Assembly: GCA_000827205.1 (NCBI GenBank) | Contig: KN832554.1 | Location: 3,884,670-3,948,669, forward strand | Length of the DNA: 64,000 bases | DNA from: Plicaturopsis crispa FD-325 SS-3 | Taxonomy: Eukaryota > Basidiomycota > Agaricomycetes > Amylocorticiales > Amylocorticiaceae | Direction of reading: 5' to 3' | Shown here: positions 1 through 64,000 of the stretch, one piece after another | How positions within the stretch are numbered: the stretch's first letter is position 1 | Layout of the letters: every line of letters begins with the position of its first letter | The notes under the pieces: model-generated | What the model was told of the DNA's origin: nothing | Seen by the model: the letters and a program-made list of their open reading frames with translations, nothing else | The model's database searches: none | Made by a program: the position numbers and the translations under genes

Positions 1-567
1 CCTCTCCAAACTAGCACACATATGCCTTTATGAGACGGGTCATATCCCAGAAAAACTCGCATATATGAATGGGCACCTCTAGCGTGCTGCCAATGCGATT
101 CGAGGATGAGAGCCGGCTATTCAGACAGCGGCGACGAGACGCATTGAGACGCAAGCTATGTTCGACGAGCCGGCTCCTTTTCGAGTTTGCCATTTACAAT
201 GAGCGTTCTTATTGGACTCTACAGCAGTTTCAGCACCAGATGTCGAGTGGGATGGGGAGGAGGAGGAACTCGGACGCCTGCCATGGGTCGTGAGAAACTG
301 TCCGAGATCCCGTTCCAGTGTAACGAAAAAAGCCGGCATTTTGACCCCTACCTTCGCTCTTCGAGGAGGACACAAATGTCTTAGTAATTTGGTATGCAGA
401 TGAGCAAGACCTTGTACAGCTCAGATATAAAAAAAGAAAGACGAAAAACCAGAAGAAAGTTGTGCTTTTTGCGAAACAGTGAGTTGTGTCCGAGATCCGG
501 CACAATGATGGTATACCCTTTGTAGGAAAACACGGAGGAGGGCACTAATTTAAATAAGGACTACTTG
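1..567. other. No supported gene at the left edge
   Basis: Only short overlapping open frames on both strands, none with a start, splice signals and a recognisable product together. A minus-strand exon of a gene lying to the left cannot be excluded. Confidence 0.4.
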
Positions 568-2360
568 TCATAGTGTCACAACACGCCACCCAGAGCCGTT
601 GATGTCGGTCCAGGTGTGCGTCTCATGCTCCATCTCCTCCTCAGTCTCCAGAATCCCGCCAAAGGATATTTGCGCTGCGCCTGGGCGTGCATAGGGCTGC
701 ACGACGACATCCCCAGATGCAGCATCGACGCTGACAACGTGTGCAAGATTGAGAAGCATCTCAGGGGTGAAGGTCCTAGGATTTATTGCGAGAGCCTGGA
801 AGATCGTGAGCCATCCACACCTTTCATTAGAAATAAAGAATGTACCTTCCAACCTACTAGACCTCGGGGACGCAGCTGAGATATATCGGTGATATTTATG
901 TACGACTCCCACCGCGTCTCGACGACATCAAAGTTGGGCAGAGAGCCGTCTGCCAGTGATTCAAGAGGCAATTGGCCAGAGGGATTCCTCTGCGTGGTGA
1001 CGTCTCCCGATGCCATGACCTGGTCAGCATCCTCATGTAAGCCATATTCAAGGTAGAGCGCCTCGTCCTCCGCATATACAGGTTCGCTCGCGAGCTGAGA
1101 CGCCCGCTTCTTCTTTTTTTTCTTCTTCCCATGCATCCCCTCCTCTACGTCGATAGATGTCACGAACAAGTTGGGAGGCAATTGCCCCGCATCCTGCTTC
1201 TCGGAGGGTGGTATCAAGCGTGGATAGTCGGCCGTAGCTCGATGGGCTTGCTCTAGGTGAGCGTCTGCCTCCGCAGAATGGGGGACATCGCGCGCGGGTG
1301 CAGGCTCCACGTGATCAGATGAAAACACGATTTTTTGAGGGAGCGCATTTGACATCGCATTTTTGTATCCTCGCTTCTTGTTCTTGTTGCGCAGGGACGC
1401 CATGGTTATCCGCTCATCTGCAGCATCCTTCTCGGGTACTGGTGTTGGTTCAGGGTCTGAGTGCGTGGAACCGGGACCCAGAGGAATAGCATTTGTCGAA
1501 GAACTCCCTGCCGGAAGAGGATTGGGCATACCAGTGGAATCGCGAGTGTGTTGTCGTTTCCGTCGTCTCCGAATATTGCGGGCATGCGTAGTAGGCTTGC
1601 CATATCCGGGGGGAGCGGGATGTATACTGCGGTTTCAGCGTTAAAGCGATCATACGTTCGAAGTATAGCAGACGTACTTATGAGACGCAGAGGTAGCAGC
1701 TGACTTGGATGTCGATGGCTGTTTTGTTATGGGCTGAGGACGCGGTGCGGAAGAGCTCGATGACGAGTCAGAGTCACTGTCGGAAGACGCGCTCGAGGAA
1801 TCCGACGAAGACGAATCCTCGGACGACGAATCACTGGTCTCAGATTCAGAGTCGGAGCTTTCGTCTTCGCTGGAAGAGGACGTAGTCAACACTTTCGGCT
1901 TGACGGCTGGGGCTCTGGACCCGTTCACGGAGGGTTTTGCGTGTGGACTTGAGTGTCTTGCACGCTTTGACGGAGGTTCAGAGTCTTGCCGGGTCACATT
2001 TCAGTCCATGTTTGCGACTCTGGAAAGACCGCGCGCACCGACCTCTTTCCAAATCCTTGCGTTTATTGCGGGCAGCCTGGTTCCGCACACTATTTTGCGC
2101 GTCAATCGTGTACACTGGAGTACCACTCCAGTCAACACGCACCATATCAGATCGCCATCCCTGACGACATCTATCGGACTGTCGTCCAAGATTTCAAAGT
2201 CATCAAGGAAGAAATCGAGTGTATACCCTCTGAGGAGCTTGAACTGCGACGAGATTGCATTTTTCAGATCGGAGACAGTTGAGATGACCTCGCGAGAGTC
2301 GTAAGTGAACCAAGCCTTGAGTTCTGGCAGCGGATGGGTCGTTAGAATCTTGATGCGCAT
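568..2360 (-). CDS. Coilin-like protein (Cajal-body scaffold family)
   Basis: The N-terminus has the ubiquitin-like coilin fold pattern: it begins MRIKILTTHPLPELKAWF, continues with a VSDLKNAI segment and ends with a D-x-D-L-I-W-C strand. A long Ser/Asp/Glu-rich linker with basic patches follows (codons near 1690-1990), then a KKKKKKKR run. The C-terminal part (about 568-960) reads VGWKALAINPRTFTPE after splicing and resembles the atypical Tudor-like domain that closes coilins. At least three introns are needed; the clearest ends exon VGWK at a GTACAT donor near 855. I chose the ATG at 2360 because family members begin with M-R-I/V-K/R; the frame is open up to 2531, so a longer start is possible. 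In animals and plants coilin organises Cajal bodies and snRNP maturation. That role here is inferred. Confidence 0.62.
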
Positions 2361-2646
2361 GCAGGAAACCGAGAAAGCTGGTAGCAATTTGCAGTGGCCG
2401 GTCGTCGTTGAAGTCAAGACTACTGTAAAGTCTTTCGCGACTTTCGTTCCAAGCCTCGAGGAAGGCGTGGGACCTTTTGCCTTCAGTCGCGTCGAGTCTC
2501 CGTCGACGTGTCCGCTGTCTCTCTCGCTCATACCGCCAGCACTCGTCTCTCTTTCGTTCCGTTCTCTTGCTTTTATATCCGTACTTTAGGGCTCTAATAC
2601 CGGTCTACACCGCCGTGGGCGTCGCATCTGCAACTGCTTGACCCCG

Positions 2647-5171
2647 ATGGCGTCTTACAATTATGACGAGGGCGGCAACATGGCTGCATACTTCCTCTTG
2701 ACCTTTCTGGCACTCGTTTTAGTGCCTTTAACACTGTCGATGTTCTCTGGGTCGAGTAAGTCGTCACTGCTTCATCATGTCATGGTTCTTACCTCGGCAT
2801 CTCTCAAAGAGAAGGTCGAGCACGATGGGTGCCAATGCCAAGCCTGCGTCGAGCAACGGTCACGCATCAATAAACGCGAACAAGGGTCCTGGCTCAACCC
2901 AAGAATTAGCAAGAAGTGAGTGCTCCGTTTTGCATTGGCTGAGACTACGCGCTTACGAAAGTGTAGGTCTCTGGCGACACTTGCCGGCTGGTCGTTCTTT
3001 GGTTTCATTGCATACAAGGTTGCCGGTGCAAAGAACGAAAACAAATTATATGATCCCTTTGAAATCCTTGGGCTGAGCTCCGTGAGATTTGGCCATCCTT
3101 GACCCTCGCTTGGCGTGCTGATGATTCCTGCAGAGTGTCACGGAGAAAGAGATTAAATCGCATTTCAAGAAACTCTCGAAATTATAGTGAATACGTCCGT
3201 CTTGTATCAGTCTGGCTGTTATTGACCTACAAGAACCAAGCCATCCCGACAAAGTCAAAGCGGACGGAAATAACACCATCGAGGATATCGCCAACAAATT
3301 CGTTGAAATTACCAAGGCGTATAAATCGTGCGTTGATCTACTAGTTGCATCACCGTACTTTCCTCAACACGTCCAATCAGATTGACCGACGAAACGATAC
3401 GGAGGAATTGGCAAGAGTGGAATAACCCAGATGGACGCCAGGAAGTTTCCACTGGCATTGCGCTTCCGTCATGGATTGTCGAAGGCAAAAACAACATATG
3501 GGTTCTCGGGGTTTATGGCTTAATTTTTGGTGGAGCCCTGCCCGCGCTTGTCGTAAGTCGGTATATATCCTCTGAGCTTTATCAGTCTCAAACAACGCAA
3601 TACTTCTAGGGACGGTGGTGGTTTGGCAGCCGAGAGAAGACGAAGGACGGCGTCAAAGCCCAGACGGCTGCCTCATTCTTCAAATCACTCAAAGAGGAGT
3701 CTAGCATGACGGAAGTCGTTGGGACGCTAGGCAAAGCATACCAATGGGAACGCTCCGCCCTCCAGAAGTCAGCTCGACAGGAGATCGACGCTCTTGATGC
3801 CAAGATCTCAGAGAGGGACGACTCGTGGCCCGAGATCAAGAAGCTTGCGGATTCGGAGGACAAGGACCACGAGAGTCGTAGAAGGGCACTTGTACTGCTA
3901 TACGCCCATCTTCTACGCATACCTATATCAAATGCCGCTCTCCAGAAGGGTGCGTCTGTCTGTCTTAGTTTGATATATCCTACTAATGACATCGAAAGAG
4001 CAAGCCGATGTCCTTCTGCAAACACCGCTGCTTCTCAATGCCCTCCTCAACATGTCTACGGCACGGAGCTGGCTCACACCGTCACTCGCAGCCATGCGCC
4101 TGCACGCGTATCTCGCCCAAGCCTTGCCACCAGGCAAAGAAAAGCTCCGTTTTGCGCAGCTTCCTGGGGTCACGGATGCAGAGGCCTCCCGGGCCCGTGA
4201 TACTGACGTGATTGAGGACTTTGTACTCTCGCTGGAGGCCAACGAGGACTCGCGGACACGGCAAGTGAAGAAGGCCGTCGAGACATGGGGTCGGCTGGAT
4301 CTGGTTGACGCGTCCTTCAAGGGTATGCCGCGTTTGGTTGCCTTGCCCTCTCTCAATTCATATTGACATCGCTATTCCAGTTATTGGCGAGCGTGTCGTG
4401 ACCCCCTCCTCCATCGTGTTCCTTGTCGTCAAGCTCCGCATTTCTCCCCCGTCGCCTTCTCCGTTACCACCGAAGGAGGACGCCGATGACGTCAAAGCAA
4501 GCAAATCGAACGAGGAAAAGGACAATTTATTCCTTAACAGTAAACAAGACGCCGAGGACTTGCGCGATTCGGCCGCTGTACGATTGGCACACGCGCCATA
4601 CTGGCCTGGGGTGCGTACACTAGTCAATGACCATGAGAAGTTAGCTGACCTTTGTCGGTATCAAACGAATGGAAACAGAACCGCAAGCCTTCGTGGTGGT
4701 TAGTTCTTGCAGACGATAAATCCAACAAGATAGTCGTGCCACCGATGAAAATCAGCGATGTTCCGTACTCAGACCCTGCATCAGAACGAGATTACCGATC
4801 ATACAAGCTACAATTCCAAGCACCGCAGGGCACCGGCTTATTCACGTGGCGGATCTACCTCGTTAGCGACACCTTCATCGGTGAGGAGGTCACGAAGGAT
4901 CTTGCGGTACGTCCCATAGCGTCCATTTCAAGCGACTGCGTATTGAGGATATCCATTCTAGCTCAAAATCGACGACGCGTCGGTTTTGAACGCCGACGAC
5001 CCTGCCGACGATGAGATATCTGAGCCAGAGGAAGATACGTTGGCTGGGCAGATGGCAGCTATGCGGGGTGGTGCTGTCAAGAAACGCCAGGATGACGAGA
5101 GTGACGACGAGAGCAGCACGGACGAGGAGGAGGAAGAAAATGAAAGTAGCGACAGCGACGACAGCGATTAG
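2647..5171 (+). CDS. SEC63: Sec63, ER protein-translocation subunit with J domain
   Basis: Multi-exon gene. N-terminal membrane segment (AAYFLLTFLALVLVPLTL), then the Sec63 signature CQCQACVEQRSRINKRE, a second membrane segment (LATLAGWSFFGFIAYKV), and a J domain starting DPFEILGL with the HPDK motif near 3242. A third membrane segment follows (IWVLGVYGLIFGGALPAL), then the helical/Brl region and an acidic tail rich in Asp/Glu/Ser that ends at 5171. Family knowledge: Sec63 sits in the ER membrane, recruits BiP through its lumenal J domain and works with the Sec61 and Sec62 channel; the acidic tail binds Sec62. Start at 2647 (MASYNYDEGG); an in-frame ATG nine bases upstream is an alternative. 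Divergent from the coilin-like gene. Confidence 0.95.
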
Positions 5172-5307
5172 GACACCTCACATATTTAACTATTTCTTGC
5201 ATTCTGCCAGTACTCCAAAGCCCGACCCAATTCACTCGCTATCGAGCAGGTGTGTGCAAAATATTCAATACACCACGCCAACCAGATGAAAAATAAATAC
5301 ATTCAAC

Positions 5308-7399
5308 TCAATCAAGTCGATTTGACTTGCGATTATAGCGACGTTCCCGGATATCCTCCACGTCGTCTGCCATAGCCCTCCTCATGCCCAGAATTATAAG
5401 CGCTATAGTGCCAACAAGGAAGAACACAAGGTGGAACGGATGGTTCACGATGTAGGTCTCTATGCCGAGAACCTTTTGGTTCGCCCACTGTATGTCGCAG
5501 TCAGCATATGCAAGTATATAACATGTCCAAGACACGTACGCGGGCCAATCTTTCCACCAAGTTCTCCGAGTGTTTGGGTACGATTGTACCCTTCGCGGCG
5601 CCTTGCAGGGCAGAGAATACACTCGTCGATGTGAGCTTGAGTGGATGTCCCCGCTCATCTAAGTCGTAATATACCAGCCGCTAAGAGATGTTGTGAGTAT
5701 AAACACCAAGACTGAGTGACACAAACGATCTCACCCCATGGTCCGCAACGACAACAGCATCCTCGGCGCTCGAAGTAAGCCCGTACATGCTTTTCAACCA
5801 CTTGGCCCACTTGTCCGCGTCCATGTACGCGAAAACGACCGGCCTCGAACCGGCCGCGCTCTTCGTCAACCGCCACTTCTTCGCGATCTCCGTCAACTTG
5901 TCCGCTACCCGTGCCCTCGTTTCGGTGGTCACTGCTGCGATCGCGACGAGGGGCTTGTTGGGCGCGTTCATCACGCTCTGGAACGACTCCTGCGTCAGCT
6001 CCGTGATGGTTGGTAGACGGTTGTCCAGGAGCCACTCTTTCAGCGGCACACCGGTGAAATCGTAGGACGCCACGGGAGAAGTCACATCGCCATCTTTGAA
6101 GACGAGCAAAACGGGGGATGATTTAGAGTACTCTGAGAACCGTTGCCGCAAGTCCGCAGACGAGGATGTATATACCGGGGGATGCCCAAGAAGAACACCC
6201 GCTGCCTGGTTCACTTGATCCTGTGCACGACTAAGGCTCTGCAAGCTGGTTTTTTTTGGAATCGGGCTTACCACTGCATCACTTTGACCCACCTCGTGAA
6301 GGAGGACATAGACAACATCATTTTCACCGATGCGCTCCTCGAATTCCGTCGGTACCAACTCTTGAACTGCACTGATCAAGAAGTCAGAAATCAGAGCATT
6401 CAGTACTAGACGCCACTCACGGTGCTGTGGCTTTCTCAGTGAAAGCCTTCAGCTGGTCGAGCTTGCGGCTACCGGTATATTCTGTCTTTACACCATTGGA
6501 GTAGTAGGAAAGCATGGGGAATCCCTGTATGCCCTCGCTCTTGCATGCAGACGAGTAGTCGTCGCAGTTAACCTCTGCTATTGTCAGTTTGTTCTGCATG
6601 TGTCGGGCGAGTTGTTTCCAAGTAGGCGCAAGCTTCTTGCAGTGCCCACACCTAGTGTCGTGATCAGCACAGGCATTGCAGCACTAAGTATACAGAACCG
6701 ACCATGGTGCAAAGTATTTGATGAATATAGGGCCTTGGTCGATTGCTTCTTTCAAAGTGTCGGCTGTCAAGGGTAGCACTGATCCAGAAGGATTGACGCT
6801 AGCACGGGCAGTCTGTATACGCAGCACTCCGTTACCCGCGGTATGAGTCGCCGTCTCGGGCGCAGCCTTGACCGTCGTTGTAGGCTCCGCGTGGGCTGCT
6901 AGGAATTCGCGAACAATATCGAGCTCTCTAGGTTGTTTGAAAGTTTCTACGAATTCTCCGTTCCGATACAAATTCATTTGGGGGTATCCCTTGACATTGT
7001 TGGCGTCGCAAAGGTCTGCACATGATATAAGCCGAGGATGTATGCAGCTGTATAAGTATGCACTCACCGCCGTGCATAGCACAATTCACCTGAGCTAAAT
7101 GGATCCCAGGGTTTGCAGAGGCCTCATTCTCCTCCACGAGCTTGTCCCAGGTCGGCGCAAAGTCGCGACAGTGGTGGCAATACGGAGAGAAGTGCTCGAT
7201 AAACCTACCCGGCCCTACATCAGCCAGCTGTCCCAAGTCAAATAACGAGAGATACTCACCAGACACCCGTAGAAACCGTCTCATTGAAATTATCTGGGTT
7301 GAGCGTCTTGAGCTCGACAGGTGCGGCGGCGGCGACCAGCGCCAGAGACGCGCACAGCAGCGACGCTGGAAGGCGCGCAAATAGGCTCCACCGTGCCAT
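5308..7399 (-). CDS. Membrane-anchored protein disulfide isomerase with two thioredoxin domains
   Basis: The ATG at 7399 opens a signal peptide (MARWSLFARLPASLLCASLA). The first thioredoxin domain has HFSPYCHHCRDFAP, an unusual C-H-H-C active site. The second has APWCGHCKKLAPTW, a canonical C-G-H-C site split by an intron just before its first Cys codon near 6650. A long non-catalytic lumenal part (codons about 5740-6400) follows, then one membrane helix (FHLVFFLVGTIALIILGM) and a short Arg-rich cytoplasmic tail ending RKSNRLD. There is no KDEL signal, as expected for a membrane-anchored ER oxidoreductase of the Eps1/TMX type. It should catalyse disulfide formation and exchange in secretory proteins. 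Convergent with SEC63; about six introns. Confidence 0.9.
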
Positions 7400-7533
7400 G
7401 ATGTAGATTCTAGAGCTCTGCAAACCAGAGAAAACGTCGAGCTCAACGGCAGCGGACAGCGAGCTCGAGACAGTCAGCGGACAAGATACAAGTTCCGGTG
7501 GCCGACCGAATCACGCTCTCCTTTCTCTCCGTC
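7400..7533. promoter_or_regulatory. Divergent promoter between the PDI gene and CGI121
   Basis: Only 134 bp separate the two start codons, so the genes must share promoter DNA. No TATA box was evident. Confidence 0.5.
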
Positions 7534-8307
7534 ATGCAGACCCACCGATATCCTCAGTTTCCCCCTACCATTGCGGTCGTTCACGTCGCCCTGTTCACGG
7601 ACGTCACAAACGCGTCGTCGCTGAGGCAGCGTATCGTAAATGCGGCGACGAAGCCAGGCGTCGAAGGAGATGCGGAACGCGATGCGCTCAATTTCGCGTT
7701 CATCGATGCTCGGCTGGTCAGCAGCACATCCGTGTCCATAGCGTAGTTCGCACTCTCATGTCTTGGGTCCTGAAGATAACTAGCCCGCTGCACCTACGAA
7801 CCGCGGTGTACCAGGCCTTACTTGCGGAATCCCAGGGTGCGATACGGACGAAAACCGTACATTCGGAGATCTTATGGGCATTGAATCCATCCAACAATGT
7901 TCGCTCGGTGTAGTACCTGAAACGTCCTTTCTCGTTGACGCATACTGCCCTTCAGATCAGCGAGGCCATCCGCCGGTTTGGTGTGTCGGATGCCACCACT
8001 GCACTTTTAGTCGTTCGCGTGGGGTCGGATGACTTGACGGACGTCGATCAGAAAATGCAGGACATCGTCTCCGGCACCTTGTCGCCGCTCACGAACCTGG
8101 AGGGCATCACGGACTGGTCGACAATAAAAAAGGTATATAGCTGCGATCGCACTTGTCCGTCCGTACTAACGCAGCTTATCGTGCTAGCACTACAAACTGA
8201 ATACCGAGGTTGCCGTGAAAGACACGGCGGGGAATGTATCCCGGGAACATGCCGTTGTCGATAGAATTGTTGTAAGCTCAGTGGCAATGAAAAGCGTTAA
8301 CGCATAA
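7534..8307 (+). CDS. CGI121: EKC/KEOPS complex subunit Cgi121 (TPRKB)
   Basis: The start is placed at MQTHRYPQFPPTIAVVHVAL because Cgi121/TPRKB proteins begin with M-Q and an early hydrophobic strand; an upstream in-frame ATG at 7498 is the alternative. Spliced exons give FTDVTNASSLRQRIVNA, LNFAFIDARL, a T-K-T-x-H-S-E-I-L-W-A-L-N-P-S-N-N segment and SEAIRRFGVSDATTALLVV, all in family order. The last exon starts HYKLNTEVAVKD and ends at 8307. The KEOPS complex makes the t6A modification of ANN-decoding tRNAs; Cgi121 binds the Bud32 kinase subunit and the tRNA 3' end. Four or so short introns. Confidence 0.88.
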
Positions 8308-8364
8308 TTTCCCAGTCAAGATACACCGTTACGGTCAACGTGAACTACACTTTTCCACAATTGA

Positions 8365-9128
8365 TCAGGCACCCTCCGTGGACGCCAGCGATACCTTTTC
8401 ATTGGACGACCTCACCGATGCAGCATCCGTGTCGGTCTCCAGCAACCCTTTCTTCTCATTGACGCTGCCTCGTGTTCTGCCCGCGCCACCCCTCCTGGAT
8501 ATAGTGCCCATCGCACTGCGCACGACGCCATGCAACTTCGGCATAGTGGCCCTGCGGACAACACCGACGAGCTTAGGGATCGGCTCCTCCGATATCTTCT
8601 CCGTAGGAGACGGCGAACCCGGCAACGGCCTCATAAACGGCGGGATCGCAGACTCTGGTGAGCCGGACGGCGCCGACGGGGACGCAATGTGTGACGCCGG
8701 CAGAATATCGTGGAAGCTCGTGCATACCCCTGATGGCTGGGCCACTACCTCCTTCACGTACGGCTCTTGGTCGTCTGACGACCCCACCTCATTTAGCGCA
8801 CCGTGGAAAATATTCAAAGAACTAGCAACACATACCTGATTCGTCTGAACTGCTGTCGCCGTCGACATCGACAGACGATGTGGGACTGTGGCACGGGGAC
8901 GTGGGCGAGGACGACACAGGCTTCAGTTCCCCGTACTCTGCGCCGGGTGCGCCCATGTATATGCGTCCCTCCTCGTCTCGGTACGTGTATCGCTGAGTGT
9001 CAGCGTCATACCCTATCCTTCTAAAGCCCTCTGGCAGGCGGGCAGAATCCTGCTCTAGCGTTTAGACGGTCATCCCGCAGCTTGCATATCCGATTGCTCA
9101 CCTCGTCGTACTGTGTCCAACGGCCCAT
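8365..9128 (-). CDS. Small protein with W-QYD / PG-YG domain, copy A
   Basis: Starts MGRWTQYDE, then an intron (acceptor near 9061), then QDSARLPEGFRRIGYDADTQ, YTYRDEEGRIYMG and PGAEYG, a compact domain of about 50 residues. The rest is low-complexity Ser/Pro/Thr-rich sequence with a basic stretch (RRATMPKLHGVVRSAMGTI), ending STEGA. The second intron near 8775-8835 joins DES to DDQEPYVK in frame. No signal peptide or membrane segment is visible. From memory, similar short domains occur in other mushroom proteins, some with LysM modules, but I cannot name a function. It is paralogous to the next gene. Confidence 0.75.
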
Positions 9129-9683
9129 TTGATGCAGGAAGAAAGCTAAGATGGTATCGTAATTCGTTCGAGTCGCGTTTTATGGTTGTGGTTATAATTG
9201 CGTTTGCTCCCAGACACTCACATGCCCGGCAGTGAACGCCGCAAGTTGGCATAGAGATGCTCACAATGAATGCCCACTTGTCACCGCAGGTCACCGCTCG
9301 GCGGTGCTCCGTCCGGTGACATACTGTACATGGAAGGGATTGATGTCAATTGAAACCGATCCAGTGCACGCCTGTTCGTGCAGGCCTCCGCATTATTGTC
9401 TTCGGGGGCGAAGGGCAAAGCGGACGTGATAGAATAATGGTCCAGTGAAGGGGAATCTGTAACGAGCAGACACCGGTTCAGAGGAAAGAATGACGAGTAT
9501 GAACCGTTGACATTGGAGGAGCTAATAAAACATCAGGGAGTGTGCTATTTCAAAGAGATGGGTCAAAAGTCAGAAGGAAGACAGGAGAAGAAGCATATGC
9601 TCACTACAGTGCAAAAGAAAATATAGATACAGATGTTCAAACAGTGAGATATACAGAAATAACCGATAGAGTAAATCGTCCTG
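9129..9683. other. Gap between the two W-QYD genes
   Basis: About 555 bp that should hold the promoter of copy A and the 3' end of copy B. No coding signal found. Confidence 0.5.
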
Positions 9684-10426
9684 TCAGCGGAACCTGGAGA
9701 TATTGCTCGATGCACTAGACGGACACCTCGAAGGTGCTTGCGACCCACGCGGAGAGGCCGACGCCATGGAAGAAAACGTGTTCGCCCTCGACGGGATCAG
9801 GCGCGCGCGCTCCTGGTCATGTACAGGTCGGCGCGCGAAAGTGGCCGAGCGGCGCATGGCGGTTTGCACGAGGCTTTGCATTTTCGAGAATGCATTAGGA
9901 GACGTCTGCGCATTTCTCCCTGATGAAGAAGAGGACGTGGATGTGCTAGAGGAATCGCGGGAGTGCGTATACGCATGAAAGGGGCGAGCATTCCTCGCGG
10001 GGTACGCGGGCAAATCGCGGGAACGTGTTTGTGAAGCGCTCGCAATTTGGGATGCTTGGACAATGTCATAGAATGTCTTCGGTGCGCTCGACGTCTTCCC
10101 CTGAGGCTTAGGTCGCGGGGGGTCTGGGGCGGCATTGGACTATGGACGATGCACGTTGATAGCAGAAGTGTACTCACCGTCAGCGAATAAACGACGGTCA
10201 CTTGGGCGAGCAACTACACGATGCATGACACCATACTGCTCTCCAGGATTTCCTCGCCATAGTTTGCCCGAGCTGTCGCGAAATGTGTAGCATCCCGAGT
10301 CTGCATCGTACGCGACGCGGGTAAAACCCGTTGGTAGTCGTGAAGAATCCTACAGAGAATAAGTGTTCGTTCTTAGATATTTCTACGAGCACAACTTACA
10401 CTGTCGTATTGAGACCAAGGACCCAT
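9684..10426 (-). CDS. Small protein with W-QYD / PG-YG domain, copy B
   Basis: Starts MGPWSQYDS, with an intron at the same place as in copy A (donor near 10401), then DSSRLPTGFTRVAYDADSG, CYTFRDSSGKLWRG and PGEQYG. A second intron (about 10129-10167) joins LFAD to DPPRPKPQGK. The remainder is Ser-rich (a run of serines and threonines near 9930) with a basic helix MQSLVQTAMRRSATFARR, ending SNISRFR. Same architecture as copy A: N-terminal domain, disordered middle, basic C-terminal helix. Function unknown. It is divergent from RPN10 with 235 bp between starts. Confidence 0.75.
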
Positions 10427-10661
10427 ATTTTCGTGTCGTGGTGGTGGTACAAGATGAAGAAAGAAATGCGCTTCCGCCGCGGTGCACTGCGCTTTCCGCT
10501 GCGGGACACCGTGTACTTAGGGGCGTTCCGGTAGCCACCGAGCAAACAGACGACAACAAGACAGACGCGTCAGCTTCGCGCTTTCCCCAAGTCCGCACCG
10601 CACCGACTCTTGTCTTCAGCTCGTGTAATTTCTACATTTTCCCTCCTCGCCCTCGCCCGAA
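10427..10661. promoter_or_regulatory. Divergent promoter between W-QYD copy B and RPN10
   Basis: 235 bp between two start codons, with a pyrimidine-rich stretch just before the RPN10 ATG (about 10612-10655), common before highly expressed fungal genes. Confidence 0.4.
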
Positions 10662-11856
10662 ATGCCGTTGGAAGCGACGATGATGATCATTGACAATTCC
10701 GAGTTTATGCGGAATGGGGACTACCAACCGACACGCTTCGACGCACAATCCGACGCTGTCAATACCATTTTCCAGACCAAAATCGACTCGAATCCGGAGA
10801 ATACAGTGGGCATCATGACTATGGCTGGGAAAGCGTGTGTACTATGCTCTTGATGCCTGCCTGCCTTCACTGAAGTCATGCCATGGCACAGACCTGAAGT
10901 ACTCGTGACACACACGAAAGACCTCGGACAGATCCTCAACGCCGTGCACACATCTTCCTCCAAGATCAGTGGCACGGCTGATATCCCGACGGCAATTGCG
11001 ATTGCACAGTTAGCGCTGAAGCACCGGGAGAACAAGAACTTGCGACAACGTATCATCGTTTTCGTCGGGTCGCCTTTGCAGGGCGATGAGAAGGGCATGG
11101 TCAAGCTCGCGAAGAAGCTGAAGAAGAACAATGTCGCGGTCGACATTGTTGCCTTTGGAGACGGAATAGAGGAGGGGGAGAGCAACGTATTGAAAGCATT
11201 CGTCGACAGTGCATCTAGCGGCGACAACTCGTAAGTCTCTTGATGCAGAATAGCCATGTATTTGTGCTCAAGGAATGTTGCTTGGCCGCAGACATCTCGT
11301 GTCAGTTCCTCCAGGCGCACACCTTCTCTCAGATGTCATAATATCCTCCCCCATTCTCGCCGGCGACCGAGGCATACCAGAAGAAGCCATGGGCGATGCA
11401 GGCCCCTCTGGCTCCGGGTCCGGCGGCGCAGCTGGCAACAACTATGAATTTGGTATCGACCCAAGTCTCGATCCCGAGCTGGCGATGGTGCGTACTTTGC
11501 TCATGTTAACACACCTCGTACTGACTTCAATACAGGCTCTACGGATGTCTATGGAAGAGGAGGCTGCACGGCAAGCCGCGGAAGATGCTACACGACAAAA
11601 TGGTAGTGCGCCTGTTTCGGGATCTACACAAGCTGCGGCGTCAGCTCCTGCACCATCGTCCGCGTCGGCAGATCCAGCAGCTGCCATGGATGAGGATGAG
11701 GAGCTTGCCAAGGCCCTTGCAATGTCGAAAGGCGAGGGCGACGAAGATGTGGACATGGCGGATGACGGCGAAGACGAGGATGAAGACGAAGACATTGCCA
11801 AGGCAATCGCAATGAGTCTGAAGGAAGATGCAGACAACGACAAGGACAAGAAGTAG
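10662..11856 (+). CDS. RPN10: 26S proteasome regulatory subunit Rpn10 (ubiquitin receptor)
   Basis: N-terminal von Willebrand A domain: [33 protein letters not shown], then [14 protein letters not shown] and [10 protein letters not shown] after the first intron. The C-terminal half carries three ubiquitin-interacting motifs, in order [15 protein letters not shown] (assembled over an intron near 11490-11535), [15 protein letters not shown] and [16 protein letters not shown], separated by Ala/Ser/Pro linkers. Rpn10 docks on the 19S particle through the VWA domain and captures ubiquitin chains through the UIMs. Three UIMs is more than the single UIM of budding yeast. At least three introns; stop at 11856. 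Confidence 0.96.
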
Positions 11857-12326
11857 GTTGACACTACTGAAACTGCTATGGATTGTATGTGCATATCTGT
11901 CATTTCTTTCGACGCATGGGCTATCAGTTTCCGATTCAAGATCCAAGTTTTGAGGTCGTAAGTGAATACCTGGGTCGCGCACCGGAATCGTCGGGGCTCG
12001 GGAGTGACCGGACATTGCGCGTTCCTCAGGTTGCAATTGCCTCTTGACTGTCTGGGGGTCGTCAGCTGTCAGACCAGTCAAGGTAAGTAGATATATCGTC
12101 CTTAGGATCTTGAAAAGACTGACGTATCTCCTGGCAGTGTAACAAGGGTTTTGAATGTGTGAAATTACTGAGCAACACGCGGAAGGATCGGCTAATGCAC
12201 CACGCAGCCTCAGCATGGTTGGCGGTGTCTCGCCACGATATTGTAGACTTTGAAATAATCTCCCCGCCATAACACTGGTTATGCTTCGAGGCTATCATTG
12301 TCAGAGGCTATCTGCTCCTGACTTGC
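11857..12326. other. RPN10 downstream region, no supported gene
   Basis: 470 bp. A minus-strand open frame overlaps the end of RPN10, but the overlapping part is an antisense shadow and the rest shows no clear splice or start signals. Confidence 0.4.
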
Positions 12327-12760
12327 ATGCACGACTCAGGTGCTGCGCGTGCGCAAGCCTTGCTTGAGACGCAACTACGCGCGCCGGGCCTGCGTGTACA
12401 CGGTGCTGCAAGAATTCTTGACAAGCAGTACGCCGGCATCATGTCACGAATGGGTGAGTAGTTGTCTGGAATGTTCATCTTCGTTTTTCTGACTAATGTG
12501 CGTGCTCGGGCTTTTCGATCAGTATGCGGCGAATAGGTGTTGCAGCAAACCTTGCAAATCGCGCGTCCGATTGCACAGGATTTTCATATCACTGTCGGAA
12601 ATGCACCTCCAGGGGCAGGATACCTGCAATCGTCACTCCAGCCGCGGGTTTACGCCCCCAATCGTCACTTCAGCCCGTGTTCACAACTGATAGTCTCTTG
12701 TAGATCACCACACCTCTGCTTCACGAAAACAGCATGGTGCGCAGTCGAGGAAAGTATATA
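12327..12760 (+). CDS. Possible short gene, unrecognised
   Basis: An ATG at 12327 opens MHDSGAARAQALLETQLRA and, further on, ARILDKQYAGIMSRM, which looks helical and coding. A good GTGAGT donor near 12452 and a CTAAT branch site follow. How it continues is unclear: one acceptor gives an immediate stop, others read different frames up to about 12706-12760. It may be a small gene, a 5' fragment or chance. No family recognised. Confidence 0.22.
12755..12760 (+). promoter_or_regulatory. TATA-like box of the five-repeat gene
   Basis: TATATA about 55 bp upstream of the ATG at 12814. The partial copy at 15208 has ATATAAG at a matching distance. Confidence 0.4.
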
Positions 12761-12813
12761 GCGTACTCGCCCAAGGCCAGGTTCCTTCCATCATCTCTCC
12801 CCTGCACCCCATC

Positions 12814-14971
12814 ATGGCGAGCACACTGACGCCCGACACTCTCACAAATATTCTCGACAAATGCGAAGGTACTCCGACTCAGTTCCACGGACTCCCCGAC
12901 GAGGACCTGCGCTGGCTTGACGACATCAAACGATGCGGCGAGGCGCATGCCATCCTTGAAACGCAGTGGTCTGACGTTGCCCTGCATTTCATCAAAGACG
13001 AGCTCAAGGTGGTGATGACCGAGCGGAAAAATCACATTGCACTCTATGGAGCTAAAGAATGGGAATGGGAGGACTTTAAGCGTGACTTCATATCGTTCTG
13101 TGGTGAGCCCTGGCTTGTCTCTTCGCGCATTGCGGCAGGACGCTGAATCGGACTCGTCTTAGAGAAAGCGAGACGCCGTAAGCAATGCTCTTCCCAAGTT
13201 GTTGGAAGCGCCTACTCACAATATGCCAGACGAATCCCCCGGCGTGGTTCTCGAAACACCGGTTCCCTGGGACCTTCCCCTCGCCTTCGAGCGATGCTCC
13301 GAGAAAGAATACGTCCAGTCGTGGCTCACCGATGTTGAGCAAGGCGCCCGTGAGCGTGGCATTCCGGACGCCAAGTATGCGCAAGTAGCGACTCATTTCC
13401 TCCCCGACGGTCTGCGTACCATTGTGGAAGAACGCAAACAACACCTGCTCCTCTTCGGCCTCTCCGAGTGGACATGGGCGGACTTCAAGCAGGAGCTTCT
13501 GTACATATGTGGTCCGTATCCAGATTGTATGACACGTCCACCTTTTCACTAACAGAGAATTTGTCCTGCAGACGATGAGAACCGATGTGAGTTTTTCTTG
13601 ATCTATGCCAATGCTCATTTGATCAACGGCAACCATAATCACAGTTTGGACAGAGGCCAGACTACAGAGTGTACTCGACTCTTGGAAACCAGCGCCAGCA
13701 TTCAGCGGTATCCCCGGGGAGGATTCCATACGTGCCTGGCTTGACGCAACTGAGCACGGTTGTCGGAGCTACCACATTCCACAGTCAAAATACACCAGCG
13801 TCGCTATCTCCTTCCTCGTGGGCGACCTCCGAACGATAATGCAAGAGCGCCAGCGCGAGCTCCTCTCTCTCGGGTCGTCGGAGTGGAAATGGGAGAGCTT
13901 CAAGACTGAGTTCATCTCGTTCTACGGTTCGTAGTTGCATCTATGTGTCGTGTGCTCATGCTAACGCTCAGCGAAGGCATCCTCTTACGGGAACTTGAGT
14001 CTTGGGAGCAGCCTCCTGTCTTCAGTGGATCCCTGGACGAGGACCCCAATGCGTGGTTGGATGCTATCTCAAAAGGCTGTCAAGAACGCCAGATCCCAGA
14101 AGTGCGACACGCCGACGTCGCCATCTATTTCCTAGCGGGCGACATCAAGGACACCATGATGGCCATAAAAACGACTGGTGTGCAAACCGGATCTGCCGAC
14201 TGGAGCTGGGCATTGTTCGTGGAGGAATTCAAGCGTGTTTACCGTGAGTTGCTCTTCTTTCGTCCACGTCTCCCGAGCAGGAAGCTAAATCCAATCCACA
14301 TAGAACATGTGCGTCAGAGTGCGTTGACCGAGTTTTCGCAGCGCCTCCTCACCGGCGTTACTGACTTACTTGTGCAGAGACATTACGGGACGTACTCCAG
14401 TCGTGGGAAGATGCACCGACGTTTGGCCTCAGCAACCAGCTACAAAGCCACGGATCGTGGCTCCAAGCTATGGAACAAGGCTGCCGCGACCGCAAGATTC
14501 CTGACGACTTACTTACGGACGTGGCATTCCACTTTTTGAGGGGCGATCTGCGGAATGCCGTGGAGAAGCGCAGACTGACGGCGGTGCAGGCTGAGGAAGA
14601 GCCATCGCAGTGGACGTGGGAGGTCTTTCAGCAGGACGTCGCAAATTCTTGTCGTGAGTCCTCCGTTAGTATTGACACGGACTATGCCTGACCCTTACCT
14701 CAGAGGAATTGGGAAAGAAAAGAACAGGTTAGATCCGCTCTTTTGGCACAATTCGCCGCTGACCCTCGTTGTCTTCTGCACAGAGGCGGCTCAGAAAGCG
14801 TTTGCCAGCTTCAACCCTGCGTCCCGGGAGGGACACGCCAACGTTGGGCCTGGTGCTCTTGTCCACCCTGCAGGGCTGCAATCTCTCACCAGCGGGGAAG
14901 CCCTGCCTGCAGCAGTCTTTGCTGTTATGAACATGAACACCTGGTTCCGCAGGTCGAAGAGTCGCCGATAA
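12814..14971 (+). CDS. Five-repeat protein, about one repeat per exon; function unknown
   Basis: After splicing the protein is almost entirely five diverged repeats of about 75-85 residues, each carried mainly by its own exon and separated by short introns. Each unit has an early tryptophan or glutamate-rich helix, a W-L-D (or W-L-T/W-L-Q) core such as DEDPNAWLDAISKGCQERQI, an I-P-x-x-x-(Y/W)-x-D-V-A motif, a F-L-x-x-D-L-R segment (FLVGDLRTIMQER, HFLRGDLRNAVEKR) and a final W-x-W-x-x-F-K/Q helix (SEWKWESFKTEFISFY). A tail of about 80 residues ends NTWFRRSKSRR. There is no signal peptide or membrane segment. Some splice sites are ambiguous (the donor after repeat 1 and a mini-exon before repeat 5). 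I recall single units of this kind in other mushroom genomes, but no named family; the alternation of helices suggests an all-alpha scaffold. Confidence 0.72.
12868..14655 (+). repeat. Array of five diverged protein-coding repeats
   Basis: Approximate units: 12868-13103, 13218-13512, 13660-13925, 13990-14240 and 14390-14655. Spacing in DNA is 270-440 bp because introns lie between units. They share W-L-D, D-V-A, F-L-x-x-D-L-R and W-x-W-x-x-F-K landmarks but little DNA identity, so the duplication is old. Confidence 0.7.
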
Positions 14972-15207
14972 GTTATGTTGTGGTCATTTAGCTCGGCGGG
15001 ACCGAGCTTTAATATATGTCATCTATTCCTTGTGTGTACCCATCTTTCGCTCCGTTCATCCTATATCTCTGCTCACGTATGTCGACTAGTACTTACATGT
15101 ATCCTGTAAAACACGATTCCGGATACACGTTGTTCAGTAGGACGAGAATATAAGCCGAGTTCTCTTCAGGTTTTTCTCATTTGCTTCCAACGTTCACTGC
15201 GCCAGAC

Positions 15208-15508
15208 ATGTTCCCAAAATTGTCTCCCGATGCCTTGCTCAAGATTATCAACTCTAGCTCTAAAGGTGAAACTCTGAGACGACGCGCAATACGCAGGGTG
15301 CCATTGTGATTTTATTTGGCGTATCGACGTCATGTTCACCACATCTAGCTACAGCTAGTTTATATATGATTAGTGGGCATTATATAAATCCGGGGCACGA
15401 TAGAGTCTGTGGATCCTGCGTCTCGCAATTGTCGAGTACAAGGAGCATTAACTTGGTCCGAAGTCGACAGGGACTACGTGCGACACATGGCTCAGATGTA
15501 CCCAACTT
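15208..15508 (+). pseudogene. Partial copy of the five-repeat gene, first exon only
   Basis: ATG at 15208 begins MFPKLSPDALLKIINSSSKG, which aligns with MASTLTPDTLTNILDKCEG, the start of the five-repeat gene. It is followed by a GTGAAA donor-like sequence, and an ATATAAG box lies about 60 bp upstream as in the full gene. No WLD-type repeat follows before the amidase gene, so it looks like a truncated duplicate. A very short intact gene is the alternative. Confidence 0.45.
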
Positions 15509-17937
15509 TTAGGATATTTTGAAAGGGTACTCACTGTTAATCGCGTCGAAGTCGTGGAACGTGGGCTTCACCCGTCTTTTTCCAAGAGCATCATCAATCG
15601 CAGAACCGTATTTGATGAGCGTCGGCTCAGAAAAAGCAGTCGACACGATGGAGAGGCCAAAGGGAACACCTGCGCGATGAGCAGTCTCGTTAGCAAACGG
15701 TATGACGCGAGAAAGGGATAACCTCACTCCATTCATCGACAGAGATGGGCACCGTGATTATTGGGTAGCCTGCCCGGGCAGGGGCCTGGAATCCGTGAGG
15801 TCAGCTTCGTTCGGAACGATGGGGATAAAGTCGGTCACACCTCTGTTCCGGGACCACTGTCGTCCGAGGGAATGAGCAAAGCGTCTAGGAAAAAGTCGTT
15901 GTGTCCATGTTTGAGCGCATAATCGATCCCCAATTCCCGTGTGGATTTGTGACCCCAAGCCTAGTATTTGCGTCAGGAAGCTCTTCCTTTGGCGACGTAC
16001 AGGGTGGGTGGGGAGCCTGGCGAAAACTCACGAGGGCTGCTTTGTAGGTCTCGTCTTCAACACCGCCCGTCGCGAAACTGTCTAGAAGTCCGTCTTGACC
16101 AGAAGCAAAGGCTGGCGCGGTTCCCTATGATCGCGTGAGTATTAGACGTCGTGTTAGAGATGAATTGATGCTCACAGGAATGCCTCCTTCCACCGCGGTC
16201 ATAGCATCATCAAACGCGATGATGTCGCCAAGGTTTTTCATGGTCGTATTGGTGAGCTCCTTGAGGTATGCATTGACGTTATTGTACTGAGGAAATCGAC
16301 TCAGTTCCCCGGCTTGAAGGAAATACATAGACAGGTTTCAGACGTACGAAATCGACTTTCACGACTGTGAATTCCGATTTATTCGCCTGCTCGTAATCCC
16401 AGTTCCTGCATAGGATAAGCACGGAACGAAAAGATACAGTCGAGTGGCGTACCATCCGTCAGAAGAGACGATTTCACTCTGATACTTGTAATCTTTGGTG
16501 AAAGTAAATTAGTTAGAGTCATCTTCGTTCAATAGATAGAAATTCCAAACCAGTGTTGTTGTATATTATTGCACCAGCGGCTTTGAGGACTTTCAGAGCA
16601 TCGAGCAGAGCTGGAAGTTGGCCGGCGGCTGATGGCTGATCCCAGAGATTCTTCCATGGGAGACCAAACTGTGACACGCCGCGGAAGTAAGCCTTGAGCA
16701 CTATTCACGTTCGCGTTATGCTACTCACCTTAGCACCCTTCAGGGCACGTGTATTTGAGAGGAATTGAGTATAATCTACGCAAATACGCCAGTCAACTTC
16801 AAGTATCACCAAGTGGCCGAAACATACTCTTGTGTGATCTACCCTCTTGCGCGAAGGTCGCTGTGTCTCTATCGTCTATTCCAACGATTGTCTCAAGGGC
16901 ATATACTGCGTCCTTAAATGTCCGCCCGAAAGCGCCTACTGTGTCTTGATTTGTGCTTTCGGGGATTACGCCGGCGCGTGAGGTAAGACCAACGGTGGGC
17001 TTGATTCCGATGACTGAAGCGCGCTCGCCGGGGGAAATGACGGACCCGTCGGTTTCCGTTCCATATGCCACCATGATCAGGTTGGCGGAGACGGCGTGTC
17101 CAGATCCCGAAGACGACCCCCCGGGCTCCTGGGTCAGATTGAACGAGTTCCTGCATTGCCCGCGCCGAGATGAGTATCCCTCTGAGCTGTGTGAATGTTA
17201 ATTCAACGATGTGAGGACGCCCTTCGTCGAAATGAATTCTCACTAGCTTGTGCTCCTCATATCGGCCCATTCACTCAAGTTGGTGTGCCCCATGATAATG
17301 GCGCCCGCTTTTCGCAAAAGCGCGACGACGTGAGCATCTCGCGGAGCGATGGATCCTACCAGAGCTAGGGATCCTGCTGTCGTTTGCATTTTATCCTGAA
17401 AACGCTGGTGAGACTGGAACGGTGCGGCTATATCACGTGTTGGTACCTTTGTCGCGATGTTGTCCTTGACGAAGACGGCTGGATTGTTTGGCAAGTTCAG
17501 TCAACCAGTTACATCGACGGAGAGAGCGTAGGACTAACGTATGCCATGCATAGGACCTCTCACAATGCCTCTCGCTCGTTCGGCATCGAGCTCGTCGGCA
17601 ATTTTATAGGCATCTGGGTTGAACTCCATCACCGCGCTGTGATGTCAGCCGGTAAACACGAATGGATTCCAGGTATAAACGGGTTGTGAGGGACGCACCC
17701 GAGATGGCCATCCACGACGTGCATTCTGTCTTCGTAACATTTGACAATGTCACGGCTGGTCAATTTTCCTGTCGATAGCCAATGTTGAACCTCGTCGATG
17801 GTTGCTTCTTCGAGTGGGAGTCCATGGCAGAGTGGCATAGGAAAAGGCTCATGAGTAGGGCCTCGGGATGCGCTCGCACACCGACAAGTGAGGGCGATCC
17901 CCAACAGCTGAATGAAGAGGTGGCGCATCCCGAACAT
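15509..17937 (-). CDS. Secreted amidase (amidase signature family)
   Basis: Signal peptide at the N-terminus (MRHLFIQLLGIALTCRCASA, with an ATG two codons earlier at 17937). Family motifs appear in order across about nine introns: TSRDIVKCYEDR; VFVKDNIATK, holding the catalytic Lys; HVVALLRKAGAIIMGHTNLSE; YSSRRGQCRNSFNLTQE; PGGSSSGSG with the cis-Ser; GTETDGSVISPGERAS with the nucleophile Ser; KPTVGLTSRAGVIP. The C-terminal exon holds RAGVPFGLSIV and ends EYPFKIS. The Ser-cisSer-Lys triad is therefore complete. It hydrolyses amide bonds; the leader suggests action outside the cell or in the secretory path. Substrate unknown. Several GATAAG sites lie upstream (separate entry). Confidence 0.92.
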
Positions 17938-18522
17938 CGTTGAGGCCTACGTAGTTCCAGGACTCAGTGTATAGAATAAACTATATAACTGGTAGAGCAG
18001 CTCATACCTGCTTATCTTGCATCCCGTAGTGCATACGGTCAGCGCTCGTTGGGATCGCTCCGGAAATACGACCAACCTACCTTGACGAGGAATAATGCCT
18101 AAGGAAACCGCTGGGCGCTTATCGCTTGCTGGGCGGCGTTCTGGCGGGGTAAACTGTGTGTTTCAATGTTGATTCAATGACATCGCGTCAATTTTTAGCC
18201 GGGAGCGCCCAAGGTGGCACACACTCTGTTTAATGCACTCGTGCGATAAGTATCAAGTAGTCGCGAGTATACAGAGTACAGAGTACTCACTACCGCTTTC
18301 TGTAGGTGGTAAGAAAGAAAGAAACGCAACTTCTCTGATGCAAGCGAATTTGAACTCGCATCACGGTAATTAGATAAGATAGCAGCTCAGATTGCAATAA
18401 CATATGGGTGCCAGTAAGATGTGTGGTCGCGTATACAAGCGACTAGAGGATGGACAGTCATATTCAGAATCGTCTAGCATGATTTTGCATACATACATCC
18501 GTAGAACAAACCCACCTCCAAG
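17938..18522. other. Amidase upstream region
   Basis: 585 bp without a gene, holding the GATA cluster, a short GAAA microsatellite near 18311-18322 and a hairpin-like inverted repeat TGATGC/GCATCA near 18338-18365. Confidence 0.5.
18011..18378. promoter_or_regulatory. Cluster of four GATA-factor sites upstream of the amidase
   Basis: Exact GATAAG/CTTATC hexamers at 18011-18016, 18118-18123, 18245-18250 and 18373-18378, within 368 bp. About 0.2 would be expected by chance on two strands. GATAAG is the core site of AreA/Nit2-type nitrogen regulators in fungi. The region lies 5' of the amidase and 3' of GRC3, so the amidase is the natural target. Confidence 0.55.
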
Positions 18523-21228
18523 TTACATCTGCCCCTTCCGCATCAAATTGCGTCTCACGCGCCTCCGCTCGGCACCCGCGCCCTCTCCCTTCCCCCATCG
18601 CAAATACGGCACGCGTGCATTGTCGACGCCCGCGATTTTCTCGCCGCCGCCACCGTCTGCCGCGTCCCGGAAGTCCAGCATGCCCCAGATGGGGAGCTCG
18701 AGCTCGCCTTTGACGAGAGCGCGCGAACGGGACAGCAGATGCGGTGGAAGGGGCGTGAGGATGTGGAGAGCGGCAGCTATTGTGTTTGGACTCGGGGTGG
18801 GATGTGGGGCGGATAGGGCCGGGGCAACGGCGCGGACGATGGCCAGACCATAGCAGTGCGACATTGCGGGATCGGGAAGACCTTGGCCCTGCTGGTATGG
18901 CAAGACAGCGCGGCCTGCCTCTCCGGTCGTCCCATCGGCTCCCTCGTCCATACGCACAAGGCCCACTACTGCACCATTCAATACTCTTCCTATTTCTCCT
19001 TCAACGATATCCTCACTCCCGGGGCCGGTGAGAAATACGACATCGAGCGCAACTGCAGGATCAACGGCATATGGCGGACGGGCGACAAGAGGAAGGGCCG
19101 TGTTCCATGATGTGGCAATGGGGCTGACCAAGGGGGATGATAAGGAGGTCGATGAATTGTCCGGGAAAAAAGCATGAAAGTACGACATAAGGGCGATGTT
19201 CCGCATGTCTGACGCCATCCACGCCTGGCTAGGCGCTATCGGTTGCAGTGTATACGTCTGAACTTTTGGATTCGGGATAACATCCGCCACGTAAGGCGTA
19301 CGTGCAGAGTATGACGGCGGGAATGATGCGGCGGTAGGTTCGGCAACAGAGCAGATGTGCGTTGGTTCGACCATCTCCTCGATTTTCTGGGTCAGGTCCG
19401 CGCCGAGGCCCTTCGTCCAGCCCATAGTGTTCACGACAAGCGGAATGCTGACGTCGATTATATCGGCCATGTCGCCTATTTCTTCGAGGTCGGAAGGGTG
19501 CTGAACTTCAGTCCGGAAGGCCTGCACAAGGTCATGCACGCACGCAAGGTAATGAGCGGGAGCAGCTCGAGGAGACGCAGCGCCGATGTAGTGTGCACGG
19601 TACGGGAGACTTGGGTGTGTATATGGTGGGCCTTTAGTTGCCTTCAGCATTATTGATACATTTAATGGACGAAGAATACTAACCAAATATGGGCCGATCA
19701 ACGATGGTAAGTGCGACCATCCCACCCGGAGTGAATTCGCTCTGGCCCACGTCGGTCTCGAGGAATGCGACACGAGAGTACCTGGAAGACCACCAACATA
19801 AGTTATAGAACGATTCCTGAGGCGGAGACAAAGCATACCGTTCCAACAATTTGTTTACGAGTGTCCTTGCGAAGGTGCTTTTCCCCGTCCGCTTTGCACC
19901 CTTAACAAGACACACAGTCTCTGTATCCTGTACATCTTCACCTAGATCAGGCATACTTGTGTCGTGTTCATTAGTTTTCACCGTAGGCAATGGCGGCGCG
20001 ATGGCAGACAAAGCAGTTTCCCAGTCAGATGGGACGGCAAATTGCGATGCTAGCCTTCCTCCTTGTGTTACCTGCGAGATGAGAAAAGGTCATTTCAGAA
20101 TGTAGAAACAGGGATTGGCGCAGAAAAACACATGGAGTGGACGCTTACCAGGTGAATGCCGTCTACTCCCAAATCGGTCGTCTCAGCCCCATTATTAGGT
20201 GGGTTGAAAACTCCCTCAAAAGTGCGGACAACTTTGCCCAGACCATCTACACCAGAACGCAACGGTGAAATGAGGATAAGCACGCCCTCTGTGTTGGCCA
20301 GCGCAGAATGCTTTGCGTCTTTAAGTCCGATATTAGCGTGATTTGAATTGAAAACGAAACATTACATGCCGAAGACCAGTCGCAATCGTGGTGCAGGTGG
20401 CGGGTGGGAAGGAGCATGAATGACGGGGAGTGGTGCACACCGTGGGGCATATATTCTGTGGTGACGGCGAGGATCAGAAAGAACGGTTGCCCCAGAAATA
20501 GTGAGTGCACCGCGAAGAACGGTGACAGCACAGGCGCCTAGAAGCGTAGCCGTCTGTCCTAGCGCAAGATGTAAAAGCGCAGAGGTGCCTTCGGAGATGG
20601 ACGAGGATGAGATATCGGGGCACAGCGAATGTACTTCACGAGGTTCCAAGTGAAATATGTTTTGTTGGTAAATAGGTTGGAATGTCGATAGAATAGGTGC
20701 TGGCGGTTTGTGTGGAGCAATTGATGGTCCAGGATGTGGTTTCGTTTGTATGTGGGTAGCTTCAATTTCGCCATCGTCTTCGTCCGAAGAGTCTACTAGC
20801 GGAATCTGTAATTCCTCGAGGTCGACATCTTGGTCGACGTTCATCGAAATATCGGCATCTTCGTCAGGGTCCTCGAATTCCACAAACGACTCCTCGTCTA
20901 CCGCCTTTTCCTTGCCCTTGCCTTTCAGGCGCCCAAGTTTTGGATTTGGATCGACGCGGGCCTCTGCGAAATACCTCAGCTCTGTTCCACCTCGCCCAGA
21001 CTTGGACTCTTTGCGCTGTTTCTTCCTCTTCTCTGTGGCGGGCGTCTTTTGTTGGGTTTCTGTCGTCTGCTTGGCAGCGCTCAATTTTCGCTTCGGTGGT
21101 CGAGGTGGGGACGAGGGACGCGACGGAGGTGATGGGCTTGGAACCGCTAGCGGCGGCGGCGCGGCTGGTAGACGCGCTTTACGCGCTGCAATTGCACTCA
21201 GCATTTGTGCGTTCAGTGCCGTCTTCAC
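18523..21228 (-). CDS. GRC3: Polynucleotide 5'-hydroxyl-kinase Grc3
   Basis: N-terminal basic and disordered part with KGKGKEK and a run of acidic residues, then PIYQQNIFHL and a small beta domain. The central kinase has a P-loop GAKRTGKSTFARTLVN near 19850-19890, then RVAFLETDVGQSEFTPGG, characteristic of the Clp1/Grc3 family. A C-terminal domain of about 300 residues includes VNTMGWTKGLGADL and LTGPGSEDIVEGEIGRVLNG, ending RRNLMRKGQM. Grc3 phosphorylates the 5' end of 26S pre-rRNA made by Las1 cleavage in ITS2, and acts in the nucleolus. Four exons or more; the main C-terminal exon is about 1.1 kb. Divergent from TSR2. Confidence 0.93.
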
Positions 21229-21411
21229 GCTACGCGCAAGGATCCAAACGAGATACGGCGACTTTTAACAGGAGAAAGTTGCAAGAGCAGGTCCGCGTCT
21301 TGAAGAAAATACACAGATGATACGTAGATCCGAGAGCCGATCCGATAGTTATCGACTCTTCTCCTATTTTACGTTGACAAAATCTTTGACAAAATCTATA
21401 CTGCACAGAAA
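21229..21411. promoter_or_regulatory. Divergent promoter GRC3/TSR2
   Basis: 183 bp between the two start codons. A direct repeat of CAAAATCT with TTGA context (about 21378-21398) lies close to the TSR2 ATG. Confidence 0.5.
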
Positions 21412-22002
21412 ATGGCCGACGCTCCTCCACCACCACACCAAGTCCTTTTTGCGCGCGGAGTCATAGCAAGGCTAGCTATATGGCCCGCTCTTCGTCTGGC
21501 CGTATCAAACTCATGGGGCGGACCACCCTCGGTCTCGGTCTCAAAGCGCACATGGCTCGCATCCGAGCTCGTCGACGCGTTTACATCCAATCAGGTCGGC
21601 GAGCAGGGTAGCGAGGAGGAGGACGTGGAATGGGTGGCAGAGATGCTTGCACAGGTGATGGAGGACGAGTTCGACTGCACTCTGGGCGACGGGAGCGAGG
21701 AGGCCGTTGCGCGCGACATCGTGAAATTGTGGCCAGAAGTAGCCAGAGGAGGAACGGAAGCTGAGGAGAAAGTCTTGCGATGGGAACGAGACGCGGAGGG
21801 TGCAAGAGGAACCGCGGTTGTTGCACACGAGCAGGCTCCAGAAGGAAGCGACTGGGAGGATGATAGTGATAGCGGGAGCGACGACGGGGAAGGCGGGGGT
21901 GAAGTTCCGAGACTTTTGGACCACTCACGCGAAGACAGAGAAAGACAGGAACCGGTAGTGGACGAGGATGGATTCACGCTTGTGCAGCCCCGAAAGCGAT
22001 GA
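21412..22002 (+). CDS. TSR2: Pre-rRNA-processing protein Tsr2
   Basis: Single exon, 196 codons. Contains the WGG motif (VSNSWGGPPS) that defines the Tsr2 family, a helical segment EDVEWVAEMLAQVMEDEFD with the conserved EDEF, an acidic stretch SDWEDDSDSGSDDGEGG and the typical ending VDEDGFTLVQPRKR. Tsr2 is a chaperone that loads Rps26 into pre-40S particles after nuclear import. Intronless, unlike most neighbours. Confidence 0.92.
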   Translation: MADAPPPPHQVLFARGVIARLAIWPALRLAVSNSWGGPPSVSVSKRTWLASELVDAFTSNQVGEQGSEEEDVEWVAEMLAQVMEDEFDCTLGDGSEEAVARDIVKLWPEVARGGTEAEEKVLRWERDAEGARGTAVVAHEQAPEGSDWEDDSDSGSDDGEGGGEVPRLLDHSREDRERQEPVVDEDGFTLVQPRKR

Positions 22003-22601
22003 CCATCCGATCGCATGTATAATCGGCACATACCATAAGTAAGTCTCCAACTACAACCGCTGATCCAAATTTGCTGATCGGTTTTTTGACCTAGCTTATG
22101 CCGTGGATCTTGTGGGAGAAATGCGATGTATTGAAATCATAATTGGTCACCTCCACCGGGGTTACTGATGTAGATAAAAGGTAAGTCTCGACCTTATTTT
22201 GACGGGGCAACACTGCTGATACACCGCCAAAAAAAGTACCTATAATCTAGGAATAAATGTTGTTCTTCTACAGGGCGCTTACAACCAGGCTAGAAATGTA
22301 TCGCATGCATCCACGACCAATCATCGATTATCGCGCTGAAGTGAAGCAGTGGAATATCCAGAGCGAGCGAGCAATGCAGATTATTGTCAATCTACTTCGA
22401 GAGGCAATAGCCACCATCGTATCCTCCTGCAGAACTTGCTCAGGTTCAAAGTCTCAACAGCTGCGTGCTTGCATCTGTCATCTGCTTACAACTTGTGTCA
22501 TCTGTTATACAGTGTTCGGAAATTCCAGTTGTCTGCATCGTACATGGTCATCGCCGTTCTCCTCGTCCACATGCATACCTTCAGAGAATCGTAAGCCATG
22601 C
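22003..22601. other. Convergent 3' region of TSR2 and the MFS gene
   Basis: About 600 bp with only short overlapping open frames; no gene supported. Confidence 0.5.
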
Positions 22602-25419
22602 CTACTTGTCTGCATCCTTTGTGTCGGACATTGTCTCCACCCTTTCAAGCGATTCCGTGAGGGCACTCTCCGGTTCGACCTCAGCACGATGAGCTGCGAT
22701 CCTTTCGTCGCGGCGCAGCAGGAGCAGGATGATGCTCGTCCAAATTACTAGCACAAGACCCGTTAGCACATGCGATTGGAGTAGATGTAAGAAAAGAGCG
22801 CCATACTGAGGAGTACTGAAAGCACGATCGACCACGTCATGCCCTTCTTCGCAAGGGGGAAGTCTACCGTCTTCCAAACGAAGTTTGGAGCCTTGGGTTG
22901 AAAAATGTCAGGTTGCGGATTGCACTGCGCGTGTAGACAGTTTCTTACCACAGCTTGGACAACATACGCGAGGTCATTTCCAGAAGCTATAAGAATTGCG
23001 CGTGCCTCGTTCTGCGTCCATGACACGCGTCAGCGCATTCATTGTCCTCCAGAAGATGACGTGAATGACAATGAAAGAGAAGCTCACGTCGTGGCCCGAG
23101 ATCTCACTCATCCAGTTCAGAATCATTGGACCTGCTATCTCCTGCAAGAATTGCGTGCATTAGGACTTGGATAGTTCTGCGAATCCAATGAACTCACTTA
23201 CACCAATTTTCTCGATGTAGTATATCGCGAAATGGGCCTTAATATTTCCATATAACGGAAGACTGCGTAAAGTAGCCGCCATAATGATCTGAACGAATTA
23301 TATCAGCCGAGGATATGACATGCCAGACCTAAGATGCGTACCGTATATACGGCCCCGATGTAAATGAAAGGATACCGTCTGCCCTTGAGAGGACCATCCG
23401 AGATCCAAGCACATGCGAGGGCAACAACGACAAAGATCGCAGTCGTCGGAAGAGGCACTGAGCAAGATTCAAATCGAGATCGCAGAAAGAAGAGACCACA
23501 CTCACATAGATTGATTTGAGAGACGGTGTACGATCTACCCGGGACGGGGGGAGGTTTGGCATTGAAGCTCTTCAGGTAAAAGCCGAATGGCGATTGAATG
23601 ATGGCGTTGTTCCATATCACGTATAGTATCGCTGTAGGTATAGATGTCAACAAAGCGGTCGGAAGACAGGAGCAGGACATACGCAGGAAATAGATGTGCC
23701 AAGTGGTGAATAGACGCTTAAACTGGGAAGATAATCATATGTCAGATACCGAGACAACAGGACGACACGACGAATATCAAGACCTTTGCCTGACGCAAGA
23801 AAGGATAATTAATGCAGATCTCTATACTCGAGATGATACGCTCCCACCTTGCTCCATGGCACCGAACCCTTACGTCCAATCGCTTCCATTCTTGCTCTTG
23901 CCAGCGCTACATCCTGAGAGTAGATGTACTTGAGTCACTGTATACAGACATAGGGCTATTATGCACGCGGGACCCACATCATCAGTTAACCAGAAGCTCT
24001 GGTTCTCATTCCAGGGTAAATTAGGCAGAAAAACGAAGCCCAGCAAGGCAATCGGTAGAGTGATAATCGCGTCGACGATAAACAGCCACCTAGTGTCCGA
24101 GACCCATGTCATGCAACCATCCCGAGTGTTTTTTGATGAGATGCTTACCTCCATCCCTCGAGACCGTGGACTCCATTCAAGTGTGTATATGCTACAGACC
24201 CGGGTGTGAGAACTCAAAGGCAGTCCAGAGCTCAACAGCGTCAAGTAGACGCACCCGCAGATTGCAGGAACCCCTGATGCGTGAAAAATACAGATTAGTG
24301 TCGGCTATCTGAAGGACCCAATATGTCATTGACCGCACCGAAAACATCTGCCCCAGTAACCCTGAGGTCCAGAAGATATAGCTGCGCTTCGAAAGCTCCC
24401 GGGGGGTATACCTGCACATTATTGTTGAACACGGCTCGAACTATACATGCAGGCATTGAACTCACCAACTTCCGAGTATATAGTGTATGCCGGGGTAGAA
24501 TCCAGATCTAAAAGAGCTCAGGAGGAAACTCGCCTGCATACAGGAAGTTTTGTGCTTACTCAAATAGGCCCACGAGAAAACGGAGAGCGTACAAGGCACG
24601 AACGTTCTGGACAGAATACGTTCCAAGCGTTGCAATCCCCCACCCAAGTTCGAGCTAGGGTTCGAGGCGCCGATTAACCCTGACGCACGTACCCGGAGGG
24701 TTTATGGACATACTGCTGGAATCACATATCGAGGTGGCGCTCGAGTAAGGATGAGATTTGAAGGTATCTGTGAGCCATTGCATCTCGTGAGCTCGTAATC
24801 GAAGGAAAATGCCGAAAGGACGTGCCTGTCCAATAACATATCCTACGGTCCAGATAGAGGTTGAAGTGACGAGTTGGTTCCCGTTCATTGCACTTGAAAT
24901 ATTGACGTTAGTATGTTTCGGTCAAGACGATATGTGTGAATAAACAGACAGGTCCTCCTTCATGCCGCTCAAGAACTGTTGAAGGTAAGATAGACCGGGA
25001 GGTGATTGTGAGGAGAAAAACCCACAGCATTATTAACGTTCGTCTGAGACATGTTCAGCGTTCGTATGGTGGAACGTTGGAATTACAATATACACACCTG
25101 GTCCAGATTCTTCAAAAAATATCCAAGCTAAAAGACAGAAAAAATGATGAGCAGAAGTTCGCGTTATGCATATAACATAGTAGAAACTCACGGAAGCAAA
25201 TATGAGCAGAGATGCGTCAACCTTGAACAAAAGCCTTCTTTCCTCCTTGGAAAGGTCTGCCGTGTCCCAAAGGTAGCCTAACCAAGTGCGCTTCTGGTTT
25301 CTCTGGTCCGTCACAGCGACATTGCCAACTTGTCTGCTCGGTAATACGTCGATGTCATCCACAAGACTCGACAATGTCGGCGACGAGTCGGTTTTGGCAT
25401 GAGACCTAGCAGAGACCAT
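22602..25419 (-). CDS. MFS permease of the Dal5/anion:cation symporter family
   Basis: About a dozen short introns. The start at 25419 gives a cytoplasmic lead with KRTWLGYLWDTADLSKEERR. The first transmembrane part contains DASLLIFAS and, across an intron, FLSGMKEDLS and NGNQLVTSTSIWTVGYVIGQ, which match allantoate/pantothenate-type permeases. Later exons hold ELSKRSYIFWTSGLLGQMFSG, GWRWLFIVDAIITLPIALLG, RRYPFIYIGAVYT, the late loop MSEISGHDNEARAILIASG, and a final helix VLLIVWTSIILLLLRR. The tail ends SDTKDADK. Family members import allantoate, ureidosuccinate, nicotinate, biotin or pantothenate by proton symport at the plasma membrane; the substrate here cannot be read from sequence. One CTTATC GATA site lies upstream at 25588. 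Confidence 0.88.
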
Positions 25420-26014
25420 GACTAGAAGACCGCCTCAGAAGGGAAACGACGTCGGGGCAGCCGTCGATTTCCACATAGCGGTCGGTATTCATGTTATATG
25501 ACACTGTGCTCAAAGAGAAGCGCTTGCGCACGTCGCCATAAACAAGTTGCCTGACGTGCTCACTGCTCAGATGGCCAAAGATACTCACTTATCTACAAGA
25601 ATGCCTAATCAGTAAGGTGTGCGGTCGTTCAAGGTGGATAGAAGGCACTCAGGCTGACGCCATTGTGATATTTCTGACGAAGTCGAGGTTGTCGTAAGTT
25701 GGCAAGTGCTTGGCGCTCAAGTAGACCTAGATTCAAGCGTAATGAAACCGTTGACGAAATGCTCCTTGGGTGCTTAGTATACGTCGCGGCAAGTAGCACA
25801 AACTCGGGGACAACAGCTGACACAAGCTTGAAGCAGTGGCTTTCTGCAACCTGCAGGCGGATAAAATAGTGACCATTATAACACATAGGGTGCAGTCATA
25901 GATGGGAGAAAAGTCGTCGACCTTCGTCTTGCAAAACTTCAGCTAATGCAATGGCCGATGAAGAACGCACGCGAACCTGTATACCAGTTCGCGTACGGCG
26001 TGCCCCCACACCAT
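25420..26014. other. Upstream region of the MFS gene
   Basis: 595 bp; short open frames only. One CTTATC (GATA-type) hexamer at 25588-25593. Confidence 0.45.
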
Positions 26015-26888
26015 TTATCTCTGGATGACCGGGAAACGAAAGACAACGTTGACGTGATGAACTGTCTCGCCGTGTATCGATTTCGACGAGACGCAGCGTT
26101 CGGCGGCCTTGCTGATTATTTCTCGGGACTGCTTATCGACTGATGAAGGAACGGGAGGTAGAGGACCAGCCGGAGGTGGTCCTAGCGCGGAATGAGAAGT
26201 GTAAGGCTGTACATTCCGTACGTCGTATGCGTGCTTCATATGCAAGCTGTCGCCAGGCGTCTCGTCCTCGGTACCACCGTTCGTCATTGAGCAGAAAATT
26301 TTGCGCGATTTCTTGTGCCTACGGAAGGTGGCCTTGGCGACGCCGACTCTCAGCCTTCTGGGCGGAGTCTCGATAGCCTTGTAGCGAGGCATGCGCGATC
26401 TCGCGGCATCCATTTCGGCTTTGATACGAATGGCAGAGGAGGGGCGAAGATGAGCATGGTCGGTTTTCTGCAACGGAGATGGGTTAGGTGAGACGATACA
26501 GTATAAAAAACACACATACAGTATAAACATCCTTGGAAGCGGAGGACGTTTCGGGCGGAATGATGGCGATATTTGGGATAAACATAAGTTGAGGTGTAGG
26601 ATGGGGCGGGACGGTGATTTTATTCGTGTCCGATATTATTCGCGAGCGCGTCGCGGGAGGTGACGGAGCAGCTATGGTGGATTTCTCGAGCGGCGCGAGT
26701 GCAGGAAGTTCTGATATCCTATGAACCGTGGCAAGCCGTCGATATATCATAAAGTAGGAGCCGATGATGACAGCCAGGACCAGGAGGAAGACGACAACAA
26801 AGAAATGTGCTGGAGTGGATGCATTCAAGGTCAGAGCGACCTCAGCAAGAGGGACGCTCGGAAAGTAGCTCTCGGCTGTTGGAGCCAT
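26015..26888 (-). CDS. One-pass membrane protein, unrecognised
   Basis: Start MAPTAESYFPSVPLAE at 26888, then one strong transmembrane helix (FFVVVFLLVLAVIIGSYFMI) at residues about 30-50, followed by RR and a long cytosolic or lumenal tail. An intron near 26468-26515 joins SKDVYT to KTDHAHLRPSS. The tail has basic clusters (RRLRVGVAKATFRRHKKSRK) and proline-rich GPPPAGPLPPVPSS, a possible SH3-binding site. No catalytic motif. Function unknown. Its promoter side faces an intergenic region, and its 3' side faces the MFS upstream region. Confidence 0.68.
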
Positions 26889-27067
26889 TTGAAAGCTGAA
26901 CAACCATGTACTTCGTCGCTTTATAGCCCTCGTGGTGGGCTTGAGACATCCGCTGTCTAAGTTTCTGTGGCAGTCAGAAGTCCAATGTCGAATTTAACGA
27001 GCCCGGTCAGCAGACGATATTGAAACCAATGAACTCCGAAATAAATTACGGCCGTGGGCAAGTAGCG

Positions 27068-28517
27068 TCATCCAGCGGCCTGCGTTCGCTCTAGCATTTT
27101 GTTCACGGCAACAGGTCGTCCGGACGCGGGATGAGATATGTCTGCCAGTCGCCCGTCGCGCATCCTCATCATGAGGTTTGTCAAAAATGCAGTGGTCACC
27201 ACGCCAGAGCCAATGGAGCTATCGGTATCCGCCGCGGGAGTCGCGGCACCGCCGGGATACTGCACGCTGCCATACGGTCGCTTGGATCCGGCAACAGAGG
27301 ATCCGCTACCAAGGCCAGCCATCCCGCGTGCGGACTCTGTGTTGCCAATGTCGTCTTCCTTGTATCGGTCCCAGAGAGTATACAGAGATATTATCTCCTG
27401 CGAAATTGTTGCGACGAGAGGCATGGATATGTTCAGACCAGCGAGAAACGTCACAGGATCTGGAGATTTTTTTGTGGTCGAGGTAGAGGAGGTGCTATTT
27501 CGCGAGGACCGGCGTGGGTTACCGGGTATCGCCTGTGGCTGGCGCTCGGGAGGTAGCTGCGGGGATGTATGGAGGGTAGCTCTGGTGGGGCCGTGCAGAA
27601 CGAGAGTTAGGTAGATAGCGGCTATGGCAATGAGATGGGGAGGATACATGAGGCAAAGGTCGGACCGATACGTGTCGTTGATGATAAACCTTTGCACCTG
27701 GTAAGTGGAATAGATAGTCGAGTCGATGCTAAAACATACCAGGCCATCTGGAATGCACCTTCTTGCAATTCTAGTTTGCCATCGCCAGTGCCCCAGTACC
27801 GGGGTCCATCATCTACTCCGACACCTAACTCACCAGCTTCAGAGTCATCATTATCCGAGGAAGTGCCCTCTTTCTTGCAAAGCGCGACGAGAGTACGGTA
27901 GGGATGGTACACGACAAGATCGCACTCCAAGTCATCGACGAGATAAAACTCCATCTCGGCAAGCTTAGAGTTGTCTGATGGGAAGTTTTTGACACTGTAC
28001 TTCTCATCTGCAGGGCAAGGTAAGGCTTTGATGGTATGGGTCTCATTGAAACGTACGAGTAAAGAGCATGCGAGCTTCCGACACGACTGTCTTGATGTGC
28101 AGGGGTGACTCCTCCGCCTTGGCTGCTACATAGCAGCATGCAGCGATTACAATGAACGGATCCGTTTCGCAGTACGAGTTTTTGAGATAAAACCGGCGGA
28201 AAAACACGGTCGCGGTCGCAATCACGCGCTGGCGCAACTGCAATTTCTTTCCTAGCTTTGTGATAACTAGCAGGACATCGTGATATTCAGATGTCTGTAG
28301 GGAGTGGTGCAAGTGGTACGCACCATTGGCGAAGAAAATAGCGAATAAATCGAGATATTCTGGGTCGTCGACATACTGCAGATCCTCTGTGCGTGCTTGC
28401 CTTAGGGTTGCACGGTCAACAATCCACCGTTTACTACCGCTACCATGAGCATGGCAGTATGAGAATAGCACTGGAAAAGTCTCACTGATGCGAACTCGCC
28501 CAGAAATCGGTCGCCAT
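27068..28517 (-). CDS. Cyclin C, Mediator kinase-module subunit
   Basis: The first exon is tiny and starts MATDFWASSH at 28517, matching the conserved cyclin C N-terminus (M-x-x-x-F-W-x-S-S). The next exon gives KRWIVDRATLRQARTEDL, then across an intron VITKLGKKLQLRQRVIATA, FFRRFYLKNSYCETDPF and AACCYVAAKAEESPLHIKTV, the cyclin box. Later exons hold MEFYLVDDLECDLVVYHPYR and IINDTYRSDLCLMYPPHLIA, the second cyclin fold. A Ser/Thr-rich insert and a C-terminal extension (ending LERTQAAG) make it longer than yeast Ssn8. Cyclin C partners Cdk8 in the Mediator kinase module in the nucleus. About five introns. Confidence 0.93.
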
Positions 28518-28754
28518 TCAATAATGAGGACTATGTAGACAGACGGTAGTGCAGATATTCAGACTGTCGTCGTTCGCGCTGTCGAGCTCATCGTCGTTGC
28601 CGTCGTCGAGGTCGTCGCCGTGAAGACGAGGAGCCACCGGCGGACCCCACCGAACGTCGAGCAGATTTCCGGCCTGCCCCGAAAATCACACGATGCAACG
28701 CTCATAAAAAGACTCGCTGCTGTCGATCTCTTCCGCATTTCTCTTCTGTACACC
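28518..28754. promoter_or_regulatory. Divergent promoter cyclin C/malate dehydrogenase
   Basis: 237 bp between start codons. A CT-rich stretch (CTCTTCCGCATTTCTCTTCTG) precedes the MDH ATG. Confidence 0.45.
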
Positions 28755-29979
28755 ATGTTCGCCCGTTCTGCAGCTCGCTCGCTCACCGCGCACTCGCGCC
28801 TGTTCTCTTCGTCGGCAGCCCGCCAGACGAAGGTCGCCGTGCTCGGTGCAGGTGGTGGAATCGGCCAGCCGCTGTCACTGCTGCTGAAAAGCGATCCGCT
28901 TGTGACGTCTCTCAGCCTTTACGACATTCGCGGTGCACCGGGTGTAGCTGCAGATGTCGGCCACGTCGACACCGGTAGCGAGGTGCGTTTTGTCGTCGCG
29001 TAGGCTCGAGGGCAAAGACTGACGTCTCGTGGCTACTAGGTCAACGGATATGCTGCCGACCAGCTCGACCAGGCCCTTGACGGTGTCAAGGTCGTCGTTA
29101 TCCCCGCAGGTGTCCCACGAAAGGTGTGTGCGCTACTTTCTTGTGTATGGAATTGACACTGACTTTCTTCTAAGCCTGGAGTAAGCGTAATTTCTCGTGG
29201 ACATGTCCCTACCCCACTAACGCCGCACACCAGATGACCCGTGATGATCTCTTCAACACGAACGCTTCCATTGTCCGCGACCTTGCCGCCGCCATTGCGC
29301 GCGTCTCCCCCACCGCCCACGTCCTCGTCATCTCCAACCCCGTCAACTCGACCGTGCCCATTGTCGCGCGCACTCTCGAGGCTGCAGGTGTCTTCGACCC
29401 AGCCCACGTCTTCGGTGTCACCACCCTCGACGTCGTCCGCTCTGCCCGCTTCCTCGGCGGCCTCGCCGGTGTCTCGCCCGCAGACTCCGGTGTCACCGTT
29501 GTCGGCGGTCACAGTGGCCCCACAATTGTGCCGCTGCTCTCGCAGAGCCCATACGGAAAGGCCCTCAGCCCGGAGGCGGCGGCCGCACTCGTCCACCGCA
29601 TTCAGTATGGCGGTGACGAGGTCGTCAAGGCGAAGGACGGTGCTGGCAGCGCTACGCTCTCCATGGCGTACGCAGGTGCCAAATTCGCTAACGCCCTCCT
29701 CCGTGGATTGAACGGCGAGAAGGGTGTCGTCACGCCCACGTTCGTCAAGAGCCCCTTGTTCGCTGACCAGGGCCTCGACTTCTTCTCGTCCAATGTCGAG
29801 CTCGGCGTATGTCTCATTATTATGTCATGGTTCAAGTCACTGAATCTTGATGACAGCCCAACGGTGTCGCCAAAATTCACCCCCTTGGACCCTTGTCTGC
29901 GGAGGAGGAGAAGCTGCTCGCGGCTTGCATTCCCGAGCTCAAGAAGAACATCGAGAAGGGCTACGCATTTGTCGCCTAG
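28755..29979 (+). CDS. Mitochondrial malate dehydrogenase
   Basis: N-terminal Arg/Ser-rich presequence ([20 protein letters not shown]) suits mitochondrial import. Then [19 protein letters not shown] (NAD-binding loop), [69 protein letters not shown] and the catalytic [16 protein letters not shown] with its His. The last exon gives [18 protein letters not shown] and ends EKGYAFVA at 29979. Three introns near 28983-29038, 29124-29232 (which may be two introns around a very short exon) and 29807-29855. It interconverts malate and oxaloacetate with NAD in the citric acid cycle. Strong codon bias produces long antisense open frames here. Confidence 0.95.
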
Positions 29980-30257
29980 ATTCTCGTGTGTGTGGTCGTC
30001 CACCTGTTGTTGTTGCAGTCTACTTTATGCAATCCAAAAAAATTGCAAAAACGTGCAAAAGGAAAGGCTGCTGTTGTTCGGATGTGGTCATTCGACGTCA
30101 ATCTCTACAAGATTTTGGCACTGGAAAGAGTGAACTGTACATATTGCGTTGGGCAGTCATAACGATACACATAGAGACACCAGTACACAGGACAGAGAGG
30201 AATCGACAAGAATACACGCGTGAGGGTATAACATGGACGGTATAACAATACGGAGTG

Positions 30258-30262
30258 CAAAA
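30258..30262 (+). repeat. Target-site duplication, left copy (CAAAA)
   Basis: CAAAA just before the first TGTAAG; the same five bases follow the last TTACA at 31180-31184. Confidence 0.75.
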
Positions 30263-30263
30263 T

Positions 30264-30283
30264 GTAAGGGATCGGTCCCTTAC
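30264..30283 (+). repeat. Hairpin at the LTR start
   Basis: 8-bp arms GTAAGGGA and TCCCTTAC with a TCGG loop. Repeated at 30523 and 31016, once per terminal repeat. Confidence 0.8.
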
Positions 30284-30545
30284 AGGTAACCTAGCGCGGC
30301 CGGCCAGGCCTTGTCCACCTCGGTAGCGGGCGTTAGGCGCTGTAACAGACTAGGAATAGGGGCATGATAGATCAGTGGCTAAGGCTGGTGCAATTCCGGC
30401 GTGCTTCATTTTCCCACGGTCGTTACATTTGGTGAAGCATGGAGTTCAATTCCTGCTTAAGGCCACTTTTCGAAAGTAGAAAAGTTACCCCATACTGGCA
30501 GTCATTGAACTGGAGGGGGTATGTAAGGGATCGGTCCCTTACAGG

Positions 30546-30912
30546 NNNNNNNNNNNNNNNNNNNNNNNNNNNNNNNNNNNNNNNNNNNNNNNNNNNNNNN
30601 NNNNNNNNNNNNNNNNNNNNNNNNNNNNNNNNNNNNNNNNNNNNNNNNNNNNNNNNNNNNNNNNNNNNNNNNNNNNNNNNNNNNNNNNNNNNNNNNNNNN
30701 NNNNNNNNNNNNNNNNNNNNNNNNNNNNNNNNNNNNNNNNNNNNNNNNNNNNNNNNNNNNNNNNNNNNNNNNNNNNNNNNNNNNNNNNNNNNNNNNNNNN
30801 NNNNNNNNNNNNNNNNNNNNNNNNNNNNNNNNNNNNNNNNNNNNNNNNNNNNNNNNNNNNNNNNNNNNNNNNNNNNNNNNNNNNNNNNNNNNNNNNNNNN
30901 NNNNNNNNNNNN
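30546..30912. other. Assembly gap (367 N) inside the tandem element
   Basis: The gap is flanked on both sides by the same 259-bp unit. Terminal repeat starts at 30522 and 31015 are 493 bp apart, which is 25 short of two units, so the gap length is probably an estimate. Confidence 0.95.
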
Positions 30913-31179
30913 TCGTTACATTTGGTGAAGCATGGAGTTCAATTCCTGCTTAAGGCCACTTTTCGAAAGTAGAAAAGTTACCCCATACTGGCAGTCATTG
31001 AACTGGAGGGGGTATGTAAGGGATCGGTCCCTTACAGGTAACCTAGCGCGGCCGGCCAGGCCTTGTCCACCTCGGTAGCGGGCGTTAGGCGCTGTAACAG
31101 ACTAGGAATAGGGGCATGATAGATCAGTGGCTAAGGCTGGTGCAATTCCGGCGTGCTTCATTTTCCCACGGTCGTTACA

Positions 31180-31184
31180 CAAAA
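31180..31184 (+). repeat. Target-site duplication, right copy (CAAAA)
   Basis: Matches 30258-30262. Confidence 0.75.
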
Positions 31185-31243
31185 CATCAATTGCGAACAC
31201 ACACCGAAACTGCAGAGTAAAAAGGAACTGAAAGTGGGGACGT

Positions 31244-32475
31244 TCACCATGCAGCACGTCCGCGTACAGCAAACGAGGCATCCTTCCACGTAGTCCCGTG
31301 TTCGAAAAGCATGCTTTCATCCTCGAGGCCGATACGGTGTTCGACTTGAAGAACGTTTAGGACGTGCGCTATGGAAATCGGGAGTCTGTGTTCACTGCGT
31401 CGAAGATAGGGTGCCCAAAGGTCGGCGTGTCGGTTCGGTGTGGTAGTCGTCGGCCTACAGTCCAAAGTAGGCGGAGTGCTCAGGATCCGACAACAGAAAG
31501 GACGTACAGGACGGGCGGATAAATCGCAGAAAGCTCAGCCTCTACGCGTCGTTCATCCTCCAGGTCTTCTGTCTCATCATTGCGGTATTTCTGGAGTGTC
31601 GCGTCAGTTTCTTGCGCCAGCTTGTCCGGTTCGTCTGCATGAATATTGTCTTTCTTGCTATTGAATTTGATCACTGGTTTTTGCATAACACGTTGTTTCT
31701 TTGTAGGACGTTGTTGACGAGCGTTTGGTGAAGGCGTTGGGTACGAGGATAAGCGGCGTTTCTTCCTCAAAGCCATGTCCGATAATGTTGAGCGTCGCGT
31801 ATTGGAGTCGATAAAGACGTCTTGAAGCGGTAGCCGGCGAGCGGGTGGACTTTCACTGGGCAGAGTTGAAGGTACGCAAGTCGCGTCGAACGCGTCTGTG
31901 GGCATGATCTGGTCGAAGCGACGCGTCAAACACGGTCGAGATGTGCGTACCGTCTAGTATATATTGCCGCATTGGCCCTGCGACTCCTTCTTCAGTTGAT
32001 TTCACGATCCATGTCGCGTGAAACGCCTTGCCCGTCAACGTGAGTTGCCATACTGACGGATACTGAAAAGGAACCGCACCACTATCGAGCGAGCTAGCAG
32101 CCTGTGCGTTGCATAGACGTGAGATAAACGCCAGGATACATGGGATGAAGACCTACTCAGGCACCCAAGGATCGTCTAGTCCCGCACAGAAGAAATACAC
32201 GGCGCGCGCGCGCTCCTCTTTCGTCTGTGCACACACCCCCCCGTTACTCGCTGGTAAACGTTCGTTTAATGAGTCTCCTGCCGCCAAAAAAGGTACTCAA
32301 GGTACCCCATATATGCTGTATATCTTTGGATACAAATGGACTGAACCGCGCTGGGGAGGCTACAGTATGAGCAAACCTCACAAACGCATGGTCGTGGAAC
32401 GTACTTACCTATTCCCGAGAAAACTGCCATGGAAGTCATGTACGGAGTGTCTATACCAGCTCGCCCTGCATCCAT
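31244..32475 (-). CDS. Conserved-looking hypothetical protein
   Basis: Five or so exons join in one frame: MTSMAVFSGIG, then DSLNERLPASNGG and EERARAVYFFCAGLDDPWV, then PSVWQLTLTGKAFHATWIV and KSTEEGVAGPMRQYILD, then DAFDATCVPSTLPSESPP, and a basic stretch ALRKKRRLSSYPTPSPN with KKQR that could be a nuclear signal. A GTACGT intron near 31465-31512 leads to a last exon with HADLWAPYLRRSEHRLPI and VLQVEHRIGLEDESMLFE, ending RGRAAW. The start is uncertain: ATG at 32475 or 32439. The clean splicing supports a real gene. I do not recognise the family. The 3' end lies 65 bp from the TRIM-like insertion. Confidence 0.62.
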
Positions 32476-32726
32476 ACGTGTAAGGCGCTACCAGATTCCA
32501 GTTGGATAATGACGCAGTAGCGTCGCTCTGTAGTATTAGTGGAAAACTGCGAATTTGGAGATGATTCCGTACGTCGCGACTCAAGCCTGCAAAATAAAGT
32601 TGATGCTCAGCGCTCAGCGTTTATGAGTTTTAGTCTCCGCTGCTATTGTCCGTCCGCCCCGTTTTGACTCTTCTGAGTCTTCAGAGCTTCAGTAAGTCCA
32701 CTGCCCGAGCCCACTGCAGTCTTAGC

Positions 32727-34047
32727 ATGGGTTACTTTGATTTTACTACGGGAAACGTCCAGGATCGATACTGTAAGTAAGATACAATAATTTGATTAAT
32801 CCCGGCTATACAGGGTTGTCATATCGAGCGAAAACAGGATATCAGACGCCTCGCCAACACCACACTGTGCAGATCCCCAGGACCCTCGGGATGAGTGCAA
32901 CTGTGCAAGACAGGGTGTACTCGTCGACGTGAGACCCTCCAGTTCTTCGCTCGCACTAGCCACTTGATGGAGACTCTTGAGCAAGCGGATCCAATCGATG
33001 AGATCTGGATTGTAAGTACCCTGCGCTCAAACGCCTGGGGCGCTTTCGGAAATGAAAGGAACGTGGAGTCCGCACCGAGGCCTTGCGACAAACTTTCGAC
33101 ACTACAAAACACGAAAGCGAAACCCCCAACGAGTCATCTTCCTCGATAACATACACATGTACGTATACACTCCCGCCCAAGACCCCCGCACTCTAGCGCG
33201 ACCTTCGCCCCCACATCTCCATGAACCTCGTCGTCACAAAACCTGAATGGCCTTTGGTATGTGCCCTTGACACACTCACCAAATGTATGCTCATCCAACC
33301 AATGCGATTCGTGTCCGCCAGCCTCGCCATGTCATCATCGCTGCATTGCTCTCCACGTGGCCCATTTACCTTCCGAGTCTCTTTCGCTATGCACGAACGC
33401 TCCACCGCTTCGCGGTTACCAAAAGTTTCATTACCAACGCCCACTGCTTCATCGGTATCGGCTCCTTCACCACAAGGATCATCGGCTTGTGCCGGTATTT
33501 CCCATGCCGCTTTGTGTTCAACCCGTTACGACGTGTCGAGCCGCCGCCCCGCACGTACGCGACTCTCGAGGACGAGGCACGTTACTGGCGTGACGCAGAA
33601 CGCTTTCGCTCCCGCATCCAAGACCCGAGGACCCACCCGGCAGGCGGGACGCCGCTGGTGCAATACTACACCCCAACACCACCGCCTTTGCAACGCAGCT
33701 CCACGCCTGCCGATCCAGCTCTGCACGAGTATGCCTTGGCGCCTCGTGCCTTCTGCAAGTGGCATCGCATGCTGTTCAAGGGACCCGTACGTTCACTTCC
33801 CCGATCCTGTATTAGTTTCCTATGCTGACGAGATGCATAGCTACACCCAACACTACGGGAAGCCGAACATCTTATAAAACGATACAGTACGCGCGACCGC
33901 CAGATGATTGCTCGCATAGCCCGAATGGCGACAGACGAAGATGTGTTTGGAGGAGCGCTTTCGAGCAGAAGGAAGCAGAAGTATATGATGATATGGAAAG
34001 AGTGGCTGGAGGCGAAGGGGCCGGACGTCGCCATTGTTTTCGAGTGA
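32727..34047 (+). CDS. Hypothetical protein, 5' exons uncertain
   Basis: The 3' half is well supported: an exon of about 500 bp (from about 33283 to 33786) with PSLFRYARTLHRFAVTKSF, FVFNPLRRVEPPPRTYATLE, PLVQYYTPTPPPLQRSSTPA and YALAPRAFCKWHRMLFKG, joined to a last exon with LREAEHLIKRYSTRDRQMI and MMIWKEWLEAKGPDVAIVFE. The 5' half is less clear: ATG at 32727 (MGYFDFTTGNVQDRY, GTAAGT donor), then pieces such as SHLMETLEQADPIDEIWI and RKRNPQRVIFLDNIHM that read in frame only with particular splices. No signal peptide. I do not recognise the family. Confidence 0.5.
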
Positions 34048-34678
34048 CCACTTCTCGCCGGTCCGTTACTAACAACAGTTTCGATTTGCCTAACATAGAC
34101 TACAAGCTGTATACTCAGTAGAGCACATAGCCTGCATTGTATGATATTATCCGTGTACAGACTCGTGTTCTCCGAGAATGTCTCCTACTATAGAATTGCA
34201 TCCTATGTACTTAGCGCAGATGAGCGGTGAATGTGGGCTTGAAAAAAATGAAAACGAACTCGAAGTGCAGCCTACAGGACGTGCTACACATCCGCCAAAG
34301 CCGCGGAGTTTTCGGGTCGCGTCGTTGTCATTCTTCCACGGTGGCGTGTGCCCCTGTTCGACTCCTTGTACTTTTCGTTGGCGCCGCCATTTGTGCAACT
34401 TGGAAGTAACTGTCTCAGGCCTTTGCCATGCCTGATCTATCTCGTATGCTGTCAGCTCTCAGGCTCTATCTCTTGTCCTTTCTGACAGACAGGAGGGTGT
34501 TTCCCGATGGCAGCACAAGGAGATTGTATCGTCACTACGGCCGTCGACAGTGGGCCGAAGTCCTGTCACCTATAAGGCTAGGCATCCTAGTGGGAGCATT
34601 ACCCTACATTACACCGAACATTTTTCTCTTTTGGAACAGGCCCCCACCCGTTTCTCCAATTCTATCTAACGCTTCGCA
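34048..34678. other. Upstream region of the helical-bundle/TPR gene
   Basis: 630 bp. An open frame at 34428-34766 could contribute an upstream exon, but nothing decides it. Confidence 0.4.
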
Positions 34679-37600
34679 ATGGAACGCGAACTGCGCTGCA
34701 TTTCAGTGCTCGCAGAGGTTGCCCTTGACCACGCCAAAAAGCTGCAACAAGCATTGCAAAACTTGAAGGTGCGTAACTGATACTCTTTATTCTGCAAAGG
34801 AGCTGATTTCGTAATGCGACTTCTCAAAGATCCTCCGCGCGCCTTGCACGCTCTACAAGTTTGCGGCAGACATGGTCGAGTCAATGGAGCAGCTTCCTGG
34901 TCTCCTCACAACTTCGAAGTGTCGGATAGATGTCCCGGGTCTACGAGAGTCCTTGTCGATTGTCGCGGTGTACGTGTAATTCTTACTGATATACTCCCTG
35001 TTTATCTCATCCCTTCTCTTCATAGCGATATACACCACACGCTCCTCAGGCTCAATGATGTCTCCACCTCCAAGGGGATGCTTCGTGGCCTCGGTGTGAA
35101 ACTCAAAGCATGGAAGTCCAGAGACGAGCTGATGGCGAATATCAAACGGATTGACGACGAGCTCACGGCGTGTTTCTCATTCATTACGGCAAGTCTTTCC
35201 CTTCGTGTGACACAGAGCTCCCCCTTTGTCTTTTTGAGATTCAAGGACTTTGGTCGCTTGTAATCTGGCTAGTCTGTCACTAAACCGCGTACTGATGAAC
35301 ACAAGTAGGACTTGACGGATGCGGAACCGGATTTTGAGGAGGCGACAGAACATGGTATCCCTGCCACCGAAGACCAAGATCTTTCCCGAGACCAGGAGCC
35401 ATTGAATGATCGCGAACTATTCCTAGAGACTTTACGCCCGTGTCTCGCGCGCCTCAAGGATGTCTTTGAGGGGCATATTCGAGACATGGATGCGGATCCT
35501 CAGCAGCTATACACGCTTTTCGAAATCCGTGGTATGTCCCTTGCGGAATTGAGCAATGCGATCCACACAGTCTCTACGGTACGTACATCCACATCGTGCA
35601 CTGTGTATGAACTCCTGGGTGACCGAACAATGCTATCTCTCTTGCTGCATTACCATGTTGCGCAGATTATGACCAAACTCCCCAAGCCATCGTTCGCTCA
35701 CAAGTATATTTCCCGCCTTGTGGAGATGCTGGAGACGGCCACCAGCCATATGCCACCCGGGTCTTCATTCGTGCAGACAGATCGCGACCGTCTATCCAAT
35801 GCAGTGTACCTCGCCAAGATCCTCCAGACGCTCGACGCACTTGGCACGGAGCTGGATTCTTCGACGCCCGGGGGTCGATCCCCATCGACAATGACCGTAG
35901 AGACCATACTGGCATGCATAGACAAACTCACCACGGATCTCATGCATGCAAACCTCATATCCAACGCACACGACATCATCTCACACTTCATACCTGTCCT
36001 GGACCGCATGATCAAGAACCGGCTCCACCACCCTGCCCAGTGGCCGCTCGTCGGTACATTCCTAGCATTCCTAGTGTATCTCCCGACGTGCCTGTACCGC
36101 CTAGGTTACGTCGCGGAGGGACATACGCGCTCGCTCGAGGCCACCTCTGTGTGCATCCACCTCGCCGGAAAATATCCCGCCGCGGTTCAGCTACTTGTAG
36201 TCCAGAATTTGGTCTGCACCGCACAGGATCTGCGAACATTCGGTTTCAAAAGCAGTGCGATGCTTACGCTCGAAAAAGCCATGAGCTTCATGCAGTCTGT
36301 CGTGGAAACTCCACATGGCCTTGCGAACTATTCCGCACAGATACTACTCAATGCCTCGGAACTATGGCTGTCGATGAAGGATTACAAACTTGCGTTGAAG
36401 GCCGCGAAAGAGGCGGTCAACATCCGTACACATCTTCTGCACGCGCCCTTAGATCGACAAGAAACCCGTGCCCACCTTCCGTGTTCTGAATTCGCTCATG
36501 AACATGTGTTCTCCCGTGCCACTGCAGCATCCACAGGGACACACCCTCCACTGGCGTTATCGCCCATATTGGCCATTGCGGAATCTTGGACTAGCGTCGC
36601 GAGGTGCTGCCAGGCGATGGGTCAGCCCCAGAAGGCGCTGGAAGCCTTGAACGAAGCGGTCCAGTTGCAGAAGAGGGAAGAACCTAGCTTACCCGTCGCG
36701 GAGGCCCAGCTATCGGGACAACGCTCTAATGAAGGGACCAAACATCTTGGTGAATGGGCGAGGCTGCTGGACGAATGGACCGGAATGCTATCAGTCCTCG
36801 GGTCCTCCACTGCGTACGATACCGGACAGGCTTCGATCAGTATACATCGACGTCTCGCAGATGAAAACCCCGGTACACTAAGTACGGAACTGGCGCACTC
36901 GCTTGTCACGTTCTGGGATGCCTATCAGCCCCCGTCTCCTGCAAGTGACGGCGCCTACGCTCATCAGGACAACGATATTACCGGCCAATCAACTGTTGCG
37001 ATCCAGGAAGCGGTTCGAATATACCGCGCTTTCCTTCATGTCCGACCTGAAGTGCATGGCCAACAGCTTCTTGCAGGTGCGCTCACGAGGGAAGCATTGT
37101 CCCTGCGCCAAACATCGCCAAGTGATTCTCTGTCCATCGCATTGGAAGCTGCAGATATATGGATGAGCATCAATGGGGTGGATAATCTTGGTTACCTCGA
37201 TCCCAGTTTCATCCGGACTGTCAAACTCCTACTCGTGCTGCTCGCGTACTTCCGCCGGCCGGAGGAGTGTGCAGCATTAGCAACAGTCGCACATCCTCTG
37301 ATAGACACATATGCTGCACAAGCGGAGGACACGCCGGACAAATACTACCCAGAGCTGGCGTCGTTGTTGATAATCGTTGCGACGCAGCTGTCCTACCTTG
37401 GCCGCTACGACGAGTGTGCAATCACAGCGCAACGGGCCGCTACTATATTCACCTCCCTCCATGAGAAGGGCTTGGAAACGAAGGATCCGGCACTTGCGCG
37501 GTGGCAAATGTTACTTTCCGAATGCTTATACGACCGCGGGCATCTCGAAGACTCACTGATGTGGGCTCAGAAAGGGATCCGGGTATGGCGCCAGCTTGCC

Positions 37601-38173
37601 TACGGCCAGACGAATGCACACAAACATGACCTTGCGGTCGCGCTGTCCATCTTAGAGCGCACGCTACGGGCTTTAGGATGCACGGAAGATGCACTCGGGG
37701 CAACAGAGGAGATATCATCTGTCTGGCATATACTCATGCTCGACAAACCGGACGCATACCGCGGCGATTGCGCGTGGGCTCTCGAAAGGGTCTTCCATCT
37801 CCTCTGCGAGCTCCAGCGGTTGGACGAAGCGTCTGTCGTCATGCGTGAAGCCGCTGGACTACTGCGCGTATACCACCCAGACACGCACGCGAGCGCTTTC
37901 GGCGTGAGCCACTTAAAACTGCTACAGAGCGCTGCGGCACATTTTCTGCGTCAGGGGCGATGCATGGAGGCGTACGACTTCGCACAGGAAGCGGTTGCCG
38001 TGCTTGACAGTGGAGATATACGAATAGTCGCTGACAAGGACCCCGCTGCCGGGAGCGTCGATTTGGCCGAAGCGTACAACATGCTGGAAGGTGTATGCAC
38101 CGCTACGGGATGTCATGATGAGGCAGGCGCGGCGCGTCTGGAAGCTGCAGAGAAACGGACGATATCATTGTAA
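34679..38173 (+). CDS. N-terminal helical bundle plus TPR-repeat protein (NLR-like without NTPase)
   Basis: Short 5' exons give MERELRCISVLAEVALDHAK, then LYKFAADMVESMEQLPGLL, then IHHTLLRLNDVSTSKGMLRG and DELMANIKRIDDELTACFSF: an all-helical region of about 150 residues. It resembles the MLKL/HeLo-type four-helix bundles found at the N-terminus of many fungal STAND proteins. The last exon (about 35309-38173, some 950 codons) is made of helical pairs of TPR type, for example ILLNASELWLSMKDYKLAL, ESWTSVARCCQAMGQPQKAL, LLIIVATQLSYLGRYDECA and LSECLYDRGHLEDSLMWAQK. No P-loop or NB-ARC/NACHT motif is seen between the two parts. By analogy it could sense a ligand through TPRs and act through the bundle, but this is inference. 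The intron at 35189-35308 appears to use a GC donor. Confidence 0.75.
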
Positions 38174-38313
38174 GGTGAGAACATCAAGAAATTGTTAAGA
38201 CATGCGATATGTATGTGATACAGACAGATATTAAGAGATCAATAGAAAAAGTCTATGACATGATTCAGATATTCAGCATGAGCATCGTCCAACAAAGCTG
38301 TCAGACTCACAAA

Positions 38314-39132
38314 CTACTTCTTCAAGAATCTTGACAGCATCGGGCTATTGAAGATGATCGACGGGCAGTGCTTCGCCGCCGCAGTGACGGTCCCCGCTGC
38401 TGAGACCACTTTTTCGCTGACCTCGCGTGCCATCGCTTGGGCCTTGGCTGGGGCCGTCACTTGGCCTGATGCTTTACCGTTCGCTTTAAGCACCGCTTGG
38501 GCTTTTAGCTCCCTCCTGACGAGCCAGATGCCGATCAACACAGCAACGACACCGGCGACCACCAGAGGAACAGGCCCCCCTACAGCCGTCATAGCGAAGG
38601 ACTGGGCTGAAGAGAAGAGCCCTCCGGTTGCACCGCCGTACAGCACGGACTGAATCCCTGCGGCGAGACTGCCTGTCATTGGTACATGAAGTAGATGAGC
38701 TTGTGTGGACGCTGTGGAAGGGAACACCTTACCGCCAACAGGTCCAATTGCACTAAACCCTATCGCATTGAGGGCCGCTAGGAGGGCCGTAGGCAGCACA
38801 ACGGCGGTGCCTCCTGCGATCAGCGCAGCCCCGCCGAAGAACGTCGAATCTGGGCCGAGAAAGACCACGCGTTAGACTACGTGCGTAGTAATGCACGGAT
38901 CGAATATTCGTACACGATTTCAACTTGTCTGTAGACAAATAGTACTGGTCAGTATTGTGCGCGCGACATGATGTGGTTTAGCGACGGACGTACCAAACAA
39001 AATCGTGATCTCTGCCTCTATCTCCTTCCAGTCCCATCCGGGCTGAGTCTTCCCCTTTTCTAAGACGACGGTATGCGCGCACTTTAATACATGCGGGAGT
39101 AGGTCACAGTTGCGAGTGGTTTGAGGGTCCAT
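38314..39132 (-). CDS. IFI6/IFI27-like small membrane protein, copy 1
   Basis: Soluble N-terminal part (MDPQTTRNCDLLPHVLKCAH ... WDWKEIEAEITILFG), then a Gly/Ala-rich membrane region: FFGGAALIAGGTAVVLPTAL, ALNAIGFSAIGPVGG, and after an intron SLAAGIQSVLYGGATGGLFS and SAQSFAMTAVG. The pattern G-F-x-x-x-G-P-V-G-G-S-x-A-A-x-x-Q-S-x-x-Y-G-G is that of the interferon-inducible IFI6/IFI27 (ISG12) family. A last helix VVAGVVAVLIGIWLV and an Ala/Lys tail end SRFLKK. In animals these proteins act at mitochondria or ER and affect apoptosis; fungal members are uncharacterised. Convergent with the TPR gene, 140 bp apart. The intron after PVGG is shared with copy 2. Confidence 0.82.
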
Positions 39133-39997
39133 GTTGGGATTCTGTGAGCACTGGCGGGGGCGAAAGCTGAATGACTTCGTCGACTGAACTCAAACTATAC
39201 TTATAACCTCAGGCATCAGGTTCCGGACTCGTACGTACTGCACAGCGTTCTGCGAAGATCCTCCAAAAGAGGCGTACGAAGAGCGTATACAATAGTACTC
39301 CGCAGTAAAATGACAGAGAGAAGGGACATGAGGCAATGCGGCGCAGTCATGGGTCGAGGGATTCACGATGCATGTAGGAGTTACAGCGGTCGATGAAGAA
39401 CCAATCACAGGAAGACGACGAGCTTGCCTCCCAAGACAGAGCAGCACCCGGCTTTTCAAGGCGTAGCTGCTGGTTGAGGTCAGGCCAAAGGACCCCATGT
39501 GGAGCCTACAACCTTCATAGCGGAGAGCATCCATTAGGCATAGAATGCTCAGTAGAATTGGCCGTGCTTACCAAATTTCACCAGTTAATGCTGAAACACT
39601 CAGAGACGCTAGTTACAAGCTCATATATGTGCTTAGCCGTAGCTGCACCGCACAATGCAGCATATTGACCCGGGTGCTGTAGAACGCTGAGGGCGACTCG
39701 TATATAAGATCATGATTCAAGTTACTAGACCCTCATGATTCGCGTATAGGTTTTTGAGCTCAAGACAAAGCAAAGGCGACATGCAGAGCGAGCCGTAGAA
39801 TTGAGAACATGAGCGTAGAGAGCAAGGCCAGTTTCGCGACCCGACAGCCTGACGCGCAGCCGACACGTCGCTTGAAGTTCAAGTTGGTCCTCCATTCTAC
39901 ATATCTCACTACACTCTCACTACTTCCTCCAACACCGCATTTCCGTATAATTCTCGTTGTCTTCACTTTCCTTTAATCTGAAGGGTACTAGGCTGCC
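39133..39997. other. Intergenic region, no supported gene
   Basis: 865 bp with scattered short open frames. It should hold the promoters of the IFI27-like gene and of PMT2. Confidence 0.5.
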
Positions 39998-42900
39998 ATG
40001 AGCGGCAGCGTCAGAGCAAGACGCCCAGCGTCACCGCCTCTTCCCCAGCGCTTTCCGCATCCTCGGCAGGACCATTTGGACGCAGACGCCAGGAGAGAGC
40101 TTGCATCCAAGGGTTTTGGTCCCCAACGAAGAAGTTATCCGCCTGGAGGTCTTAATCTCTCGTCTGGAGAGTGGAAACTGCTGCTCGTGATCGTGGTCAT
40201 TGCGTCGGGAGTACGCCTATTCCGCCTATCGAGGCCGGATAGCATTGTGTGAGTTTGCAGTCAACTGTCGTTGTATCTACGCGTTGAACTCACTCTGGCG
40301 GGCAGCTTTGATGAAGTTCACTTTGGAAAGTTCGCGTCCAGATACATAAAAACCGAGTATTTCGTCGATGTACACCCACCTCTCGCCAAACTGCTCATCA
40401 CGCTTGCCGCGTTCGTGTTCGGATACGATGGAAACTTTGACTTCAAGGATATCGGAAAGTGAGTGTCAGACAATTGGTTTGTCTACCTACAGGACTGACG
40501 CGCAACAGGACGTATGAGCATGTTCCATATGTCGCCATGCGCATGGTGCCCGCAACCCTCGGTATCGCAACGATACCCCTCGCCTACCTCACTCTGCGCG
40601 CCCTTGACTGCAGAGCGACCACCGCCCTTCTTGCGTCCTTGTTTGTAACCTTCGAAAACGGCCTCATCACGCAATCAAGACATATTCTTCTCGACTCACC
40701 GCTCATCTTCTTCACTGCCCTCACGATCTTCCTTTGGACGGGTTTCTGCAACGAGGACAGACATGAGCCTTTTACGAAGCGTTGGTGGACGTGGCTCCTG
40801 CTCTCTGGGCTGTCCCTCGGCGCGGTGGTGAGCTGCAAATGGGTTGGCCTGTTCACCATCGCCACCGTCGGTGTGAGCACATTGTCCCAGCTCTGGCAGC
40901 TCATCGGCGACCTCCGCGTCCCTCCGCGCCTGTTCATGCGGCACTTCATGGCCCGCGCGCTCTGTCTCATCGCGGTGCCCGTGCTCTTCTACATGTCCAT
41001 GTTCGAGATCCACTTCATGATCCTGAATGGCTCCGGCGAAGGCGACGGTTTCATGAGTTCGGAGTTCCAGCACACGCTCGGCGGCCGCGGCATGGCGGAC
41101 ACGTTTGCAGACGTCGCGCTCGGCTCGCAGGTCACGATCCGCCACGTCAACACCCAGGGCGGCTACCTGCACTCGCACGCGCACAACTACCCCACCGGAA
41201 GCAAGCAGCAGCAGATCACGCTCTACCCGCACCGCGATGAGAACAACGAATTCCGCATCATGAATGCGACGTTCGACGGGGACCACGAGTTTGACTGGGA
41301 GCATTCGCCGCTCCACTACATCAAGGGCGGCGACCGCATCAAGCTGCGCCATATCACGACCGAGAAGCACGTGCACTCGCACGACCACCGCCCGCCCGTG
41401 TCCGACGTCGACTTCCAAAACGAGGTGTCTGCGTACGGGTTCCCGGGCTTCGCGGGCGATGCGAACGACGACTGGATTGTAGAGATTGAGCACGGGGACA
41501 AACGAGACAGCGAGTCGCACAAGCGTGTCCGGACCCTGAGGACAGTGTTCCGTCTGCGCCATGCCCTGACACACTGCTACCTCTTTTCGCACAAAGTCAA
41601 GCTTCCAGAGTGGGGATACGAGCAGCAGGAAGTGACCTGTAATAAGAACGCCGTCCGCGACAACTCGCTATGGTTCATTGAAACGAGCATGCATCCGCAA
41701 CGTGAGTGATTATCACAACGCGTCAATTTCTTGGTTTGGAATTTGAGATCGGTTTACAGTACCACCCGATGCACCCAAGGTCAACTACAGGCTTCCCGGT
41801 TTCCTCGCTAAATTCTTCGAGTTGCAGCAAGTAATGTGGACGACGAACGCGGGTTTGACCGATCGCCACACTTATGATTCCCGTCCTCAATCATGGCCGC
41901 GGATGCGCCGTGGTATTGTAAGTCATGCAATGAGGATCTCATTCGTGCTTAGCTAACGACGCCCAATACAGAACTTCTGGGTGAAAGACCATCGCCACAT
42001 ATATCTCATAGGAAATGCCACTGTCTGGTGGCTCAGCTCCCTCGCCGTCGCCCTCTACATCGTTGTTCGTGGATTCCTGATCCTGCGTGCGAAACGAGGG
42101 TATCGAGACTTTGACAGCAGTATGTTATCTTTATCTTCCCTGATCCAAGAAAGGGAGGTCCTGATTGTGCACCACAGCCAAGGTCGTGAAATACGACTCT
42201 CTGTGTGGATTCCTATTCATTGGCTGGTCTCTGCACTACTTCCCCTTCTATCTCATGGGCCGTCAACTGTTCCTGCACCATTATCTCCCTGCACTCTACT
42301 TTGCTATCCTGCTGTTGAGCAGTGTCTTCGACCTTATCACGTCCACCCTGCGGCCCAAAGTGCGCTTGCAAATCGCAGCCGTCCTCATCATCATCGCAAT
42401 ATGGAATTTCGCGCACTTTAGCCCTCTCGCGTACGGCAGCCCGTGGACGCGGACACAATGCAACAATGCGAAATGGTTGAAAACTTGGGATTTCTCTTGG
42501 TGAGTCTGCTCTAGCCGACCCTCTCAATAGAGTTTAGTTAACGTTGACCTCCGTGCACAGCAACGACTTCCTTGATGATGTATGTCCATTCACAATCTTC
42601 ATCCGTTTGACCCACTGACGCTTGTACCCGCAGACCGCTTTATACGGTGGTCACATAGTTGCAACGCCAAAGAAGTCCAGCATCCCCGTCGCCACCGTCG
42701 GCGGCGAAGCCGGTGGCCGCCCTGCGATCGTAGTCGAAGACAAACTCGCTCAAGATGCCGACATCCCCCCACCACAGGACCCAGAGACATCGACGCTCGC
42801 TCTCGGCCAAGCCGAGCCGGGACGTGACATCTTCGCCGGAGAACCCGTGAAGGAAGTCAAGAGCGCTGCGGTGCCTGTTCAGCAGGAGAAGGTCGAGAAA

Positions 42901-43161
42901 GAGATCAGCTTTGTCGGGACACACCAGGAGTCGACGATTGCGGAGTCTTCCGAGCAGCAAGAGCGGAACGAGACTGTCGCGCATGCCGCGGTGTCTTCCG
43001 GGTCGACCACTGCGTCTCTTGCGTCAAGCATAGCTCAGGCATCGACTTTAGAGCCCGAGGTAGCCGCCTCTACGACGGAATCGGCTGGCCCTATCGGAGA
43101 AGATGACGCTGAGGCAGACAGGGTCGCCGCAGACTTGTTCCCCGATGCCAAACAAAAGTAA
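39998..43161 (+). CDS. PMT2: Protein O-mannosyltransferase, PMT2 type
   Basis: N-terminal cytosolic part rich in Arg/Pro, a first membrane segment, then the family landmark [18 protein letters not shown] and [20 protein letters not shown] across an intron. Multiple membrane helices with [17 protein letters not shown] and [16 protein letters not shown] follow. The lumenal MIR repeats hold [35 protein letters not shown] and [13 protein letters not shown]. Late helices include [19 protein letters not shown] and [20 protein letters not shown]. It transfers mannose from dolichyl-phosphate to Ser/Thr of secretory proteins in the ER. The C-terminus carries an extra hydrophilic extension of about 170 residues (exon from about 42634), rich in Glu, Ala and Ser, ending LFPDAKQK, not typical of yeast Pmt2. 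About eight introns. Confidence 0.94.
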
Positions 43162-43575
43162 TCGGTGTAATCATTCGGGTGGATACTCTGTTCCATTGTG
43201 TAAATAATTGGACTCGATTGCATCGTTTCGTCGAGCTCGTGAGTGCAACGTTACAACAGGTTACAGCCTTTGTGGAGTGAACCGGTAATTGAGGCTGGAG
43301 GTGCGTCCAGCCAGTGTCAATGCGGGTGCCAGTGTGCTATTTGACCTCGGTCTCCTAACGATGCTAGCGCTTCCTGATGCTATACGTGTCTGTCAGGTGT
43401 CTGTTACTACTCCTCCACAAACGCACTCATTGAAGTTGCAGCCACTGCGGCGCTGGATCCCCGATTCTATCCCACCGGCAAGTAGTCGGCATGTAGTATA
43501 AAGCCCCTCAGGACCTCAAACTATAACACACCCGCTTGACATGGAGGAGGGCAACGCACTTGCTGCTACTCACTT
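43162..43575. other. Intergenic region between PMT2 and the monooxygenase
   Basis: 414 bp, no gene seen. Confidence 0.5.
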
Positions 43576-45871
43576 ATGGCCCATACATTCTCAGACGAAC
43601 GGGCCAAATCCATTGGCATCCTCGGTGCAGGTGCCGCCGGACTGATCACGGCGCACACCCTCCTGCACGACGGGTTCACAGATGTGCACGTCCTCACGCG
43701 CGACAGTGGTCCGGGCGGTGTGTGGGCTCCCTCTCGCGTGTACCCTGGCCTGAAGATCAACAAGTGCGTCGCAATCTGCCCTGTGACACTGCACACAGAC
43801 TACGCCTCGTACTTACTCAGTGTCCACTCGTTGCGCGCGTTTGCTCAGCGTGCACGGCGAGTTCAGGTTCTCGCCCATGTCGATGCCGGCGGGTCGAGCG
43901 GGGTCTAGGCTCACCGGAGAGGATATGAGCGCATACATGCAGGCTTTCGCGGCGCGCTTCGTGGACGGGCGGGCCAGCGTGCACTATGACACGGAGATTC
44001 TGAATATTCGCCGTGCTTCGGGCGGCGGCTGGGCTGTCAGCGTGTCCGACAAGACCACAGCGCGGTCGGTCATGCGGTTCGACCGCCTTGTACTTTGCAC
44101 CGGGGTACGTGCTGGTGGGATAATCGCGCAAATACGGTGTGTGTGACTGATCATAGCTTGTATCGCACGCAGGGCTGCAGCACACCAAGTATCCCACCTG
44201 CGCTCGCCCCGGGGGCGGAAAAGTTCCTCGGACTTGTCGTGCACTCTTCGCAGTTCGGCGGCCACCTCGACGACTTCGCCGCACTGCAAAATACGCGCGA
44301 CGCTCATGCGCCTGCGTCCGTTGTGGTTGTGGGCGGCGGAAAGTCAGCGCAGGAGCAAGTGTCATTTCTCGCTCCACTTGAGTTCCACTGATGACATGGC
44401 TGTCTCTAGTATCTCAAGCTACCTGACAAACCGCGGACTACAAGTGTCCATGGTGTTCGACAGGGCGGACGCATTTCTTGCCTCGCCGTTTCCCCTCCCT
44501 GGATTTGTACGCAAGAGCAGGTCCGCAGTGATTGTCTCAGCTGGTGATCGTGTATGCACCTAATGCGCACTGCACAGGTTACTGGGTATCCTATCCCCAC
44601 ATATGGATCTGCACACGCGCCTCGAGTGGGTCCTATCACCTCCATGATTGCTACTAACATGAAGTAACACGAACCGGCCTTCTCGAAGACGCTTCCTGCA
44701 CACCACCTGGCTCGGCGGAAAAATTGTCCGCGCGTTCTGGAGTACACTCACTTTCCTTGCTGTATGTGCCCTGCCTCAATCCAAGTCAGTCTGCATCAAG
44801 CAACTTACTTGGCCCCGGCGTGCCTGCACGACAGTATTCCGCCATGAAAATGCCCGCCACATCTCCCCTGCGCCGCGCACACTCAGTATTCTGGAGCATA
44901 CGCGTGAACGACGAGGATCCGCGCGCGGACGGCTTCTTTGCCCTCGCGAACATGGGGCGAATCGCGCTCGTGTCTCCGGCGCGTGTCGCGGGGTACGGCG
45001 CAGACAGGCGTTCCGTGGTCCTCGAGGACGGGCGTGTGCTAGCAGCAGACGCGGTGGTGCTCGCGACCGGCTACGCGTCTTCGTGGGCAGGGATCTTTGA
45101 CGGTGCGTTGGAGGTCCTGTTCTCTGCTCGTTATCCGCCGATTCGCGTTCATTGCTAATCTGTTTTCGATACCAATCCATACCGGCCACCACTTACTTGC
45201 GTGCAGACGACACGGCACAGGAGCTTGGACTGTCGCGGCACCCCCCGACTACGAGCGAGACATGGAAATATACCTCTCTGCAGGATCCGCCGCCGGCCCA
45301 CCCGCACAGCGAACAGTGGGCCGCTTCCATCTACCGCGGCATAGTGCCATCCAAAAACCTTGCCCGGCGGGATTTCGCTATTAACGGCGCTGTGGTACGC
45401 TCCGTAACGCTCTCGTGGCTGTGGTGCACGTACTCACGGTCACCCACGCAAGTTTACGACAAACAACGGGTACACGTTCGAAGTGTGCGCACACTGGATC
45501 TCGGCGTACTTCCTGCGCGACGCGCTGCGACTGCCGGCGTCGCCCGCGGAAGCAGTCGCGAACGCGGCACGGTGCGCCGCGTGGGCGCGTGTGCGCTACC
45601 CCGACATGCTTCTCTGGACAAACGAGAGCTACAGCAGCGGGCTCTCGTTCTTCACGTGCGTACTCGTCCTCCTGTGGCGTCGTAGGTGAAGACTTAGTTT
45701 TACGGGGGATGGTGCAGGTGGCCGCAGACTGTGGATACACTGCTAGAGGATATGGGCCTTCTGAGTATGCGCAGTGGTGGTAACTGGCTGACTTGGCCGT
45801 TTCAAGTCGTTGATGCGGGAGAGATCGCCACGCTGGCGGCGGAGCGTGCAGCAATGCGAGGTCGCGTTTAG
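43576..45871 (+). CDS. FAD/NAD(P)-binding monooxygenase of the FMO family
   Basis: Start MAHTFSDERAKSIGILGAGA contains the FAD-binding G-A-G-A-A-G; SGPGGVWAPSRVYPGLKINN follows across the first intron. The second Rossmann motif reads VVVVGGGKSAQE for NADPH. A further Asp/Gly motif (LAADAVVLATGYASSWAGIF) matches the C-terminal ATG-x-x motif. Later exons hold WAASIYRGIVPSKNLARRDF and YTFEVCAHWISAYFLRDALR and end AAMRGRV at 45871. The order resembles dimethylaniline monooxygenase-like fungal enzymes that oxidise N or S atoms or catalyse related oxygen insertions. Substrate unknown. About seven introns, high GC, on the same strand as PMT2. Confidence 0.87.
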
Positions 45872-46219
45872 TCGGGCCCCAAAAAATCACTACGTGCTTG
45901 GAGCGTAGCGTTTTCGTGTGTTCCCTTAACAGCTCGTACGCGTCGACAGTATGCCCTGCGCAACAATCGAGCTCAAGTTTGAAATATCGAAGTTTTGACC
46001 ATTCCCAAGTGCATTCCCTGATTCGCGGAGATGAAATTGTGAGCGGAGACTCAACTCAACTTACTCACTTGCTCGTTTGGGCAAACGAAACTTTATCGCA
46101 TAATTCCAACAAAATCGACACGCTCCTCGTCCTACAAACAGCCGATACAAGCAAAATACTGGAAAGGCGTCTCTCTTCATTCCCGCAATCGGTCCAAGTC
46201 TAGGAAGTCCAGTATCACC
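45872..46219. other. Intergenic region with one 101-codon open frame
   Basis: An open frame at 45898-46203 (+) ends 17 bp before the next gene's ATG. It could be a 5' exon or a short gene, but no splice site or family supports it. Confidence 0.3.
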
Positions 46220-47275
46220 ATGGCGAGACATATTGAACATGTCGGGAGCAGCTCCACCTCGTCAACTTCAGGAACGCGCGATGGGCCAAAACATCTGCTC
46301 TCGAGATATATACCGACGACACCACAGATCAATGGCTTCGCTATAGTGTCTCTTTTGGTTTTGTCTGCCTACCATCTCTCTCTGAAGAACGGTATCACGG
46401 TCGCCATATCATCCCGAATGGTGTCTACCGAAGCAGGGGAAATCTTACTGGTGTCTCTCTCGCCAATACTCGTCTTTTCATCTATAATCCTGCTCGGCCT
46501 GGCACCAGCTCTCGTCGCGCACTGGATTTGGTCCCAATTATGGGGCGACGATCAGGGTAAAGTCAGTTCGTATTTCCACTCAGTCAGCCGCCCATCCAAC
46601 ATTGACGTTTAGACACGACATTTGCCGACTTGGCGGAATCCTAGGAGCCAACCCGTAATAGTCCTGAATGCGAAGGTAGAACCGCAAATGGCAGAGCACG
46701 ATTACCCCCTCGGTTCGAACGACGTCCCTCGACCGGCACTCGAACAGACTCGGACGCCTGCAATACCGAAACACAAGACACTCTGCACGAATGAAACACT
46801 CGCCACGCTGCGCATGCGGACGTCTCCCACGTTCAGACATCGCGTAAAGCTCGCTCTCGAGGTGAATCTGAGCACTACTTCCAGAATAGGTCCCGCCTGC
46901 TAACCCTTGGATCAGATGTGGCAGACTAGAATGCGCGCGCTGGAAAGAGTCCAAGCGGAGGTCCAGCCGAATCCGCGTCTCCGCGAGCACTACGTCGCCA
47001 CTGTTGCTATAGTCTCCTCCGGGCTCGTCAAGATCAATTCTTTCAATGCCTGGCTGGACGATTTCACCCATCAAGTTGATGACCCCGACGCTGAAACAAC
47101 GGTCGACCCGAAGCGCGGACTGGCGATGCAGGCGGACCTCGATGCACAATGTCTATTGTGCCGGAACGTGCACATTGAGATGAACGAAGTGCTGCACCTG
47201 TTCGTAGCGGCGTTGGGCAAGAGGACGGAAGAGGCTAGAATGATTGATTTTCTCAGCGGACCATTCCCGATCTAG
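46220..47275 (+). CDS. Two-pass membrane protein, unrecognised
   Basis: Exon 1 (MARHIEHVGSSSTSSTSG) leads to two membrane segments, INGFAIVSLLVLSAYHLSL and LVSLSPILVFSSIILLGLAP. An intron (about 46561-46614) joins DDQGK to TRHLPTWRNPRSQPVIVLN. A second intron with a textbook CTGCTAAC branch site (about 46861-46914) joins KLALE to MWQTRMRALERVQAEV in phase. The soluble C-terminal half has LREHYVATVAIVSSGLVKIN and CRNVHIEMNEVLHLFVAALG, and ends SGPFPI. Function unknown; the arrangement resembles an anchored helical domain facing the cytosol. Confidence 0.6.
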
Positions 47276-47431
47276 CTCCCAGTATATTCGACCCCCCGCG
47301 AATCTATGTGCACATCTCTCACTGCATCCTAGCTTGTTGCATAGTCGTTCCCATGCGAAGGCGCGAAACAGAGAAGATTAATGAGTGATTGACTATATCT
47401 GCTACTACAAAGTATTCATTTCAGCTTCATC

Positions 47432-49375
47432 TCAGACTGCCTCACGTCTCCGAGGAGATGCCCGTAGGATATCGTCAACCCTATATCATGTGGTTAGGTC
47501 TGCTCGAGACACTCAGCATATTCAAGAAGACATACCGAATGATCATCTCTGCTGCCTCACTTGCACTGAGTACCACCTGCCGTTTGAGCTTGTAGCTCTC
47601 GGTAACGCCAAGTTTCTTCATCGACCCAATTGAGCCTTCATTCATATCTGCACTCGAACGTCAGCATTTCCGTGCAACGCATTCAAGGAAGAGGGAGATT
47701 TACTCAGGCCAGCATCCGATTGACCCTCATAGTGTGCCGCCCGGAGCCTAGAGACGAGATCCGACGAATCGTAGCCCGCATTATCCGCAAGGATGGTCGG
47801 AATCTGCCTAAGGGCACGCCCGAACGCCTCGGCCGCAATGGCTTTCTTGCCCTTGACTTTCCGCGCCTCCTCGTCGACGGCACAACTCATGAGCATTTCG
47901 GAACAGCCTCCGCCGAGAACGACGCGCGTTTCCTTCACAGTCTGCGAGAGCACGGACAGCGCGTCGTGTAGCGAGCGCTCGGCCTCGTCCACCATCTGGT
48001 TCGTGGATCCGCGGAGAACGACCGTGCATGCTTCGCCGGCCGCGACGCCAGAGAACTTGATAAGCTGCGTGCGCGCGTTTTAAGTGTGGCTTCGAGGGGC
48101 GAAATTGAAGGGGGCCTTACCTTGTCCTCTCCAATCATGATCTCCTCGATCAGTTCACATCGGCCCAGCTTGACGAGATCGGGGCGCTCGAACGTGCTCG
48201 CAATTTCGCCACCGGTGACAAGCGACAGACGCTCGACGCCCTCGAAGTCAGCATGTTCGATCGTCATGATGCCTTTCTCAGCGAGGAGGGACTCGGGGTA
48301 GTTGTAGATCAGTTGCCGATTTACGAAGCAGTTGATCCCGTGCGATGCAATCGCGTCGACCTTGGCCTTCATTTTTTCCTGCATCACGCGTTTATAAGAG
48401 CGGTGGTGACAAAGCAGAAAACGAACATACCCGCTCTGCGCGTTCGAGCTCAGCCAATTTTCCTGTACCGTCAACCTTGACTCGTGCTCCAAAGATTTTA
48501 ATTTTGTCAGTGTCCATGGCTAGCAGGAATGTCAGTTGGACGCTCTTTTGAGATGATCGGATACGCACATGTGTTAGCTATGAGAATTTTGACATTCTCC
48601 ATCCGTTTGGGGGAGTTCACGGCGATGGTTTTGTCCAGAATGAAGCCCTCGTCCAGATACGAGTCTGTGAGCTTCCCGCCCACTTTTTTGATGATCTGGA
48701 TGTGCTCCAGGTCCGTCGAACCCTTTAGCCGTAGGACGGCGTCGACCGCGAGGTTCGCAAAGTACTCTTTGTCTTGGGACAAGACTTTGGACGATAATGT
48801 TGTCCGCGCGATGTTGAACAGATCTTGCCGGAACTCAGAGACATCCGATCTTTTGTAGGATTAGAGACGAGGAAGACGCGATCATGCTAGTACTCACGAG
48901 TGGTCAACAGCAGCCTTTTCCAACGCCTTCAGTGCAGCTAAACTCGCGATCCGGTAGCCCTCGACGATAGTTTGGGGGTGGATCTTCTGCGCAATCAACT
49001 TTTCCGCTTCCCGAAGCAGCTCCGCTGCCAACACAGTAACGCTTGTCGTGCCGTCCCCGACCTCATCGTCCTGGACTTTCGATATGTTTACGAGGATCTT
49101 CGCGGCGGCGTTGTCCAGTTGAATCGCCTTTAGGATCGTAGCGCCATCGTTGGTAACATTTATGTCGCCAGTGGATGCCGATTGAAGGATTTTGTTCATT
49201 CCCTTGGGTCCCAGCGTCGATTTTACGAGGTCGCCCAAAGCAAGGGCACCGACGAACGAGGACAGCCGTGCATTCTCGGCTTTCTCCTCTGTCGCCTACA
49301 AGACTTTCCTCAGCAGCGAGACGTCCGATGAAAAACAGAAAGACGTACCTCGTTTCCGAATATTTGCATAGACAT
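47432..49375 (-). CDS. CCT2: T-complex protein 1 subunit beta (CCT2 chaperonin)
   Basis: The first exon is tiny, starting MSMQIFGNE at 49375. Then [64 protein letters not shown] (ATP site), [29 protein letters not shown] and [12 protein letters not shown], and near the end [20 protein letters not shown]. After two more introns come [20 protein letters not shown] and [15 protein letters not shown], stop at 47432. Domain order equatorial-intermediate-apical-intermediate-equatorial is complete, and the beta-subunit ending I-L-R-x-x-P-R-x-R fits. CCT folds actin and tubulin in the cytosol. About seven introns. Confidence 0.96.
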
Positions 49376-49777
49376 CGTGAAGGATTGCGGAAATAAACAC
49401 GACTTGTCTTTCGAAATCGCAGACGCGTCGTGACTGAAGCTATCTGATTACGTAACAGCATGGCGCGTGGCTCCCATGCATTCAACCTGCTAGAAAACTT
49501 GCGCTCTTGCACTTTCAAGTTTCTTTTCGTTTTCGAGGTTCTCGATAACATCCTCAGAAACAAATGGTTCAAAAATTGGCATCCGAGTACATGCTCAATC
49601 GAGTGACAGGAAGCTGCAGAAAACATCACGGGTGGTAGTACGCGTCCGGCTTAGACGCCAGTTTGAAGGATGCACTACACCGACCTCTGATTCTAGACTG
49701 CACAAGAATGGGCCCTGAAAATGTCTCAAGATTGTCGCAAAGTAATACCAAGTAGACGAGCTCAAAAGCGAGGCCCC
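49376..49777. other. Region between CCT2 and the first GH28 gene
   Basis: 402 bp with CCT2 upstream DNA; no gene seen. Confidence 0.5.
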
Positions 49778-51474
49778 TTAACACGCGTCCAATCCGGACA
49801 AGCCTGTTCCACAAGCGTTGCTAATGGACGAAGCCTCTGTCCCGGTTATATCCACACTTTTGAATCTGTGAAGACATAACGAGCGCGGCAATGTTCAGCG
49901 GAAAGCGGATGACAGTGAATGCAATTGTACTCACACTAGATCTTCGCACGGCGTATTCGATAGGCAGTTCAGTTTTACGCCAGGACGTGTGCTGGTACCA
50001 GTTCCCGTGAAGCCGTTGAACTGGACATTGGTGACGGTTTGAGCTCCATCTCCCTGACTTGGGCAGGACGAAGAGCCACCACACCTGTCCATGAATGAGT
50101 ACAAAGCGCCAAGAGAAATTTAAAAATATGGGCATACCAGAACATGTCGATGCTGTACAACGCCGTTAGATTAACTCTTAAGGCGAATGGTCTAATTATA
50201 CGTACTCGATGGGATATGCGACAGTATCAAGGGTGAAATCGTTGTAATACAGGTCCTGAATTGTACCCTGGGCGTTGGGGTAGGACTTGATCATGACCCC
50301 CGCATCGCTGTTTGACTAAGATCGCCTCCATGAGCGCACTGCGGTAGCTTGAAGACCTGGCATGATACTCACCAGCGATACTGTCGTGTATGTCACGTTT
50401 TGAATGGTGACGCCAGTAGTGCCATCTCCAAATGAGCCTACGTTGCAACCTAAGAATGGACGAAACACGTTCACGACACATGCATGCAGCGCTGATGGGA
50501 GAAACACGGTACGCACCAGCACCATAGATGCACTTGATGTTTTCAGCTACGAAGCCATTGGTCGGCGTTTTGACAGTGACCTACAAACGCTATTCAGGCT
50601 TGAAGTCTGAAGAGAGCTGACTGTCTACTCACACACTCGTCCCCATTCTCGACGGAAACGTCATGCACATAATTGTTATCTCCGGACATGTCAAACCCAT
50701 CGGTTTCGCCTATATGTGAGGCGATGATAGCTATATCGTGGGCGACATTGTTATTTCCTATGTTGCAACTGAGCGGGAGATATGGAATATAACGAATATC
50801 GAATCCACCTATGATAGTGACATGGAACATCGGTGCATCGTAGAGCGTCACGCCAGTTATCTCCATGCTAACGTCTACCATCAGCCATCTCTTTAATACT
50901 GCAAAACCGGTGCGGCTTACTTGTTAGAATTCTGGAATCGGATGAGCCGCGGTCGGCTTGGGTACAGTGACAGCTGCGAAAAGAGGCCATGAGTGCTTCA
51001 TATCTATACTGACAAGGAATAGATATCTACATCTCCTCCTTCCCGGTACCTGTATCCATTACCGTAAATGGCACCCTTACCGTTTACGACGGAATAACTG
51101 CAATCCTAACATACAAGTGAGTCCAAAAATCAAACGTACATCATTTCAAACCCACTCACATCCCAGAGTAGCATGTTTCCTGTTAAATCCGCGTCGAAAG
51201 GCAAGTAAATATTTCCCGTGATTGTCAAGGTGAAATATTTTGCCGAAGTAAATGCAACATTTGAAGCGAGTAGGAAGTTTCCGCTGGGGACGAGGAGTAC
51301 TGTGTCAGCGGCAGACGTAGTGACTGCGCCCTCGACACAATCAGAGTACGCTTTTGTCAAAGCTGGCCCAAGATCGGTCGAATTATCCGCGGCAGCACCG
51401 TAGTCGAGTACACTGCACGTCGTTACAGCGAGTGCAGCCGAAGCAAAGGAGAGGAGCAACACAAAGACGCGCAT
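49778..51474 (-). CDS. GH28 rhamnogalacturonan-hydrolase-type pectinase, copy 1
   Basis: Signal peptide MRVFVLLLSFASAALAV, then TTCSVLDYGAAADNSTDLGP, the usual opening of GH28 enzymes. The central right-handed beta-helix holds IGETDGFDMSGDNNYVHDVS and VENGDECV, followed by VKTPTNGFVAENIKCIYGAG and CNVGSFGDGTTGVTIQNVTY, then SDAGVMIKSYPN. Catalytic positions read TD, DE and MIK, with GAGC where polygalacturonases have GHG; this is the rhamnogalacturonan hydrolase variant of the family. The last exons hold KLNCLSNTPCEDL and SNACGTGLSGLDAC. Secreted, acting on the rhamnose-galacturonate backbone of pectin. About eight introns. A TATAAATA box lies near 51521. Confidence 0.9.
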
Positions 51475-52253
51475 GTTTTCCCCAAGCTACGATATACAGT
51501 CAGCGCGTCAGGGCATCTGGTATTTATACACCTACCCACCTTCGGTCTTATGCAAGTGACATATAGCGACCCGGGATGGACGAGCCGTCGAGAAGTCACC
51601 TGGATGACAGCATCGACACGGTAAGGAAGCGCGTCGCGACCGAGTGACCAGCCTCGGAGAAAACTAGACAACGTTAGCAACAAGTAGTGTGCGATCCACG
51701 TACCGAAGAGGATATCAATATGAGCATGTTATTTTCCGACGGTGTCAGTATTGACTGCGCAGCATGTCGGTGACATGCAGTGTTACAAGGTTCACATAAT
51801 GAGGCCGCCGAACGTCACGTCGACAATTCTTGACATTGTGTGCCAGCGAGCCATTGAGCGACGGATTCTGCGGAGACCTTGCGTTGAGGGCATTTGACCA
51901 CCAACTTTGTTTGTGCCCGGACCGTTGCGCGCTGACCCAACCCGCACATGGGCCCGTGGACGGTACGGACCCATTGAATGGCAATCTCTGCATATGATCG
52001 TAGTCCGAAAATAGACAAGAAGGATGAGAAGATAGACGCAGCTGCCTTCTTCGTTGACTCGGATTCGCAGGCTTTTAGTTTGAGGTCGAATGCTTTGGCG
52101 TTGGGGCAGGGTGGACGTGTGTATACTCTCCTGATGAACAGACTATCTGCGGGAGTCAGGAACAAGTGCGTGATGATGTAGCAGATGCACTTGTATTGGG
52201 GAAAACTTGGGGGGCGGAGAGGAGGCCAGTACAAGCGCTAACAGATCAGCCAC
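51475..52253. other. Spacer between the two GH28 genes
   Basis: 779 bp with the promoter of copy 1. A 67-codon plus-strand open frame (51978-52181) has no supporting signal. Confidence 0.45.
51521..51530 (-). promoter_or_regulatory. TATA box of GH28 copy 1
   Basis: TGTATAAATA on the minus strand, about 50 bp upstream of the ATG at 51474. Confidence 0.5.
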
Positions 52254-53937
52254 TCAACAGCCATTCAAACCAGACAGACCAGACCCGCAAGCATTAGAGA
52301 CCGTAGCTGCCTTGGCTCCGGAGATCTGAACATTATTGAACCTAAGCGTCAAAAAAGGCGGTCGCGTCAAAGTTCGCCGTGAGAGAATAGAATAGGATAG
52401 CACATACGCTATATCCCTGCATGGCGTGTTCGAGAGGCAATTCAATTTTACACCTGGGCGGGTGCTCGTACCCGATCCTTGGAAATTGTTGAATTGTATG
52501 TTGTTGACGGTTTGTGAACCAGAACCCTGAGAGGGGCAGTTTGACGAGCCTCCACACCTGTCTGGATATGAGCACTAGGGCTGACCTGGAGAGTGACAAA
52601 CGTACCAGTACATGTCAATGCTAAAGCATGTCGTCATTAGCCTTCAAACGTCGTGAAAATGACCAGACGTACTCGATAGGGTATGCGACCTCATTGAGCG
52701 TGAAGTCATTGTAAGACAGGTTCTCAATGGTCCCTTGGCAATTGGGATACGACTTGATCATGACCCCTGCATCGCTATATGACTGCACAGCACACCTTTT
52801 ATGAGACACAGAGGTAGCTACTATAGCAATAGACAAAGAACGCACCAGGGAAACAGTCGTGTACGTCACATTCTGTATGCTCACGCCTGTAGTGCCATCG
52901 CCGAAAGATCCTACGTTGCAGCCTATTTTGACATGGGGATCAGATAGGTTGCACCTTGCACAAATCTTGAGCACGTACCAGCACCATTGATGCACTGTAT
53001 ATTCTCTCCTACAAAGCCATTGGTCGGTGTTTTGACCGTGACCTACGAAAATCGGTCGATTTGGATTGACGGAGAGTGTTGAGTTATACTGACACATTCG
53101 TCACCATTCTCAACGGAGACGTCATGCACATAATTGTTATCTCCGGAAACGTCGAATCCATCGGTTTCGCCAATATGGGAGGCGATGATTGCCATGTTGT
53201 GTGCAACGTTGTTGTTCCCTAGGTACAGTCTAGTTAAGTGAGCAAAAAAACGACGATCCACAGACGACATACCGATGATGGTGACATGAAACATGGGTGC
53301 ATCGTAAAGCGTAACACCAGTGATTTCGATACTAAGAGCCATGCAAATAAGGCCTGTGTCAATGCGCGGAATAAGATAACCGACTTGTTCGAGTTCTCGA
53401 AACGAATGAGCCGAGGCCGGTTCGGATACAACGACAACTATATGGAAGGCGCAGGATCAAAGTTATGAGCCAAACAGAAAAAAAGTACGCGTACGTTTCC
53501 TCCCTCGCGGTAGCGATAACCGTTGCCATATATAGCACCATTCCCATTTACTACCACATTGTTACAATGCTGGTCGATGTGGTTATGAGAGATTCCTCGC
53601 ATGCACAAAAGCGATTACTCACTTCCCAGAATAGCATGTTTCCTGCAAGATTGGGGTCGAAAGGTAGATAGATGTTCCCGGAAATTGTTAGTGTGAAGTC
53701 GCTTGCGGAGGAAAACTCGACACCCGAAGCGAGCAGGAAATTTCCACTGGGCACAAGTATCACAGTGTCGGCAGGAGAGCTCGTCGTGGATCCTTTGACA
53801 CAATTAGTATACGCTTGGGTCAAGGCTGGTCCAAGGTCGGTTGAATTGTTGGCTTGTGCCCCGTAGTCGAGGACATTGCACGTCTTGGCGGCCAAAGTAG
53901 TCACAGCGAATGAGAGGATAACTGCTAGAGTGTGCAT
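52254..53937 (-). CDS. GH28 rhamnogalacturonan-hydrolase-type pectinase, copy 2
   Basis: Tandem paralogue of copy 1 in the same direction. Starts MHTLAVILSFAVTTLAAKTC (signal peptide, then CNVLDYGAQANNSTDLGP). Core: IEITGVTLYDAPMFHVTIIG, HIGETDGFDVSGDNNYVHDV, ENGDECV, GCNVGSFGDGTTGVSIQNVT and SDAGVMIKSYPN. The end, after an intron with an ACGCTTAG acceptor, holds FNNVQISGAKAATVSNACGS and GLSGLNGC, stop at 52254. The same catalytic variant (TD, DE, MIK) and the same intron layout as copy 1 point to a tandem duplication. The protein should be secreted and act on pectin side regions. Confidence 0.9.
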
Positions 53938-54667
53938 GTCGTCTCTTGGTTCAGCATCGTGCCTAGAGACCTAGTATATAAACATGAGATATCATCGGCG
54001 AGTTTGAAGCTCTACGAACCGATGAATCTCCTTAGTAAAAGGAAAGGAGATGCGTGTGATCAATGACAAGATGTTTGTAGCATCGGGAAAAATGAGGGAG
54101 AAGATGAGCGGCGGCGGAGCACATGTGCATAAGGGCGGTCTCACCTTATCATCTTGGATCGATGATGCATCCGTGAATTATACCGAGGATGCTGGCTTGA
54201 GAGTACGGGCGAGACATGTGCATCCACGCGGGGTCTGTGAGTGGGTAGAGTAAAGCCACCCATTTGTCCCAATGCTTTGTCCTTGGTAATGCTGGAAAAG
54301 TATCGGGAGTGAGGGGGAACGGCTGGTGTATGGAAGTAGAGAGCAGCTAATAATACCCCATTTTGAAAATGCGATACAAACGAAGGGGTGGACACACCGA
54401 GGATTCTGCTTTGCTGCGAGGCTAAAAAGGCTCGACTCCATTACTTTCACATGAAGGAGGGGGGCATACTGCGTTTGGTAACATCAAGGACTCACGCTCA
54501 GCTCGGGCATATGGCGCGATGAAAGCTTTGGCGTTGAAGCTCCAGGTGCGAAATCTCATTCGGTCATCTTTCCGCACGTTCGGTATCATATGGGCGGAGT
54601 CATCTGGACCCAGAGATAGAAAGCATATTAGACGTCAGTGTATTAAGTATACAAGATTAACCAAAGA
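53938..54667. other. Region upstream of GH28 copy 2
   Basis: 730 bp. TATATAA at about 53974-53980 sits some 40 bp upstream of the GH28 start. Nothing else supported. Confidence 0.45.
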
Positions 54668-57600
54668 TCATGCGCGAGCCGTTTGCGATTGCAAGAAATC
54701 ATCCAAAGTCTACGACGAGGCGTTAGCGTGGCACCAATAGAGACGACGACTCCTTACCTTATCCATATCCCGGAGCTGCTTAAAGGTATTCGAATAGATA
54801 TCCTTGAGCTGGGGGTGTAGCAATTTTTCGTCCGTCTCGCGGCCGAATAGCAGCTCGTCGACAGGATCTAGAGGCTTCACAGGCACATTTGGCAATGAAC
54901 CACCCAATTCGATGATCGCCATCATATGGGATACTCCGAAATCGTCCTTGGGAATGACGGGACGTTTGCGTGCGGGGCCGGTTGCAGCTTTGGGACTGTG
55001 CGAGGTGGGGGTAGCATACCCAGATAGATCAGACATGACCGAAGCTATCGAAGGGTGCCGTTGATTAGTCGCGGCCTTGTTCCCTGATGCAGTCGGGGTG
55101 GTCGCCCGCGAGCCTGTATTTCGGCTGTCCACCATACCAGACGCAACAGGAGACGGCCCACGCGGATAGGTAGCTGAGGTAGGGGTAGGGGTCCTGGCAT
55201 TGTTGACGAATCCTGCGGAGACTGGCGTAGCAGCGCGCGAGCTTTCCTGGTCGGCAATGGAGTATTCCGATGGAGACGTTGAGCGCGCCGAGTTAATGCC
55301 AAGGCTATCCAGGGTTGACCGCGAGGGAAGAAGGGAGCGCTGGCCGCCAGCATTGGCTTTGCTGTCCTTGATTTTGTTGAGGACACGATCAAGCTTTTCG
55401 CTGAGGCCATCCTTATTCTTGACAAGGACACCCTCGAGCAGATCATTACGGCTCGTGGTGTTGTTTTCGCCGCGCCACTCCTCTTCGATGATATCGCTAA
55501 TATCAAACGTCTCGCCGTCCGGCTCGACGTACGAATAGCGCATTCTGTCGCCGGAGTTATAGCGCGAGCTGCGAATGATGGCATTTCCAGGAAGAAGAAC
55601 ATCCATCCCACGCACAGAGTTGGTCTGAGCAGAGAGAATTGCCCGTTGGTTAGCCCTGGTAGCAGCGCGCTGGGCCGCGATGATTTCTTGACGTGACATT
55701 TGCCGCTGTTTGGGATCCTCCTGGGGGTCTGAGCTGACACTGGATCCCGAGGCAGACTCGCGATGCATCCGCTGAAGAGCAACTTCGTCGAGAGGCGCAG
55801 ACGTGCGGTGTTTTGATGAAGAGCTACGGTACGAAGCTGCGCGCCGCAAGATGAAAATGGGATCCTCGGGATGAACGTCGTCCGCAGTACCCAAAAGTTG
55901 TTGGGAATCGACCGACCGACGCTTCGTGTCAGTGAACCGACGCTCCACGGCACGGTAGGTTGGGGGACGAGGGAACGCGTCTATAACTTTACCAGACGGC
56001 GATAGCTCGCGTTCTACAAAAATCGTTAGTTACCACTGATGTCGCCGGAAGATGTGATGACCGACCTTGGCTGCCAGTGTCTATGACAAGGCCGTAGCGA
56101 ACCCGAGCAGAGCTCCGCCGTTTGGTCATCTTGTCTTCAACCTCGTCCCCGCCGTCAACGACGCCCTCCAGGATCCCGAATCTCTCTAGCCCCAACTCTA
56201 TGACCTCCGCGACGGTCACATTCTTGGGGAATACGAAGACTTTGCGGCGCAAGTTTTGCGAAATGCCAGAGGAGACACTTTGGCGAGATCGATCACGGAG
56301 CGTATGCTTGAACACGATGGCCTCGGTCATAGGATCAAAGACCATGTCGTCCGGAAGATCTTCAGGATATATGACAAGTTGGAGGGCGAATCTGAACGAA
56401 GGCGAGCTGAATCTTTCCGAGGCGACATTGTTTGCATTCGGACTCGACACCGAAAGGTATTGTTGATGGTCGCCGTAGGAGCTTTCGGCCAGCAGCGTTT
56501 CGTCGCCATCGCCGAGCATGCTCTCGCCGCCTTCCTCGCCTCGTCTGTTCAGGTAGAACTTGACGGCGGAATCGTCAGTGAAGTCGTTCATGGAAAGTTT
56601 CTTGATGGCAGGATGCATGGAGAGATTACTCGCGACGGAGCTGATACTGCCCACACTGCTTCTCTTCACCTTGGGCAATTCCATTGCGGCCTCAACCAAA
56701 GTCTCGAACACACCGAGAGGGTGTTCTTCGGGGCGAAGCACAGCAGATGACCCCTCGACTTGTTTCACCGTCAGATAGTAATCGTGCTCGTCTTCGCCTG
56801 CAGGAAGTCTGAAGCGCTGGATAGCCTGCCTTACAAGATCAGCCGACGTCGTCGAAGTGTTGAGAAGGACCGTCTTGAAAGTCGCCTCTGTCTCCAGATT
56901 TTGGCCGGCGAATACTCGGATGACACTGAGATCCGGAACACCCACACCTTGCCCATCCATAGCAGTAGGTGATAGAACCAAAGACCCTGGTCGGGGGCGA
57001 GAGGGCGTCGGCAGGGCCAGACCAAGGCCTGACGCCGAACCAGCAGCCGTAGACAGCAGACGCTCCTCGGGAGGCGACGAGGGTGACCGGTTGAGGTACT
57101 GCTGATAGAGCATTTGCTGCTGCTGGTCGCGCTGGCGAAGCTGCGACGCATGCTGCGAAACTTGCGGAGGTGTAGAGGGCTGCACTACCTGTGGCTGAAC
57201 CGTTTGCTCTGATGTCTGCTGCTGTCCATTGCGTGTGGGGTCCGACGATGCCCGGAGGCTCACTTGCTGCTGGTGCTGGAGAGCGGCAGCAGTAACAGGG
57301 GACGCAACACCTTCTGTGGAGGTTGCGTGGTGGTTGCTCGACCGACCCGAGTCCTCCGAGCTGCGACCTCCCTCCACGCCACCCTCTGAGGAGCCCGCTC
57401 CCGATGCGTTCTTGTCCTTCTTGCTCTTTCTCCCGAAGAGACCACCGAACAATCCGCCGCTCTTCTTGTTATTCTTCTCCTTCTCCTTCTCTCTCTCTTT
57501 GCTACTCTCCTCATCAGTGTCACGGTCTTTCCGAAGTTTTGCCCCACCCTGGACCGGCGCAGGTTTGGCGAGAGCGTCTCTACCTTTCGCCCTCTTCCTA

Positions 57601-57856
57601 GCCGCCTCCTCTAGGGCTTCGATTTCTTCTCTAGTGCGCTTCCGGTCCTCCTCTTGCTTCTGCATGATAGCACTGGGAGGCAGAGGACCGCTGTGCACGG
57701 GTTCCTCGCGGGCGATAGCTGGCGTGACCGACACTTTGCGCGTGTCCGTAGCTTCCATCGGATCGATGCGCTTCGCATTCGACGCGGCGTTGCTCTGCAT
57801 TGCCAGCTGTTCGCGAGAGCTCTGCTGGCGGAGCGCCTGCGTGGGCTCTGCCTGCC

Positions 57857-57887
<31 letters not shown>

Positions 57888-58852
57888 CTGTTGCTGTTGC
57901 TGCTCCTGCTTCGCCTTCTGGGCCTGCTCCACGGCGGCGTCGGGCGCGCCAGCAACACTGCGGGCCTGCTGCATATTGGCCGCGGCAGTGTCGTCCCAGC
58001 CCATGCCGTCGTCCGGCTCCATCGCGAGAGCGGCGTCGGCCTGCCGCTGCTGCTGCTCCCGCTGGTGCTGCTCGTCTGCGAGGTCTGGGTCCTCGTCCGA
58101 GTACCCCTCGTCGTCCCACTCGGTGTCGGGCTCCTCCACCTCGGTCTCGTCCCAGACCGCGGGCGGGTAGCGGTGGACAGACAGCGCAGGTGTGAAGGCA
58201 ACGCTTTTAGATTCGCCGAAACGGAGGGCGGAGGCGGAGCGGCCCTCTGTCTGGGGGAGGGGAGAGGGCGTTTGGTTGGAGCCGGTGCGCGTGGAGAGAT
58301 TGTTGCGGAGTCGGTCGCGCGACGCGTGGACGTCTTCCTGCAGTTCCGCTTGTGTGGCGGACGCGAGCTGTGATCGGCTCGTTAGGACGGTGACGCTGCA
58401 TGGCGCGAAGTACTCACGTCGACGTTCCTGTGCTTGTTGAGACGTGCCAGACGCTCAAAAGGCGTCTCGATATTTTCTGCGGGAATGTACCCAACCTCCT
58501 GCGTCTTGAGAACGCGCACGAGCCACCAATAGCTGTTGCTGTCGTCCATGAGGAAGAGGCTGTCGCCTTTTACGACGTTCGCCTGGCCCTCGACGGTGGC
58601 GGCAAAGCTGTGGAGCGAGTACACGAGGTCGAAGTCGATGGACTCGTTCGGAATGGACAGCGAGGACGAACCGTCGTCTTCGTCGTCCATGTAGTCGACC
58701 TCGCGGTCCTCTCCATCCGAGTCGTCCTCGAGAACCGAGTGCTCCTCGTCTGAGGTGCCTGAATAGTGATTGGACTGGTCGTCCGAGTGGATCTGATCGC
58801 GTAGGTCAAAAGTGTCTGCGCGTACTGGGCGCCTGACTTCGTGTGCTTGCAT
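54668..58852 (-). CDS. SH3 and Ras-association domain protein, probable cell-polarity factor
   Basis: Acidic N-terminus, then an SH3 domain at residues about 74-130 (DFDLVYSLHSFAATVEGQAN, DDSNSYWWLVRV, GYIPAENIETPFERLARLNK) of the Bud14/Tea4 type. Next come low-complexity parts with about 15 consecutive Gln (57858-57902) and a Lys-rich segment. Two segments follow that look like Ras-association domains: VIRVFAGQNLETEATFKTVL to YLTVKQVEGSSAVLRPEEHP, and RKVFVFPKNVTVAEVIELGL with RYGLVIDTGSQG. The C-terminal third holds MSRQEIIAAQRAATRANQRA, NSVRGMDVLLPGNAIIRSSR and YVEPDGETFDISDIIEEEW. The last exon begins after MDK (GTAAGG donor) and ends TLDDFLQSQTARA at 54668. The domains suggest a cortical adaptor linking Ras-type GTPase signals to polarity; the exact orthology is not established. 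Confidence 0.82.
57858..57902 (-). repeat. Polyglutamine tract
   Basis: 15 consecutive Gln codons, mixed CAG and CAA, in the SH3/RA protein. Confidence 0.9.
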
Positions 58853-59934
58853 GTTGTTTATAGACTAGAAATAAGATATGCCGGGAAGAGAGAGCGTGTG
58901 GGTCTGTGTGGGTTTCAGAAAGGGTATATTGGTCGAGAAATAGCAAGCAAAGCGGTGCGAATTTGAAGCGGCGTTGTACAGATTTCCTCGATATCCGTCG
59001 AGGTCGATTCCTGGTCGATACCTCGCCGTCTGGAAGGAACAGAGGCGATAGGAAAACAGCAGATGCAGTTTGTTGCAAACCTGCAATTCTTGAATTCCGC
59101 TTATTGCCGGCCGATCGGAAGGCATGGTCGGATCTCGGAAAGAGGTTCAAACAAGTACTTACTTTGCTTACGTCTTTGCTTTTCGCTTTTCTACTTACGA
59201 AAAATCAGCTCAATACGCAACATTATGCGAGGTCGCGCCGTGTGCTAAGTACCCATGAGCCTGTAGCTCTGGCGCAGTCCAAATGTCTCAGCGTCTTTGT
59301 GGAAGTCGGTAAGCATGGTACTTGACCGAGTTTTCTATTAGACTATACCTATAATGGACGTTGTAGGCACACGAGGATGGGCATGAGGTCCCCACAGTTG
59401 CTGGTGGCAGCCTGCAGGCAACCGTATATGCGCCCGTGGAATAACGCCAACTTGACCTTCTACCAAAGTAAAGCATGTATTTTGGTTACACCCTTAGCCG
59501 GGCGACACCTTTGCCGTCCTGCGACGCCAGGATCTCGCCTTTCTGTGATTCGATTGTCATCTTACAGCTCGCTCGACCGTTGTAGCAATGTAGGTCTTAC
59601 GAGCTAAATGTCTATTCGCCCTCTAACCACGACTCCGCCGCATTGCTCCTTCCAGATATCTGGAATTCCACTACGGCTCACTGCGGAATGCTGTAGACGC
59701 TCTTCCCATGCCTCATCTTGGAGGATCTGCGCGGAACGTTGTGCAGTACGTACGATCCCGGAGCCCGATACCCGAGGTTGTGCTTAAGTAGAGTTTGAAA
59801 GTAAACTCCTTGTGTTTCGCCCCACGGGCGTTTTGCATCCTGTCCTTGACCTCCCCTCCCTATCGACTACTTTTGCACCACATTCCTCATAAATACACCA
59901 CACAAAAATCGTGCTCGAATTGGATCTTCTCGCT
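58853..59934. other. Intergenic region, no supported gene
   Basis: 1,082 bp between two divergent genes. Several short open frames but none with splice or family support. Confidence 0.5.
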
Positions 59935-60550
59935 ATGGCTCCCTTCGTTGCGAATATGGGCATGGAATGGCCGACTTTCAACGACTTCCCACACGTGTGG
60001 CGGCCTACCTGGCAGTGGTGGACCGAAAATGGCGACAATATAAAGACCAAAGTCTTGGAAATTCTGCGTCAGCACATGTTCTGTCGTGTAGATGTTTTGA
60101 ACGCCAAGACTGATGCGCCACAATACCTGCAGATGATCCAAACACCTGGCGAAGTCGTTTCATTCCTTGTCTAATGTGACAAGATTTCCGTACTGACATG
60201 CCTTTGGCTGGCTTAGCTATCGGCATCATTGCTGTCATTATTGCCCTCTCCTTGGTGGCGATTCCACTTCTACTATGTCTTGTGCACGTCATAGGGTTCG
60301 GCGTCATCGGTCCCGTTGCTGGTATGTCCGTCTTTTCTGGCGTATTTCCTGGTTTAACGGATCGTCTCGTCCAGGTAGTATAGCCGCATGCATTCAGGGA
60401 GTGGTCTATGGAGGCGCTACCATGGGCATATTCTCCGTGGTGCAGGCATTTGCTATGACTACTTCGGTGCATCCGCTCGGGCCTATCCTCGCAATTGGTT
60501 TACTCGTGTTTGTAATCTGGCTGATACATCAGGCGGGCAGTGGAACATGA
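59935..60550 (+). CDS. IFI6/IFI27-like small membrane protein, copy 2
   Basis: Soluble N-terminal part MAPFVANMGMEWPTFNDFPH with several Trp, then an exon with IGIIAVIIALSLVAIPLLLC and HVIGFGVIGPVAG. An intron (about 60322-60374) joins to SIAACIQGVVYGGATMGIFS and VVQAFAMTTSV, then a last helix LGPILAIGLLVFVIWLIHQ, ending AGSGT at 60550. It has the same family pattern as copy 1 (G-P-V-x-G-S-x-A-A-x-I-Q-x-V-x-Y-G-G-A-T-x-G), and the intron falls at the same residue and phase. The first splice, around 60168-60215, is not settled. Uncharacterised in fungi. Confidence 0.78.
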
Positions 60551-61373
60551 AAGGTAGGTGCTTTTTCATCGCTAAATAAACTGGCTAACATTTCACCTTG
60601 GTTGGGACTGGGCTGTCAAGAATCTGCATGCAAACATGAACCATGCTGTGGGGATAGTCGCGGAGCGCTCGCGCAAAGGCCCGTCTTTCCATTTTCACTG
60701 ATCTTCACATTTCCCCTTCGCTATGATTATGTCGTGTTCTCTTTTCCTTTCTCTTCTACACTTACCGCCGCGTTTCTTGTGCTGTGCATCGCTTACCGCC
60801 TCGCGCCTGTTCCTTTCCGGACACTACCGCCTCGTATAACTTCGCGCCTTCCTCGTGCATTTCCTATCTGTTTTCCTTTCTCTTTCCTGTCTATCTCGGT
60901 CCGCTACGTCACTCTACCTACGGGCCTCGGTTTCCTTTGTTCGACTTACTAAAGCTTGTACTCTCGGTCTGCAAATATCAGCATTAGATTTTCCCTCTCG
61001 AAGTCAACGTCTCAGATCTTAAGTCTCGTTCTCGTCGCTCGCGCTCAGATCGCTCTCGTTCTCGTCTCTTTGCTCTTGTCGTAGTCGCCGTCTCGTCTCG
61101 CACATATTGTCGCGCTGCGTATCTCATTCATCTACCCAGCTACACAGGCTAACTATATCCCTCGAACTCAGCATTACTTCAAGTTGTCTGCCAATACACG
61201 GATAGTCAGTACCACAATGCACAGGATAATATTGTCTTGAATAAATAATGTTGATAAATAAATGAACGGACAGCCCTTATAACCCTGAATCAATAAAAAC
61301 ACCTTAGCCCATGCGCGAATAGCAGGCTGCCACCCGTCCCCATATCCGCAATCGTCCTCACGGCGGGGCCTTC
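60551..61373. other. Pyrimidine-rich intergenic region
   Basis: 823 bp. From about 60690 to 61130 the plus strand is strongly C/T-rich, with many CTCGTTCTCGTC-like words. No coding frame supported. Confidence 0.45.
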
Positions 61374-62001
61374 TCATACGAAATCCCATGAAACGCCCGT
61401 GATGCGACCCACGAGTTCTGATGCGAGCTGGTCGAAGACGGCCGGCGACATGTCGAGGTCGAATTCGCCAGCGCAGCCTCCGCACTTGTCTGTGATGGTA
61501 GCCGGGACGGTGACCCCGTTGTCTTTATTGAATATTAGCCTGGATGTCCCGTCCTTTCTCCAGAAAAAAGAAAAGGATCGCACATGTAATCGAAATTTGC
61601 TTTCCGCAAACCGGGTTCCTGTCGTCAACGTCGTCCGTCAGTTAGAGAAAGCAGATCAAGAGTAAGGTATCGTCATGCATACAGGTTAGGGTTGGCTGTA
61701 GCACCACTGCAAAATAAATGTTAGAATTAGATGAAAGAGAAGGGATTCCGGCTCTGGACATACGGGTAGCTGTTGAAATACGCCTCCGAAACGGCGACTA
61801 TGCTATCAGCAGCGGTGTTGAATATACCGCACGCTCCGGTACCAGGTGCATAGAAAGTTCCTGCGAGTCAGTTTTAGAGAGAGATGTACTACAGGCGTTT
61901 ACTCGTTACGTGCACGCACCATCCCCGACATTAGCGGCGTTGACCGTGGACACGGTCATGAGGGAGACGACGGAGGCGAGGAGGAAAGTCAAAGAGAACA
62001 T
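61374..62001 (-). CDS. Secreted RlpA-like double-psi beta-barrel (expansin-like) protein
   Basis: Start MFSLTFLLASVVSLMTVSTV at 62001 is a signal peptide. Four introns are needed. The mature domain reads TFYAPGTGACGIFNTAADSI, VAVSEAYFNSYPGATANPN, NPVCGKQISITYNGVTVPAT, ITDKCGGCAGEFDLDMSPAV and RITGVSWDFV. These are the landmarks of small RlpA/barwin-like single-domain proteins common in basidiomycetes, with conserved cysteines in GACG, VCGK and KCGGC. The intron before TYNGVTV uses the acceptor after AATAAAG. Members are secreted, lack proven catalytic activity and may loosen cell walls or act on the host surface. A TATAAATA lies about 115 bp upstream. Confidence 0.87.
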
Positions 62002-64000
62002 GGCAATTACGGTGGAGTGAAAGTGGATCGTCTGTATTTAGACGGTATAACTTAGAAACAGCGACGAACGTAGGATAGGGAGATGAGGCACGGCAGATGG
62101 TAGAGGGACGTACCGTATTTATACGTCGCGAAACTGATGCTATCAACGTCGAGAGTCGTCGAGTAGATCCATGTGCAGTGACTTCCTTGCAATTCAACTC
62201 TACGCCAGGAAGATAGGCGTGCCGCAGGTCCGCAAGCCATTGGGTTGCTGTGGGTTGGCTGTGATTGAATGGGCCGTTAAAGCGACGGAACAAATGATAT
62301 ATTAGCGTACAATACAGTGAGCGACGAACGGGGTACGAGCACAGCATAACGCTCATGCATCTCGAGGCGACACATATATAATAGATTTCTGCTCTCATGA
62401 GCGCGCGCGCGCCATCAAGCAGCCTATGAGCATATCATCATCGGTACCGAGTCAAAGACCACACTGGCAGTATGAAGGACTTACTACCTCGTAATGGAGT
62501 TCCTGATGCATAGCACCTACGTGGTGTAGCCCGGCCGAGCAAAGATGCCAGTTTCACTGCGTAGAAAGAGCCACACACCGTTGTAAGCCGTTCAGGGATG
62601 AGATGAAAAGACGGCACTGATACCTAAAAAGTCTCTGATTGTCGGCTTGCAAGTACCCGTAGCCGTGCGTTCGAAGAGGATCGGAAAGCAATCGCTCATC
62701 CAGCATGATGAGAACCGACTGTAACTTCGCGCTTACTCCGAAAGGGGAAGTGTGCAAATGTGCAGTGCACGTGTCTAGATGGTTCGTTGTCGAAGAAAAC
62801 GAGTAGAGTGTAGCTGTATCTCACGGGATGCAAACCTGGGCTGAGCCTTATTTAAACCTTCACAAAGTACTGCAGTCAATACCAGCGGAGAGGGGATAGA
62901 TTGCAACAGTAGTCCTACCAGCAGGTCGATGGCCTACTACGCCACATCAGCTTGTGTAAATAGCGAACGAAGAAACGACTCACAATCGTCAATAATATTG
63001 GCGTGCCGAGATGCGATGCCCATCAAGCTAAACATTCAACAACACGCGTAGCATAGCATGGCATCATCCTAAGTCTGAACGAGAACAGCCGAGAACGCGC
63101 TCTAGCGGCTTAACGCAAGACTGTTCAAACTTCAAATTCATTGTAATGCTATGACCGTGCGCTATGGCGATTTGTGACTGGTGACTTGGATACAGGTTAG
63201 ACTCTATATACGAGTGTAGGTGTGAGAAAACGAGCCTAAACGTGCCCCGTGCGACTCACCTCACTGACCGTCCGATTGTTGTTCTGCGAAGAGGCTAACA
63301 AATCGACAGACTGAAGTTCCCGAACACGAAATGTTGATTTCTTCAAAGTGGCAGTCGTAGGTTCACCACAAGGCGGCACCCTGATGCTAGTAAAACGATA
63401 GCTCATAGTTATATGCTTAGGCAATGGCTAGAACTTGACAATACAACGAGCTGTCGAAAGAGACGTAGATCATGGAGATCAACAAGACCGTCGACATTGC
63501 CACCAGGAGGGAGGACGCCTAGCCCGACCGCCGCTGAGTTTGAATCTTCTTGGACGAACGCGGAGCGGCGTAGGTTCAGGCGCTCGCTCACCTTTAACAT
63601 GTAAGCTTACAGTTGTTCATCCTAGGTTGGTACACATTTTTTGACCATTCACGCTTTCACCCATGGATATTCGAATATGACAGCACCGGCACTGGCTAGG
63701 CCGAACAAAATTGCACAGTCTTGGCTCTTCGGGAACAAGCCAGCAACGCGTAAAGCCGCCATCTTGCGAGTTGTGCCCACATGATCTCACCGCTTCCTCT
63801 TCTCACTGGATTTCCGGGACCCGGATGGCTTATTCTACTCGAATCCGAGGCTCTACTTCATATCGGCGAGTGGCCCACACTAGGAGCTGCGGGGAGGAAT
63901 TGACCACGGTGAGCGCCTCGAACACTGCAAAAATGCATATGTCCGGGGGCTGTCACTTACTGTGAACGGTAGCATCTTCCGTGGAACTCTACTCTCGACG
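62002..64000. other. Right-hand 2 kb, no supported gene
   Basis: Short open frames only. One plus-strand piece at 63413-63600 (PSTLPPGGRTPSPTAAEFES then a GTAAGC donor) looks weakly exon-like and may belong to a gene running off the right edge. Confidence 0.4.

What the first reader, a model, noticed from the sequence alone, without database searches (positions are those of the whole stretch)
12814..14971. Undescribed five-repeat protein with about one repeat per exon
Five units with common landmarks (W-L-D, I-P...D-V-A, F-L-x-x-D-L-R, W-x-W-x-x-F-K) sit mainly on separate exons with short introns between, a layout that suits growth by exon duplication. I know no named domain with this pattern. 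The units have diverged in DNA but keep their landmarks, which suggests selection on the protein.
Basis: partly seen in the sequence, partly recalled or inferred. Interest (0 to 1): 0.72.

Follow-up and report, generated by a model that had tools for sequence, protein, structure and literature searches.

The report
Five capsid-like lobes in one gene
A fungal gene that matches no catalogued protein domain appears to encode five copies in a row of a small helical domain shaped like one half of a retrotransposon capsid protein, each copy on its own exon, which suggests that an old captured capsid piece was multiplied into a new host protein.

Summary
Window 12814-14971 (+) reads as a 10-exon gene with GT-AG introns of 41-60 nt encoding 553 aa. 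Five diverged units (26-41% identical) lie on five separate large exons, with three 15-nt microexons and one of 24 nt. All ten unit pairs find each other in whole-genome searches, 12 of 20 directed comparisons at E <= 2.1e-12, weakest 0.006. One other locus carries the domain: a single-unit gene on contig C6, with a phase-1 intron at the same domain edge. No Pfam family matches. AlphaFold models of two units (unit 3: pLDDT 90, pTM 0.81) show a tail helix plus four helices. Foldseek's most probable PDB matches for unit 3 are all Arc N-lobes or Arc capsid domains (probability up to 0.84), the N-terminal half of a Ty3/Gypsy-type capsid; but no E-value is significant (lowest 0.54), and sequence evidence for Gag descent is weak and partly negative. 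My reading: five tandem CA-NTD-like 'half-capsid' lobes, probably from an old Gag domestication, spread by phase-1 exon duplication, acting as a multivalent binding scaffold. Function is inferred; RNA and orthologues were not available.

The parts
12814..13102 (+). Exon 1: start codon and unit 1 (unit match 12826-13101)
   Evidence: GTGAGC donor, phase 1
13163..13177 (+). 15-nt microexon, linker between units 1 and 2
   Evidence: inferred from frame and GT-AG sites, phase 1 to 1
13230..13511 (+). Exon with unit 2 (13244-13510)
13572..13586 (+). 15-nt microexon, linker between units 2 and 3
   Evidence: inferred, phase 1 to 1
13645..13930 (+). Exon with unit 3 (13647-13925); AlphaFold pLDDT 90.2, pTM 0.81
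   Evidence: donor GTAGTT is weak, phase 2
13972..14243 (+). Exon with unit 4 (13979-14242)
14304..14318 (+). 15-nt microexon, linker between units 4 and 5
   Evidence: inferred, phase 1 to 1
14378..14653 (+). Exon with unit 5 (14380-14652); AlphaFold pLDDT 82.4, pTM 0.72
14704..14727 (+). 24-nt microexon after unit 5
   Evidence: inferred; donor GTTAGA is weak
14784..14971 (+). Last exon: C-terminal tail of about 62 aa and stop codon; no Pfam match

Best explanation
The gene encodes a 553-aa protein made of five tandem lobes. Each lobe has a short N-terminal tail helix and a four-helix bundle with the fold of the N-terminal half of a Ty3/Gypsy-type Gag capsid protein (CA-NTD, the Arc N-lobe). 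There is no room for a C-terminal capsid lobe and no CX2C zinc knuckle in the sequence, so on its own it should not build a closed capsid lattice. A single-lobe ancestor, still represented by the C6 gene, carried a phase-1 intron at the end of the lobe; duplication of phase 1-1 symmetric exons, probably with a 15-nt linker microexon, multiplied the lobe without breaking the frame. Most likely it works as a multivalent binding array: each lobe offers the groove that holds partner peptides in mammalian Arc, or the lobe's own tail in Drosophila Arc. SHOWN: the units, the open and joinable reading frame, constraint between units, no Pfam match. SUPPORTED: CA-NTD-like fold (0.75). INFERRED: descent from a Gag (0.6), order of duplications, binding array as the working mode (0.4).
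For: Two AlphaFold models from window units alone are confident and alike: tail helix plus four helices. Unit 3 against PDB: the six listed rows with probability 0.5 or more are all Arc or dArc (0.84, 0.75, 0.75, 0.72, 0.66, 0.51), TM by target length up to 0.75, rmsd 2.4-4.4; 42 of 50 rows shown are capsid domains. Unit 5: the three rows with probability 0.5 or more are MLV CA-NTD (two) and PEG10 CA; 22 of 50 rows shown are capsids. Viral models: 24 of 50 rows shown are Gag, coat or polyproteins of retroviruses, pararetroviruses or a metavirus. Published Ty3 CA-NTD is a bundle of four helices (PMC6525542, passages). Profile alignment in global mode scores Arc 14.2 and five Gag pieces of this genome 11.7, 10.7, 9.3, 7.1 and 4.8, against a maximum of 7.7 in 295 TPR windows; of other control windows 1 of 172 reaches the Arc score and 1, 3, 3, 4 and 14 of 154 the Gag scores. 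Exon phases and the equal domain edge of units 1, 2, 4, 5 and the C6 lobe. Mammalian half-CA genes keep just the N-lobe (PMC11011659, passages).
Against: No Foldseek E-value is significant (lowest 0.54, 1.2, 1.1). Many of the 42 capsid rows are redundant HIV-1 entries with low probability and TM of about 0.35. No Pfam Gag match for any unit and no Arc or Gag among PDB sequence hits. The unit profile against the five-Gag alignment gave probability 5.5%. Shuffles reach 16.9 in global mode and 20.5 in local mode; only two of the six pieces beat all 40 of their own shuffles in global mode. One Gag piece aligns out of register. Pairwise, units 4 and 5 do not beat shuffles of Arc (708 and 483 of 2000 as high). 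The A-x-x-W-W signature of Arc helix is not kept in the units. Nothing tests the binding function.
Confidence: 0.45

Rival explanations
1. A new helical repeat domain that is unrelated to Gag: four helices packed like a capsid lobe by convergence, used as an ordinary protein-protein interaction repeat.
For: No significant sequence or fold E-value to any capsid; small helical bundles are easily matched by chance, as the RFC clamp-loader rows (12 of 50 shown) illustrate.
Against: The matches with probability of 0.5 or more are capsid domains in both PDB lists, two different units agree, and the Gag and Arc pieces score in the upper tail of control windows.
Confidence: 0.3
2. A half-capsid antagonist: the five lobes bind N-lobes of Gag proteins of resident LTR retrotransposons and poison particle assembly, as RTL8 does to PEG10 and as the capsid-derived Drt2 and p22 do to yeast Ty1 elements.
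For: Precedents: RTL8, an N-lobe protein, binds the PEG10 capsid N-lobe and lowers particle release (PMC11684626, abstract); Drt2 is a domesticated Ty1' capsid piece that restricts Ty1' (PMC10951436, abstract); p22 (PMC4599808, search listing). The genome holds LTR-element Gag loci (7 PF03732 matches, 3 over the cut-off).
Against: None of the six lobe queries hit a Gag locus at E up to 10 (the tool scores only its best candidates), whereas the known antagonists are close copies of their targets. The C6 relative has a hydrophobic tail that does not suggest this role.
Confidence: 0.15
3. Not a working gene: a decaying or mis-joined run of repeats with no spliced product.
For: No RNA evidence; two donors are weak (GTAGTT, GTTAGA) and one intron is only 41 nt.
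Against: Ten exons join in frame over 1,662 bases with GT-AG sites; pN is well below pS in all 10 unit pairs.
Confidence: 0.05

Closest known systems
Arc (Arg3.1) N-lobe and Drosophila Arc capsid domain
   Same: Predicted four-helix lobe with an N-terminal tail; best Foldseek probabilities; some motif likeness, e.g. EEYW between the C6 lobe and Arc
   Different: Arc has one N-lobe followed by a C-lobe; here five lobes and no C-lobe, introns at lobe edges, no significant sequence similarity
Mammalian half-CA genes (RTL8, LDOC1, RTL6)
   Same: N-lobe of a capsid kept without a complete capsid (PMC11011659, passages)
   Different: A single lobe each, in mammals; [quoted passage not shown]
Yeast DRT2 and Ty1 p22/p18
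   Same: Capsid part used by the host or element against Gag
   Different: Ty1-type C-terminal capsid domain, near copies of live elements; here N-lobe-like, old and diverged
Single-unit gene on contig C6 of the same genome
   Same: Same domain (E 3.4e-7 with unit 4 over 42 aa; the C6 lobe as query finds all five units at E <= 0.01); phase-1 intron at the same domain edge
   Different: One lobe with an extra phase-0 intron inside it, then a hydrophobic Ala/Gly-rich C-terminal region; not found by units 1 and 2

Membership tests
Gag CA-NTD / Arc N-lobe fold | Four-helix CA core after an N-terminal tail | tested here: met
   Two models with a tail helix plus four helices; Arc N-lobe rows up to probability 0.84, TM 0.75 by target. 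Caveat: predicted structure, no significant E-value
Gag CA-NTD / Arc N-lobe fold | Sequence match to Retrotrans_gag (PF03732), Ty3_capsid (PF19259) or another Gag family | tested here: not met
   No Gag family for five units or the C6 lobe at E up to 10
Gag CA-NTD / Arc N-lobe fold | Profile-level similarity to Gag capsids | tested here: inconclusive
   Upper tail of control windows in global mode, but shuffles overlap and one piece is out of register
Gag CA-NTD / Arc N-lobe fold | Conserved A-x-x-W-W on the long helix (the Ala81, Trp84, Trp85 of dArc2, PMC8121366 passages) | tested here: not met
   Units have G-D-L-R-T-I-M-type sequence there; the C6 lobe keeps only the Ala
Domesticated capsid gene | No flanking LTRs and no pol genes | tested here: inconclusive
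   No direct repeats of 30 nt or more in window 6000-22000; the ten window ORFs scanned show no reverse transcriptase or integrase, but not all ORFs were scanned
Domesticated capsid gene | Purifying selection on the protein | tested here: met
   Between units, pN 0.40-0.49 against pS 0.69-0.82 in 10 of 10 pairs; orthologues not available
Full Gag protein | C-lobe (CA-CTD) and NC zinc knuckle | tested here: not met
   Units follow each other with short linkers, and the 553-aa sequence has no CX2C (read by eye)
Capsid-forming protein | Assembles particles or capsomers | not testable with these tools
   Needs expression and electron microscopy
Pfam repeat families | Match of any unit to a curated repeat or domain | tested here: not met
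   Only Intimin_C, E 0.17, below cut-off, for one unit

The most novel reading that the evidence does not exclude
A single-chain capsomer: five covalently linked capsid N-lobes that close into a pentameric ring like the five-fold position of Ty3 and Drosophila Arc capsids, evolved by exon duplication in a fungus, and used as a ring scaffold or as a cap or poison for capsid-like assemblies.
Probability: 0.1. Interest if true: 0.9.

Novelty: new variant of a known kind. Interest (0 to 1): 0.6.

Why it matters
Domesticated capsid genes are best known from animals and, as near copies of Ty1, from yeast. A fungal gene with five tandem N-lobe-like domains, microexon linkers and symmetric phase-1 exons would show a captured capsid half used as a modular repeat, and would allow a test of whether linked capsid lobes bind peptides, form rings or block retrotransposon particles. 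If the Gag link fails, it is still a helical repeat domain that is absent from Pfam.

Tried and rejected
Pfam for units, tail and the C6 gene: no credible match. PF06140 (Ifi-6-16), tried because I recalled ISG12-like tails in C6-like fungal proteins: no match in the genome, so that recalled link is not supported. PDB sequence searches with units or the C6 lobe: only chance-level hits such as MAF1, calponin, methane monooxygenase, dynamin-like protein and hemolysin E, and no Gag or Arc. Relatives of the C6 lobe in viral contigs and genome contigs: none confirmed. A start-like peptide at 15208, checked as a remnant of a second copy: no similarity above chance. A tree of the six lobes: all three inner branches unresolved. 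Nine paper searches (the last returned nothing): in the listings I saw no tandem N-lobe protein and no domesticated Ty3-type capsid gene in Basidiomycota; most subscription journals are not held, and the listings are capped, so this does not prove absence.

Full report
What is there. Window 12814-14971 on the + strand carries five related coding units. I translated the open stretches and aligned the units: ten columns are invariant (F, W-L, I, V-A, F, W-x-W, F) and mean column identity is 46%. In six-frame searches of that genome every unit finds the other four; of 20 directed comparisons 12 have E <= 2.1e-12 and the weakest is 0.006.

Gene model. Ten exons join to 1,662 coding bases and 553 aa plus stop. 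The nine introns are GT-AG and 41-60 nt long; eight are phase 1 and the one between units 3 and 4 is phase 2. Besides the five large unit exons and the last exon there are three microexons of 15 nt (13163-13177, 13572-13586, 14304-14318) and one of 24 nt (14704-14727), each phase 1 to phase 1, so that a domain exon with its microexon can be duplicated without loss of frame. The model is from sequence alone, and two donors are weak.

Relatives. The only other place found in the genome is a gene on contig C6 (from C6:1529988). Units 3, 4 and 5 find it (E 0.0017, 3.4e-7, 0.0025), units 1 and 2 do not, and its lobe as query finds all five units at E <= 0.01. Read by hand, its lobe is split by a phase-0 intron and ends at a phase-1 intron 14 residues after the start of W-x-W, the same place as in units 1, 2, 4 and 5; the exon of unit 3 ends 4 nt later. 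Its C-terminal region is hydrophobic (19-residue hydropathy 1.75, against 1.05 at most in the five-unit protein) and has no paralogue in the genome. I recall similar single-lobe proteins from many Agaricomycetes; no call tested that. With the C6 lobe as query nothing was confirmed in viral contigs or in bacterial and archaeal genome contigs; no fungal collection was available.

Selection. Between units pS is 0.69-0.82 and pN 0.40-0.49 in 10 of 10 pairs; codon positions 1 and 2 are 45-64% identical, position 3 30-42%. The repeats are old and constrained as protein. The tree of the six lobes is unresolved.

Fold. With only the five window units as alignment, AlphaFold gives pLDDT 82.4 and pTM 0.72 for unit 5 and 90.2 and 0.81 for unit 3: a short tail helix, then four helices. 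Foldseek against PDB with unit 3 ranks a human Arc N-lobe first. Of the 50 rows shown (184 matches in all) 42 are capsid domains (Arc, dArc, HIV and SIV, Ty1', PNMA2, PEG10) and 8 are not; the six with probability of 0.5 or more are all Arc or dArc. Many of the 42 are redundant HIV-1 entries with low probability and rmsd over 7. With unit 5, 22 of 50 rows shown (142 in all) are capsids and 12 are RFC-type clamp loaders; the three rows with probability of 0.5 or more are MLV CA-NTD twice and PEG10 CA. Against viral models 24 of 50 rows shown (108 in all) are Gag, coat or polyproteins of retroviruses, pararetroviruses or a fungal metavirus, the first row being a phage lipoprotein. The lowest E-values are 1.2, 0.54 and 1.1, so no single match is significant; the case rests on agreement. 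The Ty3 paper describes CA-NTD as a bundle of four helices after an N-terminal stretch, a core fold shared with CA-CTD and SCAN (PMC6525542, passages).

Sequence test of Gag descent. The genome's Gag loci were found with PF03732 (7 matches, 3 over the cut-off) and PF19259 (2, none over). Five capsid pieces from them and the Arc N-lobe (checked against PDB) were aligned one by one to the profile of the six lobes. Global scores: Arc 14.2, then 11.7, 10.7, 9.3, 7.1 and 4.8. Of 295 windows of a TPR protein the highest was 7.7. Of windows from eight other ORFs, 1 of 172 reached the Arc score, and 1, 3, 3, 4 and 14 of 154 the five Gag scores. Against this: 240 shuffles of the same pieces reach 16.9, and only two pieces beat all 40 of their own shuffles; in local mode scores are 10.4-16.7 with shuffles up to 20.5; one piece aligns out of register; a profile of the five Gag pieces together gave probability 5.5%, P 0.007, on a poor alignment. 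Pairwise with Arc, shuffles as high as the real score were 7, 97, 101, 708 and 483 of 2000 for units 1-5 and 35 for the C6 lobe. Pfam and PDB sequence searches found no Gag. So the fold is supported, and common descent with Gag is plausible but unproven.

How it works. In Drosophila Arc the N-terminal tail packs into the lobe at the site that binds peptides in mammalian Arc, and N-lobes form pentamers and hexamers in capsids (PMC8121366, passages). Each unit here has its own tail helix before the lobe. A chain of five such lobes without C-lobes suits a multivalent scaffold in which tails or partner peptides fill the grooves. The antagonist reading has precedents: RTL8 binds the PEG10 capsid N-lobe and lowers particle release (PMC11684626, abstract), and Drt2 restricts Ty1' (PMC10951436, abstract). 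Against it, none of the six lobe queries hit a Gag locus of this genome at E up to 10. The function stays inferred.

Surroundings. Nearby genes look ordinary: ubiquitin-interaction motifs just upstream, and further off thioredoxin, CLP1-like, malate/lactate dehydrogenase and PMT domains. No direct repeats of 30 nt or more lie in window 6000-22000.

Verdict. A real, unusual gene, probably a fungal tandem half-capsid gene: a new variant of domesticated capsid genes. Interest 0.6, held back by insignificant E-values and by the lack of orthologues and RNA.

Noticed in passing
window 38314-38871 (perhaps to 39189), - strand: ORF rich in Gly/Ala with AGIQSVLYGGATGGLFS, which I recall from fungal IFI6/IFI27 (ISG12)-like proteins. 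Pfam gives only C19orf12 below its cut-off (E 0.005), and PF06140 has no match in the genome.
   Followed up: partly
window 15208-15267, + strand: A start-like peptide, MFPKLSPDALLKIINSSSKG, followed by a possible splice donor, looks a little like the start of the five-unit protein; similarity is not above chance.
   Followed up: partly
window 35309-38173, + strand: A 954-aa open frame with tetratricopeptide repeats.
   Followed up: no
window 55989-58454, - strand: An 821-aa open frame with a long glutamine tract and many low-complexity stretches.
   Followed up: no
L027 (G000:C15:674363-674578): A Gag match sits in a reported open frame of 5191 aa; the DNA after it reads N (masked), so the length is probably an artefact of masking.
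   Followed up: partly
window 30546-30912: A run of 367 N, withheld or unsequenced.
   Followed up: no
L007 2284-2748 (G000:C6): C-terminal Ala/Gly-rich hydrophobic region of the single-lobe relative, with no paralogue in the genome and no Pfam match; perhaps a membrane-linked version of the domain.
   Followed up: partly
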